64,000 nucleotides of DNA from a virus, in IMG/VR virus record IMGVR_UViG_3300042569_002050, positions 62,001-126,000 of that record. One strand, given 5' to 3'. The translations under genes were made by a program, and so were the position numbers. Positions 1-64,000 of the stretch are shown here, one piece after another. The notes under the pieces were generated by a model. That model searched no databases, was not told the origin of the DNA, and saw nothing but the letters and a program-made list of their open reading frames with translations. How positions within the stretch are numbered: the first letter of the stretch is position 1; the number at the start of each line of letters is the position of its first letter.

Positions 1-336
1 TGGAGAGGACAGATTAAAAAAAACCATCCAATTACAATTGTTGGTGATGGTAAACAGAAAAGAGATTTTACTCATGTAGATGATATAGTAGAAGGTCTTT
101 ATAAAATAGGTTTAACATACCATAAACAAAATGATGCTTGGGAATTAGGAACAGGTAAAAACTATTCTATAAACGAAGTAGCAGATATGTTTATTAAAAG
201 ATTTAACTGTGTAAAAGTATACATGTCAGATCAAAAAGGAAACTACAGAGAAACTTTACGTGAAAACGATTCCGCATTAGAAAAACTAGTATGGGAACCA
301 AAAGATAGATTACAAGAATATATAAATTCACTTTAA
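1..336 (+). CDS. NAD-dependent sugar epimerase/dehydratase, C-terminal part (5' end outside window)
   Basis: The frame is open from the first base and stops at a TAA, giving 111 residues. GDGKQKRDFTHVDDIVEGL is the typical segment of extended short-chain dehydrogenases that act on nucleotide sugars (UDP-glucose epimerase or GDP-mannose dehydratase type), followed by the usual small substrate-binding C-terminal part ending in LQEYINSL. The Rossmann fold and the YxxxK catalytic motif would lie upstream, outside the window, so the exact substrate cannot be named. It probably supplies sugars for the glycosyltransferases encoded further downstream. Confidence 0.8.
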   Translation, partial: WRGQIKKNHPITIVGDGKQKRDFTHVDDIVEGLYKIGLTYHKQNDAWELGTGKNYSINEVADMFIKRFNCVKVYMSDQKGNYRETLRENDSALEKLVWEPKDRLQEYINSL

Positions 337-338
337 AC

Positions 339-461
339 ATGCATGAAATAATCCACGTATTAGGGTTTTGCGGAGATAAACATCCAAGCATTATGTTCAT
401 TATTTTGGAATGGCATAATTTTAGTCCTATATTCAATTATATAAAAACAATATTTAAATGA
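339..461 (+). CDS. small hypothetical protein, 40 aa
   Basis: A short frame begins MHEIIHVLGFCGDKHPSIM, two bases after the epimerase stop, and its TGA overlaps the ATG of queE (ATGA). The tight fit between two real genes and the stop-start overlap support translation. No known domain is recognised. Confidence 0.5.
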   Translation: MHEIIHVLGFCGDKHPSIMFIILEWHNFSPIFNYIKTIFK

Positions 462-1288
462 GCAAAATTGATCCAAATAAACTACTAATCAGTAGTGATT
501 TTTACAGTGTGCAGGGTGAAGGTATTTCATCTGGTGTCCCTTCGTACTTCGTACGTTTTGGTGTTTGTAATCTTACCTGTGGTATGAGTAGAATGTTTAC
601 CAACAAGTTAATGAAAGAACAAACATTAGAAGATGGAGAAATATTCGTTGGTGACCTTCATGCTGAAGGTAAAGCAACTTGGACTTGTGATTCTACAAGC
701 CAGTGGTTGTGGAGAGGTGAAGATAAAGATTTCCAATATCTAATCGATCGATGGAAAGAACAGGACATTTATGATGATATCAAAGATGGTAACATTCATA
801 TTATTTGGACTGGAGGTGAACCTACAATTAAAGGACATCAAGAAGCCATTTGTAATTTTCTATATTACTGGTATAAATTAGATACTTCAGTTACTCCATA
901 TAGTGAGATTGAAACAAATGGTACAATCTATATTGGAGACGAATTATTCAATCAACTAGACCAAATTAACTGTTCTCCTAAGCTAGCCAATTCAGGTATG
1001 ACTGAAAAGCAACGTATTGTTCCTGCTGCTATTGAGCGTATTATGGAACATAAGAACTATCAATTTAAGTTCGTTATCAGCACAGAAGAAGATGTACAAG
1101 AATTATTCCGTGACTTTGTAGTACCATTTAATATTCCACTTAAAAACGTTGTTTGTATGCCTGGTTTAGACGATGCTGCTGAATTTGAAGAACGTACTCA
1201 ATTCTGTCTTGAAATGGCTAAAAAATATCGTTTCCGTGGTTTAACAAGATTGCATATTGCTGCTTGGAATAAAACACTAAATGTATAA
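458..1288 (+). CDS. queE: 7-carboxy-7-deazaguanine synthase (radical SAM)
   Basis: QueE converts 6-carboxytetrahydropterin to 7-carboxy-7-deazaguanine, the step that builds the deazapurine core of queuosine and of phage deazaguanine DNA modifications. The 276-residue protein has SVQGEG near residue 17, the radical SAM cysteines C37 and C41 (CNLTC), a third candidate Cys about 36 residues later (WTCDS, C78) and the TGGEP motif near residue 113. The usual CX3CX2C is therefore split by an insertion, a form I believe also occurs in other phage QueE proteins. It lies close to folE, which makes the pathway's first intermediate. Confidence in the family is high; whether the product goes into DNA or tRNA cannot be read here. 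Confidence 0.9.
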   Translation: MSKIDPNKLLISSDFYSVQGEGISSGVPSYFVRFGVCNLTCGMSRMFTNKLMKEQTLEDGEIFVGDLHAEGKATWTCDSTSQWLWRGEDKDFQYLIDRWKEQDIYDDIKDGNIHIIWTGGEPTIKGHQEAICNFLYYWYKLDTSVTPYSEIETNGTIYIGDELFNQLDQINCSPKLANSGMTEKQRIVPAAIERIMEHKNYQFKFVISTEEDVQELFRDFVVPFNIPLKNVVCMPGLDDAAEFEERTQFCLEMAKKYRFRGLTRLHIAAWNKTLNV

Positions 1289-1289
1289 T

Positions 1290-1385
1290 ATGGAAGAGTT
1301 AATTATCTGGGGTTATGTTGTTATAGCTATACTATCAGCATTTGGTGCTGTAAATATGATTAGACAAATTAATAAACTAAAATAA
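1290..1385 (+). CDS. small single-span membrane protein, 31 aa
   Basis: The frame reads MEELIIWGYVVIAILSAFG and continues to a short basic tail. It has one hydrophobic helix of about 20 residues. It starts one base after the queE stop and ends one base before the next gene, so it fills the gap exactly. Function unknown. Confidence 0.5.
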   Translation: MEELIIWGYVVIAILSAFGAVNMIRQINKLK

Positions 1386-1386
1386 T

Positions 1387-1623
1387 ATGGAAAAAGATCA
1401 TTGCATGATTTGTAAGGTAGAGACCGCTTACGATAAAAATACTCATATTGATATGAGAATGGGTTATATTGAAGGGTTTGGGCAATTATGTCCTAGTTGT
1501 TATGATAGAGGTAGTGTTCATAAATCCATATTAGTACCTGAATATATTATTAATGGTACTCCAAATAATAATGAGTTAGGAGCAAAAGTAAGACAATTAT
1601 ATTGGGATGTCAAATCTCTTTAA
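1387..1623 (+). CDS. zinc-ribbon-like hypothetical protein
   Basis: The 78-residue protein has two cysteine pairs, CMIC near the N-terminus and CPSC about 28 residues later, spaced as in a treble-clef or zinc-ribbon fold. It sits between queE and folE and may belong to the same transcript. No enzyme motif is visible. Confidence 0.7.
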   Translation: MEKDHCMICKVETAYDKNTHIDMRMGYIEGFGQLCPSCYDRGSVHKSILVPEYIINGTPNNNELGAKVRQLYWDVKSL

Positions 1624-1648
1624 TTATATTCAAAATAAAAATAAAAAT

Positions 1649-2281
1649 ATGAAGTTATTAGAAAAATCAAATGGTAATCTAGCTCGCACACCAGAAGAAA
1701 TTGAGCAAATGATCGAAAATGCTTCTGAAGCATATGCCCAGTTCCTTACAGCAGTTGGGTTTGATTATAAGGCTGATCGTCAAACAGTAGATACACCTCG
1801 TCGTGTTGCTAAAGCATGGTTAAAGGATTTGATTGTAGGTTCTGTTACTGATGAACCAAACATTACAGTATTCCCTAATGATGAAGGATATGATGGATTA
1901 GTAATTCAATCAGGTATTCCTATTGTTAGTATGTGTGCTCACCATAATTTAGCATTTACAGGTTATGCTACAGTAGCTTATGTACCTGCTGAAAACGTTA
2001 TTGGTTTAAGTAAATTAAATCGTATTGTTGAATGGTTTGGACGTAGACCACAAATGCAAGAGTCATTAACAACACAAATCCATGATTATGTTGCTGATAA
2101 GATGGAATGTGGGTCAGTAGCAGTTAGTATTGCTTGTAAACACACTTGTTGTTCACATAGAGGTATCAAACATGGTTCTGTAATGACTACAAATAAATTT
2201 AGTGGTGTGTTTATGGAAAAAGATAATTTAATTAGAGAAGAATTCTTACACGCAATTGAAGTAAATGGAGCAAAATTCTAA
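1649..2281 (+). CDS. folE: GTP cyclohydrolase I
   Basis: FolE turns GTP into 7,8-dihydroneopterin triphosphate, the entry step to folate and to 7-deazaguanine synthesis. The protein carries CAHHNL with the zinc Cys and His, GLSKLNRIVEWF, and the second zinc Cys region CKHTCCSHRGIKH, all at expected spacing. I chose the ATG at 1649, which gives 210 residues, because it follows an A-rich leader; an in-frame ATG at 1607 would add 14 residues and overlap the previous gene. Together with queE it suggests the phage drives 7-deazaguanine production; queC, queD and a transglycosylase are not in the window. Confidence 0.9.
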   Translation: MKLLEKSNGNLARTPEEIEQMIENASEAYAQFLTAVGFDYKADRQTVDTPRRVAKAWLKDLIVGSVTDEPNITVFPNDEGYDGLVIQSGIPIVSMCAHHNLAFTGYATVAYVPAENVIGLSKLNRIVEWFGRRPQMQESLTTQIHDYVADKMECGSVAVSIACKHTCCSHRGIKHGSVMTTNKFSGVFMEKDNLIREEFLHAIEVNGAKF

Positions 2282-2678
2282 TAAAAGATTTATTACCTGG
2301 GAATATATTGATGCTGCTATAGAAAATATAGCAGCTCAAATATTGTCCAGTGATCATCAGATTGAACATGTTTATGGTATGCCTAGGGGAGGATTAATCC
2401 CTACAGTAATGTTATCTCATAAACTAAGTATCCCTTTATTTACACCAGGGATGGTGATAAGTAGTACAACGTTGGTAGTAGATGATATTTGTGATTCTGG
2501 CACAACAATGTACAATTATTGGAAATATGGCATTCCATTCGCAACAATTCATACTAAACTAACAGCATCTGTTCAACCAACCTTCCATTATGAAGTAGTG
2601 GGAGATGATTGGATTGTATATCCATGGGAAAGAGCAGATTCAAAACCAATTCAAGATTATGCAGCCAAAGGAAAGTAA
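2265..2678 (+). CDS. phosphoribosyltransferase-family protein
   Basis: Type I phosphoribosyltransferases move phosphoribose from PRPP to a base. The PRPP-binding signature VVDDICDSGTT is plain near residue 68, and YGMPRGGLIP upstream matches the phosphate-binding loop of purine or xanthine phosphoribosyltransferases. At 137 residues it is compact. The start overlaps the end of folE by 17 bases. The base used is unknown; given the neighbours, purine or deazapurine salvage is a reasonable guess. Confidence 0.85.
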   Translation: MEQNSNKRFITWEYIDAAIENIAAQILSSDHQIEHVYGMPRGGLIPTVMLSHKLSIPLFTPGMVISSTTLVVDDICDSGTTMYNYWKYGIPFATIHTKLTASVQPTFHYEVVGDDWIVYPWERADSKPIQDYAAKGK

Positions 2679-2820
2679 AACAAACACACACTTTATTCTT
2701 AGTATGATTAAAAGTGTTATTAGATTAGGAGCTTGTGTTCTTTTAGGATACAGTTTCATCCAACAAGCAGCTTTTGCTTTTGCATTTGCTGAAATGTTAG
2801 GTATTATTGAAGAATTATAA
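2659..2820 (+). CDS. small membrane protein, about 53 aa
   Basis: Starting at MQPKESKTNTHFILSM the frame has one strongly hydrophobic stretch (IRLGACVLLGYSFI followed by Ala/Phe repeats), enough for one or two membrane spans. The start overlaps the end of the phosphoribosyltransferase gene; a later ATG at 2704 is also possible. Function unknown. Confidence 0.55.
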   Translation: MQPKESKTNTHFILSMIKSVIRLGACVLLGYSFIQQAAFAFAFAEMLGIIEEL

Positions 2821-2830
2821 AATATAAATT

Positions 2831-3358
2831 ATGTTAAACGCAGAACAAATCCTTGAACAAGGACTACTTAAGTTAGAAAACACTAAAGGTAAACCTGCTC
2901 AAGTAGGTTATGATTTATCACTTAAAGCAGTACAGAAAATCGGTAATAGAATTGGTGGTAATTTTATGGTGGATGGTAAAATTGGTAAAGTACTAAAAGA
3001 CAAAACTGAATTAACTACATACACACCAATAGAATCTATCAAATTAGATGGCGCTGAAGGTTGGTTATTATATGAAGGTGTATACGATATTACATTTAAT
3101 GAAGGTTGTAAAATACCAAACAACAGAGTAGCATTCATTAAACAACGATCATCATTATATCGTAATGGAGCAATTATTAATAGCCCTGTATTTGATCCAG
3201 GATTTGAAACTGAAAACATGGGTACTATATTGTATGTTCATGAAACCATATTCATTGAAAAAGATGCTCGTGTAGCACAAATTTATTTCCACAAATGTGA
3301 CTCTGCTGAAGAATATAATGGGCAGTGGCAAGGTGATAAGCAAAGAAATTCATTATAA
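2831..3358 (+). CDS. dCTP deaminase / dUTPase superfamily protein
   Basis: Members of this trimeric fold deaminate dCTP or hydrolyse dUTP, keeping uracil out of DNA and feeding dTMP synthesis. The protein has QRSSLYRNG, the basic/serine phosphate-binding motif, then SPVFDPGFE, the substrate loop, and a late ARVAQIYFH strand followed by EEYNGQWQ like the C-terminal part of Dcd enzymes. At 175 residues the length suits dCTP deaminase better than dUTPase, but I cannot tell the activities apart. Confidence 0.75.
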   Translation: MLNAEQILEQGLLKLENTKGKPAQVGYDLSLKAVQKIGNRIGGNFMVDGKIGKVLKDKTELTTYTPIESIKLDGAEGWLLYEGVYDITFNEGCKIPNNRVAFIKQRSSLYRNGAIINSPVFDPGFETENMGTILYVHETIFIEKDARVAQIYFHKCDSAEEYNGQWQGDKQRNSL

Positions 3359-3362
3359 GTAA

Positions 3363-3396
3363 TTGGGGGTGTCAAAACCCCCATCTTACATTTAAG
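3363..3396 (+). promoter_or_regulatory. host-type promoter of the DNA polymerase gene
   Basis: TTGG at 3363 is followed 20 bp later by TACATTTAAG at 3387, matching the Bacteroidetes TTG / TAnnTTTG pattern. The -7 box begins exactly 12 nt before the polymerase ATG, so the transcript is probably leaderless. Confidence 0.5.
3364..3383 (+). terminator. hairpin in the promoter spacer, possible terminator
   Basis: TGGGGGT pairs with ACCCCCA across a 6-nt loop. There is no U tract, only TCTTACATTT. It ends the upstream operon and overlaps the next promoter, an arrangement seen repeatedly in this genome. Confidence 0.4.
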
Positions 3397-3398
3397 TT

Positions 3399-5972
3399 AT
3401 GTATCAAGCAATTTATTACGATAGGTCAACCTACACATTTCACTTACGTGATGATAAAAAGGGGTGGAGTGAATTTAAGTACACTCGCCCCCGTTTTATT
3501 ATTGACCCAAATGGTCAATTTCCTACTTTAGATGGTAAACGAGCCAATCCAATTACTAAATATGAGTGGAAAGATAATTCATTATATGAATCTGATTTAG
3601 ATGCTAATACAGCAGTATTAATTGATAAATACAGAGATAGTGATGATGCTCCTGAATGGCAAAACATAGTTTATTTTGATATTGAGTGTGAGATCGCAGG
3701 TGCATTAACACCTGATCTTATTAAACGTGCTCCAACTAAAATTACCTCTATTGCTGTTTATGATAATACTACTAAAAAGTATTACTGTTTAATCTTAGAT
3801 GAGAAGAAGCAACTCCAAACTATTAATGAAGAAAATAGAGCTGTTATTCCATTCTCCCATGAGCATGATTTATTACATGCCTTCCTTAATTTATGGGAGC
3901 AATTAGATCCAACTATTATTACTGGTTGGAATAGTGAATATTTTGACGTTCCGTTCTTATATTACAGAATAGAAAATCAATTAGGTACTAATGAAGCAAA
4001 TCGTTTATCTCCACTTAAGAAGGTTAAATTTGGACAATATGTGAATGATTCCCCTGTAGAATTAGCAGGTGTTAATCATTTAGATTATATGTTATTATTT
4101 AAAAAATATAATGCTAAACAAGAACCATCTTACAGATTAGGTGATATTGGAGAAAAGTATGCTAAGTTATCTAAAATAGAATATGAAGGTAATCTTGATA
4201 GATTATTTGCTGAGGATATAAATAAGTTTATTGAGTACAATATTCGTGACGTTGAGATTCTAATTGAATTAGAAAAGAAATTTAAATTTATTGAATTAAC
4301 AATTGCTATTTGCCATTTGTGTCATGTGCCTTACGAACAAATTTATCTATCTACAGCACTAAATGATGGAGCTATATTAACATATCTAAAACGTCAAGGT
4401 ATAGTTTCACCAAATAAACCAACTACCACTCGTCCTTCATTATATGATATTAAAGAAGAATATGCAGGTGGGTACCTAAAAGACCCAGTACCTGGGTTAT
4501 ATGAATGGGTTATTGATCTTGACTTTACATCGTTGTATCCGTCAATTATACGCTCGTTAAATATTGGTATTGAAACATACGTTGGCCGAATAGTTAATAA
4601 TGATAAATACGACAATCAATGGACATTGGGTGATTTAAAACGAATGAATCCTGAACAATTGATTACTATTGAGCGATTAAAAGATGATAAGACAACTAAT
4701 CAATCTCAAGCTACAGTAGGTCAAATCATTAAATTTATTGAAGATGGAGATATATTAGTTGCAGCATCAGGTGCTATGTTCAGAACAGATCGCTCATCAG
4801 TTGTATGTGATGTATTAACTGATTGGTTTAATAAACGTGTTGAATATAAGAACCTGATGAAAACAGCATACAAAGCAGGTGATGCTGTAAAAGGGGAATT
4901 TTATAATAGACGCCAACATGCTTACAAAATTAAATTGAATGACGTTTATGGTTGTTATGCTATCAATGGTTGGAGATATACCGATGGTCATAAATTAATA
5001 TCTAAAGCAATTACATTAACTGGCCAGCGTGTAACACAAGAATCAATTAAGTTTGTAAATAAATGGATGAATAATGAATTAGGCACTACAGATAAAGATT
5101 ATGTAGTTACTTCTGATACCGATTCATTGTTTATTGAGTGTAAGGACTTAGTATTGCAACGTTATCCTGAAACCAAAACAAAGGACGAATATATTAAAGC
5201 AGTATTAGAGATTGCTACCGAAATACAAAAAGCAGCAAATGATAATATTGATAAAGTAACTAGAGAATATTTCAATGTTAAAGAACGTCCACATTACTTT
5301 GAATTAAAACAGGAAGTGATTATTGAAAGAGGTTATTTTGCAGGCAAACGTCGTTATGCAATGTATATTGTAAATAAGGAAGGTGTTACTGTTGATGAAT
5401 TAGATATGAAAGGTCTTGATTTGATGAAATCAAATATGACTCCAATGTATTCTAAATTTGGTGAAAAACTAATTCAAGACATTATGTTTGGTAAACCTAA
5501 AGCAGAAATCGACCAACAAATAATTGACTTTAAGAAACACGTTAAAACAATCCCTATTGCTGAACTAGCTAAACCTACAGGAGTAAAACAAGTATCATCA
5601 TATATTGATCGCAAACCAGGTGTTGGTGAAATATTTAGTACATTAAAGTTAAAATGTCCCATCAATACTAAAGCAGCAATATGGTACAATGATTTATTGC
5701 GATTCAAGAAACTAGATAAGCAATATCCATGTTTTACTGAAGGTGATAAAATGAAATATATCCAATTAAAGGATAACCCATATAGAATTGATGTAATTGG
5801 TTTCACAGGTAAAGACCCTGATTTTATTGAGCAGTTTATTGATCAGTATGCCGACAGAGATGAAGGATTTGAAGCAACATTGATGAATAAACTAGTGGGT
5901 ATTTATGAGGATTTAGGTTGGGACTTTCCATCAATGCATGAGAAAGCAAGCAAGTTCTTTAAATTTGGATAG
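3399..5972 (+). CDS. DNA polymerase, family B
   Basis: This 857-residue protein is the replicative polymerase with its proofreading exonuclease. Exonuclease motifs are visible: YFDIECEI near residue 92 (Exo I), GWNSEYFDVPFL (Exo II) and YNIRDVEIL (Exo III). Polymerase motif A is DLDFTSLYPSII near residue 375, motif B KLNDVYGCY near 512, and motif C SDTDSLFIE near 572 with the catalytic aspartates. The length and order match T4 gp43-type enzymes. It heads a block with the clamp and clamp loader. No intein or split is seen. Confidence 0.96.
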   Translation: MYQAIYYDRSTYTFHLRDDKKGWSEFKYTRPRFIIDPNGQFPTLDGKRANPITKYEWKDNSLYESDLDANTAVLIDKYRDSDDAPEWQNIVYFDIECEIAGALTPDLIKRAPTKITSIAVYDNTTKKYYCLILDEKKQLQTINEENRAVIPFSHEHDLLHAFLNLWEQLDPTIITGWNSEYFDVPFLYYRIENQLGTNEANRLSPLKKVKFGQYVNDSPVELAGVNHLDYMLLFKKYNAKQEPSYRLGDIGEKYAKLSKIEYEGNLDRLFAEDINKFIEYNIRDVEILIELEKKFKFIELTIAICHLCHVPYEQIYLSTALNDGAILTYLKRQGIVSPNKPTTTRPSLYDIKEEYAGGYLKDPVPGLYEWVIDLDFTSLYPSIIRSLNIGIETYVGRIVNNDKYDNQWTLGDLKRMNPEQLITIERLKDDKTTNQSQATVGQIIKFIEDGDILVAASGAMFRTDRSSVVCDVLTDWFNKRVEYKNLMKTAYKAGDAVKGEFYNRRQHAYKIKLNDVYGCYAINGWRYTDGHKLISKAITLTGQRVTQESIKFVNKWMNNELGTTDKDYVVTSDTDSLFIECKDLVLQRYPETKTKDEYIKAVLEIATEIQKAANDNIDKVTREYFNVKERPHYFELKQEVIIERGYFAGKRRYAMYIVNKEGVTVDELDMKGLDLMKSNMTPMYSKFGEKLIQDIMFGKPKAEIDQQIIDFKKHVKTIPIAELAKPTGVKQVSSYIDRKPGVGEIFSTLKLKCPINTKAAIWYNDLLRFKKLDKQYPCFTEGDKMKYIQLKDNPYRIDVIGFTGKDPDFIEQFIDQYADRDEGFEATLMNKLVGIYEDLGWDFPSMHEKASKFFKFG

Positions 5973-5996
5973 TCCAAATACTAATCATATATTCAC
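5964..5996 (+). promoter_or_regulatory. host-type promoter before the 112-aa membrane protein
   Basis: TTTGG at 5964 and TATATTCAC at 5988 are 19 bp apart. The start codon at 6000 begins 12 nt after the start of the -7 box, implying a leaderless mRNA. The promoter may also serve the clamp gene. Confidence 0.55.
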
Positions 5997-5999
5997 GTT

Positions 6000-6338
6000 A
6001 TGCAATTATTAAAAGGTTTTATATTTGGTCTATTTGCTCAAGTACTTACATTCCTCCAATTACAAGGACAAATGAAGATAGAATGGTTTAAAAACAATAC
6101 ATTCTTAGTAGCATGTATGGGAATACCAATATCATTGTTATTTATGTATTCTGTACGTAACTTTGTAGGAGCATATGATGGTGCTATATGGCCATCTCGT
6201 TTGATCGGGTTTGGTATTGGTGTAGTAGTATTTACTGCTATGTCATATTATATGTTTGATGAACCTCTAACTCCTAAAACACTTACTTGTTTGGGCCTAG
6301 GAATCTGCATAATTTTAATTCAAATACTTTGGAAATAA
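6000..6338 (+). CDS. four-span membrane protein, EamA/SMR-like half
   Basis: The 112-residue protein has about four hydrophobic segments. Its last third, FDEPLTPKTLTCLGLGICII, looks like the end of drug/metabolite transporter (EamA, SMR) proteins, where an E-P-L-T motif precedes the final helix. The resemblance is in pattern only. It lies between the polymerase and clamp genes, one base before the clamp ATG. It may alter the host membrane during infection; substrate unknown. Confidence 0.75.
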   Translation: MQLLKGFIFGLFAQVLTFLQLQGQMKIEWFKNNTFLVACMGIPISLLFMYSVRNFVGAYDGAIWPSRLIGFGIGVVVFTAMSYYMFDEPLTPKTLTCLGLGICIILIQILWK

Positions 6339-6339
6339 T

Positions 6340-7062
6340 ATGGAAAAACAATCATTCGTTTCGTTAATCGATAAGTACTACCTAAATGGGGTAGGTGAGA
6401 AAGTAAGGTGGAGTGTTAAAGATGGTGTAGCTACTATCAAAACATTCTCTGCTACTAAAGACATGGTAGGAGTAGTAACAGGCGCTGTTGAATTAGTCGA
6501 TAGTGAGTTTGTTATATTTGACACAAGTAAATTTCTAAAGCTTGTTGGTATATGTAACCAATTCCTTACTACGGATATACAATTTCAAGGCAATATCGCC
6601 ACTAAATTACTAGTAGCCGATAATGAATACAACTTAGAGTATGCGCTTGCTAATTTGATGTTAGCACCACAAGTAAACTTTACAGTTGAGGAATTTGAAA
6701 GTGATTATTCATTTAGCATTACAAATGAATTTATTGGTAAATGGATTAAAGCTAAAAAAGCATTAGGTAGTGAATTTTGTACTATTGGTTTAACAACTAA
6801 AGACACAGGTAATGTGATTAATTTTACTTTAGGTGAGCCCGAAGGTCATTCAAATAAAATTGAATTTGAGGAAGTGCCATTAGAATCAAAACATACTATC
6901 CATACACCATTGCAATTCAATGCCGAATATTTAAAATCAATATTTGATGCTAATTATGGAGCAGCAGGTACTATGTGGATAAGCAATGAGGGTGCAATGA
7001 AATTGGATTTTGCAAGTGAAGATGGACAGAAATCCTCTTATATAATTTTAGCAAAAATCTAA
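6340..7062 (+). CDS. sliding clamp, T4 gp45-like
   Basis: The 240-residue protein resembles the trimeric clamps of T4-like phages: two repeated halves, an acidic character and a C-terminal end SSYIILAKI typical of a clamp edge strand. It would ring DNA, tether the polymerase and, in T4, also activate late transcription together with gp55. The family call rests on overall resemblance plus its place between the polymerase and clamp loader genes, since clamps have no short catalytic motif. Confidence 0.8.
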   Translation: MEKQSFVSLIDKYYLNGVGEKVRWSVKDGVATIKTFSATKDMVGVVTGAVELVDSEFVIFDTSKFLKLVGICNQFLTTDIQFQGNIATKLLVADNEYNLEYALANLMLAPQVNFTVEEFESDYSFSITNEFIGKWIKAKKALGSEFCTIGLTTKDTGNVINFTLGEPEGHSNKIEFEEVPLESKHTIHTPLQFNAEYLKSIFDANYGAAGTMWISNEGAMKLDFASEDGQKSSYIILAKI

Positions 7063-7068
7063 AAACAC

Positions 7069-7078
7069 TATATTTATA
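7069..7078 (+). promoter_or_regulatory. late-type promoter box upstream of hsp20
   Basis: TATATTTATA follows the clamp stop with no clear -33 element. It is one of about a dozen such boxes found before late and special genes. The leader to the hsp20 ATG at 7148 is about 65 nt and contains the 7082-7100 repeat. Confidence 0.4.
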
Positions 7079-7081
7079 TTT

Positions 7082-7100
7082 AAGATACTTGACAGGTCTT
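7082..7100 (+). repeat. inverted repeat arm 1, upstream of hsp20
   Basis: AAGATACTTGACAGGTCTT is repeated in reverse complement at 7751-7768 with only one base missing. Each arm lies upstream of a chaperone gene, so it may be a shared operator; the arm itself is weakly palindromic (AAGA...TCTT). Confidence 0.7.
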
Positions 7101-7147
7101 ATTTATTTATCAACCGCTTACCTTAGGGAAGCACAAACGTTTAAAAA

Positions 7148-7738
7148 ATGACAAAAACAAACTTTGGGGATGTCCCTGTTACCTTGCAAGGAACAACAAC
7201 ATCCGCCGTAATTAACACAACAGGAGGAAATTCAAGCCTTACATTTGGTTATTCACCAGCTATTGGTACCACTACACTTTTCAATAGTGGTAACTCATTA
7301 ATTCAACCAACATACGATGACTTTTGGAACTTCAATGAGGAGTTTGATTTGCTGTGGAAGTCTTTCTTCGATAGCAATGCAGGTTATCGTCCTATTAAGG
7401 AAAAAGTAGCAAGTATTCCTTGCGATATTCAAGAAACAGAAAATGGATTGCTGATAGAAATTGCAGCAGTAGGTCTAGATAAAGAAGATCTGGACATAAT
7501 TGTGGATTCAGAAACACTACGTGTGGCTTATCGTAAATCAGATAAGGAAGAAGAAGCAGAAAAGAACGAGTATAGATACTTGTTAAGAACAATTAAAAAA
7601 GCAAGTTTTGATATTGGGATTAAAATCTCAAGTAAGTATGACTTACAGAAAATGGATGCTAAACTAGAAAAAGGATTGTTAATTTTGGAAATTCCATTTG
7701 CAAAAGAAAACAAACCTAAGAAAGTAACCATCAAATAG
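7148..7738 (+). CDS. small heat-shock protein, Hsp20/alpha-crystallin family
   Basis: Hsp20 proteins form ATP-independent oligomers that hold unfolding proteins. Residues about 80-195 form the alpha-crystallin domain: VASIPCDIQETENGLLIEI, then GLDKEDLDIIV, and near the end KLEKGLLILEIPFA, which contains the conserved G-x-L motif. The N-terminal 75 residues are polar and rich in Thr, Gly and Asn. It is followed directly by groES and groEL, so the phage carries a compact chaperone set, and inverted repeat arms flank this gene. Confidence 0.9.
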   Translation: MTKTNFGDVPVTLQGTTTSAVINTTGGNSSLTFGYSPAIGTTTLFNSGNSLIQPTYDDFWNFNEEFDLLWKSFFDSNAGYRPIKEKVASIPCDIQETENGLLIEIAAVGLDKEDLDIIVDSETLRVAYRKSDKEEEAEKNEYRYLLRTIKKASFDIGIKISSKYDLQKMDAKLEKGLLILEIPFAKENKPKKVTIK

Positions 7739-7750
7739 TTTTGAAAACCG

Positions 7751-7768
7751 AAGACCTGTCAGTATCTT
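7751..7768 (+). repeat. inverted repeat arm 2, upstream of groES
   Basis: AAGACCTGTCAGTATCTT is the reverse complement of the 7082-7100 arm apart from one missing base. It lies in the 55-nt gap between hsp20 and groES. Confidence 0.7.
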
Positions 7769-7793
7769 CATTTTACATACAAAAATAATAATA

Positions 7794-8084
7794 ATGAAAA
7801 TAAATGCGTTGCATAATCACGTTGTGATTAAACAAGATGAAAATCAAGAACAAAAGTATGGTAACATTGTTGTTGCCGATCTAGGTAAAGAAAAACCACT
7901 ACAAGGTGAAATTGTAGAAATTGGTCCTGGTAGATATACAGAAACAGGGGCTTTTGTTCCAACAACACTTAAAGTAGGGGACGTTGTGGTATTTCCTTCA
8001 TTTGGGGGTACTAAAATTACTGTTGATGATGTAGAATACATTATTATGAAGGAATCAGATTTGTTAATTGTATTAGAAAAATAA
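7794..8084 (+). CDS. groES: co-chaperonin GroES
   Basis: The 96-residue protein matches GroES in length and layout: an N-terminal strand INALHNHVVIKQDE, the mobile-loop region with YGNIVVAD, then GEIVEIGPGRY and a C-terminal VEYIIMKESDLLIVLE. It caps GroEL during folding. The next gene is groEL, three bases downstream, so the pair is co-transcribed. The mobile loop is EQKYGNIVVADLG in place of the usual Gly-Ile-Val-Leu form, which may tune binding to the phage's own GroEL. Confidence 0.93.
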   Translation: MKINALHNHVVIKQDENQEQKYGNIVVADLGKEKPLQGEIVEIGPGRYTETGAFVPTTLKVGDVVVFPSFGGTKITVDDVEYIIMKESDLLIVLEK

Positions 8085-8087
8085 ACT

Positions 8088-9713
8088 ATGAGTAAAATAA
8101 TCAGTTTCGAACGCGAAGCAAAAGAAAAACTACAGGAAGGTGTAGACAAGGTCTACAAAGCTGTAGCAACAACAATGGGTCCCTTCGGACGTAATGTATT
8201 AATTGAAAAAGAATATGGTCAAGTATCATCTACTAAAGATGGTGTTACTGTAGCTAAATCAATTACATTGGAAGACCCAATTGAAAACATGGCTGCAACT
8301 GTTATTAAACAAGCAGCATCAAAGACAGTTGATCAAGCAGGGGATGGAACAACTACATCTACTGTACTAGCTCATTCAATTGCAATTCAAGCATTACAAG
8401 CAACATCTTATGCTTCAACAAATGCCACTCAGGTAAAGCGTGGTATTGAACAGGCTGTTAAGAAAGTAGTTGCTGAATTGAAAGCAATGTCTGTGGATAT
8501 TACAGATGAAGCACAAATTAAACAAATTGCTACATTATCAGCTAATGGTGATGAAGAAATTGGTAATATTGTAGCTACAGCTATTGATAAAGTAGGTAGA
8601 GATGGAGTAGTAACTGTAGAGAAATCTCGTACAGGTGAGACAACATTGGAAGTTGTTGAAGGTTTGCAATTTGATAGAGGTTATAAATCACCTTACTTTG
8701 TAACCGATAACAATTCAATGCAAGTTACATTAAATGACCCTTATATTTTAATTTATGATAAGCGTATTAGTGCGGTTAAGGATTTACTTCCATTACTTGA
8801 ACGTGTTTCTACTGAAAGTAAATCTCTTTTAATTATTGCTGAAGACATTGATGGTGAAGCGTTAGCTACATTAGTAATGAATAAAGCAAGAGGTGTATTA
8901 CAAGTATGTGCTGTTAAAGCTCCTGAATTTGGAGATCGTAGAACAGCAATTTTGGAAGACATTGCTACATTAACTGGTGGACAAGTAGTTTCATCTGAAA
9001 AAGGTATGACTTTAGCTAAACTAGATATTAACTGGTTAGGTAAATCTAGAGTTGCTACTGTTGGTAAAGATACTACTACAATCGTTGATGGTAAAGGTAA
9101 TGTTGATAAAATTGAAGAGCGTATCTTGAATATTAAAGCTCAAATGGACAAACCAGATACTACACCTTATGAAATTGAAAAATATCAAGAGCGTTTAGGT
9201 AAAATGGTAGGTGGAGTTGCTATCATCAATGTTGGTGGTGGTAATGAAATTGAGATCGAAGAGAAAAAAGATCGTATTGATGATGCTTTACAAGCAACTA
9301 AAGCCGCTCTTGAAGAAGGTATCTTACCAGGTGCAGGTGTAGCATTACTAAATGCTAGAAAAACATTATTAGCTGATTTAGATAAAAAAGAAGACATAGC
9401 TAAAGGTGCTGAAATTGTATTTCAAGCTTGTGCGGCTCCATTTAAACAAATTCTAAAAAATGCTGGTGAAGATGCTACTGAATGGTGGATAAAAATTATA
9501 AATTCTGATTCATCATCTGTACCAGATTTAACAAATAATACAGTAGTAGACGCGTTTGAATTAGGTATCATTGATCCAACTAAGGTAGTACGTTGCGCCC
9601 TAGAAAATGCAGCATCAGCTGCTGTTACATTACTAATGACTGAATGTGTTGTTCATGAAAAACCTAATGAAAAGAAGGATGACATGGGTGGTATGGCAGG
9701 ATTTGGTATGTAA
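8088..9713 (+). CDS. groEL: chaperonin GroEL
   Basis: The full-length 541-residue chaperonin has MGPFGRNVLIEKEYG and TKDGVTVAKSI in the ATP pocket, GDGTTTSTVLA near residue 84, and a GGM-type tail (DDMGGMAGFGM). All three regions (equatorial, intermediate, apical) are present with no break. Phage chaperonins are known in large myophages and are thought to fold virion or replication proteins. The codon use follows the rest of the genome, so acquisition was not recent. Confidence 0.97.
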   Translation: MSKIISFEREAKEKLQEGVDKVYKAVATTMGPFGRNVLIEKEYGQVSSTKDGVTVAKSITLEDPIENMAATVIKQAASKTVDQAGDGTTTSTVLAHSIAIQALQATSYASTNATQVKRGIEQAVKKVVAELKAMSVDITDEAQIKQIATLSANGDEEIGNIVATAIDKVGRDGVVTVEKSRTGETTLEVVEGLQFDRGYKSPYFVTDNNSMQVTLNDPYILIYDKRISAVKDLLPLLERVSTESKSLLIIAEDIDGEALATLVMNKARGVLQVCAVKAPEFGDRRTAILEDIATLTGGQVVSSEKGMTLAKLDINWLGKSRVATVGKDTTTIVDGKGNVDKIEERILNIKAQMDKPDTTPYEIEKYQERLGKMVGGVAIINVGGGNEIEIEEKKDRIDDALQATKAALEEGILPGAGVALLNARKTLLADLDKKEDIAKGAEIVFQACAAPFKQILKNAGEDATEWWIKIINSDSSSVPDLTNNTVVDAFELGIIDPTKVVRCALENAASAAVTLLMTECVVHEKPNEKKDDMGGMAGFGM

Positions 9714-9722
9714 ATTTAATAC

Positions 9723-10088
9723 ATGAAAAAGTTATACTTAGACGATATCCGCACCCCTCAAACAGAGGGGTGGGTTATCGTTCGTAACTACGATGATTTC
9801 GTAGCATGGATTAGATTAAATGGTGTTCCTGATGAAGTATCATTCGACCATGATTTGGGAGAAGATGTTGCTAAAGAAAAAGTAGAGGCAGGAATGTCTA
9901 AACGTAAAGCAAGAGAGCAAAAGAAGGAAACTAAAAGTGGTTATGACGCTGCAATATGGTTAGGACGACATTGTCTGTTAACCGATACTCCTTACCCAAA
10001 ATGGAATTGTCATTCTGCAAATCCTGTTGGTAAGGCAAATATAGAAGCATACATTAACAATGTAATTAAACATCAAAATCAGTTATGA
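9723..10088 (+). CDS. cyclic-phosphate-processing receiver-like (cREC) protein
   Basis: The 121-residue protein starts KKLYLDDIRTP, has VSFDHDLGED near residue 40 and ends with NCHSANPVGKANIEAYI. That set matches the small phage and bacterial domain described as a receiver-like fold linked to cyclic-phosphate RNA ends (cREC_REC). The D-D near the start and the H-D-L-G and H-S-A-N-P-V-G motifs would be the active site. The role in infection is unknown; RNA-end repair is an inference. It overlaps the clamp loader gene by four bases. Confidence 0.75.
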   Translation: MKKLYLDDIRTPQTEGWVIVRNYDDFVAWIRLNGVPDEVSFDHDLGEDVAKEKVEAGMSKRKAREQKKETKSGYDAAIWLGRHCLLTDTPYPKWNCHSANPVGKANIEAYINNVIKHQNQL

Positions 10089-11005
10089 AACAACACACAC
10101 TCTGGATAGAAAAATACAGATCACAAACCTTAGAACAATACATTGGTAACGATGTTGTTAAAGATCGTATTGCTGATTGTATTGCTAAGAATGATATACC
10201 CCATTTCATATTCGCTGGCAGCGCAGGTACAGGTAAAACTACATTAGCTAAACTAATTGTGGGAAACATTCAATGCGACTATCTTTACCTCAACGCTAGC
10301 GATGAGAATGGAATTGATACAATTAGAGATAAAGTAAAAGGATTTGCCTCAACAGCATCATTTCAACCTATTAAGGTTGTAATATTGGATGAAGCAGATT
10401 TCCTAACACAGCCCGCTCAAGCAGCATTACGTAACCTAATTGAAGAATATTCAGCATATACTCGCTTTATATTGACTTGTAATTATGTTGAGCGCTTAAT
10501 TGAACCACTTCAATCACGTTGTGAGTTACATATGCTTAAACCACCAACTAAAGGTGCTGTTGCAAAACATATCTGCATCAATATTTTAGATGTTGAAGGT
10601 ATTACATATGAAATGGTTGATGTAGCTAAAGTCATTAATGAATTTTATCCTGATATTCGTTCTGTAATCAAAGTATTACAATCTAATATTAAGGAAAGTA
10701 AATTAGTTGTTACTGCTTTAGATGATAACTGGACTAAACAATTGGTTCAAATACTATCTAAACGCGAGAAAAACGCTTGGTATCAAGTACGCCAACTTGT
10801 AGCTGACGCTCAAGTAGACGATTTTCAAACCGCTTATCGTTATATGTTTGAGCATTTAGCTGAATTTAGTTATGGAAATGATGCTCAACTATCAGTTATA
10901 TTAGATGATTTTATCTGGAGAGCAGGTGTAGTGCCTGATAAAGAAATTAACTTTGCTGCTTGTATAGCTAAAGTATTAGAAACAATCAAAAAACAAGTAT
11001 TATAA
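10085..11005 (+). CDS. clamp loader large subunit, T4 gp44-like AAA+ ATPase
   Basis: The loader opens the sliding clamp and places it on primed DNA. Walker A is GSAGTGKTT near residue 45, Walker B is VVILDEADF near 98, sensor 1 is FILTCNY, and the arginine finger lies in LQSRC, as in replication factor C small subunits and T4 gp44. The length, 306 residues, fits. Its partner, the gp62-like subunit, lies three genes downstream. Confidence 0.95.
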   Translation: MKQHTLWIEKYRSQTLEQYIGNDVVKDRIADCIAKNDIPHFIFAGSAGTGKTTLAKLIVGNIQCDYLYLNASDENGIDTIRDKVKGFASTASFQPIKVVILDEADFLTQPAQAALRNLIEEYSAYTRFILTCNYVERLIEPLQSRCELHMLKPPTKGAVAKHICINILDVEGITYEMVDVAKVINEFYPDIRSVIKVLQSNIKESKLVVTALDDNWTKQLVQILSKREKNAWYQVRQLVADAQVDDFQTAYRYMFEHLAEFSYGNDAQLSVILDDFIWRAGVVPDKEINFAACIAKVLETIKKQVL

Positions 11006-11286
11006 TGGATCAACAAATGAACCTAAACATTGGTTTAGACAAGACATCACCAGTATCTTGCGATAAGTGTGGTAGTCAAGTTTTCCAAGAAGGAGTATTG
11101 CTTAGAAAAGCATCTCGATTATTAACAGGAACAGCACAAGATGCTTTGATTCCTATTCAAGTGTTTGCCTGTATGAGTTGTGGAAGTGTGAATGAAGAAT
11201 TCTTACCAATACAAATGAGACAGCAACCACAATCACAACCCACTACTAAACCTGAAGAAGAAGGTGGACGAATTATTAAATTTTAA
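11005..11286 (+). CDS. zinc-ribbon phage protein
   Basis: The 93-residue protein has CDKC and CMSC pairs framing RKASRLLTGTAQDALIPIQV, followed by a disordered Gln/Pro-rich tail. I recall similar proteins beside clamp loader genes of T4-like marine phages. It likely binds zinc; the function is unknown. Its start overlaps the gp44-like stop by one base. Confidence 0.75.
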   Translation: MDQQMNLNIGLDKTSPVSCDKCGSQVFQEGVLLRKASRLLTGTAQDALIPIQVFACMSCGSVNEEFLPIQMRQQPQSQPTTKPEEEGGRIIKF

Positions 11287-11289
11287 ATT

Positions 11290-11559
11290 ATGATAACATC
11301 AATAGCATTACTTATAGTAGCAATTGCCAATGCAGTTACAGTATACTATAGCACTAAAAGAATGGATAAACTCCAAGACCAAATAAATGATTTAGGTCAA
11401 CAAATCTATGACACTAATTCCCTATTTGAACGATCAGAAAATCTTCAAAGAGCAATTAATGATAATTTAGATAAACAAATCAAATCTCAATATAGCCATT
11501 TTACAAGTCGTATGGATAAATTGAAGAATGACGTATTACAAAATACAAGACAATACTAA
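11290..11559 (+). CDS. membrane-anchored coiled-coil protein
   Basis: An N-terminal hydrophobic helix (SIALLIVAIANAVTVYY) is followed by about 65 residues of heptad-like polar sequence. It is therefore a single-span protein with a coiled-coil tail. It sits inside the clamp loader operon. Function unknown. Confidence 0.7.
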   Translation: MITSIALLIVAIANAVTVYYSTKRMDKLQDQINDLGQQIYDTNSLFERSENLQRAINDNLDKQIKSQYSHFTSRMDKLKNDVLQNTRQY

Positions 11560-11933
11560 TGAATATATTTGATCATATTAAAAATATCACAACTAATAAA
11601 GGAACATACTTAGGAGATGAAGGTTGGAACAACTGGATGATTAATCGTTTTCTCAGTATGGATCCTGATTATTGTGAAGTAGTTAATGTTGTTCAAAAGA
11701 ATACTTGGCAAATGAAGGGCGAACACCTATACAATTTGTATAAGGATCTTATTCCCAAACAATACAAGTATCTTAAATATATTAAGCCTAAAAATAAGAA
11801 AGATTATGATGCTGGCGAAGTAGAAGCAGTATCATTGTACTTCGAAGTAAGTAAGAAGGAAGCTAAAGAATATATTTCAATGCTTCCTAAAGACGAATTA
11901 AATAATATAATATCACAAATCAATGGAAAGTAA
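11559..11933 (+). CDS. clamp loader small subunit, T4 gp62-like
   Basis: The 124-residue protein begins FDHIKNITTNKG and has WNNWMINRFLSMDPDYCEVV, the region typical of gp62-like subunits of T4-like phages. It completes the gp44/gp62 loader. It is shorter than T4 gp62, as in marine T4-like phages. The end overlaps the next start by 11 bases. Confidence 0.8.
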   Translation: MNIFDHIKNITTNKGTYLGDEGWNNWMINRFLSMDPDYCEVVNVVQKNTWQMKGEHLYNLYKDLIPKQYKYLKYIKPKNKKDYDAGEVEAVSLYFEVSKKEAKEYISMLPKDELNNIISQINGK

Positions 11934-12177
11934 AGAATACTATTATACTGAAGACGAGAATGGAGAATTACACCAAATAGACTCAGTTGTAAGTTCAATT
12001 ATTACTCAGTTTACAACAAGAGCTATTATGGGAAAGAAAAAATATGGTGTTACTTTAGACCGTACTGATTTATCTTTACTTGAGTGGATTGAGCACGCTA
12101 AACAAGAGCATATGGATGCTATCTTGTATTTAGAAAAAATTAAACAAGAAATTAGTGGGAAAGAAAAAATTAACTGA
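11923..12177 (+). CDS. helical hypothetical protein, possibly MazG-like
   Basis: The 84-residue protein has KKKYGVTLDRTDLSLLEWI followed by HAKQEHMDAILYLEK, which recalls the E-E-x-x-D helix pattern of small MazG/dUTPase-like all-alpha NTP pyrophosphatases, but it is only one part of such a fold. Treat it as a conserved phage protein of unknown function. Confidence 0.6.
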   Translation: MESKEYYYTEDENGELHQIDSVVSSIITQFTTRAIMGKKKYGVTLDRTDLSLLEWIEHAKQEHMDAILYLEKIKQEISGKEKIN

Positions 12178-13096
12178 GGTTGAACTTAAGATAAAAAACC
12201 ACCAACAACCTGAGGTTAATCCTGCATTTCATAAAACTGTATCTTACTCTCAATATACTATGTGGGCTTCATGTCCTCATAAGTGGTATTTAACTTACGT
12301 AGAAAACAAACAACCATACCAAGCTAGTATTCATACTGTATTTGGAACAGCATTTCATGAAACTATACAATCGTATCTTGAAACGATGTATAATGTAAGT
12401 GGAGCTGCAGCAGACAGAATGGATTTGGAAGAATTATTCCAAGCTAAATTCTCAGAAGTATATTCTAAGGAATATAAGAAAATGGGATCTCATTTTACTA
12501 CACCTCAAGAAATGGGAGAATTTTATGAGGATGCTGTTGCTATAATGAAGTGGATTAAGAAAAATAGAAATATATTATTTAGTATTCGTCGAGTAAAATT
12601 ATTAGGTATTGAAATACCAATATTAACAAATGTTGCTAATAATGTATTTTTAAAAGGATTTATTGATTTTGTGTTGTATGATGAAGATTTAGATAAAATT
12701 TATATATATGATATCAAAACATCAACACGAGGGTGGGGAGATAGAGAAAAGAAAGACGATAATAAAATTGCTCAAGTGTTATTATACAAGGAGTACTTTT
12801 CAAAACAATTTGGGGTCGATATTGAGAAAATTGAAGTCGAATACTTCATTGTTAAACGAAAAATCTGGGAGCAATCAGAATACCCAACTCCAAGAGTCCA
12901 ATCATTTAAACCAGCAAGTGGTAAAATCAAACGAAAGCAAGCAATAGATAATTTTAATAATTTTCTTAAAGATTGTTTCGATGGTTTTGGGAAACCACAA
13001 ATAAAATCGTACCTTAAAAATGTAGGCGAAAGCTCATGTAAATGGTGTCCTTATAATGATTCACCAGAGCTTTGCGACAAAATCATAGTTTCTTAA
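12155..13096 (+). CDS. PD-(D/E)XK nuclease with Fe-S cysteines (RecB/Cas4/AddB type)
   Basis: SYSQYTMWASCPHKWYL near residue 30 is the opening motif of RecB-like nucleases with a first cluster Cys. GFIDFVLYDEDLDKIYIYDI followed by KTS gives the catalytic D...D-x-K. Three more cysteines near the end (CKWCPYNDSPELC) complete a probable 4Fe-4S cluster as in AddB and Cas4. At 313 residues there is no helicase part. It probably acts as a 5' or single-strand nuclease in replication or recombination, given its place next to the clamp loader. Confidence 0.88.
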   Translation: MGKKKLTEVELKIKNHQQPEVNPAFHKTVSYSQYTMWASCPHKWYLTYVENKQPYQASIHTVFGTAFHETIQSYLETMYNVSGAAADRMDLEELFQAKFSEVYSKEYKKMGSHFTTPQEMGEFYEDAVAIMKWIKKNRNILFSIRRVKLLGIEIPILTNVANNVFLKGFIDFVLYDEDLDKIYIYDIKTSTRGWGDREKKDDNKIAQVLLYKEYFSKQFGVDIEKIEVEYFIVKRKIWEQSEYPTPRVQSFKPASGKIKRKQAIDNFNNFLKDCFDGFGKPQIKSYLKNVGESSCKWCPYNDSPELCDKIIVS

Positions 13097-13103
13097 AAAT
13101 TTA

Positions 13104-13113
13104 TATATTTATA
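13104..13113 (+). promoter_or_regulatory. late-type promoter box
   Basis: TATATTTATA in the 42-nt gap before the ribbon-helix-helix gene. No good -33 box is seen. Confidence 0.4.
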
Positions 13114-13138
13114 TCCGAATATATAAAAACTACAAACT

Positions 13139-13333
13139 ATGGCAGAAAAAATGCAATTAACAAGTGTAAAGGTGCCTGAATCGTTATTTGAAGAATTCAA
13201 AATAGCCTGTGTTAAACATAAATTCAGCATTCAAAAATTAACAGAGCGTGCAATGTATTTATATTTAACTGATGAAGAATTTCGTAAAACGGTACATAAC
13301 CAATTAAATACACAACTGAAAAAAGAAGACTAA
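13139..13333 (+). CDS. ribbon-helix-helix DNA-binding protein
   Basis: The 64-residue protein fits the CopG/Arc/MetJ layout: strand QLTSVKVPESLFEEFKIAC, then two helices with IQKLTERAMYLYL. Such proteins bind operators as dimers. It stands alone behind its own promoter box and just before the glycosyltransferase block, so it may regulate that block or itself. Confidence 0.75.
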   Translation: MAEKMQLTSVKVPESLFEEFKIACVKHKFSIQKLTERAMYLYLTDEEFRKTVHNQLNTQLKKED

Positions 13334-13340
13334 CTACGTT

Positions 13341-14795
13341 ATGAAAGAAGGTTATATTAAACAAGAGGATAGAAAGAAAATCCTATTACTTTGTGATGAT
13401 ATTAGAATGACGAGCGGTATATCCACTATGGCTAGAGAAATAGTAGTGGGTACCGCTCATCACTTTAATTGGGTCAATTTAGGTGGTGGTGTAAACCACC
13501 CTGAAGAAGGTAAAAAATTAGATATTTGTGCTAGTACTAACGAACATGCTGGTATTGAAGATTCTAGTGTATTTATTTATCCTGTAAAAGGATACGGCAC
13601 TATAGAATTTGTACGCCAAATCATCAAGAATGAAAAACCAGATGCAATGATGATCTTTACAGATCCTCGTTATTGGATTTGGTTATTTCAAAATGAGCAT
13701 GAGATAAGAAAACAAATGCCTCTTATTTATTTAAACATTTGGGATAGTATTCCTTACCCAATGTATAATAAATCATACTACGAGTCATGTGATGCTTTAC
13801 TAGCAATTAGTAAACAAACAGAAAACATTAATAGGGTTGTATTAGGGGAGGCAGCTGAAGAAAAAGTAATTAAATATGTTCCTCATGGAATAAATGAAAA
13901 TATTTTCTTCCCTATCACTGAAGATAAACCTGAATATTTAGCTTTACAAGAGTTTAAAAAACAATTGTTTGGTGATAAAAAATATGATTTTACATTATTA
14001 TATAATGCTAGAAACATAAGACGCAAATCAGTACCTGATTTGATGTTAGCATGGAATAAATTTCGTTCTCAATTACCTAAAGAAAAAGCAAGTAAAACTT
14101 GTTTAGTAATGCATACTCATGTAAAAGATGAGCATGGTACTGATTTAGAAGCAGTGCGAGATATGATCTTTGGAAAAGAAGGTGGAAACATTATCTTCTC
14201 TCAAGGTAAACAACCAGCACAAGTAATGAATTTACTTTACAATGCTTGTGATGCAACTGTATTACCTAGTAGTAATGAAGGATGGGGTTTAAGTTTAACT
14301 GAATCTATGATGTGTGGCAAACCTATTATAGCTACAGTAACAGGTGGTATGCAAGACCAAATGCGATTTGAAAATGAATTAGGTGAGTGGATTAAATTCA
14401 CTGAAGAGTTTGGTTCCAACCATAGAGGTAAATATAAAAACTGTGGTGGGTGGGCATTCCCCGTATTTCCAAACAATTTAAGTTTAGTAGGTTCTCAACC
14501 AACACCTTACATATTTGATGATAGAGCTGAACCATTTGCTATTGCTGAACAAATCTCAGTAGTATATGGTCTTAAAACAATCACACCTCAAAACTTTAAA
14601 GAAAGAGGCCAAGCAGCTTATAAATGGGTAACATCAGATGAATCAATGATGTCAGCTAGATTAATGTCTAAAAATGTTATAGACGGTATTGAAGAAACAT
14701 TTAAAAAATGGACTCCAAGATACACATATGAATTAATTCCTGTTGAAACCCCGGATCAACCACAACATTATAACCCTTATTTAATAGCAGAATAG
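13341..14795 (+). CDS. glycosyltransferase, GT4-like (GT-B fold)
   Basis: The 484-residue protein has a Rossmann-type start KKILLLCDDIRMTSGIS and the donor-binding signature PSSNEGWGLSLTESMMCGKP near residue 313, typical of GT4 enzymes. The sugar and acceptor are unknown. It starts a run of sugar and methyl transfer genes reaching to 19.3 kb that could decorate virion proteins, DNA or host glycans. Confidence 0.88.
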   Translation: MKEGYIKQEDRKKILLLCDDIRMTSGISTMAREIVVGTAHHFNWVNLGGGVNHPEEGKKLDICASTNEHAGIEDSSVFIYPVKGYGTIEFVRQIIKNEKPDAMMIFTDPRYWIWLFQNEHEIRKQMPLIYLNIWDSIPYPMYNKSYYESCDALLAISKQTENINRVVLGEAAEEKVIKYVPHGINENIFFPITEDKPEYLALQEFKKQLFGDKKYDFTLLYNARNIRRKSVPDLMLAWNKFRSQLPKEKASKTCLVMHTHVKDEHGTDLEAVRDMIFGKEGGNIIFSQGKQPAQVMNLLYNACDATVLPSSNEGWGLSLTESMMCGKPIIATVTGGMQDQMRFENELGEWIKFTEEFGSNHRGKYKNCGGWAFPVFPNNLSLVGSQPTPYIFDDRAEPFAIAEQISVVYGLKTITPQNFKERGQAAYKWVTSDESMMSARLMSKNVIDGIEETFKKWTPRYTYELIPVETPDQPQHYNPYLIAE

Positions 14796-14797
14796 TT

Positions 14798-16102
14798 ATG
14801 AAACCAGTTATAGCAATTAGTTGCCCAATAGATACATTTAGTGGCTATGGAGCAAGATCGAGAGATGTAGTTAAAGCACTTATCAACTCAGAAAAATATG
14901 AAGTTAAAATCCTATCACAAAGATGGGGTAGTACTCCATTTGGATTTTTAAATCCATCAAACCCAGACCATAAAAAAATTATTGATTGCATTCAGCTAAG
15001 CAATAATAAATTAGAAGGAGTTCCTGATATTTGGATTCAAATTACAGTACCTAACGAATTTCAAAAGGTAGGTAAATACAATATTGGTATTACTGCTGGT
15101 ATTGAAACGGATTTATGTGCTACTACTTGGATTGAAGGATGTAATAGAATGGATTTAGTATTAACTTCATGTAACCATTCTAAAAAGGTATTCTTAAATT
15201 CAAAATACGAACAACGTAAAAAAGACAATCCTGAAGAAGTTGTTGGAATAATTGAAACAACAGTACCAGTAGAAGTGTTGTTTGAAGGAGTTGATACTCA
15301 AATTTATAAAAAAACAAATAAAGTTGATGAAACTTTAGACGATATATTAAAAAGCATTCCTGAGCATTTTAATTTTTTAGTTGTTGGTCATTGGTTACAA
15401 GGTAATTTTGGGGAAGATAGAAAAAATATGGGTGGAACCATTAAAGCATTTCTTGAAACCTTTAAAAATAGAAAAATAAAACCAGGACTTATTCTAAAAG
15501 TAAATGGTGGTAATTATTCAATTATGGATAGAGACCAAATGATTGCTAAAATAGAAGAAGTTAAATCAATGGTTGATGGTGATTTACCAAACATTTATTT
15601 ATTACATGGTGAATTAACAGATGACGAAATGAATGGTTTATATAATCATTCCAAAGTAAAAGCAATGCTAAGCTTAACTAAAGGTGAAGGATATGGTAGA
15701 CCATTAATTGAATTCACTCAAGCACAAAAACCAATTGTTGTTAGTGGATGGAGTGGACATACTGATTTCTTAAGTAAAGAATTTAGTGTGTTTGTTGGTG
15801 GTGAAATAAAGCCAATAGATAAGAGTGCTGTTGTTGAAAATATGCTGATATTAGAATCAAAATGGTTTACTCCGGACTATAACCAAGCTTCATTAGCATT
15901 AAAAGCAGTTTATGCAGATTATGATGAGTATGTTGAAAAAGCAAAGAGACAGTCGTATATTTGTCGTAATGATTTTAGTTTAGAAAAAATGGGTGAAAAA
16001 TTAGTTGAAATATTAGATGCTAATTTTACTAAAGAAATACCACTTCCTAAGCTAAGCAAAACAACATTACCAACCTTAAATAAAGCTGAAGATGACAAGT
16101 AA
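14798..16102 (+). CDS. glycosyltransferase, GT-B fold
   Basis: The 434-residue protein starts ISCPIDTFSGYGARSRDV and has GEGYGRPLIEFTQAQKPIVV near residue 296, the donor site of GT1/GT4-type enzymes. It lies two bases after the previous glycosyltransferase gene and is probably a paralogue with a different specificity. Confidence 0.88.
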   Translation: MKPVIAISCPIDTFSGYGARSRDVVKALINSEKYEVKILSQRWGSTPFGFLNPSNPDHKKIIDCIQLSNNKLEGVPDIWIQITVPNEFQKVGKYNIGITAGIETDLCATTWIEGCNRMDLVLTSCNHSKKVFLNSKYEQRKKDNPEEVVGIIETTVPVEVLFEGVDTQIYKKTNKVDETLDDILKSIPEHFNFLVVGHWLQGNFGEDRKNMGGTIKAFLETFKNRKIKPGLILKVNGGNYSIMDRDQMIAKIEEVKSMVDGDLPNIYLLHGELTDDEMNGLYNHSKVKAMLSLTKGEGYGRPLIEFTQAQKPIVVSGWSGHTDFLSKEFSVFVGGEIKPIDKSAVVENMLILESKWFTPDYNQASLALKAVYADYDEYVEKAKRQSYICRNDFSLEKMGEKLVEILDANFTKEIPLPKLSKTTLPTLNKAEDDK

Positions 16103-16385
16103 AGAATTTGTAATTTGGTTGAAGGGATTTACAGAAGGGGTACATGAGTATAATCTTACTCCAAAACAATGGGATACATTGAAAGAAAAATTAGAAGAAG
16201 TAAATGATACCTCTAAAACACCCCCTTGCTCAGGTCATGATCAAGAAAGCTGGAATGAAGAAGAATTAGAACGTAGAATGGATATTATAGGACAGAATGG
16301 AAACGAAGGTCTTCACTACAACGCAGAAGATTTAGGTGGAAATTGGGTTACAACAACAACAAATAAATTAAAAAATAATGGATAA
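16092..16385 (+). CDS. conserved phage protein, 97 aa
   Basis: The N-terminus KEFVIWLKGFTEGVHEYNLT and TPKQWDTLKEKLEEV form a helical module I recognise only as a common phage hypothetical. It overlaps its upstream neighbour by 11 bases and its downstream neighbour by 8. Function unknown. Confidence 0.75.
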   Translation: MTSKEFVIWLKGFTEGVHEYNLTPKQWDTLKEKLEEVNDTSKTPPCSGHDQESWNEEELERRMDIIGQNGNEGLHYNAEDLGGNWVTTTTNKLKNNG

Positions 16386-16809
16386 ATTAATCACTTGCCC
16401 TATTTGTAGTTCAGACTTCTGTTATGAAGTAGAACAAGAGCAAAAGAAACTATGGCATTGTTTTGGATGTGGATTTGCTTCTAATTCAGATCAACATATT
16501 GAAAAAATCAATTTAGAACAAACAGAAGCTGTATTACCCGAATTATATAGAGCTATTAAAAAACTAGATAACAACGGATATTATTGGTATCCTTCAACAA
16601 TCAACCACCCAACTAAAGGAATGGTATTTGTTGATTTAGCCGATAATGTTTGGCAGTGGGCTGGAGTTAAAGCTACTCCTATTACTGAAGAAGAAAAAGC
16701 AAAATTCCCTGAAGGTGCTACTCACAAAGCAGATATGAAAACAATTCAACACTTTGGAAGCACATACATGGAGGCTTTAAATTACATTGAATATTTTAAA
16801 CAAGATTAA
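16378..16809 (+). CDS. zinc-ribbon hypothetical protein
   Basis: Two CX2C pairs at the N-terminus (CPIC and CFGC) form a zinc ribbon like those of primases or transcription factors. The remaining 110 residues (WYPSTINHPTKGMVFVDLAD) have no recognised domain. Confidence 0.75.
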   Translation: MDKLITCPICSSDFCYEVEQEQKKLWHCFGCGFASNSDQHIEKINLEQTEAVLPELYRAIKKLDNNGYYWYPSTINHPTKGMVFVDLADNVWQWAGVKATPITEEEKAKFPEGATHKADMKTIQHFGSTYMEALNYIEYFKQD

Positions 16810-17444
16810 TGCACGCAACTGCTGAAGCTAACGCTAGAAGATTTTTTGGAACTTATGTTAATCAAGTTTCAAACCCAATTATAACTGAAATAGGATCTCA
16901 AATAGGGGGAAATGGGAGAGAATTTAATATCCGTTCATTAGCCCCATCAGGTTCTAAGTACATAGGAATAGATTTAGAAAAAATGCCTGGGGTAGATGTA
17001 GTATTAGAGGATCCTTATAAATTTCCTATTGAAGATAATTCTGTAGATTTTATTGTGAGTTCTTCATGCTTTGAACATATTGAATTCTTCTGGTTAACAT
17101 TCTTAGAAGCAATAAGAATATTAAAACCAACAGGAGTTCTTTATATCAATGCTCCATCTATAGGAGCATTTCACAGATACCCTATGGATTATTGGAGATT
17201 CTTCCCAGATAGTGCACATTCATTATCTAATTGGGGAGTTAGAAATGGATATAATTGTGGTGTATTAGAACAATATACTAGTGATAAAGAAAATGACATT
17301 TGGAGTGATTATATATCAGTTTATATTAAAGATAAAAAATATATCTCCAACTACCCTAATAGAATAATTAATAATTTTAAGAACTATACTAATGGTTCTA
17401 TATATCCTCACAACACAATATCAAATGAATTAAAATGGAGATAA
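16809..17444 (+). CDS. class I SAM-dependent methyltransferase
   Basis: The SAM site is at ITEIGSQIGGNG (motif I) and YIGIDLEKMPGVDVV (acidic end of strand 2). SVDFIVSSSCFEHI is motif IV, as in type 11 methyltransferases acting on small molecules or sugars. Context suggests a sugar or lipid-linked acceptor rather than DNA. Length 211 residues. Confidence 0.82.
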   Translation: MHATAEANARRFFGTYVNQVSNPIITEIGSQIGGNGREFNIRSLAPSGSKYIGIDLEKMPGVDVVLEDPYKFPIEDNSVDFIVSSSCFEHIEFFWLTFLEAIRILKPTGVLYINAPSIGAFHRYPMDYWRFFPDSAHSLSNWGVRNGYNCGVLEQYTSDKENDIWSDYISVYIKDKKYISNYPNRIINNFKNYTNGSIYPHNTISNELKWR

Positions 17445-17995
17445 AGAAAAAATTACCTAACTTTAGGTATATGAGAACAGAATCTATTATGATCCAAGGG
17501 TTATATGATCTCATTGAGTATATAAATGAAATATCCCCAACCAAAAAAATGAAAATGGTTGAAATAGGATCTTATTTAGGCGAATCTACTTTAGTATTTG
17601 CTGATCATTTTAAAGAGGTTATTACAATAGATCCTTTTTTAGATGATTATGACCCAAACGACGAGACTTGTAAACATGTTTCTTTATCAGTAGTTCACGA
17701 ACAATTTTTACTAAATATAGAAGATAAAAATAATATTAAACACATTCAGAAATTATCAGATGATGCTATTGAAGATTTAAAAACTCAATCATTTGATTTT
17801 ATCTATATTGATGGTCTCCACACTTACGATCAAATAAAAAAAGATATTGAAAACTATCTCCCTTTAATAAAAAAAGGAGGATTTATAGCAGGACATGATT
17901 ACCACCCAAACCACCAAGGTGTTATTGATGGGATAAATGAGATGCTAAAGATAGATCAAACATTTTCTGATACTAGTTGGATTAAAAGAGTATAA
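17435..17995 (+). CDS. class I SAM-dependent methyltransferase (type 24-like)
   Basis: MVEIGSYLGESTLVFADHF is motif I, ITIDPFLDDYDP follows strand 2, and FDFIYIDGLHTYDQIKKD with GGFIAGHDY matches the Methyltransf_24 group found in cell-surface sugar clusters. It overlaps the previous methyltransferase gene by 10 bases. Confidence 0.82.
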   Translation: MEIKKKLPNFRYMRTESIMIQGLYDLIEYINEISPTKKMKMVEIGSYLGESTLVFADHFKEVITIDPFLDDYDPNDETCKHVSLSVVHEQFLLNIEDKNNIKHIQKLSDDAIEDLKTQSFDFIYIDGLHTYDQIKKDIENYLPLIKKGGFIAGHDYHPNHQGVIDGINEMLKIDQTFSDTSWIKRV

Positions 17996-17997
17996 TT

Positions 17998-18555
17998 ATG
18001 TTTTTAAATATTATAACACCATGTTCTAGGCCACAAAACCTAATGACAATAAGTAAAAGTATTAATATTCCTAAAGAGAATTATAGATGGATAGTTGTAC
18101 TAGACGCTTCTGATTTATCTACATTAAGTGAATATATTTTACCTGAAAATTGTGAGTTTCATAATTATCAAGAAGAAGGAAGTATAGCAGGTCATGCTCA
18201 AAGAAATTATGCTATTTCTCTTATAAATGAAGGGTATGTTTATTCAAATGATGATGATACTGTTATTCATTATGATTTATGGAATAATATTAAAGACCTA
18301 AATGAAAATTTTATTTCATTTGATCAGGAAAATCAAAATGGAACTTTTAGACTAAACGGAGACAATATCGCCTTACATAGAGTTGATAGTCATAATTTTA
18401 TAGTTGATAGAGAAACTATAGGTGATACAAGATTTCAAATTGAAAAATATGATGCTGATGGGTATTTTGCTGTAGAATGTTTTGGTAAAGCAAAAACAAA
18501 GTCGTATATTCCTAAGGTATTATCAACATATAACTCATTAAGATGGTATCCGTAA
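17998..18555 (+). CDS. GT-A-like glycosyltransferase
   Basis: MFLNIITPCSRPQNLMTI is a family 2-like N-terminus, and VYSNDDDTVIHYDLW carries the acidic DxD-type metal site near residue 85. At 185 residues it is short, roughly a minimal GT-A core. Acceptor unknown. Confidence 0.7.
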   Translation: MFLNIITPCSRPQNLMTISKSINIPKENYRWIVVLDASDLSTLSEYILPENCEFHNYQEEGSIAGHAQRNYAISLINEGYVYSNDDDTVIHYDLWNNIKDLNENFISFDQENQNGTFRLNGDNIALHRVDSHNFIVDRETIGDTRFQIEKYDADGYFAVECFGKAKTKSYIPKVLSTYNSLRWYP

Positions 18556-19325
18556 TAATTCCAACATATAAAGAACCTCACGCTTTAGACGTATGTCTAA
18601 AATCAGCAATTGAAGGACAAACAAATAAAAACCAAATTATAGTTGTTGTAGATGGTTTCTACGATATTAATAAAGAGGTATTAGATAAATATTCTAAACA
18701 TATTGATGTACTTAATTTACCTGAAAATAGAGGATTAAATACAGCTACTAATTTTGGAGTATACAATGCATCATCAGATAAGATATTAATTGTAAATGAT
18801 GATAATGTATTTGATAAAGATTGGGATGTTAAATTAGAAGAAATATATGATCCAAACATTGTTTGGGCTCCAAACCAAATAGAACCTAATCCAGGAATAT
18901 TTCAACAGTTTGTAATTCATCCTTTAGGAACAGTAGAAGAATTTGATATTAATAAATTTTGGGAATATACTGAAACAATCAATAGAAAAGAATCTGATAA
19001 CTGTGGTTCCACTCTTCCTATATTCATGAATAAAACCAAATATCTCCAAGTTGGGGGTTGGGACGAAACATATCCTGGTCCTTGGGTTGTTGATTGGGAA
19101 TTTTTTATGAAATGTGAAATGATGGGGATGGAGATGAAAAGAACATATAATACTCACTTTTATCATTTTGTTTCAGTAGGTACTAGAAAAGTAGAACCTG
19201 AAGTAACATATCAGAAAGGATTAATTGAGAGGGAATGCCATGAATATTTTAAATATAAATGGGGTTTCTATGGGTACCGAGACGGAAAAACAAATTCTAA
19301 CTGTCCTCCTTTGTTTAAGCAATAA
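18543..19325 (+). CDS. glycosyltransferase family 2
   Basis: VSVIIPTYKEPHALDVCL and IIVVVDGFYD are the GT2 N-terminal motifs, and LIVNDDNVFDKDWDVKL gives the DxD site near residue 81. GGWDETYPGPWVVDWEFF is the ED-type acceptor region. The protein has 260 residues and overlaps the previous gene by 13 bases. It ends the modification cassette. Confidence 0.88.
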   Translation: MVSVIIPTYKEPHALDVCLKSAIEGQTNKNQIIVVVDGFYDINKEVLDKYSKHIDVLNLPENRGLNTATNFGVYNASSDKILIVNDDNVFDKDWDVKLEEIYDPNIVWAPNQIEPNPGIFQQFVIHPLGTVEEFDINKFWEYTETINRKESDNCGSTLPIFMNKTKYLQVGGWDETYPGPWVVDWEFFMKCEMMGMEMKRTYNTHFYHFVSVGTRKVEPEVTYQKGLIERECHEYFKYKWGFYGYRDGKTNSNCPPLFKQ

Positions 19326-19333
19326 TTTGGACT

Positions 19334-19343
19334 TATATTTATA
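19334..19343 (+). promoter_or_regulatory. late-type promoter box before the ClpP-like gene
   Basis: TATATTTATA, 27 nt before the ATG at 19361. A TTTGG lies only a few bases upstream, too close for a -33 box. Confidence 0.45.
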
Positions 19344-19360
19344 AGAGAAAATTATAAATT

Positions 19361-19903
19361 ATGTCAAGAGAGCGTCGTTCCAAATTAGACCCATTAAGTC
19401 GGATCATAACATTGGGGGATATTGAGTGTGAAACTGTTAATCAAATTATACAAGATATATATGAGATTAACAATGAAGACGCTAAAAAGCAAACAGTAGA
19501 ACCAATTAAACTCATTATTAATTCATTTGGTGGGGAAGTGTTCAGTGGATTGGCTTTAATTGATGTAATTGATAATTCGCAGACTCCAATCCATACTATA
19601 TGCCATGGTACAGCAATGTCAATGGCTTTAATAGTATATGCTGCGGGACATCACAGAATTGCGAGTAAATATTCGACATTTATGTATCACGAAGCGGCAT
19701 ATGAAATTAATGGTAAAGTAGCATTTCATAAACAAGAATTAAAAGAAACAGAACGTATTGATAAATTATGTGATACTTATCTGATTTCTAAAACAAAACT
19801 AACACCAAAAATATTACAACCTCACAGAGACAGGCAAGCGGAGTGGTATTTTGATGTTAGAACAGCACAAAAATATGGTCTTGTTGATGAGATCATAGAA
19901 TAA
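19361..19903 (+). CDS. ClpP-like serine protease
   Basis: The fold markers are present: INSFGGEVFSGLALID (oxyanion region), HGTAMSMALI with the catalytic Ser near residue 87, and TFMYHEAAY with the His near residue 110. The late Asp region is less clear. At 180 residues it lacks a signal peptide and is close to ClpP in length. In phages such proteins often act as prohead proteases, but no capsid gene is adjacent, so a host-protein role is also possible. Confidence 0.85.
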   Translation: MSRERRSKLDPLSRIITLGDIECETVNQIIQDIYEINNEDAKKQTVEPIKLIINSFGGEVFSGLALIDVIDNSQTPIHTICHGTAMSMALIVYAAGHHRIASKYSTFMYHEAAYEINGKVAFHKQELKETERIDKLCDTYLISKTKLTPKILQPHRDRQAEWYFDVRTAQKYGLVDEIIE

Positions 19904-19905
19904 TT

Positions 19906-19915
19906 AATATTTATA
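19906..19915 (+). promoter_or_regulatory. late-type promoter box
   Basis: AATATTTATA, 16 nt before the ATG at 19931, between the ClpP-like gene and the next gene. Confidence 0.4.
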
Positions 19916-19930
19916 TATAAACATATTATA

Positions 19931-20275
19931 ATGGCAGATTTAAACATAAAACCAAAACTTAAAGTAGATGTAAACCATAACCCAACAAAAAAGGGTATTA
20001 AGGTACAATTTGCATTACCTCAAACATTAGTGGGTGATGATAAAGCTGCTATGACTCAAAAGCTACAATCAAAATTAAACCAAGGTTTGCAACAATTTAA
20101 TATGACTGCAAATATGGACACAGATGTTCCTTTTGATAATGTTATTGGTTTTCTAATTCCTATTCAGGATATCCGATTGATGATTAAAAAGGCAATTATG
20201 CCTGAAGAACAACCAGCAGAGGAAGTTCCAACAGAAGCCCCTGCAGCGCCAGAAGAAGAAGTTACAGCTGAGTAA
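19931..20275 (+). CDS. hypothetical protein with acidic Pro/Ala/Glu tail
   Basis: The 114-residue protein has an ordered part of about 85 residues and a disordered tail rich in Glu, Pro and Ala (EEQPAEEVPTEAPAAP). Its own late-type box suggests a separate transcript. No known domain recognised. Confidence 0.7.
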   Translation: MADLNIKPKLKVDVNHNPTKKGIKVQFALPQTLVGDDKAAMTQKLQSKLNQGLQQFNMTANMDTDVPFDNVIGFLIPIQDIRLMIKKAIMPEEQPAEEVPTEAPAAPEEEVTAE

Positions 20276-20296
20276 TCACTGTTAAAAAGGAATAAT

Positions 20297-20596
20297 ATGA
20301 AAAGGAGAATTCCAGTGTTTAAAATATCACTTGGTGATGGGGCAACCTATGAACAAGTAAGTACACATCCTGCAATTAGAAAAGCAGTTATAGAGGAAAC
20401 AATATTTGCTATAAAAGACGGAATTAAAAAGAAGAAAAAATCAATTTCTTTATTTCAAATTGCAGGTACAACTTCATATTTGGAATTAGAAAAAGAGAAA
20501 TGGCAACCAACTCTTGAAAATCTATTAGAGCACTATGTAGAAAACGAAGACTATGATAGATGTATTGAGATAAGGGATTTAATAAAACAAATTTAG
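20297..20596 (+). CDS. small phage protein with UVR-like C-terminal motif, paralogue 1
   Basis: The 99-residue protein ends with LEHYVENEDYDRCIEIRDLI, which resembles the UVR helix hairpin of UvrB/UvrC. The same layout (helical segment, short beta part, then E-Y/D-x-x-C-x-x-I) recurs in the gene at 23218, so the two are probable paralogues. Function unknown. Confidence 0.7.
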   Translation: MKRRIPVFKISLGDGATYEQVSTHPAIRKAVIEETIFAIKDGIKKKKKSISLFQIAGTTSYLELEKEKWQPTLENLLEHYVENEDYDRCIEIRDLIKQI

Positions 20597-20598
20597 TT

Positions 20599-21012
20599 AT
20601 GGAAGGAAATGTTGATGACGCAAAAAAATCAATAGATTTAATTTTAGGTTCTGATACAACACTTACAAGAAGAAAAAAGACACAAGCTGATGCTACTAGA
20701 GAATTATTTAATAAAATTATAATTAATCTAGAACAAGCAAACACAAGATCTTTTCTATTAAGTGGTGATTTTCAATTAGATCTTACTAAATACGATGATG
20801 TATTTTATGAGGCTATTGATAATTTAATTATATTACATTTTGGAAAAGAAGCATCTGAATTAATATTTTTCTATTTATATGATCGAATTGATCCTGAAGG
20901 AAATATACAAGTTTTAGTTGATCCTAATGGTAACGAAATACTCTTGCAAAATCCTGATGATTTGTGGATGTTATTACAAGTTATAAATGGGAATGAGAAG
21001 AAGAAAAAATAG
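20599..21012 (+). CDS. hypothetical protein, 137 aa
   Basis: A basic N-terminal part (TLTRRKKTQADATRELFNK) is followed by an acidic helical part with ELIFFYLYDRIDPEGN and a Lys tail. The start is two bases after the previous stop. I know it only as a phage-type hypothetical. Confidence 0.7.
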   Translation: MEGNVDDAKKSIDLILGSDTTLTRRKKTQADATRELFNKIIINLEQANTRSFLLSGDFQLDLTKYDDVFYEAIDNLIILHFGKEASELIFFYLYDRIDPEGNIQVLVDPNGNEILLQNPDDLWMLLQVINGNEKKKK

Positions 21013-21014
21013 TT

Positions 21015-21608
21015 ATGAAACCAAAACCGTTTTCGAAAGATGATATCTTAAGGGCTATGAGACACACTCGTAGTAATAGAGCAGCTGCTCGTTACTTAGA
21101 TTGTTCTTATACTCATTACAAAGCATACGCTAAGCTCTATAAAGATGATGAAACTGGTAAAACTCTATTTGATACTCACTTTAACCAGTCTGGTAAAGGC
21201 ATTCCAAAACATTTAGTTGGAGTTAAAAAAGAACCTGCTTTAGAACAGATATTAAATGGGCAGATGGATCCATCTCATTTTAATCCTGAAAAGATTAAGA
21301 ATAGATTGATTTATGAAAATAAAATATCTGAAGATTGTGCTAATTGTGGATTCTGTGAGCGTCGAGTAACTGATTACAAGATACCATTGTTACTTAATTT
21401 TAAAGATAATAATAAACGTAATTATCGTTTAGAGAATTTAGAATTGTTATGTTACAATTGCTATTTTCTATTCATAGGTGACGTGTTTACCCCTGATCAA
21501 GTGGATAAAATTGAGAGTTTCACCACTAACAAATTCAAAGTAGAGGAACCGGATTTCCAGCTTTCAGAAGATCAAATAGAAAATATGAAAGCGCTTGGAA
21601 TCCTATAA
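21015..21608 (+). CDS. HTH plus HNH-like zinc-finger protein
   Basis: Residues 5-40 look like a Fis-type helix-turn-helix (KDDILRAMRHTRSNRAAARY). Residues 110-160 hold two CX2C pairs (CANC and CYNC) around DNNKRNYRLENLELLC, the shape of an HNH endonuclease fold. The catalytic His that normally follows the first Cys pair is not seen, so this may be a DNA-binding regulator rather than an active nuclease. Confidence 0.75.
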   Translation: MKPKPFSKDDILRAMRHTRSNRAAARYLDCSYTHYKAYAKLYKDDETGKTLFDTHFNQSGKGIPKHLVGVKKEPALEQILNGQMDPSHFNPEKIKNRLIYENKISEDCANCGFCERRVTDYKIPLLLNFKDNNKRNYRLENLELLCYNCYFLFIGDVFTPDQVDKIESFTTNKFKVEEPDFQLSEDQIENMKALGIL

Positions 21609-21626
21609 TGCCCGTCGTATATTCAC
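21595..21626 (+). promoter_or_regulatory. host-type promoter
   Basis: TTGG at 21595 and TATATTCAC at 21618 with a 19-bp spacer, then an A-rich leader to the ATG at 21647. It may also drive the tRNA cluster. Confidence 0.55.
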
Positions 21627-21646
21627 ATTAAATAAAGTTATAAAAT

Positions 21647-21940
21647 ATGGAAGGATTACACAACCAATACGCTGGTTTTGAATTACCAGAAGAAGTAAAT
21701 CAAATGTACAAAGTTGGCTATCAACCATTTGGCTCTAGAAATATGGCTAAAATGATGTTCTTTGCTAATGAAGTAAAATTAAACAATAACATGATTGATT
21801 ATTACTCAGGAATTGGTCCTGCTCGTAGAGAAAGCGAGTCATTAGAAGATTACAGAAACCGCACTAAATTTCAAAAAGCACTATTCAAATATAGAGCACA
21901 CATTTATGATTATTCAGTATACACAAAAAAAATAAAATAA
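21647..21940 (+). CDS. hypothetical protein, 97 aa
   Basis: A soluble, Tyr-rich protein beginning MEGLHNQYAGFELPEEVNQM. No domain recognised. It stands behind its own host-type promoter and one base before the DUF4494 gene. Confidence 0.7.
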   Translation: MEGLHNQYAGFELPEEVNQMYKVGYQPFGSRNMAKMMFFANEVKLNNNMIDYYSGIGPARRESESLEDYRNRTKFQKALFKYRAHIYDYSVYTKKIK

Positions 21941-21941
21941 C

Positions 21942-22169
21942 ATGGCACAGTTTTTCCAAGTAAAAGTTCAGTTTACAACTGAAGACGATAGAGGTAAAGT
22001 AAAAAAACAAAATGTAAATTATTTAGTTGATGCTCAGTCAGTAACTGAAGCAGAAGCTAGAACAGTACAATATTTAGTAAGCAGAGGAGAAGATGAGTTT
22101 GAAGTAAAATCAGCATCTGAAGCTAAAATTGCAGAAGTAATTTTACTAGACTCTGTAGAAGCTGAATAA
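21942..22169 (+). CDS. DUF4494-like protein
   Basis: The 75-residue protein has FFQVKVQFTTEDDRGKVKKQ and NYLVDAQSVTEAEARTVQYL, which matches my memory of DUF4494, a family found in Bacteroidetes and their phages. It supports the host assignment. Function unknown. The first tRNA starts seven bases after its stop. Confidence 0.75.
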   Translation: MAQFFQVKVQFTTEDDRGKVKKQNVNYLVDAQSVTEAEARTVQYLVSRGEDEFEVKSASEAKIAEVILLDSVEAE

Positions 22170-22175
22170 ACAGCT

Positions 22176-22247
22176 GCTCAGTTCGACTAAGGGTTAGGTC
22201 ACATCCCTTTCACGGATGTAATACGGGTTCGAATCCCGTACTGAGTA
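22176..22247 (+). tRNA. tRNA-Glu (anticodon UUC)
   Basis: The acceptor stem GCTCAGT pairs with ACTGAGT (one G-U). The D stem is GAC/GTC, the anticodon stem CATCC/GGATG frames CTTTCAC with anticodon TTC at 22209-22211, and the T arm is ACGGG-TTCGAAT-CCCGT. No CCA is encoded. Confidence 0.9.
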
Positions 22248-22262
22248 CAAAGTGGATAAAAT

Positions 22263-22298
22263 GTGCAGTAACCACAGGGAAGCTAGCTCCCACTGCAC
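22263..22298 (+). other. structured spacer hairpin between tRNA genes
   Basis: GTGCAGT pairs with ACTGCAC, and inside it GGGA pairs with TCCC around the palindrome GCTAGC. It may guide processing of the tRNA precursor. The ACCACAGG plus GCTAGCT words recur inside the tRNA-like RNA at 22852-23010. Confidence 0.6.
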
Positions 22299-22302
22299 TC
22301 CA

Positions 22303-22387
22303 GGAAAGATGGCAGAGTGGTTGAATGCACCGGTCTTGAAAACCGGCATACTGAAAGGTATCTGGGGTTCGAATCCCTGTCTTTCCG
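22303..22387 (+). tRNA. tRNA-Ser (anticodon UGA)
   Basis: The acceptor is GGAAAGA/TCTTTCC with discriminator G. The anticodon arm CCGGT-CTTGAAA-ACCGG gives TGA. A long variable arm (ATACTGAAAGGTAT) makes it class II, as expected for serine. Confidence 0.92.
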
Positions 22388-22396
22388 CATATTAAT

Positions 22397-22468
22397 GCTC
22401 CTAAAGCATTGCAGGCGATGCGCATGACTTGTAATCATGATAACTTGGTTCGATTCCGAGTGGGAGCT
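22397..22468 (+). tRNA. tRNA-Thr (anticodon UGU)
   Basis: The acceptor is GCTCCTA/TGGGAGC. The anticodon arm CATGA-CTTGTAA-TCATG gives TGT, and the T arm is CTTGG-TTCGATT-CCGAG. Discriminator T. Confidence 0.9.
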
Positions 22469-22474
22469 CAACAA

Positions 22475-22548
22475 GGGCCTGTAGCTCAATCGGTTAGAGC
22501 GGCACACTCATAATGTGAAGGTAGTAGGTTCGATTCCTACCAGGCCCA
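22475..22548 (+). tRNA. tRNA-Met (anticodon CAU)
   Basis: The acceptor is GGGCCTG/CAGGCCC with discriminator A, and the D arm GCTCAATCGGTTAGAGC is canonical. The loop CTCATAA gives CAT. One anticodon-stem pair (G-A) is mismatched. The elongator Met type fits the acceptor sequence; an Ile tRNA with modified C34 is the alternative. Confidence 0.88.
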
Positions 22549-22589
22549 CGTGCAACGTTTATTTGACATAAGGAAATTTAGAAAAAATG

Positions 22590-22621
22590 TTGGACGGGCA
22601 AAAAGAAAATTGTAAATTAAC
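22590..22621 (+). promoter_or_regulatory. host-type promoter
   Basis: TTGG at 22590, 19 bp, TAAATTAAC at 22613, just before the ATG at 22627. The TTGGACGGGCA start matches the accessory-region promoters. Confidence 0.45.
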
Positions 22622-22626
22622 CACAT

Positions 22627-22836
22627 ATGAAAAAAGAATTATACGACATGCTTATGGCTTCAGCAATAGCTGACAAAACAAAAGCTCTATTAACTTTGGA
22701 TCTATTGTCTTATCACGCCGCTGGTATTGGTGATCATTCAACAAAAGACTTCTACAATAACGCTGAAGAAGCGCTTACAATGTTAGTTGATGCTGAAGAT
22801 AAAATTGCCACGCTTGAAAGACATTTCAAACAATAG
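22627..22836 (+). CDS. hypothetical protein, 69 aa
   Basis: A helical, slightly acidic protein (MKKELYDMLMASAIADKTK) placed between tRNA genes behind its own promoter. No domain recognised. Confidence 0.65.
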   Translation: MKKELYDMLMASAIADKTKALLTLDLLSYHAAGIGDHSTKDFYNNAEEALTMLVDAEDKIATLERHFKQ

Positions 22837-22851
22837 TTATTAAGCTGGAAT

Positions 22852-23010
22852 TGTAGGGTGGTGAAAAGGCGTACGCTTGGCAGACATGCCCTCCCGTCTC
22901 GAGGGTGCGGAGTTCGAGATAGACAAATGATAATGGGTTGACCACAGGCTAGCTAGCAAAAGTGTCATTTGTTGAATCGCCGCGTGGAGGTTCGAATCCT
23001 TCCCCTACAG
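22852..23010 (+). ncRNA. tRNA-like RNA with oversized variable region (159 nt)
   Basis: A perfect 7-bp acceptor stem (TGTAGGG at 22852, CCCTACA at 23003) and a good T arm (GGAGG-TTCGAAT-CCTTC, 22986-23002) enclose far more than a tRNA. A Leu/Ser-like D arm starts GTG at 22861 and holds a small extra hairpin (22868-22877). A 5-bp arm CCCTC/GAGGG at 22889-22905 has a 7-nt loop CCGTCTC, which would give anticodon GTC but lacks U33 and a purine at 37. About 80 nt follow, foldable as one long arm (GCGG/CCGC and ACAAATGA/TCATTTGT). It could be a giant-variable-arm tRNA, an interrupted tRNA, or a tRNA mimic. Confidence 0.6.
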
Positions 23011-23013
23011 CAA

Positions 23014-23085
23014 TCGTTCGAACGTGGAACGACGAAGACAGAGTAACTCCTCTGGCAACATGAAACTCTCCGTATCGTATGACGG
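23014..23085 (+). other. three consecutive hairpins between RNA genes
   Basis: TCGTTC/GAACGA (23014-23032, 7-nt loop), CAGAG/CTCTG (23039-23054) and CCGT/ACGG (23070-23085) follow one another in the gap before tRNA-Leu. No open frame fits. They may be processing signals or another small RNA. Confidence 0.5.
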
Positions 23086-23125
23086 CGATGTTGGCAACTC
23101 ATAGGGTAATACAAAAGTTGCACAT

Positions 23126-23209
23126 GCCGGGGTGGTGGAATAGGTAGACACGCAAGACTTAAAATCTTGTTCGCCAACGCGAGTGCGGGTTCGATTCCCG
23201 CTCCTGGTA
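23126..23209 (+). tRNA. tRNA-Leu (anticodon UAA)
   Basis: The acceptor is GCCGGGG/TCCTGGT with three G-U pairs. The anticodon arm CAAGA-CTTAAAA-TCTTG gives TAA. A long variable arm (CGCCAACGCGAG) and the T arm GCGGG-TTCGATT-CCCGC make it a standard class II tRNA. Confidence 0.92.
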
Positions 23210-23217
23210 CAATAATT

Positions 23218-23541
23218 ATGGATATGGCCTGTTGGGTATTAATGTTAGAAAGTAATCGTCAATTCCTTCAAATGATGAGGGATAGGGATAGTGATTTAAT
23301 ACTTAAAATGGTTAGATGTGTTCTTAGTGCTCATAAACGAGGTAAAGATCGAATAGATATATTTGATATTACATTCAAAGACACAAGTGGGATGATATTT
23401 AACATTGAGAAATCACAATACAAAGAATTGTTAAGTAATTGTATGGATGATTTGATCAAGTTAGAAGAATATGAATTGTGTGCTGATATTCAAAAAATAT
23501 TAGAAGGCAAAAAACGAAAGAAAAAAGCAGAAGTTATTTAA
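23218..23541 (+). CDS. small phage protein with UVR-like C-terminal motif, paralogue 2
   Basis: Starting at MDMACWVLMLESNRQF, just after tRNA-Leu, the 107-residue protein ends LIKLEEYELCADIQKIL plus a basic tail. It shares its layout with the protein at 20297. An in-frame ATG inside the tRNA gene is rejected as the start. It lies between a tRNA and tmRNA, so a role in RNA metabolism is possible but not shown. Confidence 0.75.
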   Translation: MDMACWVLMLESNRQFLQMMRDRDSDLILKMVRCVLSAHKRGKDRIDIFDITFKDTSGMIFNIEKSQYKELLSNCMDDLIKLEEYELCADIQKILEGKKRKKKAEVI

Positions 23542-23546
23542 CACAT

Positions 23547-23937
23547 GGGGGTGCCTGGTTTTGACAGGTGCGATGAGTTGGTATAGTTGATGCAAGCCGG
23601 GTTAGATGGAAATCCGTAAATACCTATCGAACAATAAATGACGTAGAATTATCTACAATGACCTTCGAAGATGCTATGGCATTCGTTGGTGCGGATTACG
23701 CAGTAGCTGCCTAGTCCAACTCGGGTCGGTGCACATATAACCTAGGAACAGAAGTGCCTACAAAGGGGGTCTTAGGGTGGAGCCCTCATAAAATAATTCC
23801 ACAACCAGGTAATTTGGAAGTATGATTCCCACATACATCAAACTTCATATTTTGTTAATTTAGAAAAATTAACTAAGCTTGTGAACGAGATTTATTAAAT
23901 CCGTATCTGGACAAGGGTTCGACTCCCTTCACCTCCA
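23547..23937 (+). ncRNA. ssrA: transfer-messenger RNA (tmRNA)
   Basis: The 5' end GGGGGTGCCTGGTTTTGAC and the 3' end AAGGGTTCGACTCCCTT then CACCTCC are the tRNA-like domain of a one-piece tmRNA; GGGGGTG pairs with CACCTCC (one G-U). The length, 391 nt, is normal. Inside, a short reading frame ends GADYAVAA with TAG at 23712. tmRNA rescues stalled ribosomes and tags the unfinished protein for degradation. It is encoded last in the tRNA cluster and followed by a strong terminator. The host surely has its own copy, so this phage copy could compete with it or change the tag. Confidence 0.93.
23688..23714 (+). other. tmRNA tag-peptide frame (probable GADYAVAA)
   Basis: GGT GCG GAT TAC GCA GTA GCT GCC TAG follows TTCGTT. 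Known Bacteroidetes tags start with Gly and end in ALAA or AMAA, so the Gly at 23688 is the likely resume codon; the exact resume point is inferred. The AVAA ending differs from the common ALAA. Confidence 0.65.
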
Positions 23938-23943
23938 CAATTT

Positions 23944-23974
23944 AAGACAACCAGAAATGGTTGTCTTTTTTTTT
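23944..23974 (+). terminator. strong intrinsic terminator after tmRNA
   Basis: AAGACAACC pairs perfectly with GGTTGTCTT across AGAAAT and runs into a T tract of nine or more bases. Confidence 0.9.
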
Positions 23975-23975
23975 G

Positions 23976-23985
23976 CATATTTATG
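23976..23985 (+). promoter_or_regulatory. late-type promoter box before the export locus
   Basis: CATATTTATG right after the tmRNA terminator and 27 nt before the ATG at 24012. It is the only candidate promoter for the 24-30 kb operon. Confidence 0.45.
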
Positions 23986-24011
23986 TTCGAACCATTAAAA
24001 ATTAAAAGAAG

Positions 24012-24662
24012 ATGAAACAAATAGCCATAAACATGGCCACCAAACTGCGTGATGTGTTCGCGCTAGGTGTGTTCTATTTACTAGGATCCCTTGTAATAGC
24101 TGCATTAGTAGTACAATTGTATTTTGTATATTGTCAAATTTTTAAATCTTATGATGAAAATTTACAAATGTCTAATGCAATTAGTCATAAAATTGACGGT
24201 ACATTTAAAAATTCCCCAGGTAATATCTGGTATAACGCAGATGAACATATCTATGTTGAAAAAGTTACTAATAAAATAGTTGTTGGTAAATTAGCAGGTA
24301 ATCGTAATCTAGAATTTGGTGTTAAGAATGTATTAGAAGAATTTTTACAAGATAAAGGCTATAATATATCATCAGACGCTACAAACAAATTACGTGTCGA
24401 AATTGTTTATTTAGATGTATTAACTACTAAGAAAAATATTTCAGTTTTCCATAAAGGTGAAGAAGAAGTCATTATTCGTTTAAAAGGAATCTTATATAAA
24501 GATGGTATAAAAGAAAAAGAAATTATTGTTGAAGAATCTTCATCTGAAGTTTCCATGTCTACTTTACTTGTGGATGAAGGTGGTAAATTTAATCAAACTT
24601 CACTAAGTAATGCTCTCAAAAAAGGTTGTGATAAATTAGTCACAAAATTATTTGAAAAATAA
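24012..24662 (+). CDS. membrane-anchored lipoprotein-like protein, first gene of the export locus
   Basis: Residues about 15-45 form a single membrane span (FYLLGSLVIAALVVQLYFVY). The rest is a periplasmic-type alpha/beta domain with VLEEFLQDKGYNISSDATNK and EVSMSTLLVDEGGKFNQTSL, which loosely recalls YajG or CsgG-like lipoproteins. There is no lipobox. It is co-directional with and just upstream of two large secreted proteins, and may help their export. Confidence 0.7.
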   Translation: MKQIAINMATKLRDVFALGVFYLLGSLVIAALVVQLYFVYCQIFKSYDENLQMSNAISHKIDGTFKNSPGNIWYNADEHIYVEKVTNKIVVGKLAGNRNLEFGVKNVLEEFLQDKGYNISSDATNKLRVEIVYLDVLTTKKNISVFHKGEEEVIIRLKGILYKDGIKEKEIIVEESSSEVSMSTLLVDEGGKFNQTSLSNALKKGCDKLVTKLFEK

Positions 24663-24666
24663 AATC

Positions 24667-26316
24667 ATGAAAAAATTATTATTATTTTTAGGAATATTCC
24701 TAACATCATTAACATCATTTAGTCAGATTACTGTATCACAATCAGTTACTCCAGCCCCACCTTATGAAGTTGGTGATACTTTAACTGTAAAATACACAAT
24801 AGCTAGAGGAACAACAACACCTCGTTATTTTTGGTTGAGATACTCATTTAATAACAAGGCATTAGCGATGGTACCAAATAGTACAGTATTCTCACAAGGT
24901 ACATCAGTTCAAACATTCTTTACAGGTTGGAATAATTACAGATTTACCCCTGCAGCAAATGTTGCTGAAACTAATTTATCTGGACAATATCAAGCAACTC
25001 CTTGGGGTTATGCCGTAAATAATGATTGGAATGTTGGACAATTAACAGTTCAAAGAACAGATGCTGCAGTGAATGGTGATATTGCAACACAGAAGTTTGT
25101 ATTAAAAGACCAAAACACTTACAATGATATTCATAAATTGGATTTAGCTTATGCAGTAAATGATACTTCTTCCCCAATTACTCCAATTACTCGTAGTGCT
25201 ACTAATTTATCATTAACAAATGTAACAGGTAACACATCTCAATTCAAAGTTAAAGTATTGTTCCCACAAGGGTATACTATTACTGATCACAATGTTCAAT
25301 TAATGCCACTTAAAACAGATGGTAATATTGATTGGACAAAACAACCTATTGCTCAATTACCCTTAGATGGTAGTGGTGAAGCATTATTTACAACACAAGT
25401 TAAAGTTGGTGATTCGGTTGGTGTATTTGTTGGTCCATCAATGACTAAAGCTTGGATGAATAATATCATAACAGTATCAGATGCATACAAAGCATTTTTA
25501 GGACATTCTCAAACTGATATTAGTGGAACACCTAATTTCTTTACTTACCCTAATTTAGAAACTAGAGTAGGTAATGTAACACTAAATGATAATACATTTA
25601 ACGAATCCGATTCATATGCATTGTTTGCTCACGTAATGGGACAAAATATGAGTTCAGTAGCAATGATCCCAACATCAACCTCAACATCAGTAAGATGGCA
25701 AAGTGGACTATTAAACCAGAGTTGGTTAGATGGTGTTGCTAAAAATAAAGTATTAATTGATACACCAATAAAAGAAGTACATGCCGTATTTGCTTGGGGT
25801 GGTGATTTGAACTGGTCACACTCATCAGACCCTGCTGTAATTGCTACTAGAATTAGTAGTGGATTGTATACCAACTCAGTTAATGGTGAAGTGAATTTGA
25901 AAAAATCAATGAGTTCAACACCTGTGATGGCATATAGAACTGAAGCTGTAGAAACTGCTAAATTAAGTGTAACATCTACATTAGAAAATGGTAAAGTAAT
26001 ATTAACAACAACATTAACTAAAGCAGAATTAGCTGGGTTACAAGTGATAATGAATTATGATGAATCTAAATTAACATTAGACAATATCATATTTGATTCA
26101 GGTTCAACTATTACTAACTTTTCAACTCATAATGATGGTAGATTAACATTTGGTTCTATTGATCAATTAAAAACAGCAAGAATCAAAATTGGTACACCAT
26201 ATAAATTAATATTCACCCCTAAAGTACAATTAACAAATACTGCAGGTTTATTCTATTTTGTATTATCAGATGCGGTAGATGCTAAAGGAAATAAAATAGA
26301 CTTAATAATAGAATAA
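24667..26316 (+). CDS. secreted protein with dockerin-like and cohesin-like regions
   Basis: The start at 24667 gives a Sec signal peptide (KKLLLFLGIFLTSLTSFSQ). Residues about 20-140 are beta-rich. A dockerin-like pair lies near 270-325 (VSDAYKAFLG, then LNDNTFNESDSYALFAHVMG), though the first Asp of the calcium loop is weak. Residues about 430-549 look like a cohesin or Ig-like fold (GLQVIMNYDESKLTLDNI). The next gene has the same C-terminal order, so the two are paralogues. The product should be exposed on the infected cell or exported. There is no enzyme motif; adhesion is the best guess. Confidence 0.75.
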   Translation: MKKLLLFLGIFLTSLTSFSQITVSQSVTPAPPYEVGDTLTVKYTIARGTTTPRYFWLRYSFNNKALAMVPNSTVFSQGTSVQTFFTGWNNYRFTPAANVAETNLSGQYQATPWGYAVNNDWNVGQLTVQRTDAAVNGDIATQKFVLKDQNTYNDIHKLDLAYAVNDTSSPITPITRSATNLSLTNVTGNTSQFKVKVLFPQGYTITDHNVQLMPLKTDGNIDWTKQPIAQLPLDGSGEALFTTQVKVGDSVGVFVGPSMTKAWMNNIITVSDAYKAFLGHSQTDISGTPNFFTYPNLETRVGNVTLNDNTFNESDSYALFAHVMGQNMSSVAMIPTSTSTSVRWQSGLLNQSWLDGVAKNKVLIDTPIKEVHAVFAWGGDLNWSHSSDPAVIATRISSGLYTNSVNGEVNLKKSMSSTPVMAYRTEAVETAKLSVTSTLENGKVILTTTLTKAELAGLQVIMNYDESKLTLDNIIFDSGSTITNFSTHNDGRLTFGSIDQLKTARIKIGTPYKLIFTPKVQLTNTAGLFYFVLSDAVDAKGNKIDLIIE

Positions 26317-28592
26317 TGAAATATCTATTAGTTACATTATTTTTATTAACATCATTTTTAGGGTTCGGACAGAGTGTATCTGCTCCGGACTCTAAATCTT
26401 TTACACAATCTACATCAGGACAAGATGCTAGTGGGTTTGTATTAAGTGGATTTAATTCTACTGCAACTTTATTAGCATCAATTAGTTTAGTTAATCCACC
26501 AACTGGTACAACATTTAATTTAACTACAACAACAGGTCTAACAGCGGCAAGTGGATTCACTTTAACAGGTAATAAAACTCGATTAGTAGTTACTGGAACG
26601 ATGGTAAGTATTAATACGGCATTAGCATCTTTAAAAGTAAATACAGGTTCGGTAAGAGGTAATGTTGCATTATCTGTGGCAGCAACAGTCAATCCAGTAG
26701 GATATTATTACAATGGTGTAAACGGACACTTTTATAGACCAATAACAACCGGAGCAACTTATACAAACGCAAGATCAGCATCATTAAATACAACATTTAA
26801 AGGACAAAGAGGATATTTAGTAACAATCACTTCAGCAGATGAAGATGCATTTATTTTTAATAATGTGCCTCAAAGTAATATTTGGTTTGCGTTAACTGAT
26901 GAATTAGTCGAAGGTCAATGGAGAATCGATGCTGGCCCGGAAGCAGGAACTTTAATCAAAACATCAAACGGACAATTTGCCGGAAACATTCAAGGGCAGT
27001 ATAATAACTGGGCACCCGGTGAACCAAACAATAGTAGTAACGAAGATTATGCAGTAACTAAATGGAATGGTTCTCAATGGAACGATTTACCAAATCATTT
27101 TTCAAATCCGTATGTAATTGAATATGGAACTTGGACCAACCCAGATGATGCAACATTCACTGAATTCTACACTAACTCAGTAACACATACAAACGGAGAT
27201 GTATTAACTGCAAGATTTAATTTTGATTTTGGTGGTAATGTTGATGAAACAAAATTTACATCAAAAGCAAATACGTTTGTAAATAATACATGGGGTGTAA
27301 CAACAAATACATCAAGAGCATTAAGTGGATTAGGTAAAGTAGATTTAACAAATGATTTAGATACAGTAAAAGTAAGTGGTGAGGGAGTAAGAGCAACAAC
27401 AACAGGTGGAGAAGTAGAGTGGTGTGTGGTGTATGATTATGAACCTCAAAATCAACGATACCAAATTTTAATTGATAAGAGAGAATTTCCACAAGGCACC
27501 TCAGCAAGTAATGTTACAAGTTTACAGTTATTTGATTTATGGAATGGGCCTGTAACATATCAATGGGATGATGGAACATGGGCAGCTTATTGGATTTCAT
27601 CACCAACAGAACTTAATTTCTCAGGCTCATCATTTACATCTAGTATAAGACGAGCTGGATTTTTCTGGGGATTAAGAGCGGAATTTACATTCACACCTAA
27701 TATGATGTTTAAACAACATGGGATAGAATTATCTCATACTAATCAAACTGAATTGAATACATTATATAATAACATTGTGGGTGTATCAGATGTTTATCTA
27801 GCATTTAAGGAATTAGCAGATGGAGGTATATTTGGTAATCAAAGTGGATTAGGCTTAACAAATGGTATTCAATATATGAATGCTGATGTTGATGGTAATG
27901 GTGTATTTAATGAAAATGACACATACAAATTATTACAACATTTAACAGGTACTCAATCACTTACCCAAAATACTACTCTAACAAATTTAATAAAGCTATA
28001 CAATAAATCAGATTATGATGCTATAACAACGAGCAATTGGGGAACTCAATTTAATTCAACTCGTAATTTAATTCCATTTACTTTAAGTGGAATGAATAAT
28101 ACGTACAACATAAATGTAACTTGGTTAGGTGATGTAAACCAATCACATTCAGCTCAACAAAGCATTACTAATGTTAGTAGCAATTCAATTAGAACTATGA
28201 GTTTAATGAGTAATGCTATTATAAATGAAATAAATGTATCAACTATAGGTGAAATTATAAATAATAAGGTTATAATTATATTATCAGTAGACCCATTACA
28301 ACAAGAATTAGTAGGTACACAATTTCAATTAAATTATGATAATACTAGATTAAAGTTTGAAAAAGTTGAATTTATAACAAAAGGTAATCCTACTAATTTT
28401 GGAACTGATAAAGGTAATTTAATTAATATAGGATCATTGATAACAAGTGGAGATGTATTAGATAAGACAACTGAATATCGAGTTATATTCACTCCCGTAG
28501 GTAATATATCTGATATATTAGGGTTGACATCAATATCAACAACAGATGCTGTTAATAAAGCTGGTAAACAATTAAAAGTAAAAATCAAATGA
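26316..28592 (+). CDS. secreted C-type lectin protein with dockerin-like and cohesin-like regions
   Basis: A signal peptide ending FLGFGQ leads a 758-residue protein. After a beta domain (about 20-125), residues about 129-270 form a C-type lectin fold: FKGQRGYLVTITSADEDAF, IWFALTDELVEGQWRIDAG, YNNWAPGEPNNSSNEDYA and a closing WNDLPNHFSNPYVIEYG. NWAPGEPNN carries the EPN sugar-binding triplet. Near residue 521 DVDGNGVFNENDTYKLLQHL is a good dockerin-type calcium loop. The last 120 residues (GTQFQLNYDNTRLKFEKVEF) are cohesin-like. It starts at the last base of the previous gene. Very probably it is a sugar-binding surface adhesin. Confidence 0.85.
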   Translation: MKYLLVTLFLLTSFLGFGQSVSAPDSKSFTQSTSGQDASGFVLSGFNSTATLLASISLVNPPTGTTFNLTTTTGLTAASGFTLTGNKTRLVVTGTMVSINTALASLKVNTGSVRGNVALSVAATVNPVGYYYNGVNGHFYRPITTGATYTNARSASLNTTFKGQRGYLVTITSADEDAFIFNNVPQSNIWFALTDELVEGQWRIDAGPEAGTLIKTSNGQFAGNIQGQYNNWAPGEPNNSSNEDYAVTKWNGSQWNDLPNHFSNPYVIEYGTWTNPDDATFTEFYTNSVTHTNGDVLTARFNFDFGGNVDETKFTSKANTFVNNTWGVTTNTSRALSGLGKVDLTNDLDTVKVSGEGVRATTTGGEVEWCVVYDYEPQNQRYQILIDKREFPQGTSASNVTSLQLFDLWNGPVTYQWDDGTWAAYWISSPTELNFSGSSFTSSIRRAGFFWGLRAEFTFTPNMMFKQHGIELSHTNQTELNTLYNNIVGVSDVYLAFKELADGGIFGNQSGLGLTNGIQYMNADVDGNGVFNENDTYKLLQHLTGTQSLTQNTTLTNLIKLYNKSDYDAITTSNWGTQFNSTRNLIPFTLSGMNNTYNINVTWLGDVNQSHSAQQSITNVSSNSIRTMSLMSNAIINEINVSTIGEIINNKVIIILSVDPLQQELVGTQFQLNYDNTRLKFEKVEFITKGNPTNFGTDKGNLINIGSLITSGDVLDKTTEYRVIFTPVGNISDILGLTSISTTDAVNKAGKQLKVKIK

Positions 28593-28933
28593 TAAAAAAG
28601 ATATTACTAATATTTGTGGTCTTATTAGTGGGGTGTACTAAAATGGAAATAGAACCAACTCCAACCCCTGTTCAAAAGATATTTAATGTATCTGAGAGTA
28701 GTGTAACTGATGGACAATCTATACATTTTGATTTACCATCACCAGGAGTATATACATTAACCCTGATTGATAAGAAAAATGACCAAGTTGTTAGTAGAGA
28801 ACGATTCACTGGTAAAACGGGCGAAAATATAAAGAAGATTTACACGAGTTCAATACAGTCTCAATATTTATACTTAGTATTAGAAGATGGGTCTAGAACT
28901 CAAATAGCTAAAACAACCATTAAAATTAATTAA
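28589..28933 (+). CDS. small lipoprotein with T9SS-sorting-like beta domain
   Basis: A lipoprotein signal (FVVLLVGCTKM, lipobox LVGC) is followed by a Pro/Thr linker and about 75 residues of beta sandwich: PGVYTLTLIDKKNDQVVSRE and a late SSIQSQYLYLVLEDG. The order of strands is like a type IX secretion C-terminal sorting domain. It overlaps the lectin gene by four bases. Confidence 0.75.
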   Translation: MIKKILLIFVVLLVGCTKMEIEPTPTPVQKIFNVSESSVTDGQSIHFDLPSPGVYTLTLIDKKNDQVVSRERFTGKTGENIKKIYTSSIQSQYLYLVLEDGSRTQIAKTTIKIN

Positions 28934-28934
28934 A

Positions 28935-29303
28935 ATGAAAAAATTACTTGTAGTAGTATTACTAGCAGTTGGATTATCTGGATGTTATAAAGATGATTTA
29001 ATTGAACCTGTTTTAGAAGTTAAAAAAGAATTGCAAATCCAAAATGCAGTTGGACTTAAACTAGAATCAGCATTCGTGACAACTGAAGTTGCTATGAATG
29101 TTAAGTTAGAAACAGCACAATCCGTTACAATTAAGATTTTTGATATCTCCAATAGAGTCGTATCAAAAGAAACCGTAGTGGTTAAAGCAGGTGATAACTT
29201 ACTTAAAGTATATACATCAGCATTGCCTTCATCTGCTTATAGAATTGGATTATACGATTCTAAAGGTATTGAATTAGGAATAACAGATTTTAACAAACTA
29301 TAA
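28935..29303 (+). CDS. small lipoprotein with T9SS-sorting-like beta domain
   Basis: The lipobox LSGC sits after a 16-residue signal. The main part, VTIKIFDISNRVVSKETVVV and NLLKVYTSALPSSAYRIGLY, reads like a type A sorting domain (VxIxIFDxxGRVV...GxxxxxLxxLxxGxYxxxl). It is a paralogue of the previous gene product. As a lipoprotein it would face the periplasm or outer surface. Confidence 0.75.
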   Translation: MKKLLVVVLLAVGLSGCYKDDLIEPVLEVKKELQIQNAVGLKLESAFVTTEVAMNVKLETAQSVTIKIFDISNRVVSKETVVVKAGDNLLKVYTSALPSSAYRIGLYDSKGIELGITDFNKL

Positions 29304-29314
29304 ATTTAAATAAA

Positions 29315-29638
29315 ATGTCAGAAGAATTAGAACAAAACAATGATGGTACTTGGTCTGGATTAAAAAAGACTATTATTGGTGTTGCTACAACAGCAGTTAT
29401 GGGTTTAGGAACTTGGGGTGTAACTCAATTAACAGGTGGTGATAAAGAAGCAGCTCCTGCTACAGCACCAGCTCCAGTAATTAACATTACTAACTCAAAT
29501 CAACAACAACAATCTGCAGGTGGAACTACTATAATTAAAGAAAGAGTTGTTGAAAAGCCAGCAGCCGCTCAACCCGCAGCTAAACCTGCTAAGAAAAAAG
29601 AGGGTGATGAGTTTAAGGAAGAAGCTCCTAAGTGGTAA
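29315..29638 (+). CDS. small membrane-associated protein with Ala/Pro/Lys-rich tail
   Basis: One hydrophobic segment (KKTIIGVATTAVMGLGTWGV) is followed by a low-complexity Ala/Pro, Gln and Lys/Glu tail. No domain recognised. Its place before the holin-like genes suggests a membrane function. Confidence 0.7.
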   Translation: MSEELEQNNDGTWSGLKKTIIGVATTAVMGLGTWGVTQLTGGDKEAAPATAPAPVINITNSNQQQQSAGGTTIIKERVVEKPAAAQPAAKPAKKKEGDEFKEEAPKW

Positions 29639-29657
29639 TTTATAAACAAAATTAGAT

Positions 29658-30266
29658 ATGCAACCAAACACAGGATTTAAAGAATTATTAAACAAGATGA
29701 TGGCCAGAAGATGGTACATCACAGCAATGGTATTAGGTGGGTTTATTTTAATAATAGCAGGTATTTTTGCTGCTGTTGTGGGACAAACACCAATGGCAGC
29801 AGCATGGAAAGAATTATTAATGTTATTGTTAGGTGCCTTCATTGGTAGTTATGGTAAGATTATTGATTACTGGTTCAGTGATACTGACAAAGATAAAATG
29901 TTAGTACAGAAGATGGATGAAGAAGATGGTGTTACTTTAGGTCATACTAATGATATGAAAGAAACAAACAAACCAGTTACTCCATTGATCCCAGATGCAT
30001 TTGTAGCAGGTGCTGCAGCAGCTAGAGATTTAGCTGTAGTTGAAAATAAACAAAACCATGAATTAGCAGCTGATCAACAAGAACATAATCAAGCAATGGC
30101 TAAAGATGCTCAAGAACATGAGCAAGAAATGGCTAAATTAAAATTAGAGCATGAAATGAAAGCACATAGATACTGTGAACACGTTTGGGGTGACTCAGAC
30201 AATGACGGTGAATTAGAGTGTCAAAAGTGTGGTTTATTGAAAGATGCTTACGACGAATCTCACTAA
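29658..30266 (+). CDS. holin-like membrane protein with coiled-coil and zinc motif
   Basis: Two membrane spans (residues about 20-45 and 50-72) end in GAFIGSYGKIIDYWFSD, a pattern of holin-like phage proteins. A long Glu/Gln/His-rich helix follows, then a C-terminal cysteine pair (CEHVWGD and CQKCG). It could be a holin or a membrane scaffold. 202 residues. Confidence 0.7.
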   Translation: MQPNTGFKELLNKMMARRWYITAMVLGGFILIIAGIFAAVVGQTPMAAAWKELLMLLLGAFIGSYGKIIDYWFSDTDKDKMLVQKMDEEDGVTLGHTNDMKETNKPVTPLIPDAFVAGAAAARDLAVVENKQNHELAADQQEHNQAMAKDAQEHEQEMAKLKLEHEMKAHRYCEHVWGDSDNDGELECQKCGLLKDAYDESH

Positions 30267-30284
30267 CCATTAAAAATTAAAAGT

Positions 30285-30524
30285 ATGAATTTCAAACAGT
30301 GGGTTATTGATCTATTCAAAGATGAAAGAGGATCAACTTCAGTAAAACCGGTTATCGCATTTGTAGGAGCTATGTTCTTATGTGTTACAATGATGTTAAA
30401 CTCATTTTCACATGCTGATTTTGCTCCATCAGCTGAATTAGTAAACGCAGTAATGGTAATTACCGCGATTGGAATGGGTGCTGATACATTCGATAAATTC
30501 TCTCATAAAAAGAAAGAAGATTAA
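30285..30524 (+). CDS. holin-like two-span membrane protein
   Basis: The start FKQWVIDLFKDERGSTSVKP followed by two hydrophobic helices and a charged tail (DKFSHKKKED) resembles small phage holins. 79 residues. It ends the operon before a strong terminator. The endolysin is far away at 62 kb, so the lysis role is only inferred. Confidence 0.7.
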   Translation: MNFKQWVIDLFKDERGSTSVKPVIAFVGAMFLCVTMMLNSFSHADFAPSAELVNAVMVITAIGMGADTFDKFSHKKKED

Positions 30525-30536
30525 AAAAACAAAACT

Positions 30537-30561
30537 AAAGGGAACTTCGGTTCCCTTTTTT
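30537..30561 (+). terminator. strong intrinsic terminator
   Basis: AAAGGGAAC and GTTCCCTTT close a TTCG tetraloop, then T residues follow. Confidence 0.88.
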
Positions 30562-30576
30562 AAATTTAAAACATGT

Positions 30577-31296
30577 ATGAAAAATTTATTTATATTATTA
30601 AGTTGCTTTTTACTAAGCAACATTGCTGTGGCTCAAAACGTAGGTTCAACAAAAACTGAACAATATAAAGCATCATTCGAAACTGCGATTGATATTTCTC
30701 GTTTTATGGATTATGAAGGTAAACAAATCCCAATTCAAATCTTAAAGGCAGGTATATCTGATGAAATGTATGAGATGTATCCTGAATTAAAAGAAAAAAG
30801 AGTTGGTTTAGGTGTAGCTAACATTTCAATGGAATATTTAGAGAACCTTAATCGTTTTAAATTTACTGAAGATAAAACAGAAATTAAAAACAGAATGGTT
30901 AAGCAATTCCAAGCATCACAAGCAGGTATTTCTGAGAATAAATTAGATGGTCGAGGTAAAATTAATCTAGCTGAATACTTCGTTACAATCGAATGTTATG
31001 ATTACTCAGTATCTGAAGATGAAACTATCAACCTAAAAGATGGAGTTAAAAACATGATGGTAACTCGTATTGGTTTACAAGTTCGATTTACTAATGCTGA
31101 GACTGGTGTTGTGTTTGCAGCATCTGGTTTAGGTGAAGCCACTACAACTAGAGAATTAACATTCTTATCAGATGCAACTGTGGATGAAATGAAATTCAAT
31201 CAATCAACTATTTCTATAGCAACAAAGAAAGCATTAGATATCGCTTGTGCTAGAATTTTAGATAGAATGGTTAAGAAAGGCATATTTCCAAACTAA
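30577..31296 (+). CDS. CsgG-like outer-membrane secretion protein
   Basis: The start at 30577 gives a signal peptide (NLFILLSCFLLSNIAVAQ) without lipobox; a longer frame from 30469 runs through the terminator and is rejected. RVGLGVANISMEYLENLNR, RMVKQFQASQAGISE, an AEYFVTIECYDYSVSEDE strand pair and GLQVRFTNAETGVVFAASG match CsgG/curli secretion lipoproteins, which form nonameric pores. The lack of a lipid-anchor Cys is unusual; a Cys in the signal peptide (LLSC) is too early. It is followed, with one-base overlap, by a probable outer-membrane barrel gene. Confidence 0.75.
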   Translation: MKNLFILLSCFLLSNIAVAQNVGSTKTEQYKASFETAIDISRFMDYEGKQIPIQILKAGISDEMYEMYPELKEKRVGLGVANISMEYLENLNRFKFTEDKTEIKNRMVKQFQASQAGISENKLDGRGKINLAEYFVTIECYDYSVSEDETINLKDGVKNMMVTRIGLQVRFTNAETGVVFAASGLGEATTTRELTFLSDATVDEMKFNQSTISIATKKALDIACARILDRMVKKGIFPN

Positions 31297-32696
31297 TGAA
31301 AAAATGGTTAATAAGTTTATTATTAATCACCCTTTTCCTATTTGCTAAAACAGCAAGTGGGCAGGTTTATACTCAAACTTTTATTGATAAATGTTCAGGT
31401 CAAGTTAAAATTGCTACTACAACCATAGTAAATGGTAACTCAATAGTATCATTTTATGGACAGGTAAGATCATTTACTCCAGCACAAGTGGCAAGTGGAG
31501 AATTACAAATATGGCTCCAAACAACTTACGCTTACTATAATTCACTAGCATGTCCCGTAGCAGCACCCGTAGTAACACAAACAGTACAAAATACAGTATC
31601 ACAAGCAGCATCTCAAGCAGCAAGCTCAGCAGCATCATCAGCAGCAAGTTCAGCAGCATCAAATGCAGCCTCAGGAGCAGCAAGTGGAGCAGCTTCAGGA
31701 GCCGCATCTACAGGAGCGTCAGCAGCAAGTTCAGGAGCAGCTACCTCGAGTGGTACATCTACCCAATCATCATCCTCTTCATCCTCATCATCATCTTCCC
31801 AATCGTCTTCATCTTCTGGGTCTTCCTCTTCATCAAATTCTGGTGGAGAAAAGAAAAGCGAAAGCAGCAGTTCAAGCAGCGAATCAAAGTCAGAGAGTAA
31901 ATCTGAATCTAAGTCTGAATCCAAATCAGAAGAGAAAAAAGAAGAAAGTAAATCTGAGTCTAAAGAAGAAAAGAAAGAAGAAAAAAAGGAAGAATCTAAA
32001 GAAGAAAAGAAAGAGGATAAAAAAGAAGAAAAGAAACAAGTTAAAATGAATCCAATAATGTTGGGTTCTGATTTAACTGTAGCTCAAAATCCCACTGGTG
32101 GGTTTACACCTGTCATGTCATTAAGTATGTCTCAAGCATCAACTACAGGTGAATCTAGTTGGGGTGTATCAAGTATGATTTGGATGGATTTTAAATCATT
32201 TGCTTTATCTGCTAATAAAAGCACGATGAATTTTAAAAACGGAGCACTCAAATCAATAGATGCCTATTCATATACCGTTGCTTACGTAGCAGGTACACAT
32301 ATGACTTTTGGTGGTTTCACCCATGTTGTGCCTCACCCGAAATATGGAACATATGGGTATAACTTATCTATTATTAATATTAAACTGAAATTAGCTGAAA
32401 ATAGTTATTCATACTCAATGATGTCATCAGCTACAGCATTTTGGACTAAACCATATCAAATAAGCAGAAAATCAACCTTATCTCCAGGAGTGTTCTTAAT
32501 GGCCTCTCCATACACATACAACAGTAAGTTAGGAAGTACTTGGAATTATAATGTAATGAGTTTGGTGGGCACAGGATACAGTCTTAAATTGAGCAAAAGA
32601 TTTGGATTTAACATTGATTATAAAGCTAGTGTATCAACGGTACCTGGCTCTCCAATATTAAGTTTCTTTCTAATAGGTTCAAGACTTCAACTATAA
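31296..32696 (+). CDS. probable outer-membrane protein with Ala/Ser and Lys/Glu low-complexity linker
   Basis: A signal peptide (residues 1-22) leads a short domain with two Cys and FYGQVRSFTPAQVASGELQI. Residues about 95-250 are low complexity in three blocks: Ala/Ser, poly-Ser, then Ser/Lys/Glu. The last 210 residues (SLSMSQASTTGESSWGVSSM, then many alternating strands, ending FFLIGSRLQL with a terminal hydrophobic) look like a beta barrel. It probably sits in the outer membrane as partner of the CsgG-like protein, with the linker outside or in the periplasm. Confidence 0.7.
   Translation: MKKWLISLLLITLFLFAKTASGQVYTQTFIDKCSGQVKIATTTIVNGNSIVSFYGQVRSFTPAQVASGELQIWLQTTYAYYNSLACPVAAPVVTQTVQNTVSQAASQAASSAASSAASSAASNAASGAASGAASGAASTGASAASSGAATSSGTSTQSSSSSSSSSSSQSSSSSGSSSSSNSGGEKKSESSSSSSESKSESKSESKSESKSEEKKEESKSESKEEKKEEKKEESKEEKKEDKKEEKKQVKMNPIMLGSDLTVAQNPTGGFTPVMSLSMSQASTTGESSWGVSSMIWMDFKSFALSANKSTMNFKNGALKSIDAYSYTVAYVAGTHMTFGGFTHVVPHPKYGTYGYNLSIINIKLKLAENSYSYSMMSSATAFWTKPYQISRKSTLSPGVFLMASPYTYNSKLGSTWNYNVMSLVGTGYSLKLSKRFGFNIDYKASVSTVPGSPILSFFLIGSRLQL
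31590..32040 (+). repeat. low-complexity coding repeats (Ala/Ser, Ser, Lys/Glu)
   Basis: Repeats of GCA/AGC-type codons, then TCATCT-type Ser codons, then GAAAAGAAA-type Lys/Glu codons. Such stretches are prone to length changes. They also produce long false frames in other phases. Confidence 0.85.
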
Positions 32697-32698
32697 AA

Positions 32699-32731
32699 TT
32701 GGTTCGGTCAAAACCTCAATCGTATATTTAC
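32699..32731 (+). promoter_or_regulatory. host-type promoter of the 55-aa lipoprotein
   Basis: TTGG at 32699, a 20-bp spacer, TATATTTAC at 32723, then an A-rich leader to 32764. Confidence 0.6.
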
Positions 32732-32763
32732 ATCAAATAAATTTATTAAACAAAAACAAACAA

Positions 32764-32931
32764 ATGAAAAAAGTAATCGCAATTTTCGCAATCGCAGCTT
32801 TGACTGCATGTGGTGGTAAAGGTACTTCAACTGAAGGAACTGATTCAACAGCAGTATCAACTGACACTACAGCAGTAGTAACAGATTCAACAGAATGTAT
32901 CGCACCTAATGATACAACTGTAACTAAGTAA
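32764..32931 (+). CDS. small Thr-rich lipoprotein, 55 aa
   Basis: MKKVIAIFAIAALTACGGKG has a clear lipobox (LTAC). The mature part is about 40 residues of Thr, Ser, Asp and Val. Its own strong promoter and the terminator-like hairpin behind it mark it as an independent gene. Superinfection exclusion or surface masking would be typical roles for such a lipoprotein, but nothing shows which. Confidence 0.75.
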   Translation: MKKVIAIFAIAALTACGGKGTSTEGTDSTAVSTDTTAVVTDSTECIAPNDTTVTK

Positions 32932-32936
32932 GTTAT

Positions 32937-32968
32937 TTTGGCCCCACCATTAATTTGGTTGGGCCAAA
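32937..32968 (+). terminator. terminator-like hairpin overlapping next promoter
   Basis: TTTGGCCCCACC pairs with GGTTGGGCCAAA (one mismatch) across an 8-nt loop, followed by TTTCT. The right arm contains the -33 box of the next promoter. Confidence 0.6.
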
Positions 32969-32987
32969 TTTCTGCTTTACATTTATG
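32954..32987 (+). promoter_or_regulatory. host-type promoter, leaderless arrangement
   Basis: TTTGG at 32954, 19 bp, TACATTTATG at 32978; the ATG at 32990 is 12 nt after the -7 start. Confidence 0.55.
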
Positions 32988-32989
32988 TC

Positions 32990-33508
32990 ATGTATAAGAT
33001 CAAACGCTTCTTTAAACGTATCCGTAACCTAATTCGTTGGTTTCCAATTATTTGGAAAGATCAAGATTGGGATGATCATTACATTTGGGAAATATTAAAA
33101 TTCAAATTAAAGAATCAATCTAAATACATTGGTTATCACAATAGACACGTCAGTGCTAAACGTGATGCTGAGATAATGATGTTATGTACTCGTTTAATTG
33201 AAAAAATACAATCACAATATTATTTACATGAATATAGTAATTATCATCAAACAGAATTTATAACTACTCCAAGTCCAACCCATCCAGGTAATTATGAATT
33301 GGATTTGAAAGAAATATCTGAAAATTTTGATGATTATTTTGTAAAATATCCTCGTATTTGGGTAGCGGTAAACAAAATGGATAATCCTCCATTCTCAAAA
33401 GACACTAAGGATGGAATCGCTATTAACATGAGTCATATAAATCATTTAAGAGCAAAAAAATTATTATTCAGTATTTTAGAAGAAAATATTGAAAGATGGT
33501 GGGATTAA
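32990..33508 (+). CDS. hypothetical protein, 172 aa
   Basis: The N-terminus is strongly basic (KIKRFFKRIRNLIRWFPIIW), followed by a helical His-containing part (RHVSAKRDAEIMMLCTRLIE). I know it only as a phage-type hypothetical. It starts an operon of small genes. Confidence 0.7.
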   Translation: MYKIKRFFKRIRNLIRWFPIIWKDQDWDDHYIWEILKFKLKNQSKYIGYHNRHVSAKRDAEIMMLCTRLIEKIQSQYYLHEYSNYHQTEFITTPSPTHPGNYELDLKEISENFDDYFVKYPRIWVAVNKMDNPPFSKDTKDGIAINMSHINHLRAKKLLFSILEENIERWWD

Positions 33509-33527
33509 TTATATAAACAACAATAAA

Positions 33528-33674
33528 ATGGCAATAGCAATAATCAGTATAGTATTAGCATCCGCTTTGATAGCTTGGAGATGGGTGGTAGGAATTGATT
33601 TTATGAAAGAAAACCATCCTGATTATAAAGGATATGATTTATTCGATGAAGAAGATAAAGATAATGTATTATGA
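33528..33674 (+). CDS. small membrane protein, 48 aa
   Basis: The ATG at 33528 follows an A-rich leader and gives MAIAIISIVLASALIAWRW, one membrane span and an acidic tail. An upstream in-frame ATG at 33489 overlaps the previous gene and seems less likely. Confidence 0.6.
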   Translation: MAIAIISIVLASALIAWRWVVGIDFMKENHPDYKGYDLFDEEDKDNVL

Positions 33675-33931
33675 AACAGTATATAAACCCAATACTAACA
33701 GCATGTTCACTGTTAGCACTATTAACAACCATTTACTTTCAGAACGAAAGAATTAATCAATTTAAGGTTGAAGTAAAAACATTACAATCCACTGTAGATA
33801 GTTTACGTGATGAAAATTTTATAAATCATGTACAACTTGATAGGTATGAATTAACTTTAGATCATTTACAACAAGTAAATCCTAATGCTGCTCTTCAGTT
33901 TGTAAATTTTATGAACCACGAGACTGAATAA
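33671..33931 (+). CDS. single-span coiled-coil protein, possible spanin-like
   Basis: An N-terminal helix (INPILTACSLLALLTTIYFQ) precedes about 55 residues of heptad-like sequence (KVEVKTLQSTVDSLRDENF). The layout is that of inner-membrane spanins, but no outer-membrane partner is identified. The start overlaps the previous stop (ATGA). Confidence 0.6.
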   Translation: MKQYINPILTACSLLALLTTIYFQNERINQFKVEVKTLQSTVDSLRDENFINHVQLDRYELTLDHLQQVNPNAALQFVNFMNHETE

Positions 33932-33948
33932 AATATTTCTGGTTAGAT

Positions 33949-34383
33949 ATGAAACACGGAATAACCTCAATGTATGGAAACCCAATCCATCCAGGCCATA
34001 TTGAATGTTTAATGTTATCTAAAGAAATTGTTGATGAATTGTGGGTTATAGTAAATAATGATAAACAAGCAGAACTAAAACGTGGGATACCTTCGTTCCA
34101 AAACGAACAATACCGTAAAACCGTTATTGAATCTATCAGATATGTTGATCATGTAAAAATATCAATTGATCAAGATAGTAGTGTTTGTAAAACAATTCAG
34201 TTACTTTATAATAAAATTAAATCTCTAGATCCCGAGTCTGAAATTATTTTTACAAAGGGGGGAGATAGATTTGCAAATGAGATTCCTGAAAAAATGATTT
34301 GTGATTCTTTAGGAATAAAAATTGTTGATGGATTGGGAGATAAAATATACAACTCAAGTGACATGGTTTCTATAAAACAATAG
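33949..34383 (+). CDS. cytidylyltransferase-like nucleotidyltransferase
   Basis: The HxGH motif (NPIHPGHIECL, residues 12-22) opens a nucleotidyltransferase fold as in NMN or pantetheine-phosphate adenylyltransferases. The second motif near the end (YNSSDMVSIKQ) is like the ISST region. 144 residues. It could make NAD or an activated sugar or alcohol; the substrate is unknown. Confidence 0.8.
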   Translation: MKHGITSMYGNPIHPGHIECLMLSKEIVDELWVIVNNDKQAELKRGIPSFQNEQYRKTVIESIRYVDHVKISIDQDSSVCKTIQLLYNKIKSLDPESEIIFTKGGDRFANEIPEKMICDSLGIKIVDGLGDKIYNSSDMVSIKQ

Positions 34384-34384
34384 G

Positions 34385-34404
34385 AGCATATATTTATATA
34401 TGCT
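34385..34404 (+). promoter_or_regulatory. palindromic late-type promoter box
   Basis: AGCATATA-TTTA-TATATGCT is a perfect 8-bp inverted repeat that contains TATATTTATA at 34389 and ends right at the ATG of the next gene (34405). It could be both promoter and operator. Confidence 0.5.
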
Positions 34405-34629
34405 ATGACACGTACAATTAATATTAAAGGAAAAGAATATTGTGTTGTTACAACAACATTTACAGCACATGGTGTTGAAACGTACGTTCAAATTAATATT
34501 GACATAAGTAAATTAGATACATCTGAAAGATTAATCATTGTACGTAATGCTAATTTATTTTTCAATCGTCCTTTCAAAATAGCAAAATCACAACCCGAAA
34601 CTAAGAAACCTTGGTGGAAGATTTGGTAG
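34405..34629 (+). CDS. hypothetical protein, 74 aa, Trp-rich tail
   Basis: A small beta-rich protein ending ETKKPWWKIW. A similar basic/Trp tail (KKRKWWQFW) ends the protein at 40065. No domain recognised. Confidence 0.65.
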   Translation: MTRTINIKGKEYCVVTTTFTAHGVETYVQINIDISKLDTSERLIIVRNANLFFNRPFKIAKSQPETKKPWWKIW

Positions 34630-34658
34630 TGGCAAAAATAGGTTATTAAATTCAAGTT

Positions 34659-35399
34659 ATGAAAACAGTGATAATCGGAGACATCCATGGTCGTGATGCA
34701 TGGAAACAAATTATTAATCAAGAACAAGACGCAGATAGATTCATCTTTGTAGGTGATTATTTTGATTCATTTGATGTTCCTGGTTTAATACAATGCCAAA
34801 ATTTTCAAGATATTATTGAATTTAAAACTACAACAGATAAAGAAGTTATACTGTTGATTGGTAATCATGATTATCATTATTTCCCTGAAATTGGGGAAAA
34901 TGGCTGTTCGGGTTACCAAGTTAGAATGGCACCTACAATTCAACATATTGTTGATATTAACAGAAACCATTTACAACTAGCTTATCAGTTTGATGATTTC
35001 TTAGTTACTCATGCTGGTGTAAGTAGTGAATGGTTAAATGATAGTATTGTAATGTGGGATGTACCTAATCTAGCTATGTACTTAAATGATTTATTCAAGT
35101 ATCAACCCCTTAAAATAGGATATCGTTCATATAAACAAATTGGAGATCAAGTGTATGGTACTGGAGGTTATGGTGATGAGACATTCCAAGGTCCAATTTG
35201 GATTCGACCTAAATCATTAATGAAAGCTAATTACGATACATTACGTACTAAGATTAGACAAGTAGTAGGCCATACAGGTCAAAGACAAATCGATATTGAA
35301 GGTAAATCCACTGGTGGTCGTTATTATTTTATAGACACAATACCAAGACAATATTTGATTGTCAAAGATGGAGACGTATCTTTAGGAGAATTAAAATAA
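34659..35399 (+). CDS. calcineurin-like metallophosphoesterase
   Basis: The motifs GDIHGR (residue 7), GDYFDS (near 33) and GNHDYHYF (near 68) are the GDxHG, GDxxD and GNHD signatures of the two-metal phosphoesterase fold. Later THAGV and GHTG supply remaining ligands. Phage enzymes of this kind can act as Ser/Thr phosphatases or on nucleotides. 246 residues. Confidence 0.92.
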   Translation: MKTVIIGDIHGRDAWKQIINQEQDADRFIFVGDYFDSFDVPGLIQCQNFQDIIEFKTTTDKEVILLIGNHDYHYFPEIGENGCSGYQVRMAPTIQHIVDINRNHLQLAYQFDDFLVTHAGVSSEWLNDSIVMWDVPNLAMYLNDLFKYQPLKIGYRSYKQIGDQVYGTGGYGDETFQGPIWIRPKSLMKANYDTLRTKIRQVVGHTGQRQIDIEGKSTGGRYYFIDTIPRQYLIVKDGDVSLGELK

Positions 35400-35404
35400 A
35401 GGTT

Positions 35405-36016
35405 ATGAAACTAAAATACATTCTTACCGATTTGAGATGGCTAAAGGCGTTGAATAGTCCATTCAAACCATTCAAAGTTAAATTATACGCTGGTAAAACA
35501 CAGGTGGGTACTCCATACTTCCTACCTCGTAAATGGGTAAAAGCAACACCAGAACTAGCATATAAAGCAGCTAGTGAGGAGATTGAACAACAAGAAAAAT
35601 GGAACAAACTTAATCCTGAACATGCACGTAAAATAAAATCAATTGGAGAATTATTTCATGAAAAATTAAACTATACTTTCCCAGTACCTCTTAAAGTCGG
35701 ATTTAGTTACTGTGGGTTAGGGTGGAAAACAAAATGGTCATCTGAGGATTTTAGACATGAGTGGAATCCAGTATTGTCGTTCGTATTTTTCGGATATCAA
35801 ATTGCATTAACATTTTACAGTCCATATCATTCCCACTATTGGGAACCATGGTTATATTATGAGTATGCTACTGATAAAACCAAATCAAAGAGAGAGAGAA
35901 TAGAACAATGTAGAAAAGAAGCTCCACAAACATGGACTTCAAGCAGATATAATGAAGAACCAGTAACAACAGATTACTATACTAAAATACTCAAATCAAA
36001 ATGGCTAAAAGATTAA
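35405..36016 (+). CDS. hypothetical protein, 203 aa
   Basis: A soluble protein rich in Trp and Tyr (SYCGLGWKTKWSSEDFRHEW, then YHSHYWEPWLYYEY). No known domain is recognised, but its length and codon use are those of a real gene. It begins five bases after the phosphatase stop. Confidence 0.7.
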   Translation: MKLKYILTDLRWLKALNSPFKPFKVKLYAGKTQVGTPYFLPRKWVKATPELAYKAASEEIEQQEKWNKLNPEHARKIKSIGELFHEKLNYTFPVPLKVGFSYCGLGWKTKWSSEDFRHEWNPVLSFVFFGYQIALTFYSPYHSHYWEPWLYYEYATDKTKSKRERIEQCRKEAPQTWTSSRYNEEPVTTDYYTKILKSKWLKD

Positions 36017-36294
36017 CACTTCAGGAAAAAAAAGATATCTTTATTGTGGATGTAATCAATAAAATGTTTGAGATTGCAGGACATACTGTTACATTTGATG
36101 ATATTAAAGATAGAAAAGATGATTGGTATGCTCAATGGACAATGACTGTGGAGCAAAATGATACCTGGAAAGAATGGGGGATTAGGGAAATGAAAAAGAG
36201 ATTCAGGTATAATAAACAGTGGGCTGAAAGAGAAATGGGAATGATATCACTTATGTGGGGTTTAAAATTTAGTAATTGTATTTATGAAAATTAA
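36001..36294 (+). CDS. hypothetical protein, 97 aa
   Basis: A helical, charged protein (MAKRLTLQEKKDIFIVDVIN). It overlaps its upstream neighbour by 16 bases and its downstream neighbour by 11. No domain recognised. Confidence 0.7.
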   Translation: MAKRLTLQEKKDIFIVDVINKMFEIAGHTVTFDDIKDRKDDWYAQWTMTVEQNDTWKEWGIREMKKRFRYNKQWAEREMGMISLMWGLKFSNCIYEN

Positions 36295-36463
36295 TAGAGA
36301 CGAATTGTATAAACTTTACATGGAGTGGGTAAATAAAGTATCAGATGAATTTGATTGGAAAACCACTTTTGGACCCGAAGAGATCGTACATTCAATAGCA
36401 AACATATTAGAAACAAATTCACAACTAATTCAAGATGACAGGGAAGAAAAAAGAGAAGCGTAA
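36284..36463 (+). CDS. hypothetical protein, 59 aa
   Basis: The frame MKINRDELYKLYMEWVNKVS runs to a TAA at 36463 and bridges the gap between its neighbours by overlapping both. An acidic helical protein with no known domain. Confidence 0.6.
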   Translation: MKINRDELYKLYMEWVNKVSDEFDWKTTFGPEEIVHSIANILETNSQLIQDDREEKREA

Positions 36464-36638
36464 AGAATTTATTGTAATGAATTCACAATTAGAATATTTT
36501 TGTGGGTTAGCATATGGTGGGAAATCAGTGTGGTGTAGTGATTATAAAGAAGCAAAACCACTAGATAATGAACTTAAATTTAAAACATTACAAAGAATGT
36601 GTTGGGGCGAAGAACTTGTCTTAGATTATATAAATTAA
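36435..36638 (+). CDS. hypothetical protein, 67 aa
   Basis: Starts MTGKKKEKRKEFIVMNSQ; an internal ATG at 36477 would give 53 residues starting MNSQLEYFCGLAYGG. No domain recognised. A structured RNA follows its stop directly. Confidence 0.6.
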   Translation: MTGKKKEKRKEFIVMNSQLEYFCGLAYGGKSVWCSDYKEAKPLDNELKFKTLQRMCWGEELVLDYIN

Positions 36639-36704
36639 AGGAAAGGTTAAGCGACCCGACCTGCCTACAATTCGGGTGTGAGGTGTTAGTAGGCAACCTT
36701 TCCT
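36639..36704 (+). ncRNA. pseudoknotted structured RNA element
   Basis: An outer 10-bp perfect stem (AGGAAAGGTT 36639-36648, AACCTTTCCT 36695-36704) encloses two interleaved stems: ACCCGA 36654-36659 with TCGGGT 36672-36677, and GCCTAC 36663-36668 with GTAGGC 36689-36694. That is an H-type pseudoknot. It lies between two small genes and ends 17 nt before the next ATG, so it could be a riboswitch-like leader, an RNA-end protector, or a stand-alone RNA. No known family is recognised. Confidence 0.7.
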
Positions 36705-36720
36705 ATTTAAATAAACAGTT

Positions 36721-36912
36721 ATGGAAAACGAATTTGGATTAGATGAGGAATACATGAAGCATGTTCGTGAACGCTTCTATAAACAAGTACGAGAAACAAA
36801 TTGGGGTCAAGATGAAGATCGTATCGTTAAGTCTAGAGGCCGTAAACCAAAAGAACGAGTAGTAGTACAAAGACCATTAAATCAAAAACAAAAATTTTTC
36901 AATTTTAACTAA
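36721..36912 (+). CDS. hypothetical basic protein, 63 aa
   Basis: An acidic start (ENEFGLDEEYMKHV) is followed by a basic part (KSRGRKPKERVVVQ) holding RGRKP, close to an AT-hook core. It directly follows the pseudoknot RNA and may be regulated by it. Confidence 0.65.
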   Translation: MENEFGLDEEYMKHVRERFYKQVRETNWGQDEDRIVKSRGRKPKERVVVQRPLNQKQKFFNFN

Positions 36913-36918
36913 TAAATT

Positions 36919-37203
36919 ATGAACTCAATTAGTATTGATATAGACATTGAAGATATTATCTGGGGGATGGGAACCTATGATAGAAAAGCATTATTTAAAG
37001 CAATGCAAGATAATGATTATATTTCTCAATCATGTGTTATTACAAATGATGGTCATGTAAAAGCAGCAGCCCATGTAGAACGAAGAACATTAGATGAAAG
37101 TACAGATGATTTTAATTTAGCACTACATAAATTGTTTGGAAATGGGTGGAAGCTAACTAAAGAAGAAGAAGAATATATTATTAATTTATCAAAACGATTC
37201 TAA
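36919..37203 (+). CDS. hypothetical protein, 94 aa
   Basis: Begins SISIDIDIEDIIWGMGTYDR, a start I associate with a common small phage family. Soluble, acidic, helical C-terminus (EEEEYIINLSKRF). Function unknown. Confidence 0.7.
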   Translation: MNSISIDIDIEDIIWGMGTYDRKALFKAMQDNDYISQSCVITNDGHVKAAAHVERRTLDESTDDFNLALHKLFGNGWKLTKEEEEYIINLSKRF

Positions 37204-37204
37204 T

Positions 37205-37402
37205 ATGAGCGATAAGTATCAAGCGCTAGGTAACAATTTATTTGGATTTGAAGTATTCGAAGCAGTATTTAAAGCAATTAATGAGCGTGGGTACGGGGAT
37301 CAGGAACAAATGTTTAAGGCGGGTGTAGCTAGTGCTGAGGCAGCCGTTAGGCGTTTACGTGAAGAGTATTATGAATCGATTAAAGAACACTTAAGTGAAT
37401 AG
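37205..37402 (+). CDS. hypothetical protein, 65 aa
   Basis: A helical protein (FGFEVFEAVFKAINERGYGD) one base after the previous stop. No domain recognised. Confidence 0.65.
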   Translation: MSDKYQALGNNLFGFEVFEAVFKAINERGYGDQEQMFKAGVASAEAAVRRLREEYYESIKEHLSE

Positions 37403-37520
37403 AAATCAAGGTAAAAGAGACAATCAGGTAGAAGATAGTAATTCATTTGCTGTGTTTGCTTTGATCTGCATGGTTATTACCATTATAGTATCATTATTAA
37501 CTGATTGGGTAATAAAATAG
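37395..37520 (+). CDS. small membrane protein with GTG start, 41 aa
   Basis: A GTG inside the end of the previous gene opens a frame with one membrane span near the C-terminus (FALICMVITIIVSLLTDWVI). The GTG start is an inference from the overlap; no ATG fits. Confidence 0.4.
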   Translation: MNRNQGKRDNQVEDSNSFAVFALICMVITIIVSLLTDWVIK

Positions 37521-37530
37521 GCTAATCGTA

Positions 37531-37540
37531 TATATTTATA
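37531..37540 (+). promoter_or_regulatory. late-type promoter box before secreted nuclease gene
   Basis: TATATTTATA begins 13 nt before the ATG at 37544, a near-leaderless layout. Confidence 0.45.
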
Positions 37541-37543
37541 GGC

Positions 37544-38164
37544 ATGAAAAAATGCCTAATATCCCTACTATTAACATTAGTAGCTGTTGTATCTTATAGT
37601 CAAGGTATAACACCAATTACACAAAACATTATAATCAAAAATAATGTATTTGAAGTTCTTTATTCTCAAAGTTTAGAACAACCTCTTAAAATTAAATATA
37701 GATCAACAAACCGTCCCACGAATGTAAATAGAGGTTCAATGGATTTCTATAAGGAACCAAACATCAAAACATCAGATGCGGATGACTACAAAGCAAACAT
37801 CTACGATAAAGGACATGGAGCACCAGCTGCTACATTTTCTGATAATCAAGAAAATTTAAAGCAAACATTTTCCTACCTAAATTGTATCCTACAAGACCAA
37901 TACCTTAATAGAGGTGAATGGAGATTATTAGAGGAACAAGAAAGAAAGTGGGATGATGCTGAAAATTTAACAGTATTAATTACAGTTCATTTTGATAATC
38001 CTGTAAAAAGAATACCTACAAACGCAGCAATCCCCTCACATCTTCAGAAACATATCTATTTCGAAACACAAAAGAAATGGAAATGCTATGTATTCTTAAA
38101 TGAAAAACCTAAATTTAAGTGGAGTGAATTAGAAATGATTTGCCCACCATCTGATCATCAATAA
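37544..38164 (+). CDS. secreted DNA/RNA non-specific endonuclease
   Basis: A signal peptide (KKCLISLLLTLVAVVSYSQ) leads the EndoG/NucA fold. IYDKGHGAPAATF near residue 85 stands for the D-R-G-H motif (Lys replaces Arg), and SYLNCILQDQYLNRGEW is the metal-binding N-x-x-x-Q-x-x-x-x-N-R segment. It would cut nucleic acid in the periplasm or outside, perhaps rival phage DNA at entry or extracellular DNA. 206 residues. Confidence 0.85.
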   Translation: MKKCLISLLLTLVAVVSYSQGITPITQNIIIKNNVFEVLYSQSLEQPLKIKYRSTNRPTNVNRGSMDFYKEPNIKTSDADDYKANIYDKGHGAPAATFSDNQENLKQTFSYLNCILQDQYLNRGEWRLLEEQERKWDDAENLTVLITVHFDNPVKRIPTNAAIPSHLQKHIYFETQKKWKCYVFLNEKPKFKWSELEMICPPSDHQ

Positions 38165-38180
38165 AAAATAATCAAGAATA

Positions 38181-38579
38181 ATGTTTGTACCCAACCATTT
38201 ACACCTATTAGTGAAAGGTTACATCACTAACCCACCCAAATCAGAAGAATTATTAAATGACTGGCTTCGAGAATTAGTAAGTAAAGTAGGAATGGTAGTT
38301 GTTGCTGGTCCTACCTCAATATATGTTAATGAACCTGGAAATGAAGGAATAACAGGTACAGTAACTTTAGCAACATCACATGCTTCGATTCATGTATGGG
38401 ATGCTTTAGAATTACCTATGTTTCAGTTTGATTTATATAGTTGTTCTGAATTTACCCCTGATCAAGTATTAAGCCACATTAATGAATACTTTACTCTACA
38501 ATCAGCAACATGGCAGTTCATAGATAGAAATACAGATGAATTTGAATTGATTAGCAGTGGAAAGTGGATGGCAAAATAA
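38181..38579 (+). CDS. S-adenosylmethionine decarboxylase-like protein (SpeD family)
   Basis: TLATSHASIHVWDALELPMF and QFDLYSCSEF match the core of prokaryotic AdoMetDC, where the peptide is cut before a Ser to make the pyruvoyl group. The usual Glu before this Ser is Thr here (TSH rather than ESH), so self-processing is uncertain. 132 residues is the normal proenzyme length. AdoMetDC supplies aminopropyl groups for spermidine, which may help DNA packaging. I recall speD-like genes in marine T4-like phages. Confidence 0.7.
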   Translation: MFVPNHLHLLVKGYITNPPKSEELLNDWLRELVSKVGMVVVAGPTSIYVNEPGNEGITGTVTLATSHASIHVWDALELPMFQFDLYSCSEFTPDQVLSHINEYFTLQSATWQFIDRNTDEFELISSGKWMAK

Positions 38580-38594
38580 GAGTCGTACATTTAC
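38564..38594 (+). promoter_or_regulatory. accessory-type promoter
   Basis: GTGGATGGC at 38564 and TACATTTAC at 38586, overlapping the end of the SpeD-like gene and serving the gene at 38610. Confidence 0.5.
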
Positions 38595-38609
38595 GTCAAA
38601 TAATAAAAT

Positions 38610-38801
38610 ATGGCATTTCAAACTCGAGACGAAGCTCAAGACAAAGTAAGTAAAAAGTTAGACAGAGTATTAAACAAGAAAAAGAAACAAGTGCCATTAA
38701 GCCAGGAGAGTTGGGATGATTTAAATAGACGAGGCGCTTCATTGGCTGAGCAAGAACAGTGGATCGTATTGAGACGCAAACAAAAAGAGCGAGAAATGTA
38801 G
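38610..38801 (+). CDS. hypothetical basic protein, 63 aa
   Basis: A charged helical protein (DEAQDKVSKKLDRVLNKKKK). No domain recognised. Confidence 0.65.
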   Translation: MAFQTRDEAQDKVSKKLDRVLNKKKKQVPLSQESWDDLNRRGASLAEQEQWIVLRRKQKEREM

Positions 38802-38834
38802 TTTGGATGGGCAGGGCCCTTCGATTACATTTAC
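38802..38834 (+). promoter_or_regulatory. accessory-type promoter with spacer hairpin
   Basis: TTTGG at 38802, 19 bp, TACATTTAC at 38826. The spacer begins GGGCAGGGCCC, able to form a short hairpin. Confidence 0.6.
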
Positions 38835-38857
38835 ATCGTACTTAAAAATTAAAGGTT

Positions 38858-39043
38858 ATGATAGCAGAATTGCAGATTAAATGTCTGGAGATAGAGAACT
38901 GGACCCGATCGCTCACATTGAGAGGAGTTGATAAAGAAGAAATCGTAGCTAAAATTGATGAAATGTATGAACCTGAATCGTTAGATGAAATGGAAGCATA
39001 CAGTGAAGCGATTGCTTATGCTCGCTTAGGAGTATTAAACTAA
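38858..39043 (+). CDS. hypothetical protein, 61 aa
   Basis: An acidic helical protein (MIAELQIKCLEIENWTRSLT). No domain recognised. Own promoter. Confidence 0.65.
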   Translation: MIAELQIKCLEIENWTRSLTLRGVDKEEIVAKIDEMYEPESLDEMEAYSEAIAYARLGVLN

Positions 39044-39045
39044 AG

Positions 39046-39077
39046 GTGGCCGGGCAAGGCTGTCAACGTATATTTAC
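39046..39077 (+). promoter_or_regulatory. accessory-type promoter
   Basis: GTGG at 39046, 19 bp, TATATTTAC at 39069. The spacer has GCCGGGCAAGGC. Confidence 0.6.
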
Positions 39078-39110
39078 AACGTAAAAATTAATATTTAAAA
39101 TATAAAGGTT

Positions 39111-39857
39111 ATGAACTACAGTTTAGAAAACATCAAGGTAATTGCACCGTCAGTATTTACAACTGAAAAAGCATCTCACTTGTCAGACAAGTATGTACAA
39201 ACTCCTACATCACGTGTAGTAGAGGATTTAATGAATTTAGGTTGGGTAGTAACTAAAGTACAAGAGGTTAAATCTCGTAAGTACAAAGGTTTCCAAAAAC
39301 ACTTAGTTGTGTTCCGCAATCCTGATATTATGATTAAGGGTGAAAATGGAGACGATTCGTTTCCTCAAATCCTATTAACTAATTCTCATGATGGTAAAGC
39401 CGCTTTCAATTTCAGAGTTGGTATCTTCAGATTAGTATGTAGTAATGGGTTGGTAATCAGTGATGCTGATTTTAATAATGTATCTATTAGACATACCAAT
39501 TATACCTTCGAATCATTACAAACCAAGATTAATGAGATTATTGCTAAATTACCAGGGTTGGTAAATAAGATTAATGTATTCAAAGCTAAAACATTAACTG
39601 AAGTTGAAATGAATGACTTTGCAACCAAAGCATCTCAGTTAAGAACTAAGAAAACAGTTAATATCATGGATGTACTTAGTGCTACACGTACTGAGGATCA
39701 AGGTAATGATTTGTGGGTTGTATTCAATCGTGTTCAAGAGAAAATATTAGGTGGTTCATATACATCTGGTGGTCGTAAGGCTAGATCAGTAAAGAACTTC
39801 CAAAAGGATATCCAATTGAACGAGCAATTATTTGAATTAGCAGAATCATATCTTTAA
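39111..39857 (+). CDS. DUF932-like phage/plasmid protein
   Basis: TSHDGKAAF-like text (LLTNSHDGKAAFNFRVGIFR) followed by LVCSNGLVISD is the signature of the DUF932 family of phage and plasmid proteins, whose role is unknown. The length, 248 residues, is in the family range. It is expressed from its own promoter. Confidence 0.82.
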   Translation: MNYSLENIKVIAPSVFTTEKASHLSDKYVQTPTSRVVEDLMNLGWVVTKVQEVKSRKYKGFQKHLVVFRNPDIMIKGENGDDSFPQILLTNSHDGKAAFNFRVGIFRLVCSNGLVISDADFNNVSIRHTNYTFESLQTKINEIIAKLPGLVNKINVFKAKTLTEVEMNDFATKASQLRTKKTVNIMDVLSATRTEDQGNDLWVVFNRVQEKILGGSYTSGGRKARSVKNFQKDIQLNEQLFELAESYL

Positions 39858-39874
39858 TCTTAAATAATATACTA

Positions 39875-40063
39875 ATGTTTGACGGACAAGTATTTTGGAA
39901 GGAAGATTTCACCGATGGGGAAGCCAAAGGTGGATTCTTTATAAGAGCATTTGATTTAAAGAAGTTCTTAGAAAAAGTAGAAGCTGCAGAGTATGGTGGT
40001 GAAGTTGTTGGACTTAGATTTGAAGATAATAATTTAGAAATAATTGTAAATCCGAAAAAGTAA
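39875..40063 (+). CDS. hypothetical protein, 62 aa
   Basis: A small acidic alpha/beta protein (MFDGQVFWKEDFTDGEAKGG). No domain recognised. Confidence 0.65.
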   Translation: MFDGQVFWKEDFTDGEAKGGFFIRAFDLKKFLEKVEAAEYGGEVVGLRFEDNNLEIIVNPKK

Positions 40064-40064
40064 T

Positions 40065-40373
40065 ATGTGGGAATTAGAAAATAACGGATCGATATCCATA
40101 GGTAAGGGTCAACAAATAACAATGAAGGCTTCTCAGATTGTTCAAATGAATGATCATTTAGTATTATTAACAGGGAGAGATAAGCAGGTTGAATTGATTG
40201 TTGAAATTAAAGCTGATTTCGAAAAAATTCCATCTGAATGGCATTCTACAATGATACAGATGATGGCTGCTCGTTATGGGGGTATTATCAATTGTTATGA
40301 CAATACAAAACCATTTGAACCTAAAACTCCTAAGAAGAGAAAATGGTGGCAGTTTTGGGAGGTAAAGTTCTAA
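40065..40373 (+). CDS. hypothetical protein, 102 aa, Trp-rich tail
   Basis: The body has a small beta part (LVLLTGRDKQVELIVEIKAD) and the end PKKRKWWQFWEVKF carries the basic/Trp tail also seen at 34405. Such tails might bind membrane or a partner protein. Confidence 0.65.
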   Translation: MWELENNGSISIGKGQQITMKASQIVQMNDHLVLLTGRDKQVELIVEIKADFEKIPSEWHSTMIQMMAARYGGIINCYDNTKPFEPKTPKKRKWWQFWEVKF

Positions 40374-40385
40374 GCGTACATTGAC
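40354..40385 (+). promoter_or_regulatory. accessory-type promoter of the ligase gene
   Basis: TTTGG at 40354, 18 bp, TACATTGAC at 40377; it overlaps the end of the previous gene. Confidence 0.5.
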
Positions 40386-40403
40386 GTTCTAAAATTAAAA
40401 GTT

Positions 40404-41486
40404 ATGATGTATCCAATTCTATACAAACGTTCCGTTACTGGAAAAGTATCAACATGGCAAGCCGAAATCGAAGGTAATTGCTTTAGAACAATAAGTGGAT
40501 TCTCAGATGGTCAAAAAGTAACATCTGAATGGACGTGTTGTAAGGCTAAAAACGTTGGTAAGAAAAATTCTACTACTGATGAACAACAAGCTCATGCTGA
40601 AGTAGAAGCAATGTATACCAAACGCAAAGATCTAGGTTATTGGGAAGACATTAATAAAATAGACACACCAGTATATTTCAAACCAATGTTGGCTCATGAC
40701 TATGAGGACTATAAAGATAAGATTACATTCCCTATCTTTGGCCAACCAAAATTAGACGGTGTGAGATGTATCATTAGAGCAGATGGAATGTGGTCTCGAA
40801 ATGGTAAACCAATTATCTCAGCACCCCATATCTATTATTCACTTAGATCGTTATTCGAACAAGACCCAGATTTAATTCTTGATGGTGAATTATATGCTGA
40901 CAAATCAGTAGCTGACTTTAACACAATTATATCTTGTGTTCGCAAAACTAAACCAACTAGAGATGATTTGAAGTTAAGTGCTGATTGTATTCAATACCAC
41001 ATTTATGATTTACCAAGCAATGGTGGTACGTTCATTCAACGATTCAAATCATTATTCAAATTAAAACTACCAGAGTGCTGTGTTATAGTACAAACTGATC
41101 AAATCGATAATGAAAACGATTTATTAGCTTATTATTATGATTACATGCATTTGGGTTATGAGGGACAGATATTAAGAACTGATTCCAAATATGAGAATAA
41201 ACGTAGTAAATCACTTCTAAAACATAAAACATTCAGTGACGCTGAGTTTACAATATTGGGTGTGATTGAAGGTAAAGGTAACTTAACAGGTAAAGTAGGT
41301 AAATTGCAATTTGAAATTGATGGTAAACCGTTTGAGTCTGCTGTTAATGGTGATTGGGAATACTTAGCTGAGTTGCTACAACGAAATGATTTGATTGGTA
41401 AGCAAGCAACAGTTAAATACTTTGAATTAACTGAGGATGGTATCCCTCGCTTTCCAAAGGTAATCGCAATTAGGGACTTTGAATAG
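40404..41486 (+). CDS. ATP-dependent DNA ligase
   Basis: The nucleotidyl-transfer motif QPKLDGVRC (lysine near residue 116) is clear, with WSRNGKPI (motif III region), ILDGELY (motif IIIa/IV) and YEGQILR (motif IV), then KHKTFSDAEFTILGV (motif V) and an OB-type end. 360 residues. About 85 residues before the catalytic core (KRSVTGKVSTWQAEIEGNCF) resemble a WGR-like domain. It seals nicks in replication. The start may be 40404 or 40407. Confidence 0.93.
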   Translation: MMYPILYKRSVTGKVSTWQAEIEGNCFRTISGFSDGQKVTSEWTCCKAKNVGKKNSTTDEQQAHAEVEAMYTKRKDLGYWEDINKIDTPVYFKPMLAHDYEDYKDKITFPIFGQPKLDGVRCIIRADGMWSRNGKPIISAPHIYYSLRSLFEQDPDLILDGELYADKSVADFNTIISCVRKTKPTRDDLKLSADCIQYHIYDLPSNGGTFIQRFKSLFKLKLPECCVIVQTDQIDNENDLLAYYYDYMHLGYEGQILRTDSKYENKRSKSLLKHKTFSDAEFTILGVIEGKGNLTGKVGKLQFEIDGKPFESAVNGDWEYLAELLQRNDLIGKQATVKYFELTEDGIPRFPKVIAIRDFE

Positions 41487-41510
41487 GCAGAGCAACGTTT
41501 GTACATTTAC
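41478..41510 (+). promoter_or_regulatory. accessory-type promoter
   Basis: TTTG at 41478, 20 bp, TACATTTAC at 41502; it overlaps the ligase 3' end. Confidence 0.5.
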
Positions 41511-41531
41511 AACGTACTAAAATTAAAGGTT

Positions 41532-41894
41532 ATGTCAGTTATTATTGGTGGGGATAAATTAGTTATTCATAGTTGGCGAGTACCAGTATTATTTAATTCA
41601 ATTCAAGAACCTGAAAAGAAATATGCTATTACATCTGAAGATGGATGGGTAGAGGTTCCAAACCATTTCACCTATAAAGATATAGTGTGGTTTAGAAAAG
41701 AAGATAGAAATACTAAAAACGAAGCGTTCAAAAATACATTTGAACAGGAGGTTGATGGTAGTAAAGGTAAAAAATACACAGTTAAAAATGAAGACAATAG
41801 ATGGAGTTGTACTTGTCCTGCATTTGGCTGGTCAGGTAATTCTCGAAAATGTAAACATATTGATCAAGTAAAAACTGAAAACGGATGGAATTAA
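41532..41894 (+). CDS. SWIM zinc-finger protein
   Basis: The start at 41532 follows AAAGGTT; an ATG at 41499 lies inside the promoter and is rejected. WSCTCPAFGWSGNSRKCKH near the end is a CxCx(n)CxH SWIM motif, which binds DNA or protein. 120 residues. Confidence 0.8.
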   Translation: MSVIIGGDKLVIHSWRVPVLFNSIQEPEKKYAITSEDGWVEVPNHFTYKDIVWFRKEDRNTKNEAFKNTFEQEVDGSKGKKYTVKNEDNRWSCTCPAFGWSGNSRKCKHIDQVKTENGWN

Positions 41895-42319
41895 GTCAAC
41901 GTATAGCAACCTACACTCCAACAAAATACAATCCGTATTATTGGTGGAGGCGTTTTAAAAATAGTAAAAGTCCACTTCATAAATACCAACCACTTGAAAG
42001 CAAAATTAAAAATGGTGATTATGAAATAAGTGATTATCATTGGTGGTTAATGTGGGAGAGGAAATTAGAAAACGACGCAATCAAAGATGTAACAGATATA
42101 GCATTAGTACATGAATTGAGAGGTTTACATAGTGAACGTATACGCAGACTAACTGTAGATTTTGAGCGAGAAGAAGCTCAAATATTAGAGGCAATGTATA
42201 AAGATTTCTGGATTGAATTTAGAATGGAAAAAGAAGAACTAGAAGAAGAAATGCTTCAATTTGATGGTACATTGTTAGAATTTTATCAACATATTTATAG
42301 CAAGAAAAAACAAAATTAA
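41885..42319 (+). CDS. hypothetical protein, 144 aa
   Basis: The N-terminal third is Tyr/Trp rich (YTPTKYNPYYWWRRFKNSKS), the rest is a charged helix (EREEAQILEAMYKDFWIEF). No domain recognised. It overlaps the SWIM gene by 10 bases. Confidence 0.65.
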   Translation: MELSQRIATYTPTKYNPYYWWRRFKNSKSPLHKYQPLESKIKNGDYEISDYHWWLMWERKLENDAIKDVTDIALVHELRGLHSERIRRLTVDFEREEAQILEAMYKDFWIEFRMEKEELEEEMLQFDGTLLEFYQHIYSKKKQN

Positions 42320-42321
42320 AA

Positions 42322-42537
42322 ATGGAAATTAAAGATGTCTTAAAGGAGCTAATCCTAGTAGCAAACAATGAGTTAAATCATAATGGCCACCCTGATAACT
42401 TTGATCTAGAAGAATTCATTTATACTTTAGAATCGTATTATGAAGAACTAGATGACCTAGGGGAATTGATTTATTCCGAATCTTCACTTGATGAAGACTT
42501 TATGAATAATGATGATGATTATGATGACAATTATTAA
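42322..42537 (+). CDS. hypothetical acidic protein, 71 aa
   Basis: Very acidic, with a Glu/Asp-rich end (NNDDDYDDNY). Such proteins can mimic DNA, but nothing more can be said. Confidence 0.65.
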   Translation: MEIKDVLKELILVANNELNHNGHPDNFDLEEFIYTLESYYEELDDLGELIYSESSLDEDFMNNDDDYDDNY

Positions 42538-42546
42538 ACTATAGTA

Positions 42547-42696
42547 ATGGCATTATTTAAAATTTTAATATTATTGTGTTTACTATCAGCACTATTTACA
42601 ATAGGGTTAGTAGTTGGAGAATCAGTATCAACTAAAAATCCCAATACTCGCTTTGCAAAGTGGTGGAGGCGAAACATAATAGGAATAATGAATTAA
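42547..42696 (+). CDS. small membrane protein, 49 aa
   Basis: MALFKILILLCLLSALFTIG is one membrane span; the tail holds KWWRR. Ends at TAA 42696, before the next promoter. Confidence 0.6.
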   Translation: MALFKILILLCLLSALFTIGLVVGESVSTKNPNTRFAKWWRRNIIGIMN

Positions 42697-42698
42697 AT

Positions 42699-42730
42699 GT
42701 GGATGGGCAAAGTAATTTGCCTATCTTTAT
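42699..42730 (+). promoter_or_regulatory. accessory-type promoter with spacer hairpin, leaderless
   Basis: GTGG at 42699, 19 bp, TATCTTTAT at 42722. The spacer holds GGCAAA-GTAA-TTTGCC (42706-42721). The ATG at 42734 is 12 nt after the -7 start. Confidence 0.6.
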
Positions 42731-42733
42731 GTC

Positions 42734-43309
42734 ATGAAAAATTTAATTATTCACCCATCGGATCCAACAACGGACTTTTTAAAGCCGATATATAGTAACA
42801 TTAACGACGCCATTATTGTTAATGGTGGGGTTAGTAAAGATCAATTAACACAACTAATTAAAGAACATGATCGCATCATAATGATGGGACATGGCTCGCC
42901 TAGTGGATTATTTGCTGTAGGTATGTTTAGTGATGCTAAATCATCTATATATCCACAACGATTTAACCATACTTATGCTATTGATAGTTCAACAGTACCA
43001 TTACTGAGAGATAAAGAATGTATTGCAATATGGTGTAATGCTGATCAATTCATGAGTGAACATCAATTAAATGGATTTTATAGTGGTATGTTCATTAGTG
43101 AAGTAAGCGAAGCATTATATTGTGGCTTACCAGGTATATCCCAAGATACAGTAAATGTATCTAATAATTATTTCTCTAAATTAGTAGGTGAAGTGATTAA
43201 TGAACCATTAAATGTTATTTATGAGCACGTCATAGATAACTATGAATTAATAGTTGAGGAAAATCCAGTTGCCTTCTACAATTACAATAGATTGTTCTTG
43301 GCAGAGTAA
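42734..43309 (+). CDS. putative clan CD (caspase/CHAT-like) peptidase fold
   Basis: RIIMMGHGSPSGLF near residue 48 has a hydrophobic strand then H-G, and ECIAIWCNADQF near residue 98 has a hydrophobic strand then Cys. This is the His-Gly ... Cys dyad pattern of clan CD peptidases (caspase, gingipain, CHAT). I recall the family only as a common phage hypothetical, so the peptidase idea is inference. 191 residues. Confidence 0.5.
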   Translation: MKNLIIHPSDPTTDFLKPIYSNINDAIIVNGGVSKDQLTQLIKEHDRIIMMGHGSPSGLFAVGMFSDAKSSIYPQRFNHTYAIDSSTVPLLRDKECIAIWCNADQFMSEHQLNGFYSGMFISEVSEALYCGLPGISQDTVNVSNNYFSKLVGEVINEPLNVIYEHVIDNYELIVEENPVAFYNYNRLFLAE

Positions 43310-43324
43310 GGTTCGTATATTTAC
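43298..43324 (+). promoter_or_regulatory. accessory-type promoter, short spacer
   Basis: TATATTTAC at 43316 is a good -7 box; TTGG at 43298 is only 14 bp upstream, so the -33 box is uncertain. Confidence 0.45.
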
Positions 43325-43353
43325 ATTACACAAATAAATAAAAAATAAAAGTT

Positions 43354-43947
43354 ATGAGCACAAAAATCAAACCACATCACGGCGTTACTTACGAATGTTA
43401 CAAAGGATTTACAGACCAATATAACGATCGCTGCAGATCAGGTCAAAAATTCAAATGGAGTACTGAACACGACGAACATGAATTTACAGGCTATTATGTT
43501 ATGGAAAAAGCATCAGGTCGTGGAGTTAACATTGCTGTACCAGTAGGTGAATTCCAATCATATTTCATTCCTGTAGATGCAAAGGAGTATATTTCAAATG
43601 TAAATGAACCACAAACCCACAACCCAGAATATTTTAATTTAAACAGTATGGAATTATCAGCATCAATGATTGCTGCTCTTAAAGAACTAAAAGAGCAAAT
43701 CAAACTACAATTCCCTGAGTATTTCGCTACTCATAAAGTAGGTAACAGATATAAACATGAAGATGGTAATCGTTACCTCCTAATAGGTGGTCGTGTATCA
43801 AATCAAGTAGCATTAGTTAACCTTAAAACAGGTAAGATTGAAAGCTATAAGGTAGCAGTAAATGATACTGAAAATATCACTGCAGGTGAATTTAGTGAGT
43901 TGTGTTTCGACTCGAATGCTTTAAAACTAATTAAGGAGCGCCAATAG
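43354..43947 (+). CDS. hypothetical protein, 197 aa
   Basis: The N-terminal half has GVTYECYKGFTDQYNDRCRS and the C-terminal half a small beta module (GNRYKHEDGNRYLLIGGRVS). No known family recognised. Confidence 0.7.
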   Translation: MSTKIKPHHGVTYECYKGFTDQYNDRCRSGQKFKWSTEHDEHEFTGYYVMEKASGRGVNIAVPVGEFQSYFIPVDAKEYISNVNEPQTHNPEYFNLNSMELSASMIAALKELKEQIKLQFPEYFATHKVGNRYKHEDGNRYLLIGGRVSNQVALVNLKTGKIESYKVAVNDTENITAGEFSELCFDSNALKLIKERQ

Positions 43948-43957
43948 GCGCTTTCTT
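43937..43957 (+). terminator. intrinsic terminator overlapping stop codon
   Basis: AGCGCC-AATA-GGCGCT then TTCTT. The stem contains the stop codon of the gene before it. Confidence 0.7.
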
Positions 43958-43958
43958 A

Positions 43959-43989
43959 TTGGTTGGCAGGGTTCCGTTCGTATATTCAC
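43959..43989 (+). promoter_or_regulatory. accessory-type promoter
   Basis: TTGG at 43959, 18 bp, TATATTCAC at 43981; the leader AAATTAAAGGTT precedes the ATG at 44013. Confidence 0.6.
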
Positions 43990-44012
43990 ATCGTACTAAA
44001 AAATTAAAGGTT

Positions 44013-44888
44013 ATGAATAAGCAAATCATCTTAGATGCACTCGCATCACAGTTCGCAGTTAAGCAGAACGAGTTCGAACAATACGAAACAACAGTGTATA
44101 ATCCCGCATTAGTTAGATTAAATCAATCTATTCATGATTGGTTCAGTAGCGTATTAAGTGTAAGTCCATATAACGTTAAATACACAGATAATACATTAGA
44201 AATCGTTCCAGTAGAAGATGGTAGATGGCCTAGTGCTATTAATATTAGAAAACAATATAGCTATAGAGATGAAGATGCTTATTATGATATTGACTACAGA
44301 AGTAGCCATACCAAAATAAATACTACTAACATGTACTACTTAACTATATTAGGTAAAGTAGCGCAGCATATTGCTTTAATTATTGACAATATAGAGAACG
44401 AGTGGAAACCAGCATACAAAGAAATCTACAAACCATATTGGGAATTGAATAGTGAACTTTATAGGTTGGAACAAGAAATAAATAGAGTTAAACAAGAGAT
44501 TCACGTTGCTAAACGTGAAGAATATAAAGTACCAGGATTCGAACATACCATATCGCCTTACCTACATTGTAAATTTAATTACGATACCAATCAATATGAA
44601 TTAGTAGAAACACCAAATTCACTCGTATTAGAAACAGGACGTGGTAAGTGGGATTACACAAATGTAAACGTCTATAGAGTAGTTGGACCTGCTAAGTATA
44701 ATAAAATAGCATTACAGGTTAAGAGAACATGTGATGAACAATGGAGTGATATCGAGGTTAAACATGACTATTTCGACTCATTCATTGAAAGCGTATATGC
44801 CTGGGAAACAAATAATAAGGCGAGACAAGAAGCTGATGAGACGGCTCGTTACAATAGATACATTGGACAGGCAGAACAAGTAGCGTAA
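44013..44888 (+). CDS. hypothetical coiled-coil protein, 291 aa
   Basis: The start at 44013 lies behind the standard leader. Residues about 145-175 (ELNSELYRLEQEINRVKQEI) are a coiled coil; the rest is mixed and charged. No known family recognised. One of the longest unknown genes of the accessory region. Confidence 0.75.
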   Translation: MNKQIILDALASQFAVKQNEFEQYETTVYNPALVRLNQSIHDWFSSVLSVSPYNVKYTDNTLEIVPVEDGRWPSAINIRKQYSYRDEDAYYDIDYRSSHTKINTTNMYYLTILGKVAQHIALIIDNIENEWKPAYKEIYKPYWELNSELYRLEQEINRVKQEIHVAKREEYKVPGFEHTISPYLHCKFNYDTNQYELVETPNSLVLETGRGKWDYTNVNVYRVVGPAKYNKIALQVKRTCDEQWSDIEVKHDYFDSFIESVYAWETNNKARQEADETARYNRYIGQAEQVA

Positions 44889-44897
44889 ATTCATAAT

Positions 44898-45062
44898 ATG
44901 AAGACGAATAACGAATTAACACTGGAAGAATGGGCTCGCAAGCATGGTGTATCAACACTATGGGACAAGGGCGATAGTAAGAATAGACAATTCCTAAAAC
45001 GATTGGACGAGGCTAGAGCAGCGTTCCATCCTAAAAAACAATTCAGATATGAAAACATTTAA
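44898..45062 (+). CDS. hypothetical protein, 54 aa
   Basis: MKTNNELTLEEWARKHGVST looks like a small helix-turn-helix start (TLEEWARKHGVS). It overlaps the next gene by 14 bases. Confidence 0.55.
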   Translation: MKTNNELTLEEWARKHGVSTLWDKGDSKNRQFLKRLDEARAAFHPKKQFRYENI

Positions 45063-45333
45063 TGATCTAGAATTCATTGATCACCCAATGGGAGCAGAAT
45101 ATGGAGGTATAATCAGTCGTATTTCGTTTGATAACGGGTATGGAGCAAGTGTAGTTAAAGGTCCAATGTCATATGGTGGTAAAAACGGTCTATATGAATT
45201 AGCGGTATTAGATAGTAATGGAGAACTTCACTATGACAATCCTGTTGCTAACGGAGATGTTGTTGGATATCTAAGTGAAGAAGATGTAACTAAATTACTA
45301 GAACAAATACAGAAACTAGAAATAGCACCCTAA
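45049..45333 (+). CDS. hypothetical protein, 94 aa
   Basis: A small beta-rich protein (FIDHPMGAEYGGIISRISFD then GASVVKGPMSYGG) known to me only as a phage hypothetical. Confidence 0.7.
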   Translation: MKTFNDLEFIDHPMGAEYGGIISRISFDNGYGASVVKGPMSYGGKNGLYELAVLDSNGELHYDNPVANGDVVGYLSEEDVTKLLEQIQKLEIAP

Positions 45334-45396
45334 AGTTAAGCCACAAAAGTTGGTGGCCACACCACACAATACTTAAATACGTATATACGATTCGCT

Positions 45397-45456
45397 ATGA
45401 ATAGATTCATTCCATGGTACCCAATTAACGAAGTAATTAAAACGAAGGATAGATGA
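45397..45456 (+). CDS. possible 19-aa leader peptide
   Basis: ATG at 45397 opens MNRFIPWYPINEVIKTKDR and its TGA overlaps the ATG of the next gene (ATGA at 45453). It may serve only to couple translation. Confidence 0.35.
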   Translation: MNRFIPWYPINEVIKTKDR

Positions 45457-45698
45457 TACTAATGCTAATATACCCACTTGGATTCTTAATAACGTTAACG
45501 TTCTTCAAATACTTTGGAAAGCGAATCGGATTCGATTATGACGAATGGAATAAAGATGGATGGTATGAAGATTGGGAGAGCAATGAACAAGCATACTTCG
45601 GATTCTCAGTAATGTGGTTCATGATAGTACCAGTATTAATCGCAGTTGGATTATGTAAGGGACTATACATGATTAGTAAATGGTATTTAAAATTATAG
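45453..45698 (+). CDS. two-span membrane protein, 81 aa
   Basis: Hydrophobic segments at the N-terminus (MLIYPLGFLITLTFFKYFG) and near residue 52-72 (FSVMWFMIVPVLIAVGLC) flank an acidic loop with several Trp. Function unknown. Confidence 0.65.
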   Translation: MILMLIYPLGFLITLTFFKYFGKRIGFDYDEWNKDGWYEDWESNEQAYFGFSVMWFMIVPVLIAVGLCKGLYMISKWYLKL

Positions 45699-45702
45699 AT
45701 AG

Positions 45703-45915
45703 ATGACAGCAGTAGAATACCTAAAACAACAATACATTGAGCGTGGTGAAACATTACCATCAGGTGTATTTCAGGAAGCGTTGGAGATGGAACAGAAGCA
45801 AATGAAGGAAATGTATTTGAAGGGTATAGAGAATTATGATCCAACGTTTAAGAGAAAGTCACAGTGGACAGCAACCGAAAGCACATTCAATAGTTATAGA
45901 AGACCAAATCAATAG
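45703..45915 (+). CDS. hypothetical protein, 70 aa
   Basis: A helical charged protein (MTAVEYLKQQYIERGETLPS). No domain recognised. Confidence 0.6.
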   Translation: MTAVEYLKQQYIERGETLPSGVFQEALEMEQKQMKEMYLKGIENYDPTFKRKSQWTATESTFNSYRRPNQ

Positions 45916-45938
45916 AATAGAATATTAAAACGAAGTAT

Positions 45939-46151
45939 ATGCTAACAATAGCAGACATGAAGGCGATGTATGATCGCTACAACGAAATGTTGGAATGGTA
46001 TAAGATGCAGATAATCAAGGGCATCAACTATGAGAAACATGACGAGTATAGTGAGCATATAAAGGAATTATCAGTGATCGTGTTTAACGTAGCCAGACAA
46101 CTTGAGCAAACGATTGAAGAAGCATATAGCAAGCATATTAGACAATATTAA
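45939..46151 (+). CDS. hypothetical protein, 70 aa
   Basis: A helical protein (MLTIADMKAMYDRYNEMLEW). Its stop abuts the next ATG. No domain recognised. Confidence 0.6.
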   Translation: MLTIADMKAMYDRYNEMLEWYKMQIIKGINYEKHDEYSEHIKELSVIVFNVARQLEQTIEEAYSKHIRQY

Positions 46152-46322
46152 ATGGAAAGAATAAAACGATTCATTACAGAATGGAACCTAATTCTAGTAG
46201 TGTACTTAATACTAATGGGAATGATCGGAGCACAGATGCTCTACATTTACCGAATCAAGAGCGAGTTAAAACTATTTCAAGACAATGAAAACATTCCATC
46301 TACAAATAATAACGGGAAATAA
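46152..46322 (+). CDS. small membrane protein, 56 aa
   Basis: One membrane span (WNLILVVYLILMGMIGAQML) and a polar tail. It starts at the base after the previous stop and overlaps the next gene by 38 bases in another frame. Confidence 0.55.
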   Translation: MERIKRFITEWNLILVVYLILMGMIGAQMLYIYRIKSELKLFQDNENIPSTNNNGK

Positions 46323-46491
46323 GGCGGTTAATAATGGAACGTATGTAACAACATGCAACGCGGAGGGATTCACAGTGGAGAATGGAATATATCTATTCAA
46401 AATGGAGCAAGGTGAGATAGTAGCGTGTTACCCAATTGATAGAACAATCATATATAAAATCACGAACCATGAGCAAGTTGAAACACATTGA
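46285..46491 (+). CDS. hypothetical protein, 68 aa
   Basis: A small beta-type protein (MKTFHLQIITGNKAVNNGTY). It overlaps both neighbours. No domain recognised. Confidence 0.55.
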   Translation: MKTFHLQIITGNKAVNNGTYVTTCNAEGFTVENGIYLFKMEQGEIVACYPIDRTIIYKITNHEQVETH

Positions 46492-46765
46492 AATTAAATT
46501 GGTGGATGATGAGGGTAACTACTCAAAAGCCACAGTAGAATATCCAGGATATATTGATACACAAACCAAACACGGTATTGATATGGTTAAGGACGTACTG
46601 GATCATATGGTTAGGGAACATAAAAACGGTAAAATGGATTCGATGGCTAAAAAGGTAATTGAACTAAAAACACGTTCGGGAAACGAGGATTTGAAACTAG
46701 AGATTCAACGGCTACAACAGCAACGGGTTAAAATGATGAAAGGGGATGAGGACGATGATGAATAG
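46469..46765 (+). CDS. hypothetical protein, 98 aa
   Basis: From the ATG at 46469 it reads MSKLKHIEIKLVDDEGNYSK, with a coiled-coil end and an acidic tail (KGDEDDDE). An upstream ATG at 46436 would overlap the previous gene more. Confidence 0.6.
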   Translation: MSKLKHIEIKLVDDEGNYSKATVEYPGYIDTQTKHGIDMVKDVLDHMVREHKNGKMDSMAKKVIELKTRSGNEDLKLEIQRLQQQRVKMMKGDEDDDE

Positions 46766-47000
46766 GATAATGAATACTCAGCATACGGGTGAGACGGTGA
46801 CGGCGAAAGAACTAATCAAGCAACTTGGTGGTATAATGAACACGGAGGAATTGATGACTGAGTTTGCTAGGATGCACGTGCGCAAATCACTAATGGCGGC
46901 TCATTATGCTGCTGTGAGTACGTTGGACGGACGAGCATGGGATACCGTGTACAATAAGAAATTTTTGTTACAATGTTATCCTGAAGATATGGTTAAATAG
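46746..47000 (+). CDS. hypothetical protein, 84 aa
   Basis: A helical protein (TAKELIKQLGGIMNTEELMT). The start could be 46746, 46758 or 46770. It is the last gene before the GT-rich non-coding stretch. Confidence 0.55.
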   Translation: MRTMMNRIMNTQHTGETVTAKELIKQLGGIMNTEELMTEFARMHVRKSLMAAHYAAVSTLDGRAWDTVYNKKFLLQCYPEDMVK

Positions 47001-47443
47001 CGAGAGATACGGAGACGGTGAGTGATATTGTTGTGTAGAGGCCGCCGTTTTTTGCGTTGTTTTTGCGTTGAATTTGCGCTGTTTTTTATAGCGTAGGTTA
47101 TATAATGGGTGAGGAATAGGGATAGTATGGAACGAGTCGGATTTTTATCCACGTAATGTTTTGTTTAGGTTCGTTATAGTATGTGACGAGTTGGTTGGTG
47201 ACGGTGATTTGGTGTTGAGTTCCACCCCATTTTCTCTCCACGCGATCCAAACTTTTTTTTATGAACTTTTTGTCCCAAACCCCATTCCTTTTTTGACGCA
47301 CAACTACACTTTTTTGTTGCATAACTTTTTTTGGTTGTTGCACAAAGTGTTCGTACCTTTAGGTGTTTTTTGTAGCAATTTTGTCGCGGTTTTTTGTGAC
47401 GTTTTTGTTGCAGGAGGGTGTTGTTGTGGCAGAGTTTTTGTCG
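47001..47443 (+). other. GT-rich non-coding stretch with T-tract repeats
   Basis: About 440 bases without a believable gene. The + strand is strikingly rich in G and T and poor in A and C, with many T runs (TTTTTTGCGTTG, TTTTTGCGTTG, TTTTTTGTTGC, TTTTTTTGGTTGTTGC). Reverse-strand frames here are Lys-rich shadows of these runs. An origin, a transcription start for primer RNA or a packaging signal are possible. Confidence 0.6.
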
Positions 47444-47452
47444 TACATTTAC
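47421..47452 (+). promoter_or_regulatory. accessory-type promoter of AT-hook gene 1
   Basis: TACATTTAC at 47444; GTGGCAGAG about 14 bp upstream. The leader CAATAAAAATTAAGAT precedes the ATG at 47471. Confidence 0.5.
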
Positions 47453-47470
47453 GTCAATAAAAATTAAGAT

Positions 47471-48121
47471 ATGAAGATAATTGAAACCCCGTTTATGGTT
47501 GGTGAGGACCAAATAGGAACTGTGAAACGCTACGCTGATATTTTCCCTGAGCTAGCTAATCCTCAGCCACGTGATAGGGTTTTACCCGCACCGTACTTTT
47601 ATGAGACGCGTATGTTTTTTTCACTGATCAAACAACGCGAACCAGGTGAGCCAGGATGGCCCCGTGGTGGATATGAGGTACGTGATGAGGGAGGTGCTAG
47701 TCGTTGCTTTGATCTGGATCAGGTAATTTTACACCCGTCCGTGATTAAGCACCGACGCACCCTTAACATGATGAATCGCAGTGATGAGAAAGCCGAGCGT
47801 AAGCGCGTCAGTGATCTGCAACGTGGTTTAAAACCGAAGAAGGAGAAGGTCGAGGGCACCCGTAGGGGACGTCCAGCACTTGATCCAGAGGTGAAGGCCG
47901 CACGTGAACTTGAGAAGGTCGCGCGTGCAGAAAGAAGTGGAGGCCGGAGAGGAAGGCCCGCTTCTGGTGTCACTCCAAAGACACCAAAAACTTCCACCGG
48001 AGGAAAGCGCGGACGTCCTTCACTCACTAGTGAAATGATTTCCTCACGCGCGGCTCAAAAGGCACTGGTTAAGGCACGCACTGGAGGCCGCCGCGGCCGT
48101 CCGAAAACATCTAGGCGATAG
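47471..48121 (+). CDS. AT-hook protein with four RGRP motifs
   Basis: The first 115 residues form an unknown acidic-to-basic domain (PAPYFYETRMFFSLIKQREP). The last 90 residues hold four AT-hooks (RRGRPA twice, KRGRPS, RRGRPK) joined by Ala/Lys/Arg linkers. AT-hooks bind the minor groove of AT-rich DNA, as in HMGA proteins. It may coat or bend the AT-rich phage or host DNA. The gene's GC content is visibly higher than the genome average. Confidence 0.75.
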   Translation: MKIIETPFMVGEDQIGTVKRYADIFPELANPQPRDRVLPAPYFYETRMFFSLIKQREPGEPGWPRGGYEVRDEGGASRCFDLDQVILHPSVIKHRRTLNMMNRSDEKAERKRVSDLQRGLKPKKEKVEGTRRGRPALDPEVKAARELEKVARAERSGGRRGRPASGVTPKTPKTSTGGKRGRPSLTSEMISSRAAQKALVKARTGGRRGRPKTSRR

Positions 48122-48122
48122 G

Positions 48123-48156
48123 TTTTGTTCGGTCACAGTTTTTTTTGTACCTTTAC
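48123..48156 (+). promoter_or_regulatory. accessory-type promoter
   Basis: TTTTG at 48123, 20 bp, TACCTTTAC at 48148; leader to the ATG at 48179. Confidence 0.5.
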
Positions 48157-48178
48157 AACGTACTAAAAATTAAAACGT

Positions 48179-48334
48179 ATGTATAGTTTAAAATGTGATT
48201 ATTACAGAGCCGAATTTACCTGTATTGGTGATTTGATTGCTCATATCATGATTTCTGGTATGGATCCTGATTACGAGATCACCAGAGATGGAAAGTCGAT
48301 AGGTGAGAAAGCAATCGATTACATTTCATTCTAG
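48179..48334 (+). CDS. hypothetical protein, 51 aa
   Basis: MYSLKCDYYRAEFTCIGDLI, a small protein with its own promoter. Two Cys, no motif recognised. Confidence 0.6.
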   Translation: MYSLKCDYYRAEFTCIGDLIAHIMISGMDPDYEITRDGKSIGEKAIDYISF

Positions 48335-48367
48335 TGTGGTGGGGCAAAACCCACTTCGTACATTTAC
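48335..48367 (+). promoter_or_regulatory. accessory-type promoter with spacer hairpin
   Basis: TGTGG at 48335, 19 bp, TACATTTAC at 48359. GTGGGGC and ACCCAC in the spacer can pair. Confidence 0.6.
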
Positions 48368-48388
48368 GTCAATAAAAATTAATAAGTT

Positions 48389-48598
48389 ATGAAAGCAGAA
48401 ATTTATATTCAATCAGAACGTCTTGTTTATTTACAAGAGGAATTAGGGGATCAAATCATTGTTTTGCAGGAAGAAGATGAGTCAGGTCAGGTGAAAATCT
48501 CAATTGAGTTAAGAAGAGACACTGATTTGTTGTTCATTTTTCATTCTGGAGTAAGGTATGGTTTGGACAAAATGCAGGCAGTATTTACAAAAAAGTAA
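48389..48598 (+). CDS. hypothetical protein, 69 aa
   Basis: A small alpha/beta protein (MKAEIYIQSERLVYLQEELG). No domain recognised. Confidence 0.65.
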   Translation: MKAEIYIQSERLVYLQEELGDQIIVLQEEDESGQVKISIELRRDTDLLFIFHSGVRYGLDKMQAVFTKK

Positions 48599-48622
48599 TT
48601 TACACTTAAACACAAATAATAA

Positions 48623-48778
48623 ATGGAATTATTTCAAATTTTAGGATCGGCCGTACTTTTGGCTTTTGGGGGGATGTTTCTCTACAACATGTTTAAAAAT
48701 CGTTTCATCGTTACGGTGGCCGACAAACGTGGGGTTGTTCGTAAGCGTGACTTGCGTAACGGCCGATTTGTGAAGTAA
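48623..48778 (+). CDS. small membrane protein with basic tail, 51 aa
   Basis: MELFQILGSAVLLAFGGMFL is one membrane span; the tail RKRDLRNGRFVK is basic. No domain recognised. Confidence 0.6.
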   Translation: MELFQILGSAVLLAFGGMFLYNMFKNRFIVTVADKRGVVRKRDLRNGRFVK

Positions 48779-48781
48779 CGG

Positions 48782-48813
48782 TTGGTTGGGCAGGGTTTTG
48801 TTCCGATATTTAC
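48782..48813 (+). promoter_or_regulatory. accessory-type promoter
   Basis: TTGG at 48782, 19 bp, GATATTTAC at 48805; leader to the ATG at 48838. Confidence 0.55.
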
Positions 48814-48837
48814 ATTGTACTTAAAGATATAAAGGTT

Positions 48838-49143
48838 ATGAAAGACACGTTAGTAAGAATTACGGCTCAGATCCATGAGAACTACGGTTCGGCTGAAGCC
48901 CCTTATTGGAAGCCCAAGGGCGGCCAGGAGTTTCACCTCAGAGCAGATGCGGATGATTTTTTCTACGGTGAGGAAACTTGCAAGAAAGCAATCGACAAGA
49001 TTCTTGCTGACAGGTCTGATGACCACTACCGTTACACGCGTCTGGATCACGAGCTAGTGTTTTTTGAGCCCAGAGTGATCACCACTCACGAGTTCTATGA
49101 GACACTAGAGGCCGTAAGCCAGAGCGAAACCCATCCAGCTTAA
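48838..49143 (+). CDS. hypothetical protein, 101 aa
   Basis: Starts MKDTLVRITAQIHENYGSAE, with YWKPKGGQEFHLRADADDFF. GC-richer than most neighbours. No domain recognised. Confidence 0.65.
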   Translation: MKDTLVRITAQIHENYGSAEAPYWKPKGGQEFHLRADADDFFYGEETCKKAIDKILADRSDDHYRYTRLDHELVFFEPRVITTHEFYETLEAVSQSETHPA

Positions 49144-49150
49144 AAATAAG

Positions 49151-49183
49151 TGTGGCGGGCGGAACAAAACATCGTATTTTTAC
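49151..49183 (+). promoter_or_regulatory. accessory-type promoter of AT-hook gene 2
   Basis: TGTGG at 49151, 19 bp, TATTTTTAC at 49175; leader to the ATG at 49219. Confidence 0.55.
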
Positions 49184-49218
49184 ATTATAATATTAAATAA
49201 AAAACAAAATCAAAGGTT

Positions 49219-49476
49219 ATGTCAACAGAAGTTAAATCAGCACAGAGAGGTCGTCCAGTATCAAACACATCAGCTCGTCAAGCACGTCTAGCAGCCAGAG
49301 CAGCTAGAGCAGCAGCGGGTGGATCAATCAGTAGAGGTCGTCCTGCAAACGGTGAGTCAGCACGTCAAAGAAAATTAGCTGAGCGCGCAGCGAAGATCGC
49401 AGCCGGTGAGGTGATCAAGCGTGGAGCCCCTAAGAAGGTGACACCAGACACGACACCAGCCGAGGTGGCTGCTTAA
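49219..49476 (+). CDS. small AT-hook protein with repeated unit
   Basis: The 85-residue protein is nearly all repeat: QRGRPVSNTSARQARLAARA, then SRGRPANGESARQRKLAERA, then a third, degenerate KRGAPKK. Each unit is an AT-hook followed by an Ala/Arg helix. It resembles the C-terminal part of the product at 47471. It is likely a nucleoid-type DNA-binding protein and ends at a strong terminator. Confidence 0.75.
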   Translation: MSTEVKSAQRGRPVSNTSARQARLAARAARAAAGGSISRGRPANGESARQRKLAERAAKIAAGEVIKRGAPKKVTPDTTPAEVAA

Positions 49477-49480
49477 TTGT

Positions 49481-49523
49481 CCGTGAGGGGTTGGGTTTTT
49501 CACCCACCCCTACGGGCTTTTTT
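49481..49523 (+). terminator. strong intrinsic terminator
   Basis: CCGTGAGGGGTTGGG pairs with CCCACCCCTACGG, followed by six T. Confidence 0.85.
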
Positions 49524-49541
49524 ATCACCAACATTATTACA

Positions 49542-49679
49542 ATGAAAAAATTTATTATTGCGGTTGTATTGATCTCATTTTTTACATCATGTTCTGTGGA
49601 GATGAAGATCAGACGATTTAAGGCACCCAAACGCCAGGTCTGTATAGTAGGAGACCGTAGAGCGGTTTGGCAAAGGTAA
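49542..49679 (+). CDS. small lipoprotein, 45 aa
   Basis: KKFIIAVVLISFFTSCSVEM has a lipobox (FTSC); the mature part is basic. An earlier ATG at 49491 lies in the terminator and is rejected. Confidence 0.6.
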   Translation: MKKFIIAVVLISFFTSCSVEMKIRRFKAPKRQVCIVGDRRAVWQR

Positions 49680-49693
49680 GATTGTATCTTTAC
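49666..49693 (+). promoter_or_regulatory. accessory-type promoter, short spacer
   Basis: TATCTTTAC at 49685; TTTGG at 49666 is 14 bp upstream. Confidence 0.4.
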
Positions 49694-49714
49694 GTTAACT
49701 AAAAACATTAAATT

Positions 49715-49930
49715 ATGATCAAATTATTTGGTTTTCAAGTGGATTTATTGCAATTTTTTACGGCGTTTTTGTTCGGAGTACGTACGGAGGGTGAACCCAT
49801 CAATTTAGAGTACGGCGTTGAGCAACCGAAGCGCACTGTAAGGCCCCAGACGCAGCCAGACCAGTTCAAATGGATGAGTGATCTGAGGGTGAGTTCACTC
49901 CATGGGGTGCAACAAAGAGTTTATTATTAG
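49715..49930 (+). CDS. hypothetical protein, 71 aa
   Basis: A hydrophobic start (MIKLFGFQVDLLQFFTAFLF) and a polar, Gln-rich tail. No domain recognised. Confidence 0.6.
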   Translation: MIKLFGFQVDLLQFFTAFLFGVRTEGEPINLEYGVEQPKRTVRPQTQPDQFKWMSDLRVSSLHGVQQRVYY

Positions 49931-49938
49931 AAAATAAA

Positions 49939-49971
49939 TTTGGAGGTCAGAGTAATTTTTCGTATTTTTCC
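49939..49971 (+). promoter_or_regulatory. accessory-type promoter
   Basis: TTTGG at 49939, 19 bp, TATTTTTCC at 49963; leader to the ATG at 50003. Confidence 0.5.
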
Positions 49972-50002
49972 CACATAAATAAAATTTAAAAAATTAATTG
50001 TT

Positions 50003-50257
50003 ATGAACAAGAAACCGTATTTTAGAGTAGAGTTAACAGAAGAAGACCAGATCCACGTAGAGTGTGATGGTTCGGGTCAAGAATTGATGAATTTGTTTGC
50101 AAACGTTATCAACGACAATCCTGATCTGGCTGAAGTGATCACTCTTGCTCTAATGGCTGTTTCCATGAGGAAAGATGAGGAAGCAGGTGTTGAGGGGTTA
50201 AGTGAAGATGATGTTCTTAACATGTTGGGTGGTGTGAAGCCAGTTGCGGAGGCGTAG
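50003..50257 (+). CDS. hypothetical protein, 84 aa
   Basis: An acidic protein (MNKKPYFRVELTEEDQIHVE) with a helical end (LSEDDVLNMLGGVKPVAEA). No domain recognised. Confidence 0.65.
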   Translation: MNKKPYFRVELTEEDQIHVECDGSGQELMNLFANVINDNPDLAEVITLALMAVSMRKDEEAGVEGLSEDDVLNMLGGVKPVAEA

Positions 50258-50286
50258 GCTGGCGTAGTTCTTTAGTGTACATTTAC
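50258..50286 (+). promoter_or_regulatory. accessory-type promoter
   Basis: TACATTTAC at 50278; GCTGG about 15 bp upstream. Confidence 0.45.
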
Positions 50287-50308
50287 GTTATAAATTAAAA
50301 TTAAAATT

Positions 50309-50701
50309 ATGGCTACAAGATCATTGATTGGGATTAATTTAGACAACGGGATTACTAAAATTGTTTACTGCCATTGGGATGGGTATCCATCTGGGGTGGG
50401 TCAGACGCTAATGGAAAATTACACTTCACCTACAAAAGTAGATGCGTTGTTGAGATTGGGTGATTTAAGTACACTGGCTTCAACTCCAGAACAATCAGTG
50501 GCTTACCACCGCGATAAGAAGGAACCGTGGGGGATGGTTGAACCCAGGGAAGTGAATACTAGTGAATTGGGTACCGTAGCCCAAGATTATGGGGTGGATT
50601 ACGTGTACACTTATAACGATAATTTCGAATGGGATTGCTCCAGACTGAAGTATGCAGAAGGGGAGCTAGTACCAGTAAAGATAGTAGCCGACGTGGCTTA
50701 A
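50309..50701 (+). CDS. conserved phage protein, 130 aa
   Basis: ATRSLIGINLDNGITKIVYC followed by HWDGYPSGVGQTLMENY is the start of a small family I recall in many phages of Bacteroidetes and others. The conserved CHWDGYP might be catalytic or metal binding. Function unknown. Confidence 0.75.
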   Translation: MATRSLIGINLDNGITKIVYCHWDGYPSGVGQTLMENYTSPTKVDALLRLGDLSTLASTPEQSVAYHRDKKEPWGMVEPREVNTSELGTVAQDYGVDYVYTYNDNFEWDCSRLKYAEGELVPVKIVADVA

Positions 50702-50774
50702 AAACGGTTCATACTTTTAATTTTTAATGGTTAGAGGAGCTGGGTGTCTACCCGGCTCCCTCTTTCTATGCTTA

Positions 50775-50807
50775 TGTGGCTGGTCAAGGCTAGCAGCGTA
50801 CATTGAT
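50775..50807 (+). promoter_or_regulatory. accessory-type promoter
   Basis: TGTGG at 50775, 19 bp, TACATTGAT at 50799; the leader AAAATTAAAAGTT precedes the ATG at 50826. Confidence 0.55.
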
Positions 50808-50825
50808 GTTATAAAATTAAAAGTT

Positions 50826-50963
50826 ATGATTAAAATTATTAAGAACCTATACGGTTATTTGAGTTGTAAGTACTGTGGTAGAGATTGTGGATCGACTGGT
50901 TCAGGAATGTCTATTAACGGTATGTGTGAAAGATGTTATGAAAACGGAGGTGATGACGAATAG
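50826..50963 (+). CDS. small zinc-finger protein, 45 aa
   Basis: CKYCGRDC and CERC form a four-Cys finger. The ATG at 50826 follows the standard leader; an earlier frame start at 50727 runs through the promoter and is rejected. Confidence 0.65.
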   Translation: MIKIIKNLYGYLSCKYCGRDCGSTGSGMSINGMCERCYENGGDDE

Positions 50964-50974
50964 TTAAACCTAAC

Positions 50975-51006
50975 GTGGCGGGGCAGAGTTCACTGCGTAT
51001 ATTTAT
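50975..51006 (+). promoter_or_regulatory. accessory-type promoter
   Basis: GTGG at 50975, 19 bp, TATATTTAT at 50998; leader to the ATG at 51029. Confidence 0.6.
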
Positions 51007-51028
51007 AACGTAATTAAATTTAAAACGT

Positions 51029-51244
51029 ATGAATATAAGCGCAGACACTCTCGCATTAATCCGCTCCGAAATTGGAGACTTCACAATATCACAGGTGGGT
51101 GGAAGGATCACACTCAGATTTGGCTTCTGGAAACGCGTCAACCTTTATCAACTTCAAGACATCCTAGGATCTCAAGCGATGGTGTTTGAGGACGAAATCG
51201 AGGATGACGATTGCCGAACCAGATGGAACTACAAGTTAGCTTAA
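51029..51244 (+). CDS. hypothetical protein, 71 aa
   Basis: A small alpha/beta protein (MNISADTLALIRSEIGDFTI). No domain recognised. Confidence 0.6.
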   Translation: MNISADTLALIRSEIGDFTISQVGGRITLRFGFWKRVNLYQLQDILGSQAMVFEDEIEDDDCRTRWNYKLA

Positions 51245-51245
51245 C

Positions 51246-51277
51246 GTGGTTGGGCAGGGCTCACATCGTATATTTAC
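51246..51277 (+). promoter_or_regulatory. accessory-type promoter
   Basis: GTGG at 51246, 19 bp, TATATTTAC at 51269. A textbook copy of the repeated promoter. Confidence 0.65.
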
Positions 51278-51299
51278 ACCGTACTTAAAAATAAAAGTT

Positions 51300-51581
51300 A
51301 TGAACAAAAAAGAAATCAAAAACGCGATTAACAAAGCAGCATATCAGTTTGCTGAGTCACTAGGTTACGAAGTGCATGATGATGGAATGGGTGGATCGGT
51401 TGCGTTCATCAAACCGGAAACAACAAATTCTGATGACACGATCGAGTGGAGCCGTAGTTACCATGATACATGCGTGTTGAATTGGGCTAGTGATGAGGCG
51501 AAAGCCGACGCCGACAAGATCGACATGCACATGGAGTCGATCATTGACGATCTTAAAGCTCAGTACGTTCCGAAAAAATAA
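51300..51581 (+). CDS. hypothetical protein, 93 aa
   Basis: From the ATG at 51300: MNKKEIKNAINKAAYQFAES. A helical, acidic protein with no known domain. The upstream in-frame ATG at 51246 lies in the promoter. Confidence 0.65.
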   Translation: MNKKEIKNAINKAAYQFAESLGYEVHDDGMGGSVAFIKPETTNSDDTIEWSRSYHDTCVLNWASDEAKADADKIDMHMESIIDDLKAQYVPKK

Positions 51582-51588
51582 GCGGAAC

Positions 51589-51620
51589 GTGGCTGGTCAA
51601 AGCTATCTGCGTACATTTAC
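51589..51620 (+). promoter_or_regulatory. accessory-type promoter
   Basis: GTGG at 51589, 19 bp, TACATTTAC at 51612; leader to the ATG at 51642. Confidence 0.6.
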
Positions 51621-51641
51621 GACGTACTTAAAATTAAACGT

Positions 51642-51917
51642 ATGAACAGAATAAAAATGATGGCTCTATTGAGCGAAAAGTGGAAGGTGAAGTTCGTAAG
51701 AACGACTGAGGAGTTCAATGGTTCAACAGACGGCATCTGGATGTCTGGTGAGAACGGAGAGACAAACGGTGAAGGATTTGAGCTGTTCGATTATTATAAT
51801 GAAAATTACGATCAGTATGAGTTCGGCGTTCACCACAGTATCAAGGAGTGGGCTGAAAGCAGAGGCTGGTACTTCGAGTGGAACGATCCAGGAACAATCA
51901 TGTTGTGGAAGGATTAA
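51642..51917 (+). CDS. hypothetical protein, 91 aa
   Basis: MNRIKMMALLSEKWKVKFVR, with an acidic middle rich in Tyr, Asn and Glu. No domain recognised. Confidence 0.65.
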   Translation: MNRIKMMALLSEKWKVKFVRTTEEFNGSTDGIWMSGENGETNGEGFELFDYYNENYDQYEFGVHHSIKEWAESRGWYFEWNDPGTIMLWKD

Positions 51918-51920
51918 AGC

Positions 51921-51953
51921 GAGGCGGGTCAAGACCCGCTTCATATATTTAAC
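51921..51953 (+). promoter_or_regulatory. accessory-type promoter with strong spacer hairpin
   Basis: GAGG at 51921, 19 bp, TATATTTAA at 51944. GCGGGTC-AA-GACCCGC (51924-51939) fills the spacer. Confidence 0.6.
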
Positions 51954-51980
51954 GTATAATAAAAATTAAAAATAAAAGTT

Positions 51981-52199
51981 ATGAAGCAATTATTAGATCG
52001 CATTGGGTATTCAGTTGTAGGATTAATGGTATTATTATTCTTAGAAGGGATCGTCACATTAGGTAGTGCATTTAAATTCGAGACGTACAACTGGCTCGGG
52101 TACGTTGCACAAGCAATGCTCATTTACCTAGCCGTATGGCTCGCTAATAAAGCCTACGATGATGAAGCACCTAAGAAAAACCGTCCAACTACGTTCTAA
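51981..52199 (+). CDS. two-span membrane protein, 72 aa
   Basis: Two hydrophobic helices (YSVVGLMVLLFLEGIVTLG and WLGYVAQAMLIYLAVWLA) and a charged tail. Function unknown. Confidence 0.65.
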   Translation: MKQLLDRIGYSVVGLMVLLFLEGIVTLGSAFKFETYNWLGYVAQAMLIYLAVWLANKAYDDEAPKKNRPTTF

Positions 52200-52200
52200 C

Positions 52201-52232
52201 GTGGTTGGTCATAGTTCGGTTCGTATATTCAC
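52201..52232 (+). promoter_or_regulatory. accessory-type promoter
   Basis: GTGG at 52201, 19 bp, TATATTCAC at 52224; leader to the ATG at 52251. Confidence 0.6.
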
Positions 52233-52250
52233 GGTATAAAATTAATAAGT

Positions 52251-52481
52251 ATGAAGCGTAAAAGCAAAACAAACGATCAAATGCTGATCGAGTTAATCAA
52301 GTCAAATACCCCGATGCAAAATGCATTATTAAGGGAACGTATAGTAACTATAATGAATGCTACAGTGGATAGCATCACCAACACCCCTGAGAGTTGGAGC
52401 AACGGGATAATCCATCCAGGATTGTATCTCGAGTTAAACGATAACGTGAACGAGAAAATCGGCTTTCAACTTAACAGTTAA
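52251..52481 (+). CDS. hypothetical protein, 76 aa
   Basis: MKRKSKTNDQMLIELIKSNT, helical and polar. No domain recognised. Confidence 0.65.
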   Translation: MKRKSKTNDQMLIELIKSNTPMQNALLRERIVTIMNATVDSITNTPESWSNGIIHPGLYLELNDNVNEKIGFQLNS

Positions 52482-52483
52482 GC

Positions 52484-52515
52484 GGGGCGGGGCAAAGCCC
52501 CGTTCGTATATTTAC
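52484..52515 (+). promoter_or_regulatory. accessory-type promoter with strong spacer hairpin
   Basis: GGGG at 52484, 19 bp, TATATTTAC at 52507. CGGGGC-AAA-GCCCCG (52488-52502) lies in the spacer. Confidence 0.6.
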
Positions 52516-52535
52516 GTCGTAATAAAAAATAAAAT

Positions 52536-52754
52536 ATGAGCATGTTAAAATTCAATGACGGTGAAACGTTTGATTTAAGTGGGCCATTACGTTTAGAAAG
52601 ACGAAAAGATGGACTGTATGTGGTGGGTGAAAACAGAATGATGGCTGTAAATGACGCTCTTGAAGGTAAGAAATACATTGAATTCACTAACTACCAACTC
52701 GCTCAAATGAGAAAGTGGGATGAGATTGACTTCAGAAACGACGATAGATTATAA
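52536..52754 (+). CDS. hypothetical protein, 72 aa
   Basis: A small beta protein (MSMLKFNDGETFDLSGPLRL). No domain recognised. Confidence 0.65.
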   Translation: MSMLKFNDGETFDLSGPLRLERRKDGLYVVGENRMMAVNDALEGKKYIEFTNYQLAQMRKWDEIDFRNDDRL

Positions 52755-52774
52755 ATCATTAAACTAATAAAAGT

Positions 52775-52981
52775 ATGTTAACGAAACGAATGAACGATTT
52801 AGAAAGACAAGCAGACGCGATTGAAGAAGCTGCAGTCAATAAGCAAATTAAGGATACAATCGATGTGAACACCTTAATGAACATGAACGATATGTATTAC
52901 GTAGGCAACCTAGTGGATGTAGATGGTAATGGGTGGGTGACTAAAGCTGAAGCGCAAGCGATATTAAATGAAATAAGCTAA
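52775..52981 (+). CDS. small protein with one EF-hand-like calcium loop
   Basis: Near residue 48, LVDVDGNGWVTKAEAQAIL fits an EF-hand loop (D-x-D-G-N-G-x-x-x-x-x-E) with the following helix. The first 45 residues are helical. 68 residues. It could sense or bind calcium; the partner is unknown. Confidence 0.65.
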   Translation: MLTKRMNDLERQADAIEEAAVNKQIKDTIDVNTLMNMNDMYYVGNLVDVDGNGWVTKAEAQAILNEIS

Positions 52982-53045
52982 TAATCAGCCATTAAATAAG
53001 CTATATAAACGATTATCAAGTACTAACCAATAAAGATATAATAAG

Positions 53046-53219
53046 ATGAAAGTATTAATTAATAATAGTTGGATCGAGCTATCAGTATTTACGGGTATAA
53101 TGTTCGGTATCGCTGAGGCCGAGGGTGAATTACTTATTATGGTGGGTCCGTTTGCCGTGATTATTAAGGCGCGGAAGTTTAAAAAACGCAACCGTAAGAA
53201 GCACCCGAACGAGCTGTAA
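53046..53219 (+). CDS. small membrane protein with basic tail, 57 aa
   Basis: Hydrophobic segments (ELSVFTGIMFGIAEAEGELL and IMVGPFAVII) and a very basic end (KKRNRKKHPNEL). Ends at TAA 53219. No domain recognised. Confidence 0.55.
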   Translation: MKVLINNSWIELSVFTGIMFGIAEAEGELLIMVGPFAVIIKARKFKKRNRKKHPNEL

Positions 53220-53522
53220 CGGGCACCCGGGCAACCGGGCACTCGGGCGCGTGACCGAAAAACCCTTATAGACGGTATCGAGACGATAGCGGTACAATAG
53301 CGGTTTGATAGCGAAGTGCTCCCACGGTAATTGCGGTCAATCGACGGGCCGTAGGCAACGCAAAAAAGCTATGGGTATTCTCAACACAAACACTATAAAC
53401 ATGGGCCGACAGGTATATACGAATATATTTGGCTCCAAATCGCGATTCTAATTTCCGAAAATACCCCTTTGTCCCACATTTGCAAATCCCCAAAAAGAGG
53501 TCTTGAACAAAACTCGTTTCAA
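53220..53522 (+). other. non-coding stretch with short GC-rich repeats
   Basis: About 300 bases without a believable + strand gene. It opens with near-repeats CCCGGGCAACCGGGC and ACTCGGGC, then three copies of ATAGCG words (53288-53315). An 87-aa frame on the opposite strand has no recognisable domain and is not called. Confidence 0.5.
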
Positions 53523-53549
53523 GTGGCAAGGTATATACGTTATATTCAC
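53523..53549 (+). promoter_or_regulatory. host-type promoter of the T5orf172 gene
   Basis: TATATTCAC at 53541 with GTGG 14 bp upstream; the leader leads to the ATG at 53572. Confidence 0.45.
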
Positions 53550-53571
53550 CTCAAATGTTAAACCATTAGCC

Positions 53572-54069
53572 ATGATACGCCTCACCCACGATGAAGCCAA
53601 ACAATACCGTCAATTAAATCCAGACACCGATTTCAAGTACCACATGAAGTCTGCTATCGGTTACACCCTTACCCCCGATACAAATAATCCAGGCTGGGAG
53701 TCCATCACATATTATGGTGCTAGTTGGATCGATCCTACTCTTACCCCACACAATCCTCATTACGTTTACGTTCTTTGTAACCCATCTATGCCGGGTATAT
53801 GTAAGATTGGGTATACGACGACAACTGTTTATGATCGCGTTCGCCAGCTTAATTTAGCTACGGGTGTGATTACACCATGGTATCCTGTATTTGCATATAA
53901 GTGTCCTAACGGCCGTATGTTAGAGAGTGAAGTTCATAATGAACTCGAGAAATTAGGCGCACGGATCAACAAAAAACGTGAGGGTTTCTATATGTCGTCT
54001 GATGATGCGCGTAAAATTATTGAAAAATTAGGTTCTAAATATCAAAATCAATTGAATGAAAAAGATTAA
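53572..54069 (+). CDS. T5orf172-like (GIY-YIG superfamily) protein
   Basis: Residues about 60-160 carry YVYVLCNPSMPGICKIGYTT, DRVRQLNLATGV and the late ESEVHNELEKLGARINKKRE then GFYM, the layout of T5orf172 domains, which are GIY-YIG-like nucleases or DNA-binding modules. An ATG at 53503 lies upstream of the promoter and is rejected. 165 residues. Confidence 0.85.
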   Translation: MIRLTHDEAKQYRQLNPDTDFKYHMKSAIGYTLTPDTNNPGWESITYYGASWIDPTLTPHNPHYVYVLCNPSMPGICKIGYTTTTVYDRVRQLNLATGVITPWYPVFAYKCPNGRMLESEVHNELEKLGARINKKREGFYMSSDDARKIIEKLGSKYQNQLNEKD

Positions 54070-54250
54070 TTTATTAATGGTTATTATTACTTGGGTATTT
54101 GCTCACGTATTAGTTTATAACACCCACCACTATTTAGTGGAAATTTATGGTCATTATATCCATTTTATGTTAGCTGTATTTTTACTTGCGGTATATGTTC
54201 ACTATCGTTTGTTTAATCATATGATCTCTAAAATTTCCACATATTTATAG
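54056..54250 (+). CDS. two-span membrane protein, 64 aa
   Basis: Almost wholly hydrophobic (LLMVIITWVFAHVLVY and YIHFMLAVFLLAVYVHY). Overlaps the previous gene by 14 bases. Function unknown. Confidence 0.6.
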   Translation: MKKINLLMVIITWVFAHVLVYNTHHYLVEIYGHYIHFMLAVFLLAVYVHYRLFNHMISKISTYL

Positions 54251-54325
54251 TATATACGGATAGTTGTAGGGTAGTGGCTCTCAAACGGTTTTGACCAAGG
54301 AGAGTTACGTCTTATTTAAACTATT

Positions 54326-54335
54326 TATATTTATT
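54326..54335 (+). promoter_or_regulatory. late-type promoter box
   Basis: TATATTTATT, 16 nt before the ATG at 54342. Confidence 0.4.
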
Positions 54336-54341
54336 GATAGC

Positions 54342-54866
54342 ATGGCAATTTATAAAGTAAAAGCAGAAGATAAAGCAGCGTTGTTAAATCGTTTAGAAAG
54401 ACTAAACGTTAATATCAACTCAAACGATTTGAAAAATAAATCTGCATTCCAAAACGGAACTGTTGTAAATTATTTTGAATTGTCTGTTAACGATCCTGAA
54501 CAAGAAGAAAAAATTAACTCTATATTAAACCAATCACCCGCAATAAATAAAATAAGCGAAATGGAAAACAAGAAAAAAATGACTAAAGACGAATTAAAAG
54601 AAATGGTTCGTCAAGAATTGCAAGCTGTATTAGCTGAAAAGAAGAAAGTTAAAGACGAAGATAAAAAAGAAAAAATTGATGAGAATGAAGATGTAAGTGA
54701 AAGTTTACTTGCTGATGCTGCTCCAATTTTAGCTACTTTACTTGGTGTAGGTGGTACTTTAGCAGCTTCAATCATTGCTGACTTAAGAAAAGCAAAAACT
54801 CCAGAAGAAAAGAAACAAGTATTACAAAGCGTTGCTAACCAAATCAGCAAATCTAAAGGTTTCTAA
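54342..54866 (+). CDS. hypothetical protein, 174 aa, possibly virion-associated
   Basis: From the ATG at 54342: MAIYKVKAEDKAALLNRLER. The middle is a charged helix (KDELKEMVRQELQAVLAEKK), then a hydrophobic segment (APILATLLGVGGTLAASIIA) and a basic end. The earlier in-frame ATG at 54291 is upstream of the promoter box. It opens the late region. Confidence 0.7.
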   Translation: MAIYKVKAEDKAALLNRLERLNVNINSNDLKNKSAFQNGTVVNYFELSVNDPEQEEKINSILNQSPAINKISEMENKKKMTKDELKEMVRQELQAVLAEKKKVKDEDKKEKIDENEDVSESLLADAAPILATLLGVGGTLAASIIADLRKAKTPEEKKQVLQSVANQISKSKGF

Positions 54867-54893
54867 TAACTCCTAGGTAAATTTATAATTATC

Positions 54894-54926
54894 GAGCGGC
54901 TTGTGAAAACAAGTCGCTCTTTCTTT
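54894..54926 (+). terminator. intrinsic terminator
   Basis: GAGCGGCTTG pairs with CAAGTCGCTC (one G-U) across a 6-nt loop, then TTTCTTT. Confidence 0.8.
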
Positions 54927-54956
54927 GGCTACACCATTTTCCGTTCGTACATTGAG
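54924..54956 (+). promoter_or_regulatory. host-type promoter
   Basis: TTTGG at 54924 (in the T tail of the terminator), 19 bp, TACATTGAG at 54948; leader to the ATG at 54976. Confidence 0.55.
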
Positions 54957-54975
54957 TATTAAAAATAATAAAATA

Positions 54976-55143
54976 ATGAGATACAAAGATCTACTATTAC
55001 AAAAAGTTGAGCAGTTGGACATCATGATTAACAACTTGAACCTACTTGCTAGAGAAGGACAAATCAATGATGGTCACTTCGAACAACTAAAAGACCAAAT
55101 TGAGGAAATTCGTTATCAAATTTCATTAGAAAACGAAGACTAA
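54976..55143 (+). CDS. small helical protein, 55 aa
   Basis: MRYKDLLLQKVEQLDIMINN, a coiled-coil protein. Leads the operon that contains the late sigma factor. Confidence 0.65.
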   Translation: MRYKDLLLQKVEQLDIMINNLNLLAREGQINDGHFEQLKDQIEEIRYQISLENED

Positions 55144-55146
55144 TAT

Positions 55147-55389
55147 ATGTTAAGTCAAGAATGGCAGGGCATATTACATTGGGTTAAAACAGAATTAAAT
55201 GAGCCTCAACGCACTCAACTTCTTACGTTATGTGAGAAGTTTGAGGCGACCCAATTACCTAAGAAAACTTTTTTTAAACTCGAGACGGAAGCCAAACCAA
55301 AGCGTCAATCTAAAAGAGATATACAGAATAAACTTATATCGGAAAACCCCAACGCAGATAATTTACAAAATATTTTAAAAGGATTTTAA
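55147..55389 (+). CDS. hypothetical protein, 80 aa
   Basis: A helical start (LSQEWQGILHWVKTELNEPQ) and a basic linker (KLETEAKPKRQSKRDIQNKL). No domain recognised. Confidence 0.65.
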   Translation: MLSQEWQGILHWVKTELNEPQRTQLLTLCEKFEATQLPKKTFFKLETEAKPKRQSKRDIQNKLISENPNADNLQNILKGF

Positions 55390-55390
55390 T

Positions 55391-55678
55391 ATGGAAATAA
55401 TAATAGGAATATTAGGATTTATAATTATAGTTCTAGGTTTTACAACTTGGAATCTATTAATGAAGAATGAAAAAGCAGAAGATTTAATTAATGAACAAGA
55501 TACGTTAATTAATGATTTAACTTCTAGTGTAATTAAAATAGATGAAGTTATTACACAATTAGACTCATCAGGTGCATTTGAAAACGATGATGAAATAGGA
55601 ACATTTTTTGAACAAATAAAAAGTATGAGAGATACTTTATTAAACAATTTAGATAAAAAAGTAGAAAATAATGTATAA
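55391..55678 (+). CDS. single-span coiled-coil protein, 95 aa
   Basis: An N-terminal span (IIIGILGFIIIVLGFTTWNL) and a helical tail. It overlaps the sigma factor gene by 8 bases. Function unknown. Confidence 0.65.
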   Translation: MEIIIGILGFIIIVLGFTTWNLLMKNEKAEDLINEQDTLINDLTSSVIKIDEVITQLDSSGAFENDDEIGTFFEQIKSMRDTLLNNLDKKVENNV

Positions 55679-56465
55679 CGGATATTACGATAATGATAAT
55701 TTCGATGCTGCTAAGTTTTTAGATGAACAGATGGGTCCTGCTTTAACTAAGAAAGGAAACGTACGTAAACGTAAACCAAAGCAACCTAGAATATATTTTA
55801 CAGAGGATACAGAAAATGCGATTGTTGAATACTTATCACATACTGATCAAGATATTCGTAATAAAATATATAATACCCGTATTGCATATGGTTTTTATAA
55901 ATTAGCAGAAAATATTATCCATACATTTAAGTTTTATTATACTGATATGGATACGATTGAAGATCTAAAACATGAAGTAGTAGCATTTCTTCTTGAGAAA
56001 CTCCACCTATATAACCAAGATAAAGGTAAAGCATATTCATATTTCGGTACTATTGCTAAACGTTATTTAATAGTTTACAACCAGAACAACTATAAGAAAC
56101 TACAAGAAAAAGTAAATATGGACGAAGTAAACGATGAAAATGATATGTTCGTCGATAATAACATAGGTTTAGATGAGGAGAAGAATGAGCTTAATATGTT
56201 TTTAGATCAATATGTTGCTTACATTGATAAGCACATTTATACTATATTTCCTAAACAACACGATGCACGAACAGCGGATGCTATTATTGAATTATTCCGT
56301 AAGAGAGAAAATTTAGAAATATTCAATAAAAAAGCATTATACATTTATATTCGTGAAATTACAGATGTTGATACACCTCAAATTACTAAGATCATTAAAA
56401 AATTAGATACAATACGTCTTAAATTATTTAGTGAATTTTATGAACATGGATATATCAAAATGTAA
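55671..56465 (+). CDS. late transcription sigma factor, T4 gp55-like
   Basis: The 264-residue protein has a sigma region 2-like segment, TIEDLKHEVVAFLLEKLHLY followed by KGKAYSYFGTIAKRYLIVYN, as in gp55 of T4-like phages. T4 gp55 directs host RNA polymerase to late promoters that have only a -10 box, with the sliding clamp as activator. The gp45-like clamp at 6340 and the lone TATATTTATA boxes before late genes fit that scheme. It is not a full sigma: no region 4 is seen. Confidence 0.85.
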   Translation: MYNGYYDNDNFDAAKFLDEQMGPALTKKGNVRKRKPKQPRIYFTEDTENAIVEYLSHTDQDIRNKIYNTRIAYGFYKLAENIIHTFKFYYTDMDTIEDLKHEVVAFLLEKLHLYNQDKGKAYSYFGTIAKRYLIVYNQNNYKKLQEKVNMDEVNDENDMFVDNNIGLDEEKNELNMFLDQYVAYIDKHIYTIFPKQHDARTADAIIELFRKRENLEIFNKKALYIYIREITDVDTPQITKIIKKLDTIRLKLFSEFYEHGYIKM

Positions 56466-56478
56466 CCTTTATTTTTTT

Positions 56479-56488
56479 CATATTTATA
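56479..56488 (+). promoter_or_regulatory. late-type promoter box before baseplate genes
   Basis: CATATTTATA, 31 nt before the ATG at 56510. No -33 box. Confidence 0.5.
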
Positions 56489-56509
56489 CGTAAATAACAC
56501 ATAAATATC

Positions 56510-56905
56510 ATGGAAAATTTCAACCAAGTCATATTTGGTAAAAAAACTTTCTCGGATTTATTGCAGGATATATATAAGACTACGAAAAAAACTGAGGATA
56601 GAATCGAAGAGCTAATCATGGCTCTTAAACCATTCATCAATACTCCAGCAGATGCTGTGATGATTGTTCCACTTATTAAGGAATATCTGGACGTTCAGGT
56701 AAAAAATAATGATCATTTAGTAAGAATGGCATCTGTTGTTCAGAGAGCCATGACTAACAGCGCTTCTGCTGGTAGTAGTGACTTATTAATTTCTGAAGAA
56801 GAAAAAGAACAATTATTACTTGAAGTTAAGAAAATGGGGGATGAAACAAAACAATTAGAACATATTGATACTAATGCTACTAAAATATTAGAAAATGGCA
56901 ATTAA
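56510..56905 (+). CDS. hypothetical virion-region protein, 131 aa
   Basis: A helical protein (KTFSDLLQDIYKTTKKTEDR then PFINTPADAVMIVPLIKEYL) I associate with T4-like marine phages, next to baseplate genes. It overlaps the spike gene by 11 bases. Confidence 0.7.
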   Translation: MENFNQVIFGKKTFSDLLQDIYKTTKKTEDRIEELIMALKPFINTPADAVMIVPLIKEYLDVQVKNNDHLVRMASVVQRAMTNSASAGSSDLLISEEEKEQLLLEVKKMGDETKQLEHIDTNATKILENGN

Positions 56906-58079
56906 GTATGGTTTATCATCTATAACAAAATCACCTACAACATCATCATCTTCTCCCTTTAAATTTAAGGTTGGGAAGGTGTTTGCTACTGTTATGGATG
57001 AAAAAACTCCTTCTAAAAAGGTTTTTGATGAATGTGGGGGTTGGCAGGGAATAGGTACTGTTTTATTTAAACCTTATAATAGTAGTAGGAACGAAGATAA
57101 TTATATTGAAAACCAAACAAGCAAAACTGTATTAGGTTATTCAAAAGCTAAACCTCTTTTTCCAAATCAAAAATATTATCCTTTAAAAGGAGAATTAATC
57201 TTAATATTTTCTTTACCTTCAATAAACACACAAACAACAGATTCAAGTTCAACTCCATCATATTATTATATTACAAATATAAATTTATGGGGTAATAATC
57301 ATCAAAATGCTCAAACAGCAGATCCAGAAGCTCCTTTAGGTTTAGGTTTTGAGGAAAATCAATCTATTGAATCAATTTTACCTTTTGAAGGTGATTATAT
57401 ACTTGAGGGAAGATTTGGAAATACTTTAAGATTTGGTTCTACGAATAAAATTAATACAGGAGAAAATTTTTGGAGTGATAGTGGAAAAAATGGTGATCCT
57501 ATTACTATTTTAGCTAATGGTCATAGTTTTGGCAGTGGTACGTTATATGTTGAAGATATTAATAAAGATGCTTCTGCTTTGTATTTAACATCTACTCAAA
57601 AGGTTCCATTAGAGGTATCTAAGACAAAATTAAATCCTCTTTCTACAACGACCCTACCAAACAAATATTTAGAAGGTTCTCAAGCAATTCTAACATCTGA
57701 TAGAGTTATTATAAATTCTAAAAAAGAAAATGTTTTAGTATTTGCTCAAAATAATATTGAATTATATACAAAAAATACTATTAGTTTAGATGCTGATGAT
57801 AAATTTGTAATTAATTCACCTACTATTTTATTAGGATTAAATGGTAGCTCAGTCCCTGAAGAACCAGTACTATTAGGTAATGAAACTATTAAATTATTAA
57901 ACTCATTACTTACAAGTTTATCTTCATTTAGTACTATATGCTCTTCAGCATTAAATGGATCTAAAGGTAGTCCTATAACTCAACTTAATACTGCCGCCAG
58001 AGGGTTAAAAGAATCAGTAGATAATTTAATCCCTAAATTAGAAAAAATTAAATCACAGAAAGTAAGAGTAGCAAAATAA
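56895..58079 (+). CDS. baseplate central spike, gp5-like without lysozyme
   Basis: Residues about 165-200 (LEGRFGNTLRFGSTN, then GDPITILANGH) and the late repeated strands (ILTSDRVIINSKKENVLVFA then KNTISLDADDKFVINSPTIL) match gp5-type spikes with an OB part and a C-terminal beta helix. No lysozyme domain is present. 394 residues. The spike punctures the outer membrane on contraction. Confidence 0.82.
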   Translation: MAIKYGLSSITKSPTTSSSSPFKFKVGKVFATVMDEKTPSKKVFDECGGWQGIGTVLFKPYNSSRNEDNYIENQTSKTVLGYSKAKPLFPNQKYYPLKGELILIFSLPSINTQTTDSSSTPSYYYITNINLWGNNHQNAQTADPEAPLGLGFEENQSIESILPFEGDYILEGRFGNTLRFGSTNKINTGENFWSDSGKNGDPITILANGHSFGSGTLYVEDINKDASALYLTSTQKVPLEVSKTKLNPLSTTTLPNKYLEGSQAILTSDRVIINSKKENVLVFAQNNIELYTKNTISLDADDKFVINSPTILLGLNGSSVPEEPVLLGNETIKLLNSLLTSLSSFSTICSSALNGSKGSPITQLNTAARGLKESVDNLIPKLEKIKSQKVRVAK

Positions 58080-59362
58080 TGTCTAATACAATCAACATAT
58101 CAGGGTTAGCATCTAATGCATCAGCCGCTAAAAATAAATTAGAATCTCTTAAAAATATAAATGTAGAGAAATTAGCAAAAGATAAGCTAAAACAACTAAC
58201 AACAAGCCCTATTCAACGTATTTTAAACGATATTGAAGAAGCTAAAAGTAAAGTTGAAACTTTAAAAACAGATACTTTTGGTAAATTTGCAGATTTAGAT
58301 AAACGTATTGAGAATAAGTCAATTACTAGGGAAGAGGCTGATAGGATTAAGCAAATTGTACAAGGTAATTTTGATAAGGAACAAGAAGAATTACAAGATT
58401 TTATAGCTGATAAAACAGAGGATTATCAAAAATTAATTAGTAATAGTAAAGAAGCAATTAATGCTAAATTAAAATTAGCAGATGAAAAAATTAAAGGTAT
58501 TTTAAGGAAAAGTCATAAAAGAGTTAAAGGCAAAAATGCTAAAATAATAAAAGATTTATTAAGAGGAGCATTAAATGCCGCTAAAAAGAATCCTGTTCCT
58601 ATAATCATGGCTTCTTTAACTATAACTTGTCAACTAGTTTCAGTAAGAAATAAAAGAATTGAAGAATTAGTTGATAATGTTAATAGTGTTATTGATAATA
58701 TTCAATCTAAAGAAGACGTTAAAAAAGCAACTTTATTAAGAAATAATGCTATTAGAATTATAAATGAAAATGAAGCTAAAATTAATTCAATAAAGAGTAT
58801 TTTAGAAAGAATTTCACTTATATTATCTATATTAGATATCATATTAGTATTAGCTGATGTACTTTTACCATTACCAACACCCCCAGGACCTTTACCTGAT
58901 ATTGTAACCCCAGCTAAAGAAAAATTTAGAAAAAAATATGAATTAGCTGTTGAAATATTAACTGGGTTATTAGCTGCTATTTCTATTATAAGATTATTAT
59001 TAGACAGAATTATTGAAGAATTAGAAGAACAAAAAGAAAGACTTAAAGAAATTGATAAATTTTTTGACGAGCCTTCAAATCTATCGGCATTTGATAGAAC
59101 TGATTTAGATGCAGTTTTACAAACATTATCACCATCAGGAAACTTAGGTACTATAGATTCGGGTTATAAAGGATTTACATTTGCTATAAAAGAAGAAAAC
59201 GATTCAAGATTCGTCGTGGCTGGAAATTCTCGTCGTTATGCGGTTGCTTTAAATCGAGATAAGAATGAAGTATTACAATCTCAACGTTCTTTTACACTAG
59301 ACCCTGACATTCTTATTGAAGAACTTAAATTAATCATAGATCAACAAAATCTTAAAGCTTAA
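58079..59362 (+). CDS. structural protein with long helical region, 427 aa
   Basis: Residues 1-170 are coiled coil (ANDIEEAKSK-type heptads), residues about 235-320 hold hydrophobic helices (ISLILSILDIILVLADVLLP) and the end has a small beta domain (GYKGFTFAIKEENDSRFVVA). It lies between spike and wedge genes, so it is probably a baseplate or tail protein, perhaps membrane-inserting. It starts at the last base of the spike gene. Confidence 0.75.
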   Translation: MSNTINISGLASNASAAKNKLESLKNINVEKLAKDKLKQLTTSPIQRILNDIEEAKSKVETLKTDTFGKFADLDKRIENKSITREEADRIKQIVQGNFDKEQEELQDFIADKTEDYQKLISNSKEAINAKLKLADEKIKGILRKSHKRVKGKNAKIIKDLLRGALNAAKKNPVPIIMASLTITCQLVSVRNKRIEELVDNVNSVIDNIQSKEDVKKATLLRNNAIRIINENEAKINSIKSILERISLILSILDIILVLADVLLPLPTPPGPLPDIVTPAKEKFRKKYELAVEILTGLLAAISIIRLLLDRIIEELEEQKERLKEIDKFFDEPSNLSAFDRTDLDAVLQTLSPSGNLGTIDSGYKGFTFAIKEENDSRFVVAGNSRRYAVALNRDKNEVLQSQRSFTLDPDILIEELKLIIDQQNLKA

Positions 59363-59370
59363 TATTTATT
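59361..59370 (+). promoter_or_regulatory. possible late-type promoter box
   Basis: AATATTTATT, 13 nt before the ATG at 59374. A weaker fit than the others. Confidence 0.3.
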
Positions 59371-59373
59371 ATT

Positions 59374-59730
59374 ATGGATGCTAAACAATTCAAATCAGTT
59401 ATTAAAGAAGCAGTTCGCGAAGCAGTTCGTGAAGAAATTGGCTTAATGTTATTGGAACAATTAAAAAGTGGAAATGCTGTACAAAGTAAACCACTTACTG
59501 AAAATCGTTCATTATCATTTGATAGTGGGGATGTTCATAGTGTTGGAATGAGATCACAAGTTGGTAACAAAATGGCAGAAATGTTCGGAATGCCAGCAGG
59601 TGCTAAACCTCAATCAAAAAACCTACAAGTAGATCCAAATAGTGATAACCCATTTGCTGCTTTTATTAATGATACTGCTAATAACCTTAGTCCTCAAGAA
59701 ATGAGACAAATGTTACAATCACAAGGATAA
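59374..59730 (+). CDS. hypothetical virion-region protein, 118 aa
   Basis: A helical start with repeated charged residues (IKEAVREAVREEIGLMLLEQ) and a disordered middle. It lies just before the gp25-like gene and overlaps it by one base. Confidence 0.7.
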   Translation: MDAKQFKSVIKEAVREAVREEIGLMLLEQLKSGNAVQSKPLTENRSLSFDSGDVHSVGMRSQVGNKMAEMFGMPAGAKPQSKNLQVDPNSDNPFAAFINDTANNLSPQEMRQMLQSQG

Positions 59731-60140
59731 TGCCTACACCAAGAATATATCGTGTTGATCCTAGAGATTTGCAAAAAAATATTGCAATTGGTCTTAGTAT
59801 TCCTTTTAATAAGTTCTCTGCTTTTAAAAGCACGTATAGTACTAAAGAACAGGTAAAATATAATTTAATTAATCTTTTATTAACTAATAAAGGTGAAAGA
59901 GTTGAAAATCCTGAATTTGGTTGTGATATTAAAAAGTCTATATTTGATTTTATCAACACGGATAATATTAATAAAATTAATAATAACATAAGGGTTGGTG
60001 TACAAACATTTATACCTGAAATAAATTTAGAAAACGTAATCATTACCCCTGAACCAGATCAAAACTATGTAAATGTAAAAGTTGAATATAGTATGAGAAT
60101 ATCAGGAGAAGCGGATGAAATACAAATTAACTTTGAATAA
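59730..60140 (+). CDS. baseplate wedge, gp25/GPW-like
   Basis: The lysozyme-like gp25 fold is marked by NLINLLLTNKGERVENPEFG, the signature E-R-x-x-x-P-x-F/Y-G, with INKINNNIRVGVQTFIPEIN behind. 136 residues. It joins baseplate and tail sheath in contractile tails. Confidence 0.9.
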   Translation: MPTPRIYRVDPRDLQKNIAIGLSIPFNKFSAFKSTYSTKEQVKYNLINLLLTNKGERVENPEFGCDIKKSIFDFINTDNINKINNNIRVGVQTFIPEINLENVIITPEPDQNYVNVKVEYSMRISGEADEIQINFE

Positions 60141-61969
60141 TGTCTGAAACAAAAAACATATCGTATTTAAACAAAAGTTTTAGTGATTTTAAATCAACTT
60201 TGATTAATCATGCTAAGACTTATTTCCCTACAGTACATAATGATTTTTCAGATGCATCACCAGGAATGATGTTTATTGAAATGGCTTCTTATGTAGGAGA
60301 CGTTTTATCTTTTTATCTAGACACTCAATTCCAAGAAAATTTACTCTTATACACAAAAGAAAAAAGCAATGCTTTATCTTTAGCTTATGCTTTGGGGTAT
60401 AGACCTAAAATGTCATATGCTTCATATGTTGATTTACAAATGTCTCAAAGAGTACCTTTGATTACAAATTTATTAAACAATACACAAATTCCAGATAGTA
60501 ATTATTATATGATAATTCCTGAGAATAGTGTTGTTGAAAGTATAAATGGTGTAAAATTTTTAACTACTGAATTGGTTGATTTTTCTAAAGAAGAAAATAG
60601 AACTATATTCTTTGAAAACACAGGATTTGCTAGAGTTACAAAAACCGTAAAAGCAATCTCAGCAGAAATTAAAACAACTACTGTTGATTTTGGACAAACC
60701 CCACAAAAATTCACAAGTACTACTATATCTGATAATCGAATATTAAATATATTACAAGTAACCGATAGTACAAATGGAATTTGGTATGAAGTACCATATT
60801 TAGCGCAACAAGGTATCCCACAAAGAGCAACAAACCCAACTTATAATACAGATTCTATTCCGTATTTATTAAGTTATATAGAATCACCTAAAAGATTTGT
60901 TACTAGATTTAAAGAAAATGGCGATTTAGAATTACAATTTGGAGCAGGTATTAATTCATCTTCAGATTCTTCTATATTACCTAATCCAAATAATTTAAGT
61001 ATTGGTATAGATGCTAACGTATATGACCCAGCTAATTCATTTAATAAAGCAACCGTAGTAACTACTAGAGAATATGGATTAGCACCAACAGGTGTTTTAA
61101 CTATAAAATATCTTGTAGGTGGTGGTGTTGCTTCTAATATTTCATCTAATGAAATCGTAAATAGAAAGTTTAATTTAGCTGATATTACTTTTAATGGTAA
61201 TGTAACATCTCCACAAAACACTGATATTTTTAATAGTATGATTATAACTAATCCTGAACCTGCGGTTGGGGGTAGAGATGAAGATACTGTTGAAGAAATT
61301 AGACAAAATACCCTTTATTCATTCTCTTCTCAAAATAGAGTAGTAACTAAAGAAGATTACATTAATAGAGTACTTAGCATGCCTAGTCATTTTGGTTCTG
61401 TAGCTAAAGTATATGCAATTAATGATTTTGCTCTATCTCAAAATTCAGGAAATGATCGTTTATTAGATAATAACCCACTATCTATTAGTTTATATACTTT
61501 AGGATATAACGCTAATAAACAATTAATCATGCCATCTTCTGTATTAAAAAATAACATTAAAAATTATTTATCACAGTATAGAATGGCCACTGATGCTATT
61601 AATATTAAAAATGCTTATTATCTTAATATAGGTATTAATTTTGATATTTCTGTTTTACCAACGTTTAATAATAAAGAAGTATTAAGTAATTGTATAAAAG
61701 CATTAAAAGATAAATTTAGCATTGAAAATATGCAAATAAATAAACCATTAGTTATATCTGATGTAAATTCAACTTTATTACAAGTTAGAGGAGTTCAATC
61801 AATATCTAAGGTTGAAATTGTAAATAAATCTGGAGGTAATTATTCTCCATATAGCTATGATATTAATGGTGCTATTAGAAATAATATATTGTATCCTTCA
61901 TTAGACCCATCTATATTTGAAATCAGATTCCCAGATATAGATATACAAGGAAGAATTGTAACTTTATAA
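60140..61969 (+). CDS. baseplate wedge, gp6-like
   Basis: The 609-residue protein starts with an FSDFKSTLINHAKTYFPTV segment and DASPGMMFIEMASYVGDVLS, typical of gp6/J-type wedge proteins, and later AVGGRDEDTVEEIRQNTLYS. It forms the backbone of the baseplate ring and overlaps the gp25-like gene by one base. Confidence 0.88.
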   Translation: MSETKNISYLNKSFSDFKSTLINHAKTYFPTVHNDFSDASPGMMFIEMASYVGDVLSFYLDTQFQENLLLYTKEKSNALSLAYALGYRPKMSYASYVDLQMSQRVPLITNLLNNTQIPDSNYYMIIPENSVVESINGVKFLTTELVDFSKEENRTIFFENTGFARVTKTVKAISAEIKTTTVDFGQTPQKFTSTTISDNRILNILQVTDSTNGIWYEVPYLAQQGIPQRATNPTYNTDSIPYLLSYIESPKRFVTRFKENGDLELQFGAGINSSSDSSILPNPNNLSIGIDANVYDPANSFNKATVVTTREYGLAPTGVLTIKYLVGGGVASNISSNEIVNRKFNLADITFNGNVTSPQNTDIFNSMIITNPEPAVGGRDEDTVEEIRQNTLYSFSSQNRVVTKEDYINRVLSMPSHFGSVAKVYAINDFALSQNSGNDRLLDNNPLSISLYTLGYNANKQLIMPSSVLKNNIKNYLSQYRMATDAINIKNAYYLNIGINFDISVLPTFNNKEVLSNCIKALKDKFSIENMQINKPLVISDVNSTLLQVRGVQSISKVEIVNKSGGNYSPYSYDINGAIRNNILYPSLDPSIFEIRFPDIDIQGRIVTL

Positions 61970-61981
61970 ATTAAATAAAAT

Positions 61982-62581
61982 ATGAACCTAGAAAAATTAA
62001 AAGGACACATTCCCGAGGCGGTCATAGCCCAAATTCCAGGAGTTATGGAAAAATTCCAAATAAATACTCCATTAAGATTAGCTCATTTCTTAGCACAATG
62101 TGGTCATGAATCAGGTGGATTTAGACTAACAAAAGAAAATTTGAATTACAGTGCTAAAGGATTAACAAACACATTTAGAAAATATTTTCCAACAGAAGCA
62201 TCAGCTGCGGCATATGCTAGAAAACCTGAAAAAATTGCTAACAAGGTTTACGGTAATAGAATGGGTAATGGACCTGAATCTTCTGGTGATGGTGCTAAAT
62301 TCTGTGGCCGTGGTTATATTCAATTAACAGGAAAAGACAATTATACTGCATTTGGTAAATCTATTAATGAAGACTTAATATCAGACCCAACAGTAGTAGC
62401 AGGAAAATATGCTTTACTATCAGCTGCATGGTTCTTCAGTAAAAATGGTTTACATAAATTAGCAGATGGTGGTGCAACTGATGCAGTTGTTACACAAATC
62501 ACTAAGCGTGTTAACGGTGGAACTATTGGATTAGCAGATAGAATTAAACACTTTAAAGAATATCATGCATTATTAGCATAA
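61982..62581 (+). CDS. endolysin, GH19 chitinase-like
   Basis: FLAQCGHESGGFRLTKENLN holds the catalytic Glu near residue 43, and FCGRGYIQLTGKDNY is the second GH19 signature; RVNGGTIGLADR is the late motif. The 199-residue protein has no signal peptide, so it relies on a holin or is part of the tail. GH19 enzymes in phages cut peptidoglycan. Confidence 0.92.
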   Translation: MNLEKLKGHIPEAVIAQIPGVMEKFQINTPLRLAHFLAQCGHESGGFRLTKENLNYSAKGLTNTFRKYFPTEASAAAYARKPEKIANKVYGNRMGNGPESSGDGAKFCGRGYIQLTGKDNYTAFGKSINEDLISDPTVVAGKYALLSAAWFFSKNGLHKLADGGATDAVVTQITKRVNGGTIGLADRIKHFKEYHALLA

Positions 62582-62608
62582 TATTTTAAATAACACATAA
62601 TTAAATAG

Positions 62609-62656
62609 GAGTTTCCGGTTGCTATATTTATATGTAGCATAACCGGAAACTCTTTT
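62609..62656 (+). terminator. terminator hairpin with a late-type promoter box in the loop
   Basis: GAGTTTCCGGTT (62609-62620) pairs perfectly with AACCGGAAACTC (62641-62652), then TTTT. The loop contains TATATTTATA at 62623 flanked by GCTA and TAGC. Confidence 0.75.
62623..62632 (+). promoter_or_regulatory. late-type promoter box inside the hairpin loop
   Basis: TATATTTATA, 36 nt before the ATG at 62659. Starting here would leave the 3' stem arm unpaired in the new RNA. Confidence 0.5.
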
Positions 62657-62658
62657 AC

Positions 62659-63726
62659 ATGGCCGTATATAAATTATTCCCTGAAAAGGACGCAACAATT
62701 TTCTCATATTACCCTGCAGTTAATACAGGGATAGACGAGATTCTAGAAATTAGCACATTTGAAAGTGCATTCACAAATACAAGAGAATCTTCTAGAGCTC
62801 TTATTAAATTTTCAACAAGTGAAATAAGTGATATTATTTCAAATAAAGTGTCTGGAAGTAATTACAAAGCATATCTAAAACTATATTTAGCAAATGCTTC
62901 TGAAATCCCAGCAGATTATAGAATAATGTGTCACCCTATTTCAGGATCTTGGGATGTTGGTACAGGTCGTTTAGCAAATTCTCCATCTACAACAGATGGT
63001 GTAAGTTGGAGTAATAAAACTGTAGTAAACACTTGGATAAGTGGAGGTGGTGATTGGCATACAACCCCAACATCTTCTCAATCATTTACTAATAGTGATG
63101 AAAAAGACATTGAAATAGATGTTACATCAACTGTAGCTGCGTTTTATGCTTATGAAACAAATCCATTTGCTTCTGTAAAAATACAAAATGAGGGTTTTAT
63201 ATTAAAACATTCAAGTAGTATAGAATTTTCAACAGGAAGTTCACCATTCGAGTTAAAATATTTTTCATCAGATACTCATACTATTTATCCTCCTTGTTTG
63301 GAAATTAGATGGAATGATAGTACATTCGTTACTGGTAGTTTAACTGTAACTAATAATCATAAAGCTGTTGTTTCTTTAAAGAATAACAAATCTGAATTTC
63401 AACAAGATTCGGTTAATAAATTTAGATTAGGAGTTAGAGATCAATATCCACCAAGAACATTTAATACTAACCAATTGTATATAACTGGGTCTAAGTTATT
63501 ACCTAGTTCATCATATTGGGCTATTAAAGATTTAGATACAGATGAATGGGTAGTTGATTTTGATACTAATTATACTAAAATAAGTGCTGATCCTACTTCA
63601 AGTTTCTTTACAGTTCATATGAATGGATTACAACCTGAAAGGTTCTACAAGATTTTGATTAAATCAGTAATTGATGGTTCAACTATTGTATTTGATGAAG
63701 ATTATATTTTTAAAGTAATTAGATAA
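62659..63726 (+). CDS. virion protein with DNRLRE-like domain
   Basis: The first 200 residues (YKLFPEKDATIFSYYPAVNT, later IDVTSTVAAFYAYETN and PCLEIRWNDS) have the strand and motif order of DNRLRE-like beta domains found in tail or adhesin proteins. The rest is beta-rich. 355 residues. Probably a baseplate or tail component. Confidence 0.75.
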   Translation: MAVYKLFPEKDATIFSYYPAVNTGIDEILEISTFESAFTNTRESSRALIKFSTSEISDIISNKVSGSNYKAYLKLYLANASEIPADYRIMCHPISGSWDVGTGRLANSPSTTDGVSWSNKTVVNTWISGGGDWHTTPTSSQSFTNSDEKDIEIDVTSTVAAFYAYETNPFASVKIQNEGFILKHSSSIEFSTGSSPFELKYFSSDTHTIYPPCLEIRWNDSTFVTGSLTVTNNHKAVVSLKNNKSEFQQDSVNKFRLGVRDQYPPRTFNTNQLYITGSKLLPSSSYWAIKDLDTDEWVVDFDTNYTKISADPTSSFFTVHMNGLQPERFYKILIKSVIDGSTIVFDEDYIFKVIR

Positions 63727-64000
63727 TGGCTAATATAAAAGTTGATAAAACTATTTTAGGAAGGAATGAAAGTGTATTAGACACAAATTTTAGTTTTTTT
63801 TCTAGAATTAATGCGACTCCTGATTTTAATATTGAAGATTTTTTTCAATTGTATGAGGAGTTATTTTATCAAATTCCTAAAGAAGATGAAGTTGAATCTC
63901 ATAGATATATTTTAAATAAAGAAGCCGAATATTTGGGAGTTAAATTAGCTGATGATTTAGATATTCAAGCATTGCTTGATGAAATTACTTCTTTAAGACA
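63726..64000 (+). CDS. virion-region protein, N-terminal part (runs off window)
   Basis: The ATG at 63726 overlaps the previous stop by one base. It reads ANIKVDKTILGRNESVLDTN then FFQLYEELFYQIPKEDEVES, a segment I recall from T4-like marine phage structural genes. 91 residues are visible; the frame is open at the window end. Confidence 0.7.
   Translation, partial: MANIKVDKTILGRNESVLDTNFSFFSRINATPDFNIEDFFQLYEELFYQIPKEDEVESHRYILNKEAEYLGVKLADDLDIQALLDEITSLR

Follow-up and report, generated by a model that had tools for sequence, protein, structure and literature searches.

The hsp20 locus and its transcript

The window, which is the whole 64-kb stretch of viral DNA analysed here, encodes hsp20, groES and groEL in succession within a phage region that also holds DNA polymerase, clamp and clamp-loader genes (Table 1). 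A preliminary description had reported near-identical arms facing each other before hsp20 and before groES. Both arms are real and their coordinates were confirmed, the sole difference being a 1-nt insertion (an additional T in arm 1) without any substitution. Arm 2 begins about 12 nt 3′ of the hsp20 stop. In shuffled sequence, 0.02 occurrences of the 19-mer are expected per 64 kb when as many as three mismatches are allowed, and a search of the 132-kb phage record, which the description had suggested, returned no copies beyond the two arms, the GACAGGTCTT core occurring with zero mismatches at just these two sites. When the 5′ flank of each gene was scored against its 3′ flank in a strand-symmetric scan, hsp20 ranked first among the 107 genes of the window (30.0, with the next gene at 21.5 and a median of 12.0). 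Elsewhere in the window, a PF20274 cyclic-phosphate processing receiver-domain protein is encoded after groEL (9723-10088), and five tRNA genes and one tmRNA gene lie at 22176-23940.

Table 1 Features of the hsp20 locus in window coordinates.
Feature	Position	Strand	Remarks
Promoter-like box TATATTTATA	7069..7078	+	directly 5′ of arm 1
P1 (arm 1 hairpin), UAAGA-UACUUGACAGG-UCUUA	7081..7101	+	stem 7081-7085/7097-7101, loop 7086-7096
Arm 1, AAGATACTTGACAGGTCTT	7082-7100	+	
P2 hairpin, GCUU-A(bulge)-CC-[UUAG]-GG-AAGC	7116..7132	+	between P1 and start codon; conserved AACC and CACAAA flanks
hsp20, small heat-shock protein, 196 aa	7148..7738	+	PF00011, E=3.2e-9; inside the predicted long-range pairing
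Arm 2, AAGACCTGTCAGTATCTT (reverse complement AAGATACTGACAGGTCTT)	7751-7768	+	in hsp20 3′ UTR
Loop-complementary portion of arm 2 (anti-loop), CCUGUCAGUA	7755-7764	+	
groES	7794..8084	+	PF00166 Cpn10, E=3e-26; 3′ of the putative closed loop, not in it
groEL	8088..9713	+	57-90% identity to GroEL of related viral contigs; not in the putative closed loop

The promoter-like box is present in seven copies in the window (7069, 13104, 19334, 34389, 37531, 50998 and 62623), all seven on the plus strand, intergenic and ahead of plus-strand genes. The copy at 62623 lies inside an inverted repeat, GAGTTTCCGGTT...AACCGGAAACTC (62610-62660), ahead of a gene at 62659. Among the 152 hsp20 loci described below, a box of similar sequence precedes the arm in 128, mostly 5-19 nt from the arm core. 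Since the box adjoins the arm, the transcript start would fall no more than a few bases from arm 1, at P1 or immediately ahead of it. Consensus and intrinsic terminators had no plus-strand match in the hsp20-groES interval, arm 2 included; arm 2 was thus rejected as an intrinsic terminator, and the three genes are probably co-transcribed. In the predicted fold of the 712-nt hsp20 transcript, the arms and P2 are paired (z=-5.2 against shuffles), with the arm 1-arm 2 pairing appearing in both the minimum-free-energy and the centroid folds.

Two predicted hairpins in the hsp20 5′ UTR

Arm 1 coincides with P1, whose loop and stem strands are both complementary to arm 2 in the window. Across the family, P1 is a local hairpin with a 9-11-nt loop. 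Its stem varies (GAGA/UCUC, AGGA/UCCU, AAGG/CCUU, GCAA/UUGC, ACGA/UCGU, AUCG/CGAU, AACG/CGUU) without a corresponding change in arm 2, and its loop remains complementary to arm 2. Both partners of a kissing loop would be hairpins: P1 stems with 8-11-nt loops are found above dinucleotide shuffles in 36 representatives (p=0.002); arm 2 forms a hairpin in the window's clade, but as a conserved feature this is not supported family-wide (p=0.6 against shuffles), and a symmetric kissing loop is at most a candidate for the family as a whole. P1 is statistically weaker than P2 or the long-range pairing.

P2 lies close to the start codon. In 36 divergent sequences, 216 of 216 cells are paired (100%), and four of the six pairs have changed on both sides. 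The covariation score is 0.785, compared with 0.175 in shuffled controls (0/500) and at most 0.203 when the element is slid, these covariation counts being only partly corrected for shared ancestry. The loop is of the UUAG, UUCG or GNRA type and the bulged A is conserved. A covariance model, R1, gives a single strong match in the window. Each tested genome with hsp20 has one strong P2, and those lacking hsp20 have none; G011 has two P2 copies near opposite ends of its record, which may be a terminal repeat. Three MAG contigs outside model building have P2 by the model and arms by eye. Rfam has no family at the element.

Two variations of this region were also observed. At six loci (L132, L140, L147, L162, L212 and L233), P2 is seemingly replaced or reshaped to a CUUAGGAGG-like sequence that resembles a Shine-Dalgarno sequence right before the start codon. 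Cyanophages and a marine virus (L244, L247, L254, L255 and L256) have, some 30-50 nt ahead of hsp20, a hairpin with a bulge, CC/GG pairs and a loop that is either UUCG or GAAA; these hairpins resemble the P2 layout and are unmatched by R1, and the four cyanophage loci that were scored are without arms. An older relative of P2 may exist in T4-like phages.

The arms travel with hsp20

Relatives were gathered by one GroEL scan of viral contigs and two Hsp20 scans. The resulting sample comprises 152 distinct hsp20 loci with both flanks, and arms were called at a flank inverted-repeat score of at least 20. Arms are present in 149 of these loci; absence of the repeat from close relatives that keep the genes, named in the preliminary description as the result that would speak against it, did not occur. 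The distance from the end of arm 1 to the start codon has a median of 53 nt, and arm 2 follows the stop by 2-18 nt (median 8). L192, L198 and L236 received wrong ORF ends in the automatic scans and hence low scores.

Rearranged loci separate the arms from the neighbouring genes. Where extra genes lie between clamp and hsp20 (L029, L041), the arms are still with hsp20, and where genes are inserted between hsp20 and groES (L041, L044, L047, L049), arm 2 is still immediately behind hsp20. In relatives without hsp20 (L007, L012, L020, L034, L046 and others), clamp-groES-groEL is retained and the promoter-like box is frequently present too, but the arms are absent. The earlier reading had the repeat shared by the hsp20 and groES upstream regions; in relatives the arms go with hsp20, not with groES. 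Outside the sampled family, none of eight loci from cyanophages, a Vibrio phage, a pelagiphage and a Methylophilales phage has arms around hsp20 that exceed the shuffled maximum. A generic Hsp20 sequence served as query solely for locating phage hsp20 records. L248, a homologous MAG contig, shows no visible arms, and inspection by eye gives a hairpin resembling P2 that the model missed.

Two kinds of hsp20 occur, one of about 147 aa and one of about 196 aa with a longer N-terminus, which are about 45% identical. They swap between phages with neighbour genes that are mostly >90% identical (L002/L004 against L005 and the window), and the arms differ accordingly. In distant loci (for example L066, L071 and L085), the interval from arm 2 to groES holds a conserved TTCGTATATT-like box, which may be a separate groES promoter in that clade.

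The host probably belongs to the Flavobacteria. Three MAG contigs carry the same Hsp20 family, two labelled Flavobacteriaceae and one merely 'bacterium'; a fourth, in which no arms can be seen, bears the label Pelagibacter. Among isolates, the nearest GroEL is that of Flavobacterium phage immuto (58%), which has no annotated hsp20 ahead of groES. A tblastn search returned no isolate phage carrying the Hsp20 of the window, and there was no real DNA match.

Complementarity is kept through sequence turnover

The arms of deep relatives are unrelated in sequence, as in CGACTCGAGAGCG/CGCTCTCGAGTTG (L064), CTTTAGGGAGC/GCTCCCTAAAG (L066) and TGCGGGTCGGCC/GGCCGGCCCGCA (L212). Cognate duplexes of the distant clade nevertheless have predicted energies of -28 to -38 kcal/mol, against about -15 kcal/mol for non-cognate combinations. 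Among 14 arm clusters, 12 favour the cognate partner in each direction, the two lowest-scoring representatives being L198 and L236, with their wrong ORF ends. As a control for relatedness, we compared 32 independent locus pairs with Hsp20 proteins 70-95% identical and different arms: the mean score is 29.5 for cognate and 16.8 for crossed arms, and both cognates beat both crosses in 28 of the 32. Between nearest neighbours, compensated double changes and broken pairs stand at 87:61. Complete arm replacement is seen even between phages whose Hsp20 proteins are 90-95% identical, and at 94-95% in some pairs (L085/L086, L138/L148 and similar ones), so that turnover is quicker for the RNA element than for the protein.

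A DNA site would accumulate G.T and A.C mismatches equally, whereas an RNA made from the plus strand tolerates G.U alone. With a count that scores the two mismatches alike, G.T (G.U in RNA) exceeds A.C in imperfect pairs by 150:63 overall and by 77:34 in the cores. The nominal p values for this excess (2e-9 and 5e-5) are overstated, since the loci are related and all but the cluster-reduced counts treat relatives as independent; with one member per cluster the ratio is about 21:12, in the same direction in 200 of 200 resamplings. The excess of G.U over A.C suggests pairing in the coding-strand RNA, and points to a pairing that acts at the RNA level. Conserved, compensated complementarity therefore links both UTRs of the one hsp20 mRNA, and its wobble is strand-specific, as for RNA-level pairing.

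A probable closed hsp20 messenger

The preliminary description had offered two readings of the repeat, and its second one, with hsp20 looped out by arms that pair in the transcript, is strongly supported by complementarity that survives turnover, by the preference for G.U over A.C and by arms that follow hsp20. We are highly confident that the inverted repeat belongs to the hsp20 message as an RNA feature, in which the P1 loop pairs with a 3′ anti-loop; this confidence covers the RNA pairing alone, function being graded separately. Comparison across loci strongly supports the two hairpins P1 and P2, the complementarity over long range and the attachment of all three to hsp20. The hsp20 messenger probably forms a closed loop by which hsp20 is controlled or protected.

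We propose a model in which P1, the 5′-UTR hairpin, would form first and be invaded by arm 2 once hsp20 has been transcribed. The 9-11-nt P1 loop, usually with some of the stem, would pair with the anti-loop right behind the hsp20 stop, and this pairing would close the hsp20 cistron with P2 and the start codon inside and groES-groEL outside. The duplex might then shield the 5′ end, make a double-stranded processing site, or both, so that the stability and translation of the hsp20 mRNA would be set apart from those of the co-transcribed groESL. A ribosome terminating at the stop would disturb arm 2, and because arm 2 is only 2-18 nt past the stop, the pairing may report translation.

As to function, a role in hsp20 mRNA stability or processing is a reading to which we give slightly less than even weight, placing it somewhat above translational silencing because the duplex leaves the start region uncovered, unlike in icaR and hok. 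Silencing is the more tentative of the two: the same pairing would let arm 2 switch P1 and P2 and thereby silence or time hsp20 translation in the manner of hok or icaR, perhaps with Hsp20 bound to the 5′ UTR of its own message. As a variant of the pairing claim, it is compatible with our confidence in that claim. It would fit the mutual exclusion, in the stem, of P1 and the arm 1-arm 2 duplex, the position of P2 near the start codon with conserved flanks, and the repression by E. coli IbpA of its own mRNA via the 5′ UTR (PMC10474464). However, neither the start codon nor the A-rich stretch before it is paired in the predicted duplex, whereas the ribosome-binding region is covered in icaR and hok (PMC3868564); the phage 3′ element does not lie over that region, and P2 and the start region are outside the duplex.

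That heat opens the pairing, making it an RNA thermometer, is very improbable. hsp20 is a heat-shock gene with a structured 5′ UTR, and thermometers of small heat-shock genes are known in proteobacteria (PMC10474464), but the long-range helix is predicted to be paired with P of about 1.0 from 15 to 45 °C at 25 of 25 computed loci, a match to ROSE or any other Rfam thermometer was not found at E<=1 in seven loci, including that of the window itself (L055), nor at the gathering score in the window, and the duplex leaves the start region uncovered. The melting prediction covered 25 of 28 loci and the long-range helix alone; it argues against melting of that helix as a thermometer, and not against such a role for P2.

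The other reading in the preliminary description, in which the arms are two DNA operators through which one regulator controls transcription of hsp20 and groES, now carries little credence. Such operators would fit the imperfect palindrome of arm 1 and the joint change of both arms, as expected under a changing regulator. Yet the 132-kb genome has no additional site, arm 2 tracks the hsp20 stop rather than the groES start, the asymmetric centre is inverted between the arms in every case, the G.U excess is not predicted for DNA sites, and the arms vanish with hsp20 while groES stays. CIRCE, the HrcA operator, consists of TTAGCACTC-N9-GAGTGCTAA upstream of groES or hrcA; it has 0 matches in the 64-kb window even with up to three mismatches, in agreement with the earlier statement that the repeat is not CIRCE.

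Least credible of all is that the arms are a site of recombination, or terminal inverted repeats bounding an hsp20 cassette that is mobile: they do flank hsp20 on both sides, and hsp20 types and arms differ together between otherwise about 95% similar phages (L002/L004 and L005), but only hsp20 lies between them, with no transposase or recombinase, no target-site duplication was seen by eye, there is a single copy per genome, the arms begin after the promoter-like box and end 2-18 nt past the stop, G.U is frequent, the P1 stem and P2 covary internally, and the arms turn over faster than the protein.

Returning to closure of the hsp20 messenger by pairing, a bolder proposal that we consider rather unlikely is that the element represents a new class of cis-acting mRNA closure, in which a 5′ hairpin loop and a 3′ anti-loop would be renewed fast and completely with their complementarity kept. 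In this proposal, the renewal could reflect selection for private loops that avoid trans pairing with the mRNAs of co-infecting relatives, and P2 would join in to couple hsp20 translation to mRNA stability.

Comparison with known systems

To our knowledge, functional 5′-3′ UTR pairing in bacterial-type mRNAs has been limited to a few single genes and is poorly conserved among relatives. The phage element offers a deep comparative case, with 149 loci, unrelated arms that still pair and a perfectly covarying companion hairpin. This depth makes the idea testable through evolution and arm swaps. The element also adds a structured RNA without an Rfam match, and it suggests that phages regulate hsp20 apart from groESL inside one operon.

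The coat-protein operator hairpin of MS2 consists of a stem, a 5′-side bulged A, two pairs and a tetraloop. P2 has this layout, with a different loop and sequence, and because its loop alternates between UUAG, UUCG and GNRA, loop-specific protein recognition is unlikely.

Among small heat-shock genes, E. coli ibpA combines self-repression with an RNA thermometer in the 5′ UTR (PMC10474464). It shares a structured 5′ UTR with phage hsp20, but it is without a 3′ arm and its structure is another one, the phage element having no Rfam match. Nearest to the phage pairing are hok/AapA, icaR and hbs. The hok and AapA type I toxin mRNAs fold their 3′ end onto the 5′ region, a pairing that is kept by covariation and can be preceded by an early local hairpin (PMC6733600, PMC3868564). 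The long-distance fold-back kept by covariation is common to these mRNAs and phage hsp20; however, they encode toxins and involve antisense RNA and 3′-end processing, whereas the phage cargo is a chaperone with no known antisense RNA. In S. aureus icaR, the two UTRs of a single mRNA pair with each other and RNase III cuts the duplex (PMC3868564), much as the two UTRs of phage hsp20 would pair, but there a short UCCCC lies over the Shine-Dalgarno sequence, whereas the phage duplex would span at least 12 bp and would sit at the putative 5′ end, with P2 and the start codon lying further downstream. B. subtilis hbs likewise has a short helix, of 14 nt, joining both UTRs of one coding mRNA, for which a role in shielding the 5′ UTR against RNase Y is reported (Braun et al. 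2017, via PMC7821165). As described in that review, hbs is a single host gene whose 3′ UTR is unconserved among close relatives (PMC7821165); measured against this account, the phage pairing differs in being compensated across at least 149 loci and in using the loop of a 5′ hairpin.

Follow-up and report, generated by a model that had tools for sequence, protein, structure and literature searches.

What a phage gains from a compact group of genes for exported proteins is the question raised by the locus described here. It lies in a window of 64,000 nucleotides, corresponding to positions 62001–126000 of the 132,147-bp IMG/VR record IMGVR_UViG_3300042569_002050. The first-pass annotation, made from the sequence alone, proposed that the phage uses this locus to remodel the surface of the infected cell, possibly against superinfection, for clumping of cells or for the capture of nutrients or virions. 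According to the present analysis, the locus is probably a cassette for export and display whose target is the host envelope during infection rather than the virion, and the infected cell may in this way become stickier or shielded from other viruses. All open reading frames reported previously were found again at the same coordinates (Table 1). The best start codon of gene B is the ATG at 24670, not the TTG at 24652, and gene I starts with the ATG at 30577.

Table 1. Genes and other features of the cassette (positions in the window; domain boundaries of B and C from domain profiles)
Feature	Position	Strand	Description
A	24012..24662	+	216 aa; N-terminal membrane anchor and periplasmic YajG/CsgG-like domain
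B	24670..26316	+	Secreted; unassigned N-terminal domain, dockerin-like domain 25447–25878, cohesin 25945–26304
C	26316..28592	+	Secreted; C-type lectin 26805–27116, dockerin-like domain 27756–28217, cohesin 28227–28580
D	28589..28933	+	Lipoprotein, lipobox LVGC; domain related to T9SS sorting domain
E	28935..29303	+	Lipoprotein, lipobox LSGC followed by YKDDLI; T9SS-sorting-domain-like fold, surface-export-like motif C-YKDD
F	29315..29638	+	Single membrane helix after a short cytoplasmic N-terminus; tail rich in Pro/Ala/Gln, its terminal Trp invariant in the alignment
G	29658..30266	+	Membrane protein, two helices, Cys-rich tail; accessory
H	30285..30524	+	Small membrane protein, two helices; accessory
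Hairpin between H and I	30537..30558	.	Bidirectional terminator-like, by consensus match only; stem of 9 bp between T-rich flanks
I	30577..31296	+	Secreted/outer-membrane protein with predicted CsgG fold (AlphaFold2 and Foldseek)
J	31296..32696	+	Small N-terminal domain, low-complexity linker of ~160 aa, predicted C-terminal 12-stranded outer-membrane barrel 32055–32693

In the genome, the cassette occupies 86–95 kb, directly past a tRNA/tmRNA cluster, and is distant both from the sheath and tube genes (35–38 kb) and from a baseplate gene (122 kb). The sole isolated relatives found were the Flavobacterium phages vB_FspM_immuto (hereafter immuto; host Flavobacterium sp. LMO8, Baltic Sea mesocosm). 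They match the window record in the sheath (51% identity) and the tube protein (66%) and have many metabolic genes in common with it.

Export signals are concentrated in the locus. A signal peptide or an N-terminal anchor was called in 8 of 10 ORFs inside it vs 13 of 103 outside (Fisher p = 1.4e-5) by a simple heuristic, not SignalP, and heuristic calls likewise predict Sec signal peptides for nearly all cargo proteins, B among them (MKKLLLFLGIFLTSLTSFSQ). The earlier description of two large secreted proteins (B and C), of signal peptides and of C-type lectin and dockerin motifs agrees with the domain searches. The lectin of C exceeded the Pfam cut-off (Lectin_C, 1.6e-6), and Dockerin_1 was detected in 24 of 66 relatives (best 1.1e-4), with weak similarity of the dockerin-like domain to PDB dockerins (E 0.1–0.7) at the matching position. 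The same description overlooked the cohesin domains that domain profiles place in both B and C. Pfam Cohesin was identified in 51 of 66 aligned relatives, a scaffoldin cohesin from the PDB was matched at 1.1e-4, and cohesin profiles of different lineages aligned with each other at 98% in HHalign. The window proteins taken alone are below Pfam significance for Cohesin; immuto gp015 is over the cut-off (5.9e-9).

Among the relatives, the large secreted proteins have in common a conserved dockerin-like domain, which a cohesin may follow, and differ in the N-terminal head, which alternates between Lectin_C, GEVED and PA14. This arrangement suggests a modular cargo design, likewise overlooked before, in which interchangeable heads are placed on a conserved dockerin-like tail. 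Outside the cassette, a search of parts of both this genome and the immuto genome, which covered the tail and baseplate regions, gave no dockerin, cohesin or sorting domain. The N-terminal domain of B was also considered as a second cohesin, by comparison with immuto gp014, and this assignment was ruled out by HHalign. A DGR origin of the lectin variation was rejected as well, since no RVT_1 reverse transcriptase was found in the 132-kb record, which is possibly incomplete.

Comparison with other lineages indicates how such proteins could be held at the surface. Immuto gp015 has a cohesin and, after it, a genuine T9SS type A sorting domain (TIGR04183, 9.3e-12), a feature of the relatives that had also been overlooked, and in the third lineage (L118) a cohesin, a dockerin, a second cohesin and a sorting domain are located within one polypeptide. 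A sorting domain over the cut-off was recorded in 7 of 7 tested records of the two other lineages vs 0 of 5 records of the window lineage. In the window, the TIGR04183 search gave no match for B, C and D and a value of 0.063, below the cut-off, for E; the Pfam Por_Secre_tail match of E (0.029) is below the cut-off too. Since neither B nor C of the window has a sorting domain, their own export by the T9SS was ruled out.

The annotation had listed three lipoproteins, two of them with sorting-domain-like folds. D and E are confirmed as lipoproteins, with a lipobox in 74 of 77 family members; the third one, K (55 aa), is outside the conserved set, as it was present in 15 loci, in several of them on the opposite strand. 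Kinship of D and E with sorting domains was evaluated exclusively from lineage-separated profiles, an earlier profile that had absorbed D/E being partly circular. The profile from other lineages only matched 66 of 100 members of the D/E family at E up to 10 (best 9.6e-5), with a value of 0.011 for window E and no match for window D. In HHalign, the family aligned with genuine T9SS sorting domains at 85%, vs ~1% for negative controls. The sorting-domain likeness thus holds at the family level; in the window itself E stays under the Pfam/NCBIfam cut-offs and D has no match, so that the support is weaker for D than for E.

E, and not D, fits the pattern C-X-K-(D/E)2 after the lipidated cysteine. 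CxK(D/E)2 is the surface-export signal of Capnocytophaga lipoproteins, defined experimentally (PMC5080379), and it was identified in 10 of 22 distinct E proteins, whereas none of 25 control lipoproteins encoded by the same phages had it (p = 1.2e-4). Judging from these architectures, in the window lineage the cohesin seems to have joined the lectin protein, and the sorting role seems to have been split off to the lipoproteins D and E.

As for A, F, I and J, their features point to a putative export machinery, for which structure models were built from 36–52 sequences. The earlier assignment of I as a CsgG-like protein is supported by the fold: the AlphaFold2 model (36 relatives, pLDDT 76) retrieved CsgG structures in all top 20 positions of the Foldseek search (best E 1.2e-6, prob 1.00), with an overall TM-score of only 0.4–0.5. 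As regards a possible pore across the outer membrane, as formed by CsgG, the model, which is of moderate confidence, contains long hairpin strands at 134–173 but a second hairpin region that is shorter than that of CsgG and of low confidence. Pfam CsgG was detected in 2 of 36 relatives (best 1.9e-4); the sequence profile of I had no match among solved structures, and CsgG was obtained from the fold comparison only. Protein A exceeded the Pfam cut-off for Lipoprotein_16 (3.8e-6) and is homologous to I (HHalign 96%), a relationship absent from the first-pass annotation. The homolog of F in immuto is gp016.

The outer-membrane barrel predicted earlier for J was reproduced with high reliability: the AlphaFold2 model (mean pLDDT 92) has 12 long strands, and Foldseek returned porins, FapF and autotransporter barrels. 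The best E-values belonged to the oligosaccharide porins KdgM/NanC, and TM-scores, up to 0.72, were higher to the amyloid exporter FapF than to porins. A comparison of the barrel profile with solved structures gave nothing meaningful. Between C and D, locus L010 and about half of the loci of the window type encode a further barrel protein (~297 aa), which is paralogous to the C-terminal domain of J but has no linker.

The cassette is known from the isolate immuto and from hundreds of IMG/VR contigs, and its carriers form a family of viruses from aquatic habitats with Flavobacterium-like hosts. A scan of viral contigs revealed 477 relatives of window I and 113 of immuto I (the sets may overlap); many contigs are near-duplicates, with 114 distinct I proteins among 161 loci. 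Co-occurrence was assessed in the 76 retrieved loci that had flanks of 8.5 kb or more on each side, and counts for gene A were made with I excluded, because A and I cross-match. A, F, I and J together with secreted dockerin-like and cohesin domains were present in all 76 of these loci, and a sorting-type domain in 64. F was found in 142 of 143 loci with I. As a guard against the bias of selecting on I, a scan selecting on F instead was performed, in which some contigs recur from the first scans; it gave I in 65/65, J in 58/59, the upstream dockerin/cohesin protein in 54/54 and A in 37/37. Co-occurrence in related phages, which the annotation had named as a check of its proposal, was therefore observed in both ways, with conservation of gene order.

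Three gene orders were distinguished, namely, A-B-C-D-E-F-G-I-J in the window type, lectin-gp014-gp015-F-I-J-A in the immuto type, and, in the third type, one large scaffold followed by F-I-(G)-J-A and a displayed protein. Protein I is strongly conserved, with 50–57% identity across lineages and ~70 invariant positions. In bacterial genomes (~85,000 species), only two MAG contigs matched, their bins being labelled Flavobacterium sp. and uncultured Bacteroidetes, and the machinery had no match in the 300 other family members searched. This near-absence from bacterial genomes makes the machinery look phage-specific.

The following working scheme can be proposed for the cassette. The host Sec pathway would export B, C and the outer-membrane parts, and the lipoprotein branch would take D and E, as predicted from signal sequences. 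J, given its predicted fold, would insert in the outer membrane as a 12-stranded barrel; I, with its predicted CsgG fold, and the related A may form a periplasmic or outer-membrane ring; and F, anchored in the inner membrane and possessing an extended tail, could bridge both membranes. B and C would then pass the outer membrane via the I/J/A/F apparatus. The cohesin scaffold would presumably go through the host T9SS wherever the lineage possesses a genuine sorting domain of that system.

On the surface, the domain architecture suggests that dockerin-like domains would dock to cohesins of the same or neighbouring proteins. The layer would be anchored by surface-directed lipoproteins (window D and E) or by T9SS-attached cohesin proteins (immuto gp015), and lectin, GEVED or PA14 heads would be left exposed outward. 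The benefit would likely lie in the changed surface, which may mask receptors from competing phages or cause infected cells to stick together or to polysaccharide. In its most complete form, the scheme describes a secretion system of the outer membrane that is peculiar to phages and composed of the CsgG-fold ring, the 12-stranded barrel, F as a rod in the inner membrane and the CsgG-like A. Its exported proteins, with both a dockerin-like domain and a cohesin, would polymerise head to tail and so cover the infected cell with a coat studded with lectins; taken as a whole, this form is tentative and rather doubtful. If the display reading is true, lytic phages whose hosts are abundant degraders of polysaccharide rebuild the surface of infected cells with an export apparatus of their own and swappable adhesins, which would affect how cells aggregate and how carbon moves through lakes and seas.

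Remodelling of the cell surface is the best-supported reading in view of the exported proteins, the conserved co-occurrence and the domains absent from the searched structural genes. The part of the annotation that called F, G and H holin-like was not upheld, as no holin family matched them in Pfam or PHROGs. The same proteins are relevant for the possibility that the locus is a lysis module, whose CsgG-like protein, barrel and small membrane proteins serve to breach the outer membrane or to set the time of lysis; such a function was proposed for CsgGF of the methylophage Melnitz (PMC9004378), and F, G and H are indeed small membrane proteins within the cassette. However, searches in Pfam/PHROGs gave no convincing score for spanin or holin families, and the endolysin relative is located at 124 kb of the genome, ~30 kb from the cassette. 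G and H are also not conserved: G is present in many but not all relatives, H in only 7 of 80 and without a family match in Pfam or PHROGs, and immuto has neither. Moreover, lectin, dockerin, cohesin and sorting domains, which have no lysis role, accompany the machinery in every fully flanked locus, and a lysis module is therefore unlikely.

C-type lectin folds are common among phage receptor-binding proteins, and the N-terminal heads of the cargo vary as host-range determinants do, so the lectin proteins might attach to virions, e.g., in the periplasm or after lysis, and aid adsorption. The Sec signal peptides of the cargo, the distance of its genes from those of sheath, tube and baseplate, the lack of cohesin or dockerin-like domains in the structural genes searched and the separate annotation of tail fibres and spikes in immuto make such decoration of virions improbable; no proteomic study of immuto virions was found in the open literature. 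Import of polysaccharide fragments by a lectin layer and a NanC/KdgM-like porin J, feeding phage production, would agree with the best Foldseek E-values of J and with the lectin heads. Yet the cassette proteins searched gave no match to a glycoside hydrolase family, the 12-stranded fold is common to exporters and the TM-scores are higher to FapF, GEVED and PA14 occur among the heads as well, and the CsgG-like parts would be left unexplained; nutrient capture thus appears unlikely.

The display cassette can be compared with several known systems. Curli-type (T8SS) genes were described in pelagiphages (PMC7029224, PMC9599517) and in methylophage Melnitz (PMC9004378), with sibling capture, superinfection exclusion, uptake and lysis control as suggested roles; no clumping was observed for the curli-bearing Melnitz (PMC9004378). 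Like phage curli, the cassette is a conserved cluster of several genes that lies apart from the structural genes and encodes a protein of CsgG fold, and a role in surface properties or aggregation is proposed for it. Unlike phage curli, its cargo is of the cohesin/dockerin/lectin type, a 12-stranded barrel is added and the host is Flavobacterium (isolate immuto). No curlin repeats (CsgA/B), CsgE or CsgF were found among the Pfam matches of the ten cassette proteins, where small divergent relatives could escape, and the cassette is accordingly not regarded as a curli system. What purpose curli-type genes serve in marine phages is a matter that has been studied in hosts of slow growth. An equally conserved, differently built cassette in an isolated Flavobacterium phage makes surface display, aggregation and superinfection exclusion directly testable.

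T9SS cargo is also encoded by Cryophage (PMC7468147), whose proteins combine a type A sorting domain of the T9SS with heads that vary, PA14 being one of these, and in this respect resemble those of the cassette. In contrast to Cryophage, a cohesin scaffold bears the sorting domain in the other lineages, lipoproteins take its place in the window lineage, and the cassette has a dedicated CsgG-like/barrel module, which the passages considered do not mention for Cryophage. J resembles Pseudomonas FapF (PMC5557850) in having a 12-stranded outer-membrane barrel after an N-terminal domain and a flexible linker, but the low-complexity linker of J is much longer. FapF is further characterized by a trimeric periplasmic coiled coil and a plug helix; the model of J covered its C-terminal barrel. 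Families of the Fap partners (FapB/C amyloid, FapD peptidase) were not identified among the Pfam matches of the cassette.

With cellulosome scaffoldins, the cassette shares a cohesin over the Pfam cut-off (immuto gp015), dockerin-like domains and a predicted surface-anchored scaffold. It differs from the cellulosome in that no catalytic modules were found, the heads are adhesion domains, and the window proteins hold a dockerin-like domain and a cohesin in one polypeptide. No precedent for a cohesin-dockerin layer in phages was found in the searched open literature. From its domain content, the cassette appears to combine elements of phage curli and phage T9SS cargo with a cohesin-dockerin layer, the window lineage being without canonical T9SS cargo.

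Several additional features of the genome were noted. T-runs on both strands of the hairpin between H and I suggest that I–J are possibly transcribed separately from A–H. Immediately 5' of the cassette (window 23547–23938), there is a phage tmRNA (Rfam 100 bits) with the 24-residue tag DVELSTMTFEDAMAFVGADYAVAA, and tags ending in FVGxDYAVAA were observed near the cassette in several relatives (six loci); Melnitz also carries ssrA paired with csgGF (PMC9004378). A phage-encoded Hsp20-like protein and GroEL are located at window positions 7148–9713. A glycosyltransferase cluster at 13341–19325, which has a counterpart in immuto, is perhaps involved in modification of the surface or of DNA/virion sugars. 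QueE-like and GTP cyclohydrolase genes at 458–2281, a QueC relative just upstream of the window and DpdA of immuto point to 7-deazaguanine DNA modification. The C-terminal Cys-rich stretch of G (CEHVWG...CQKCG) is zinc-ribbon-like, which is odd in a small membrane protein. The cassette was also detected in four contigs of 269–326 kb, i.e., in phages of jumbo size.
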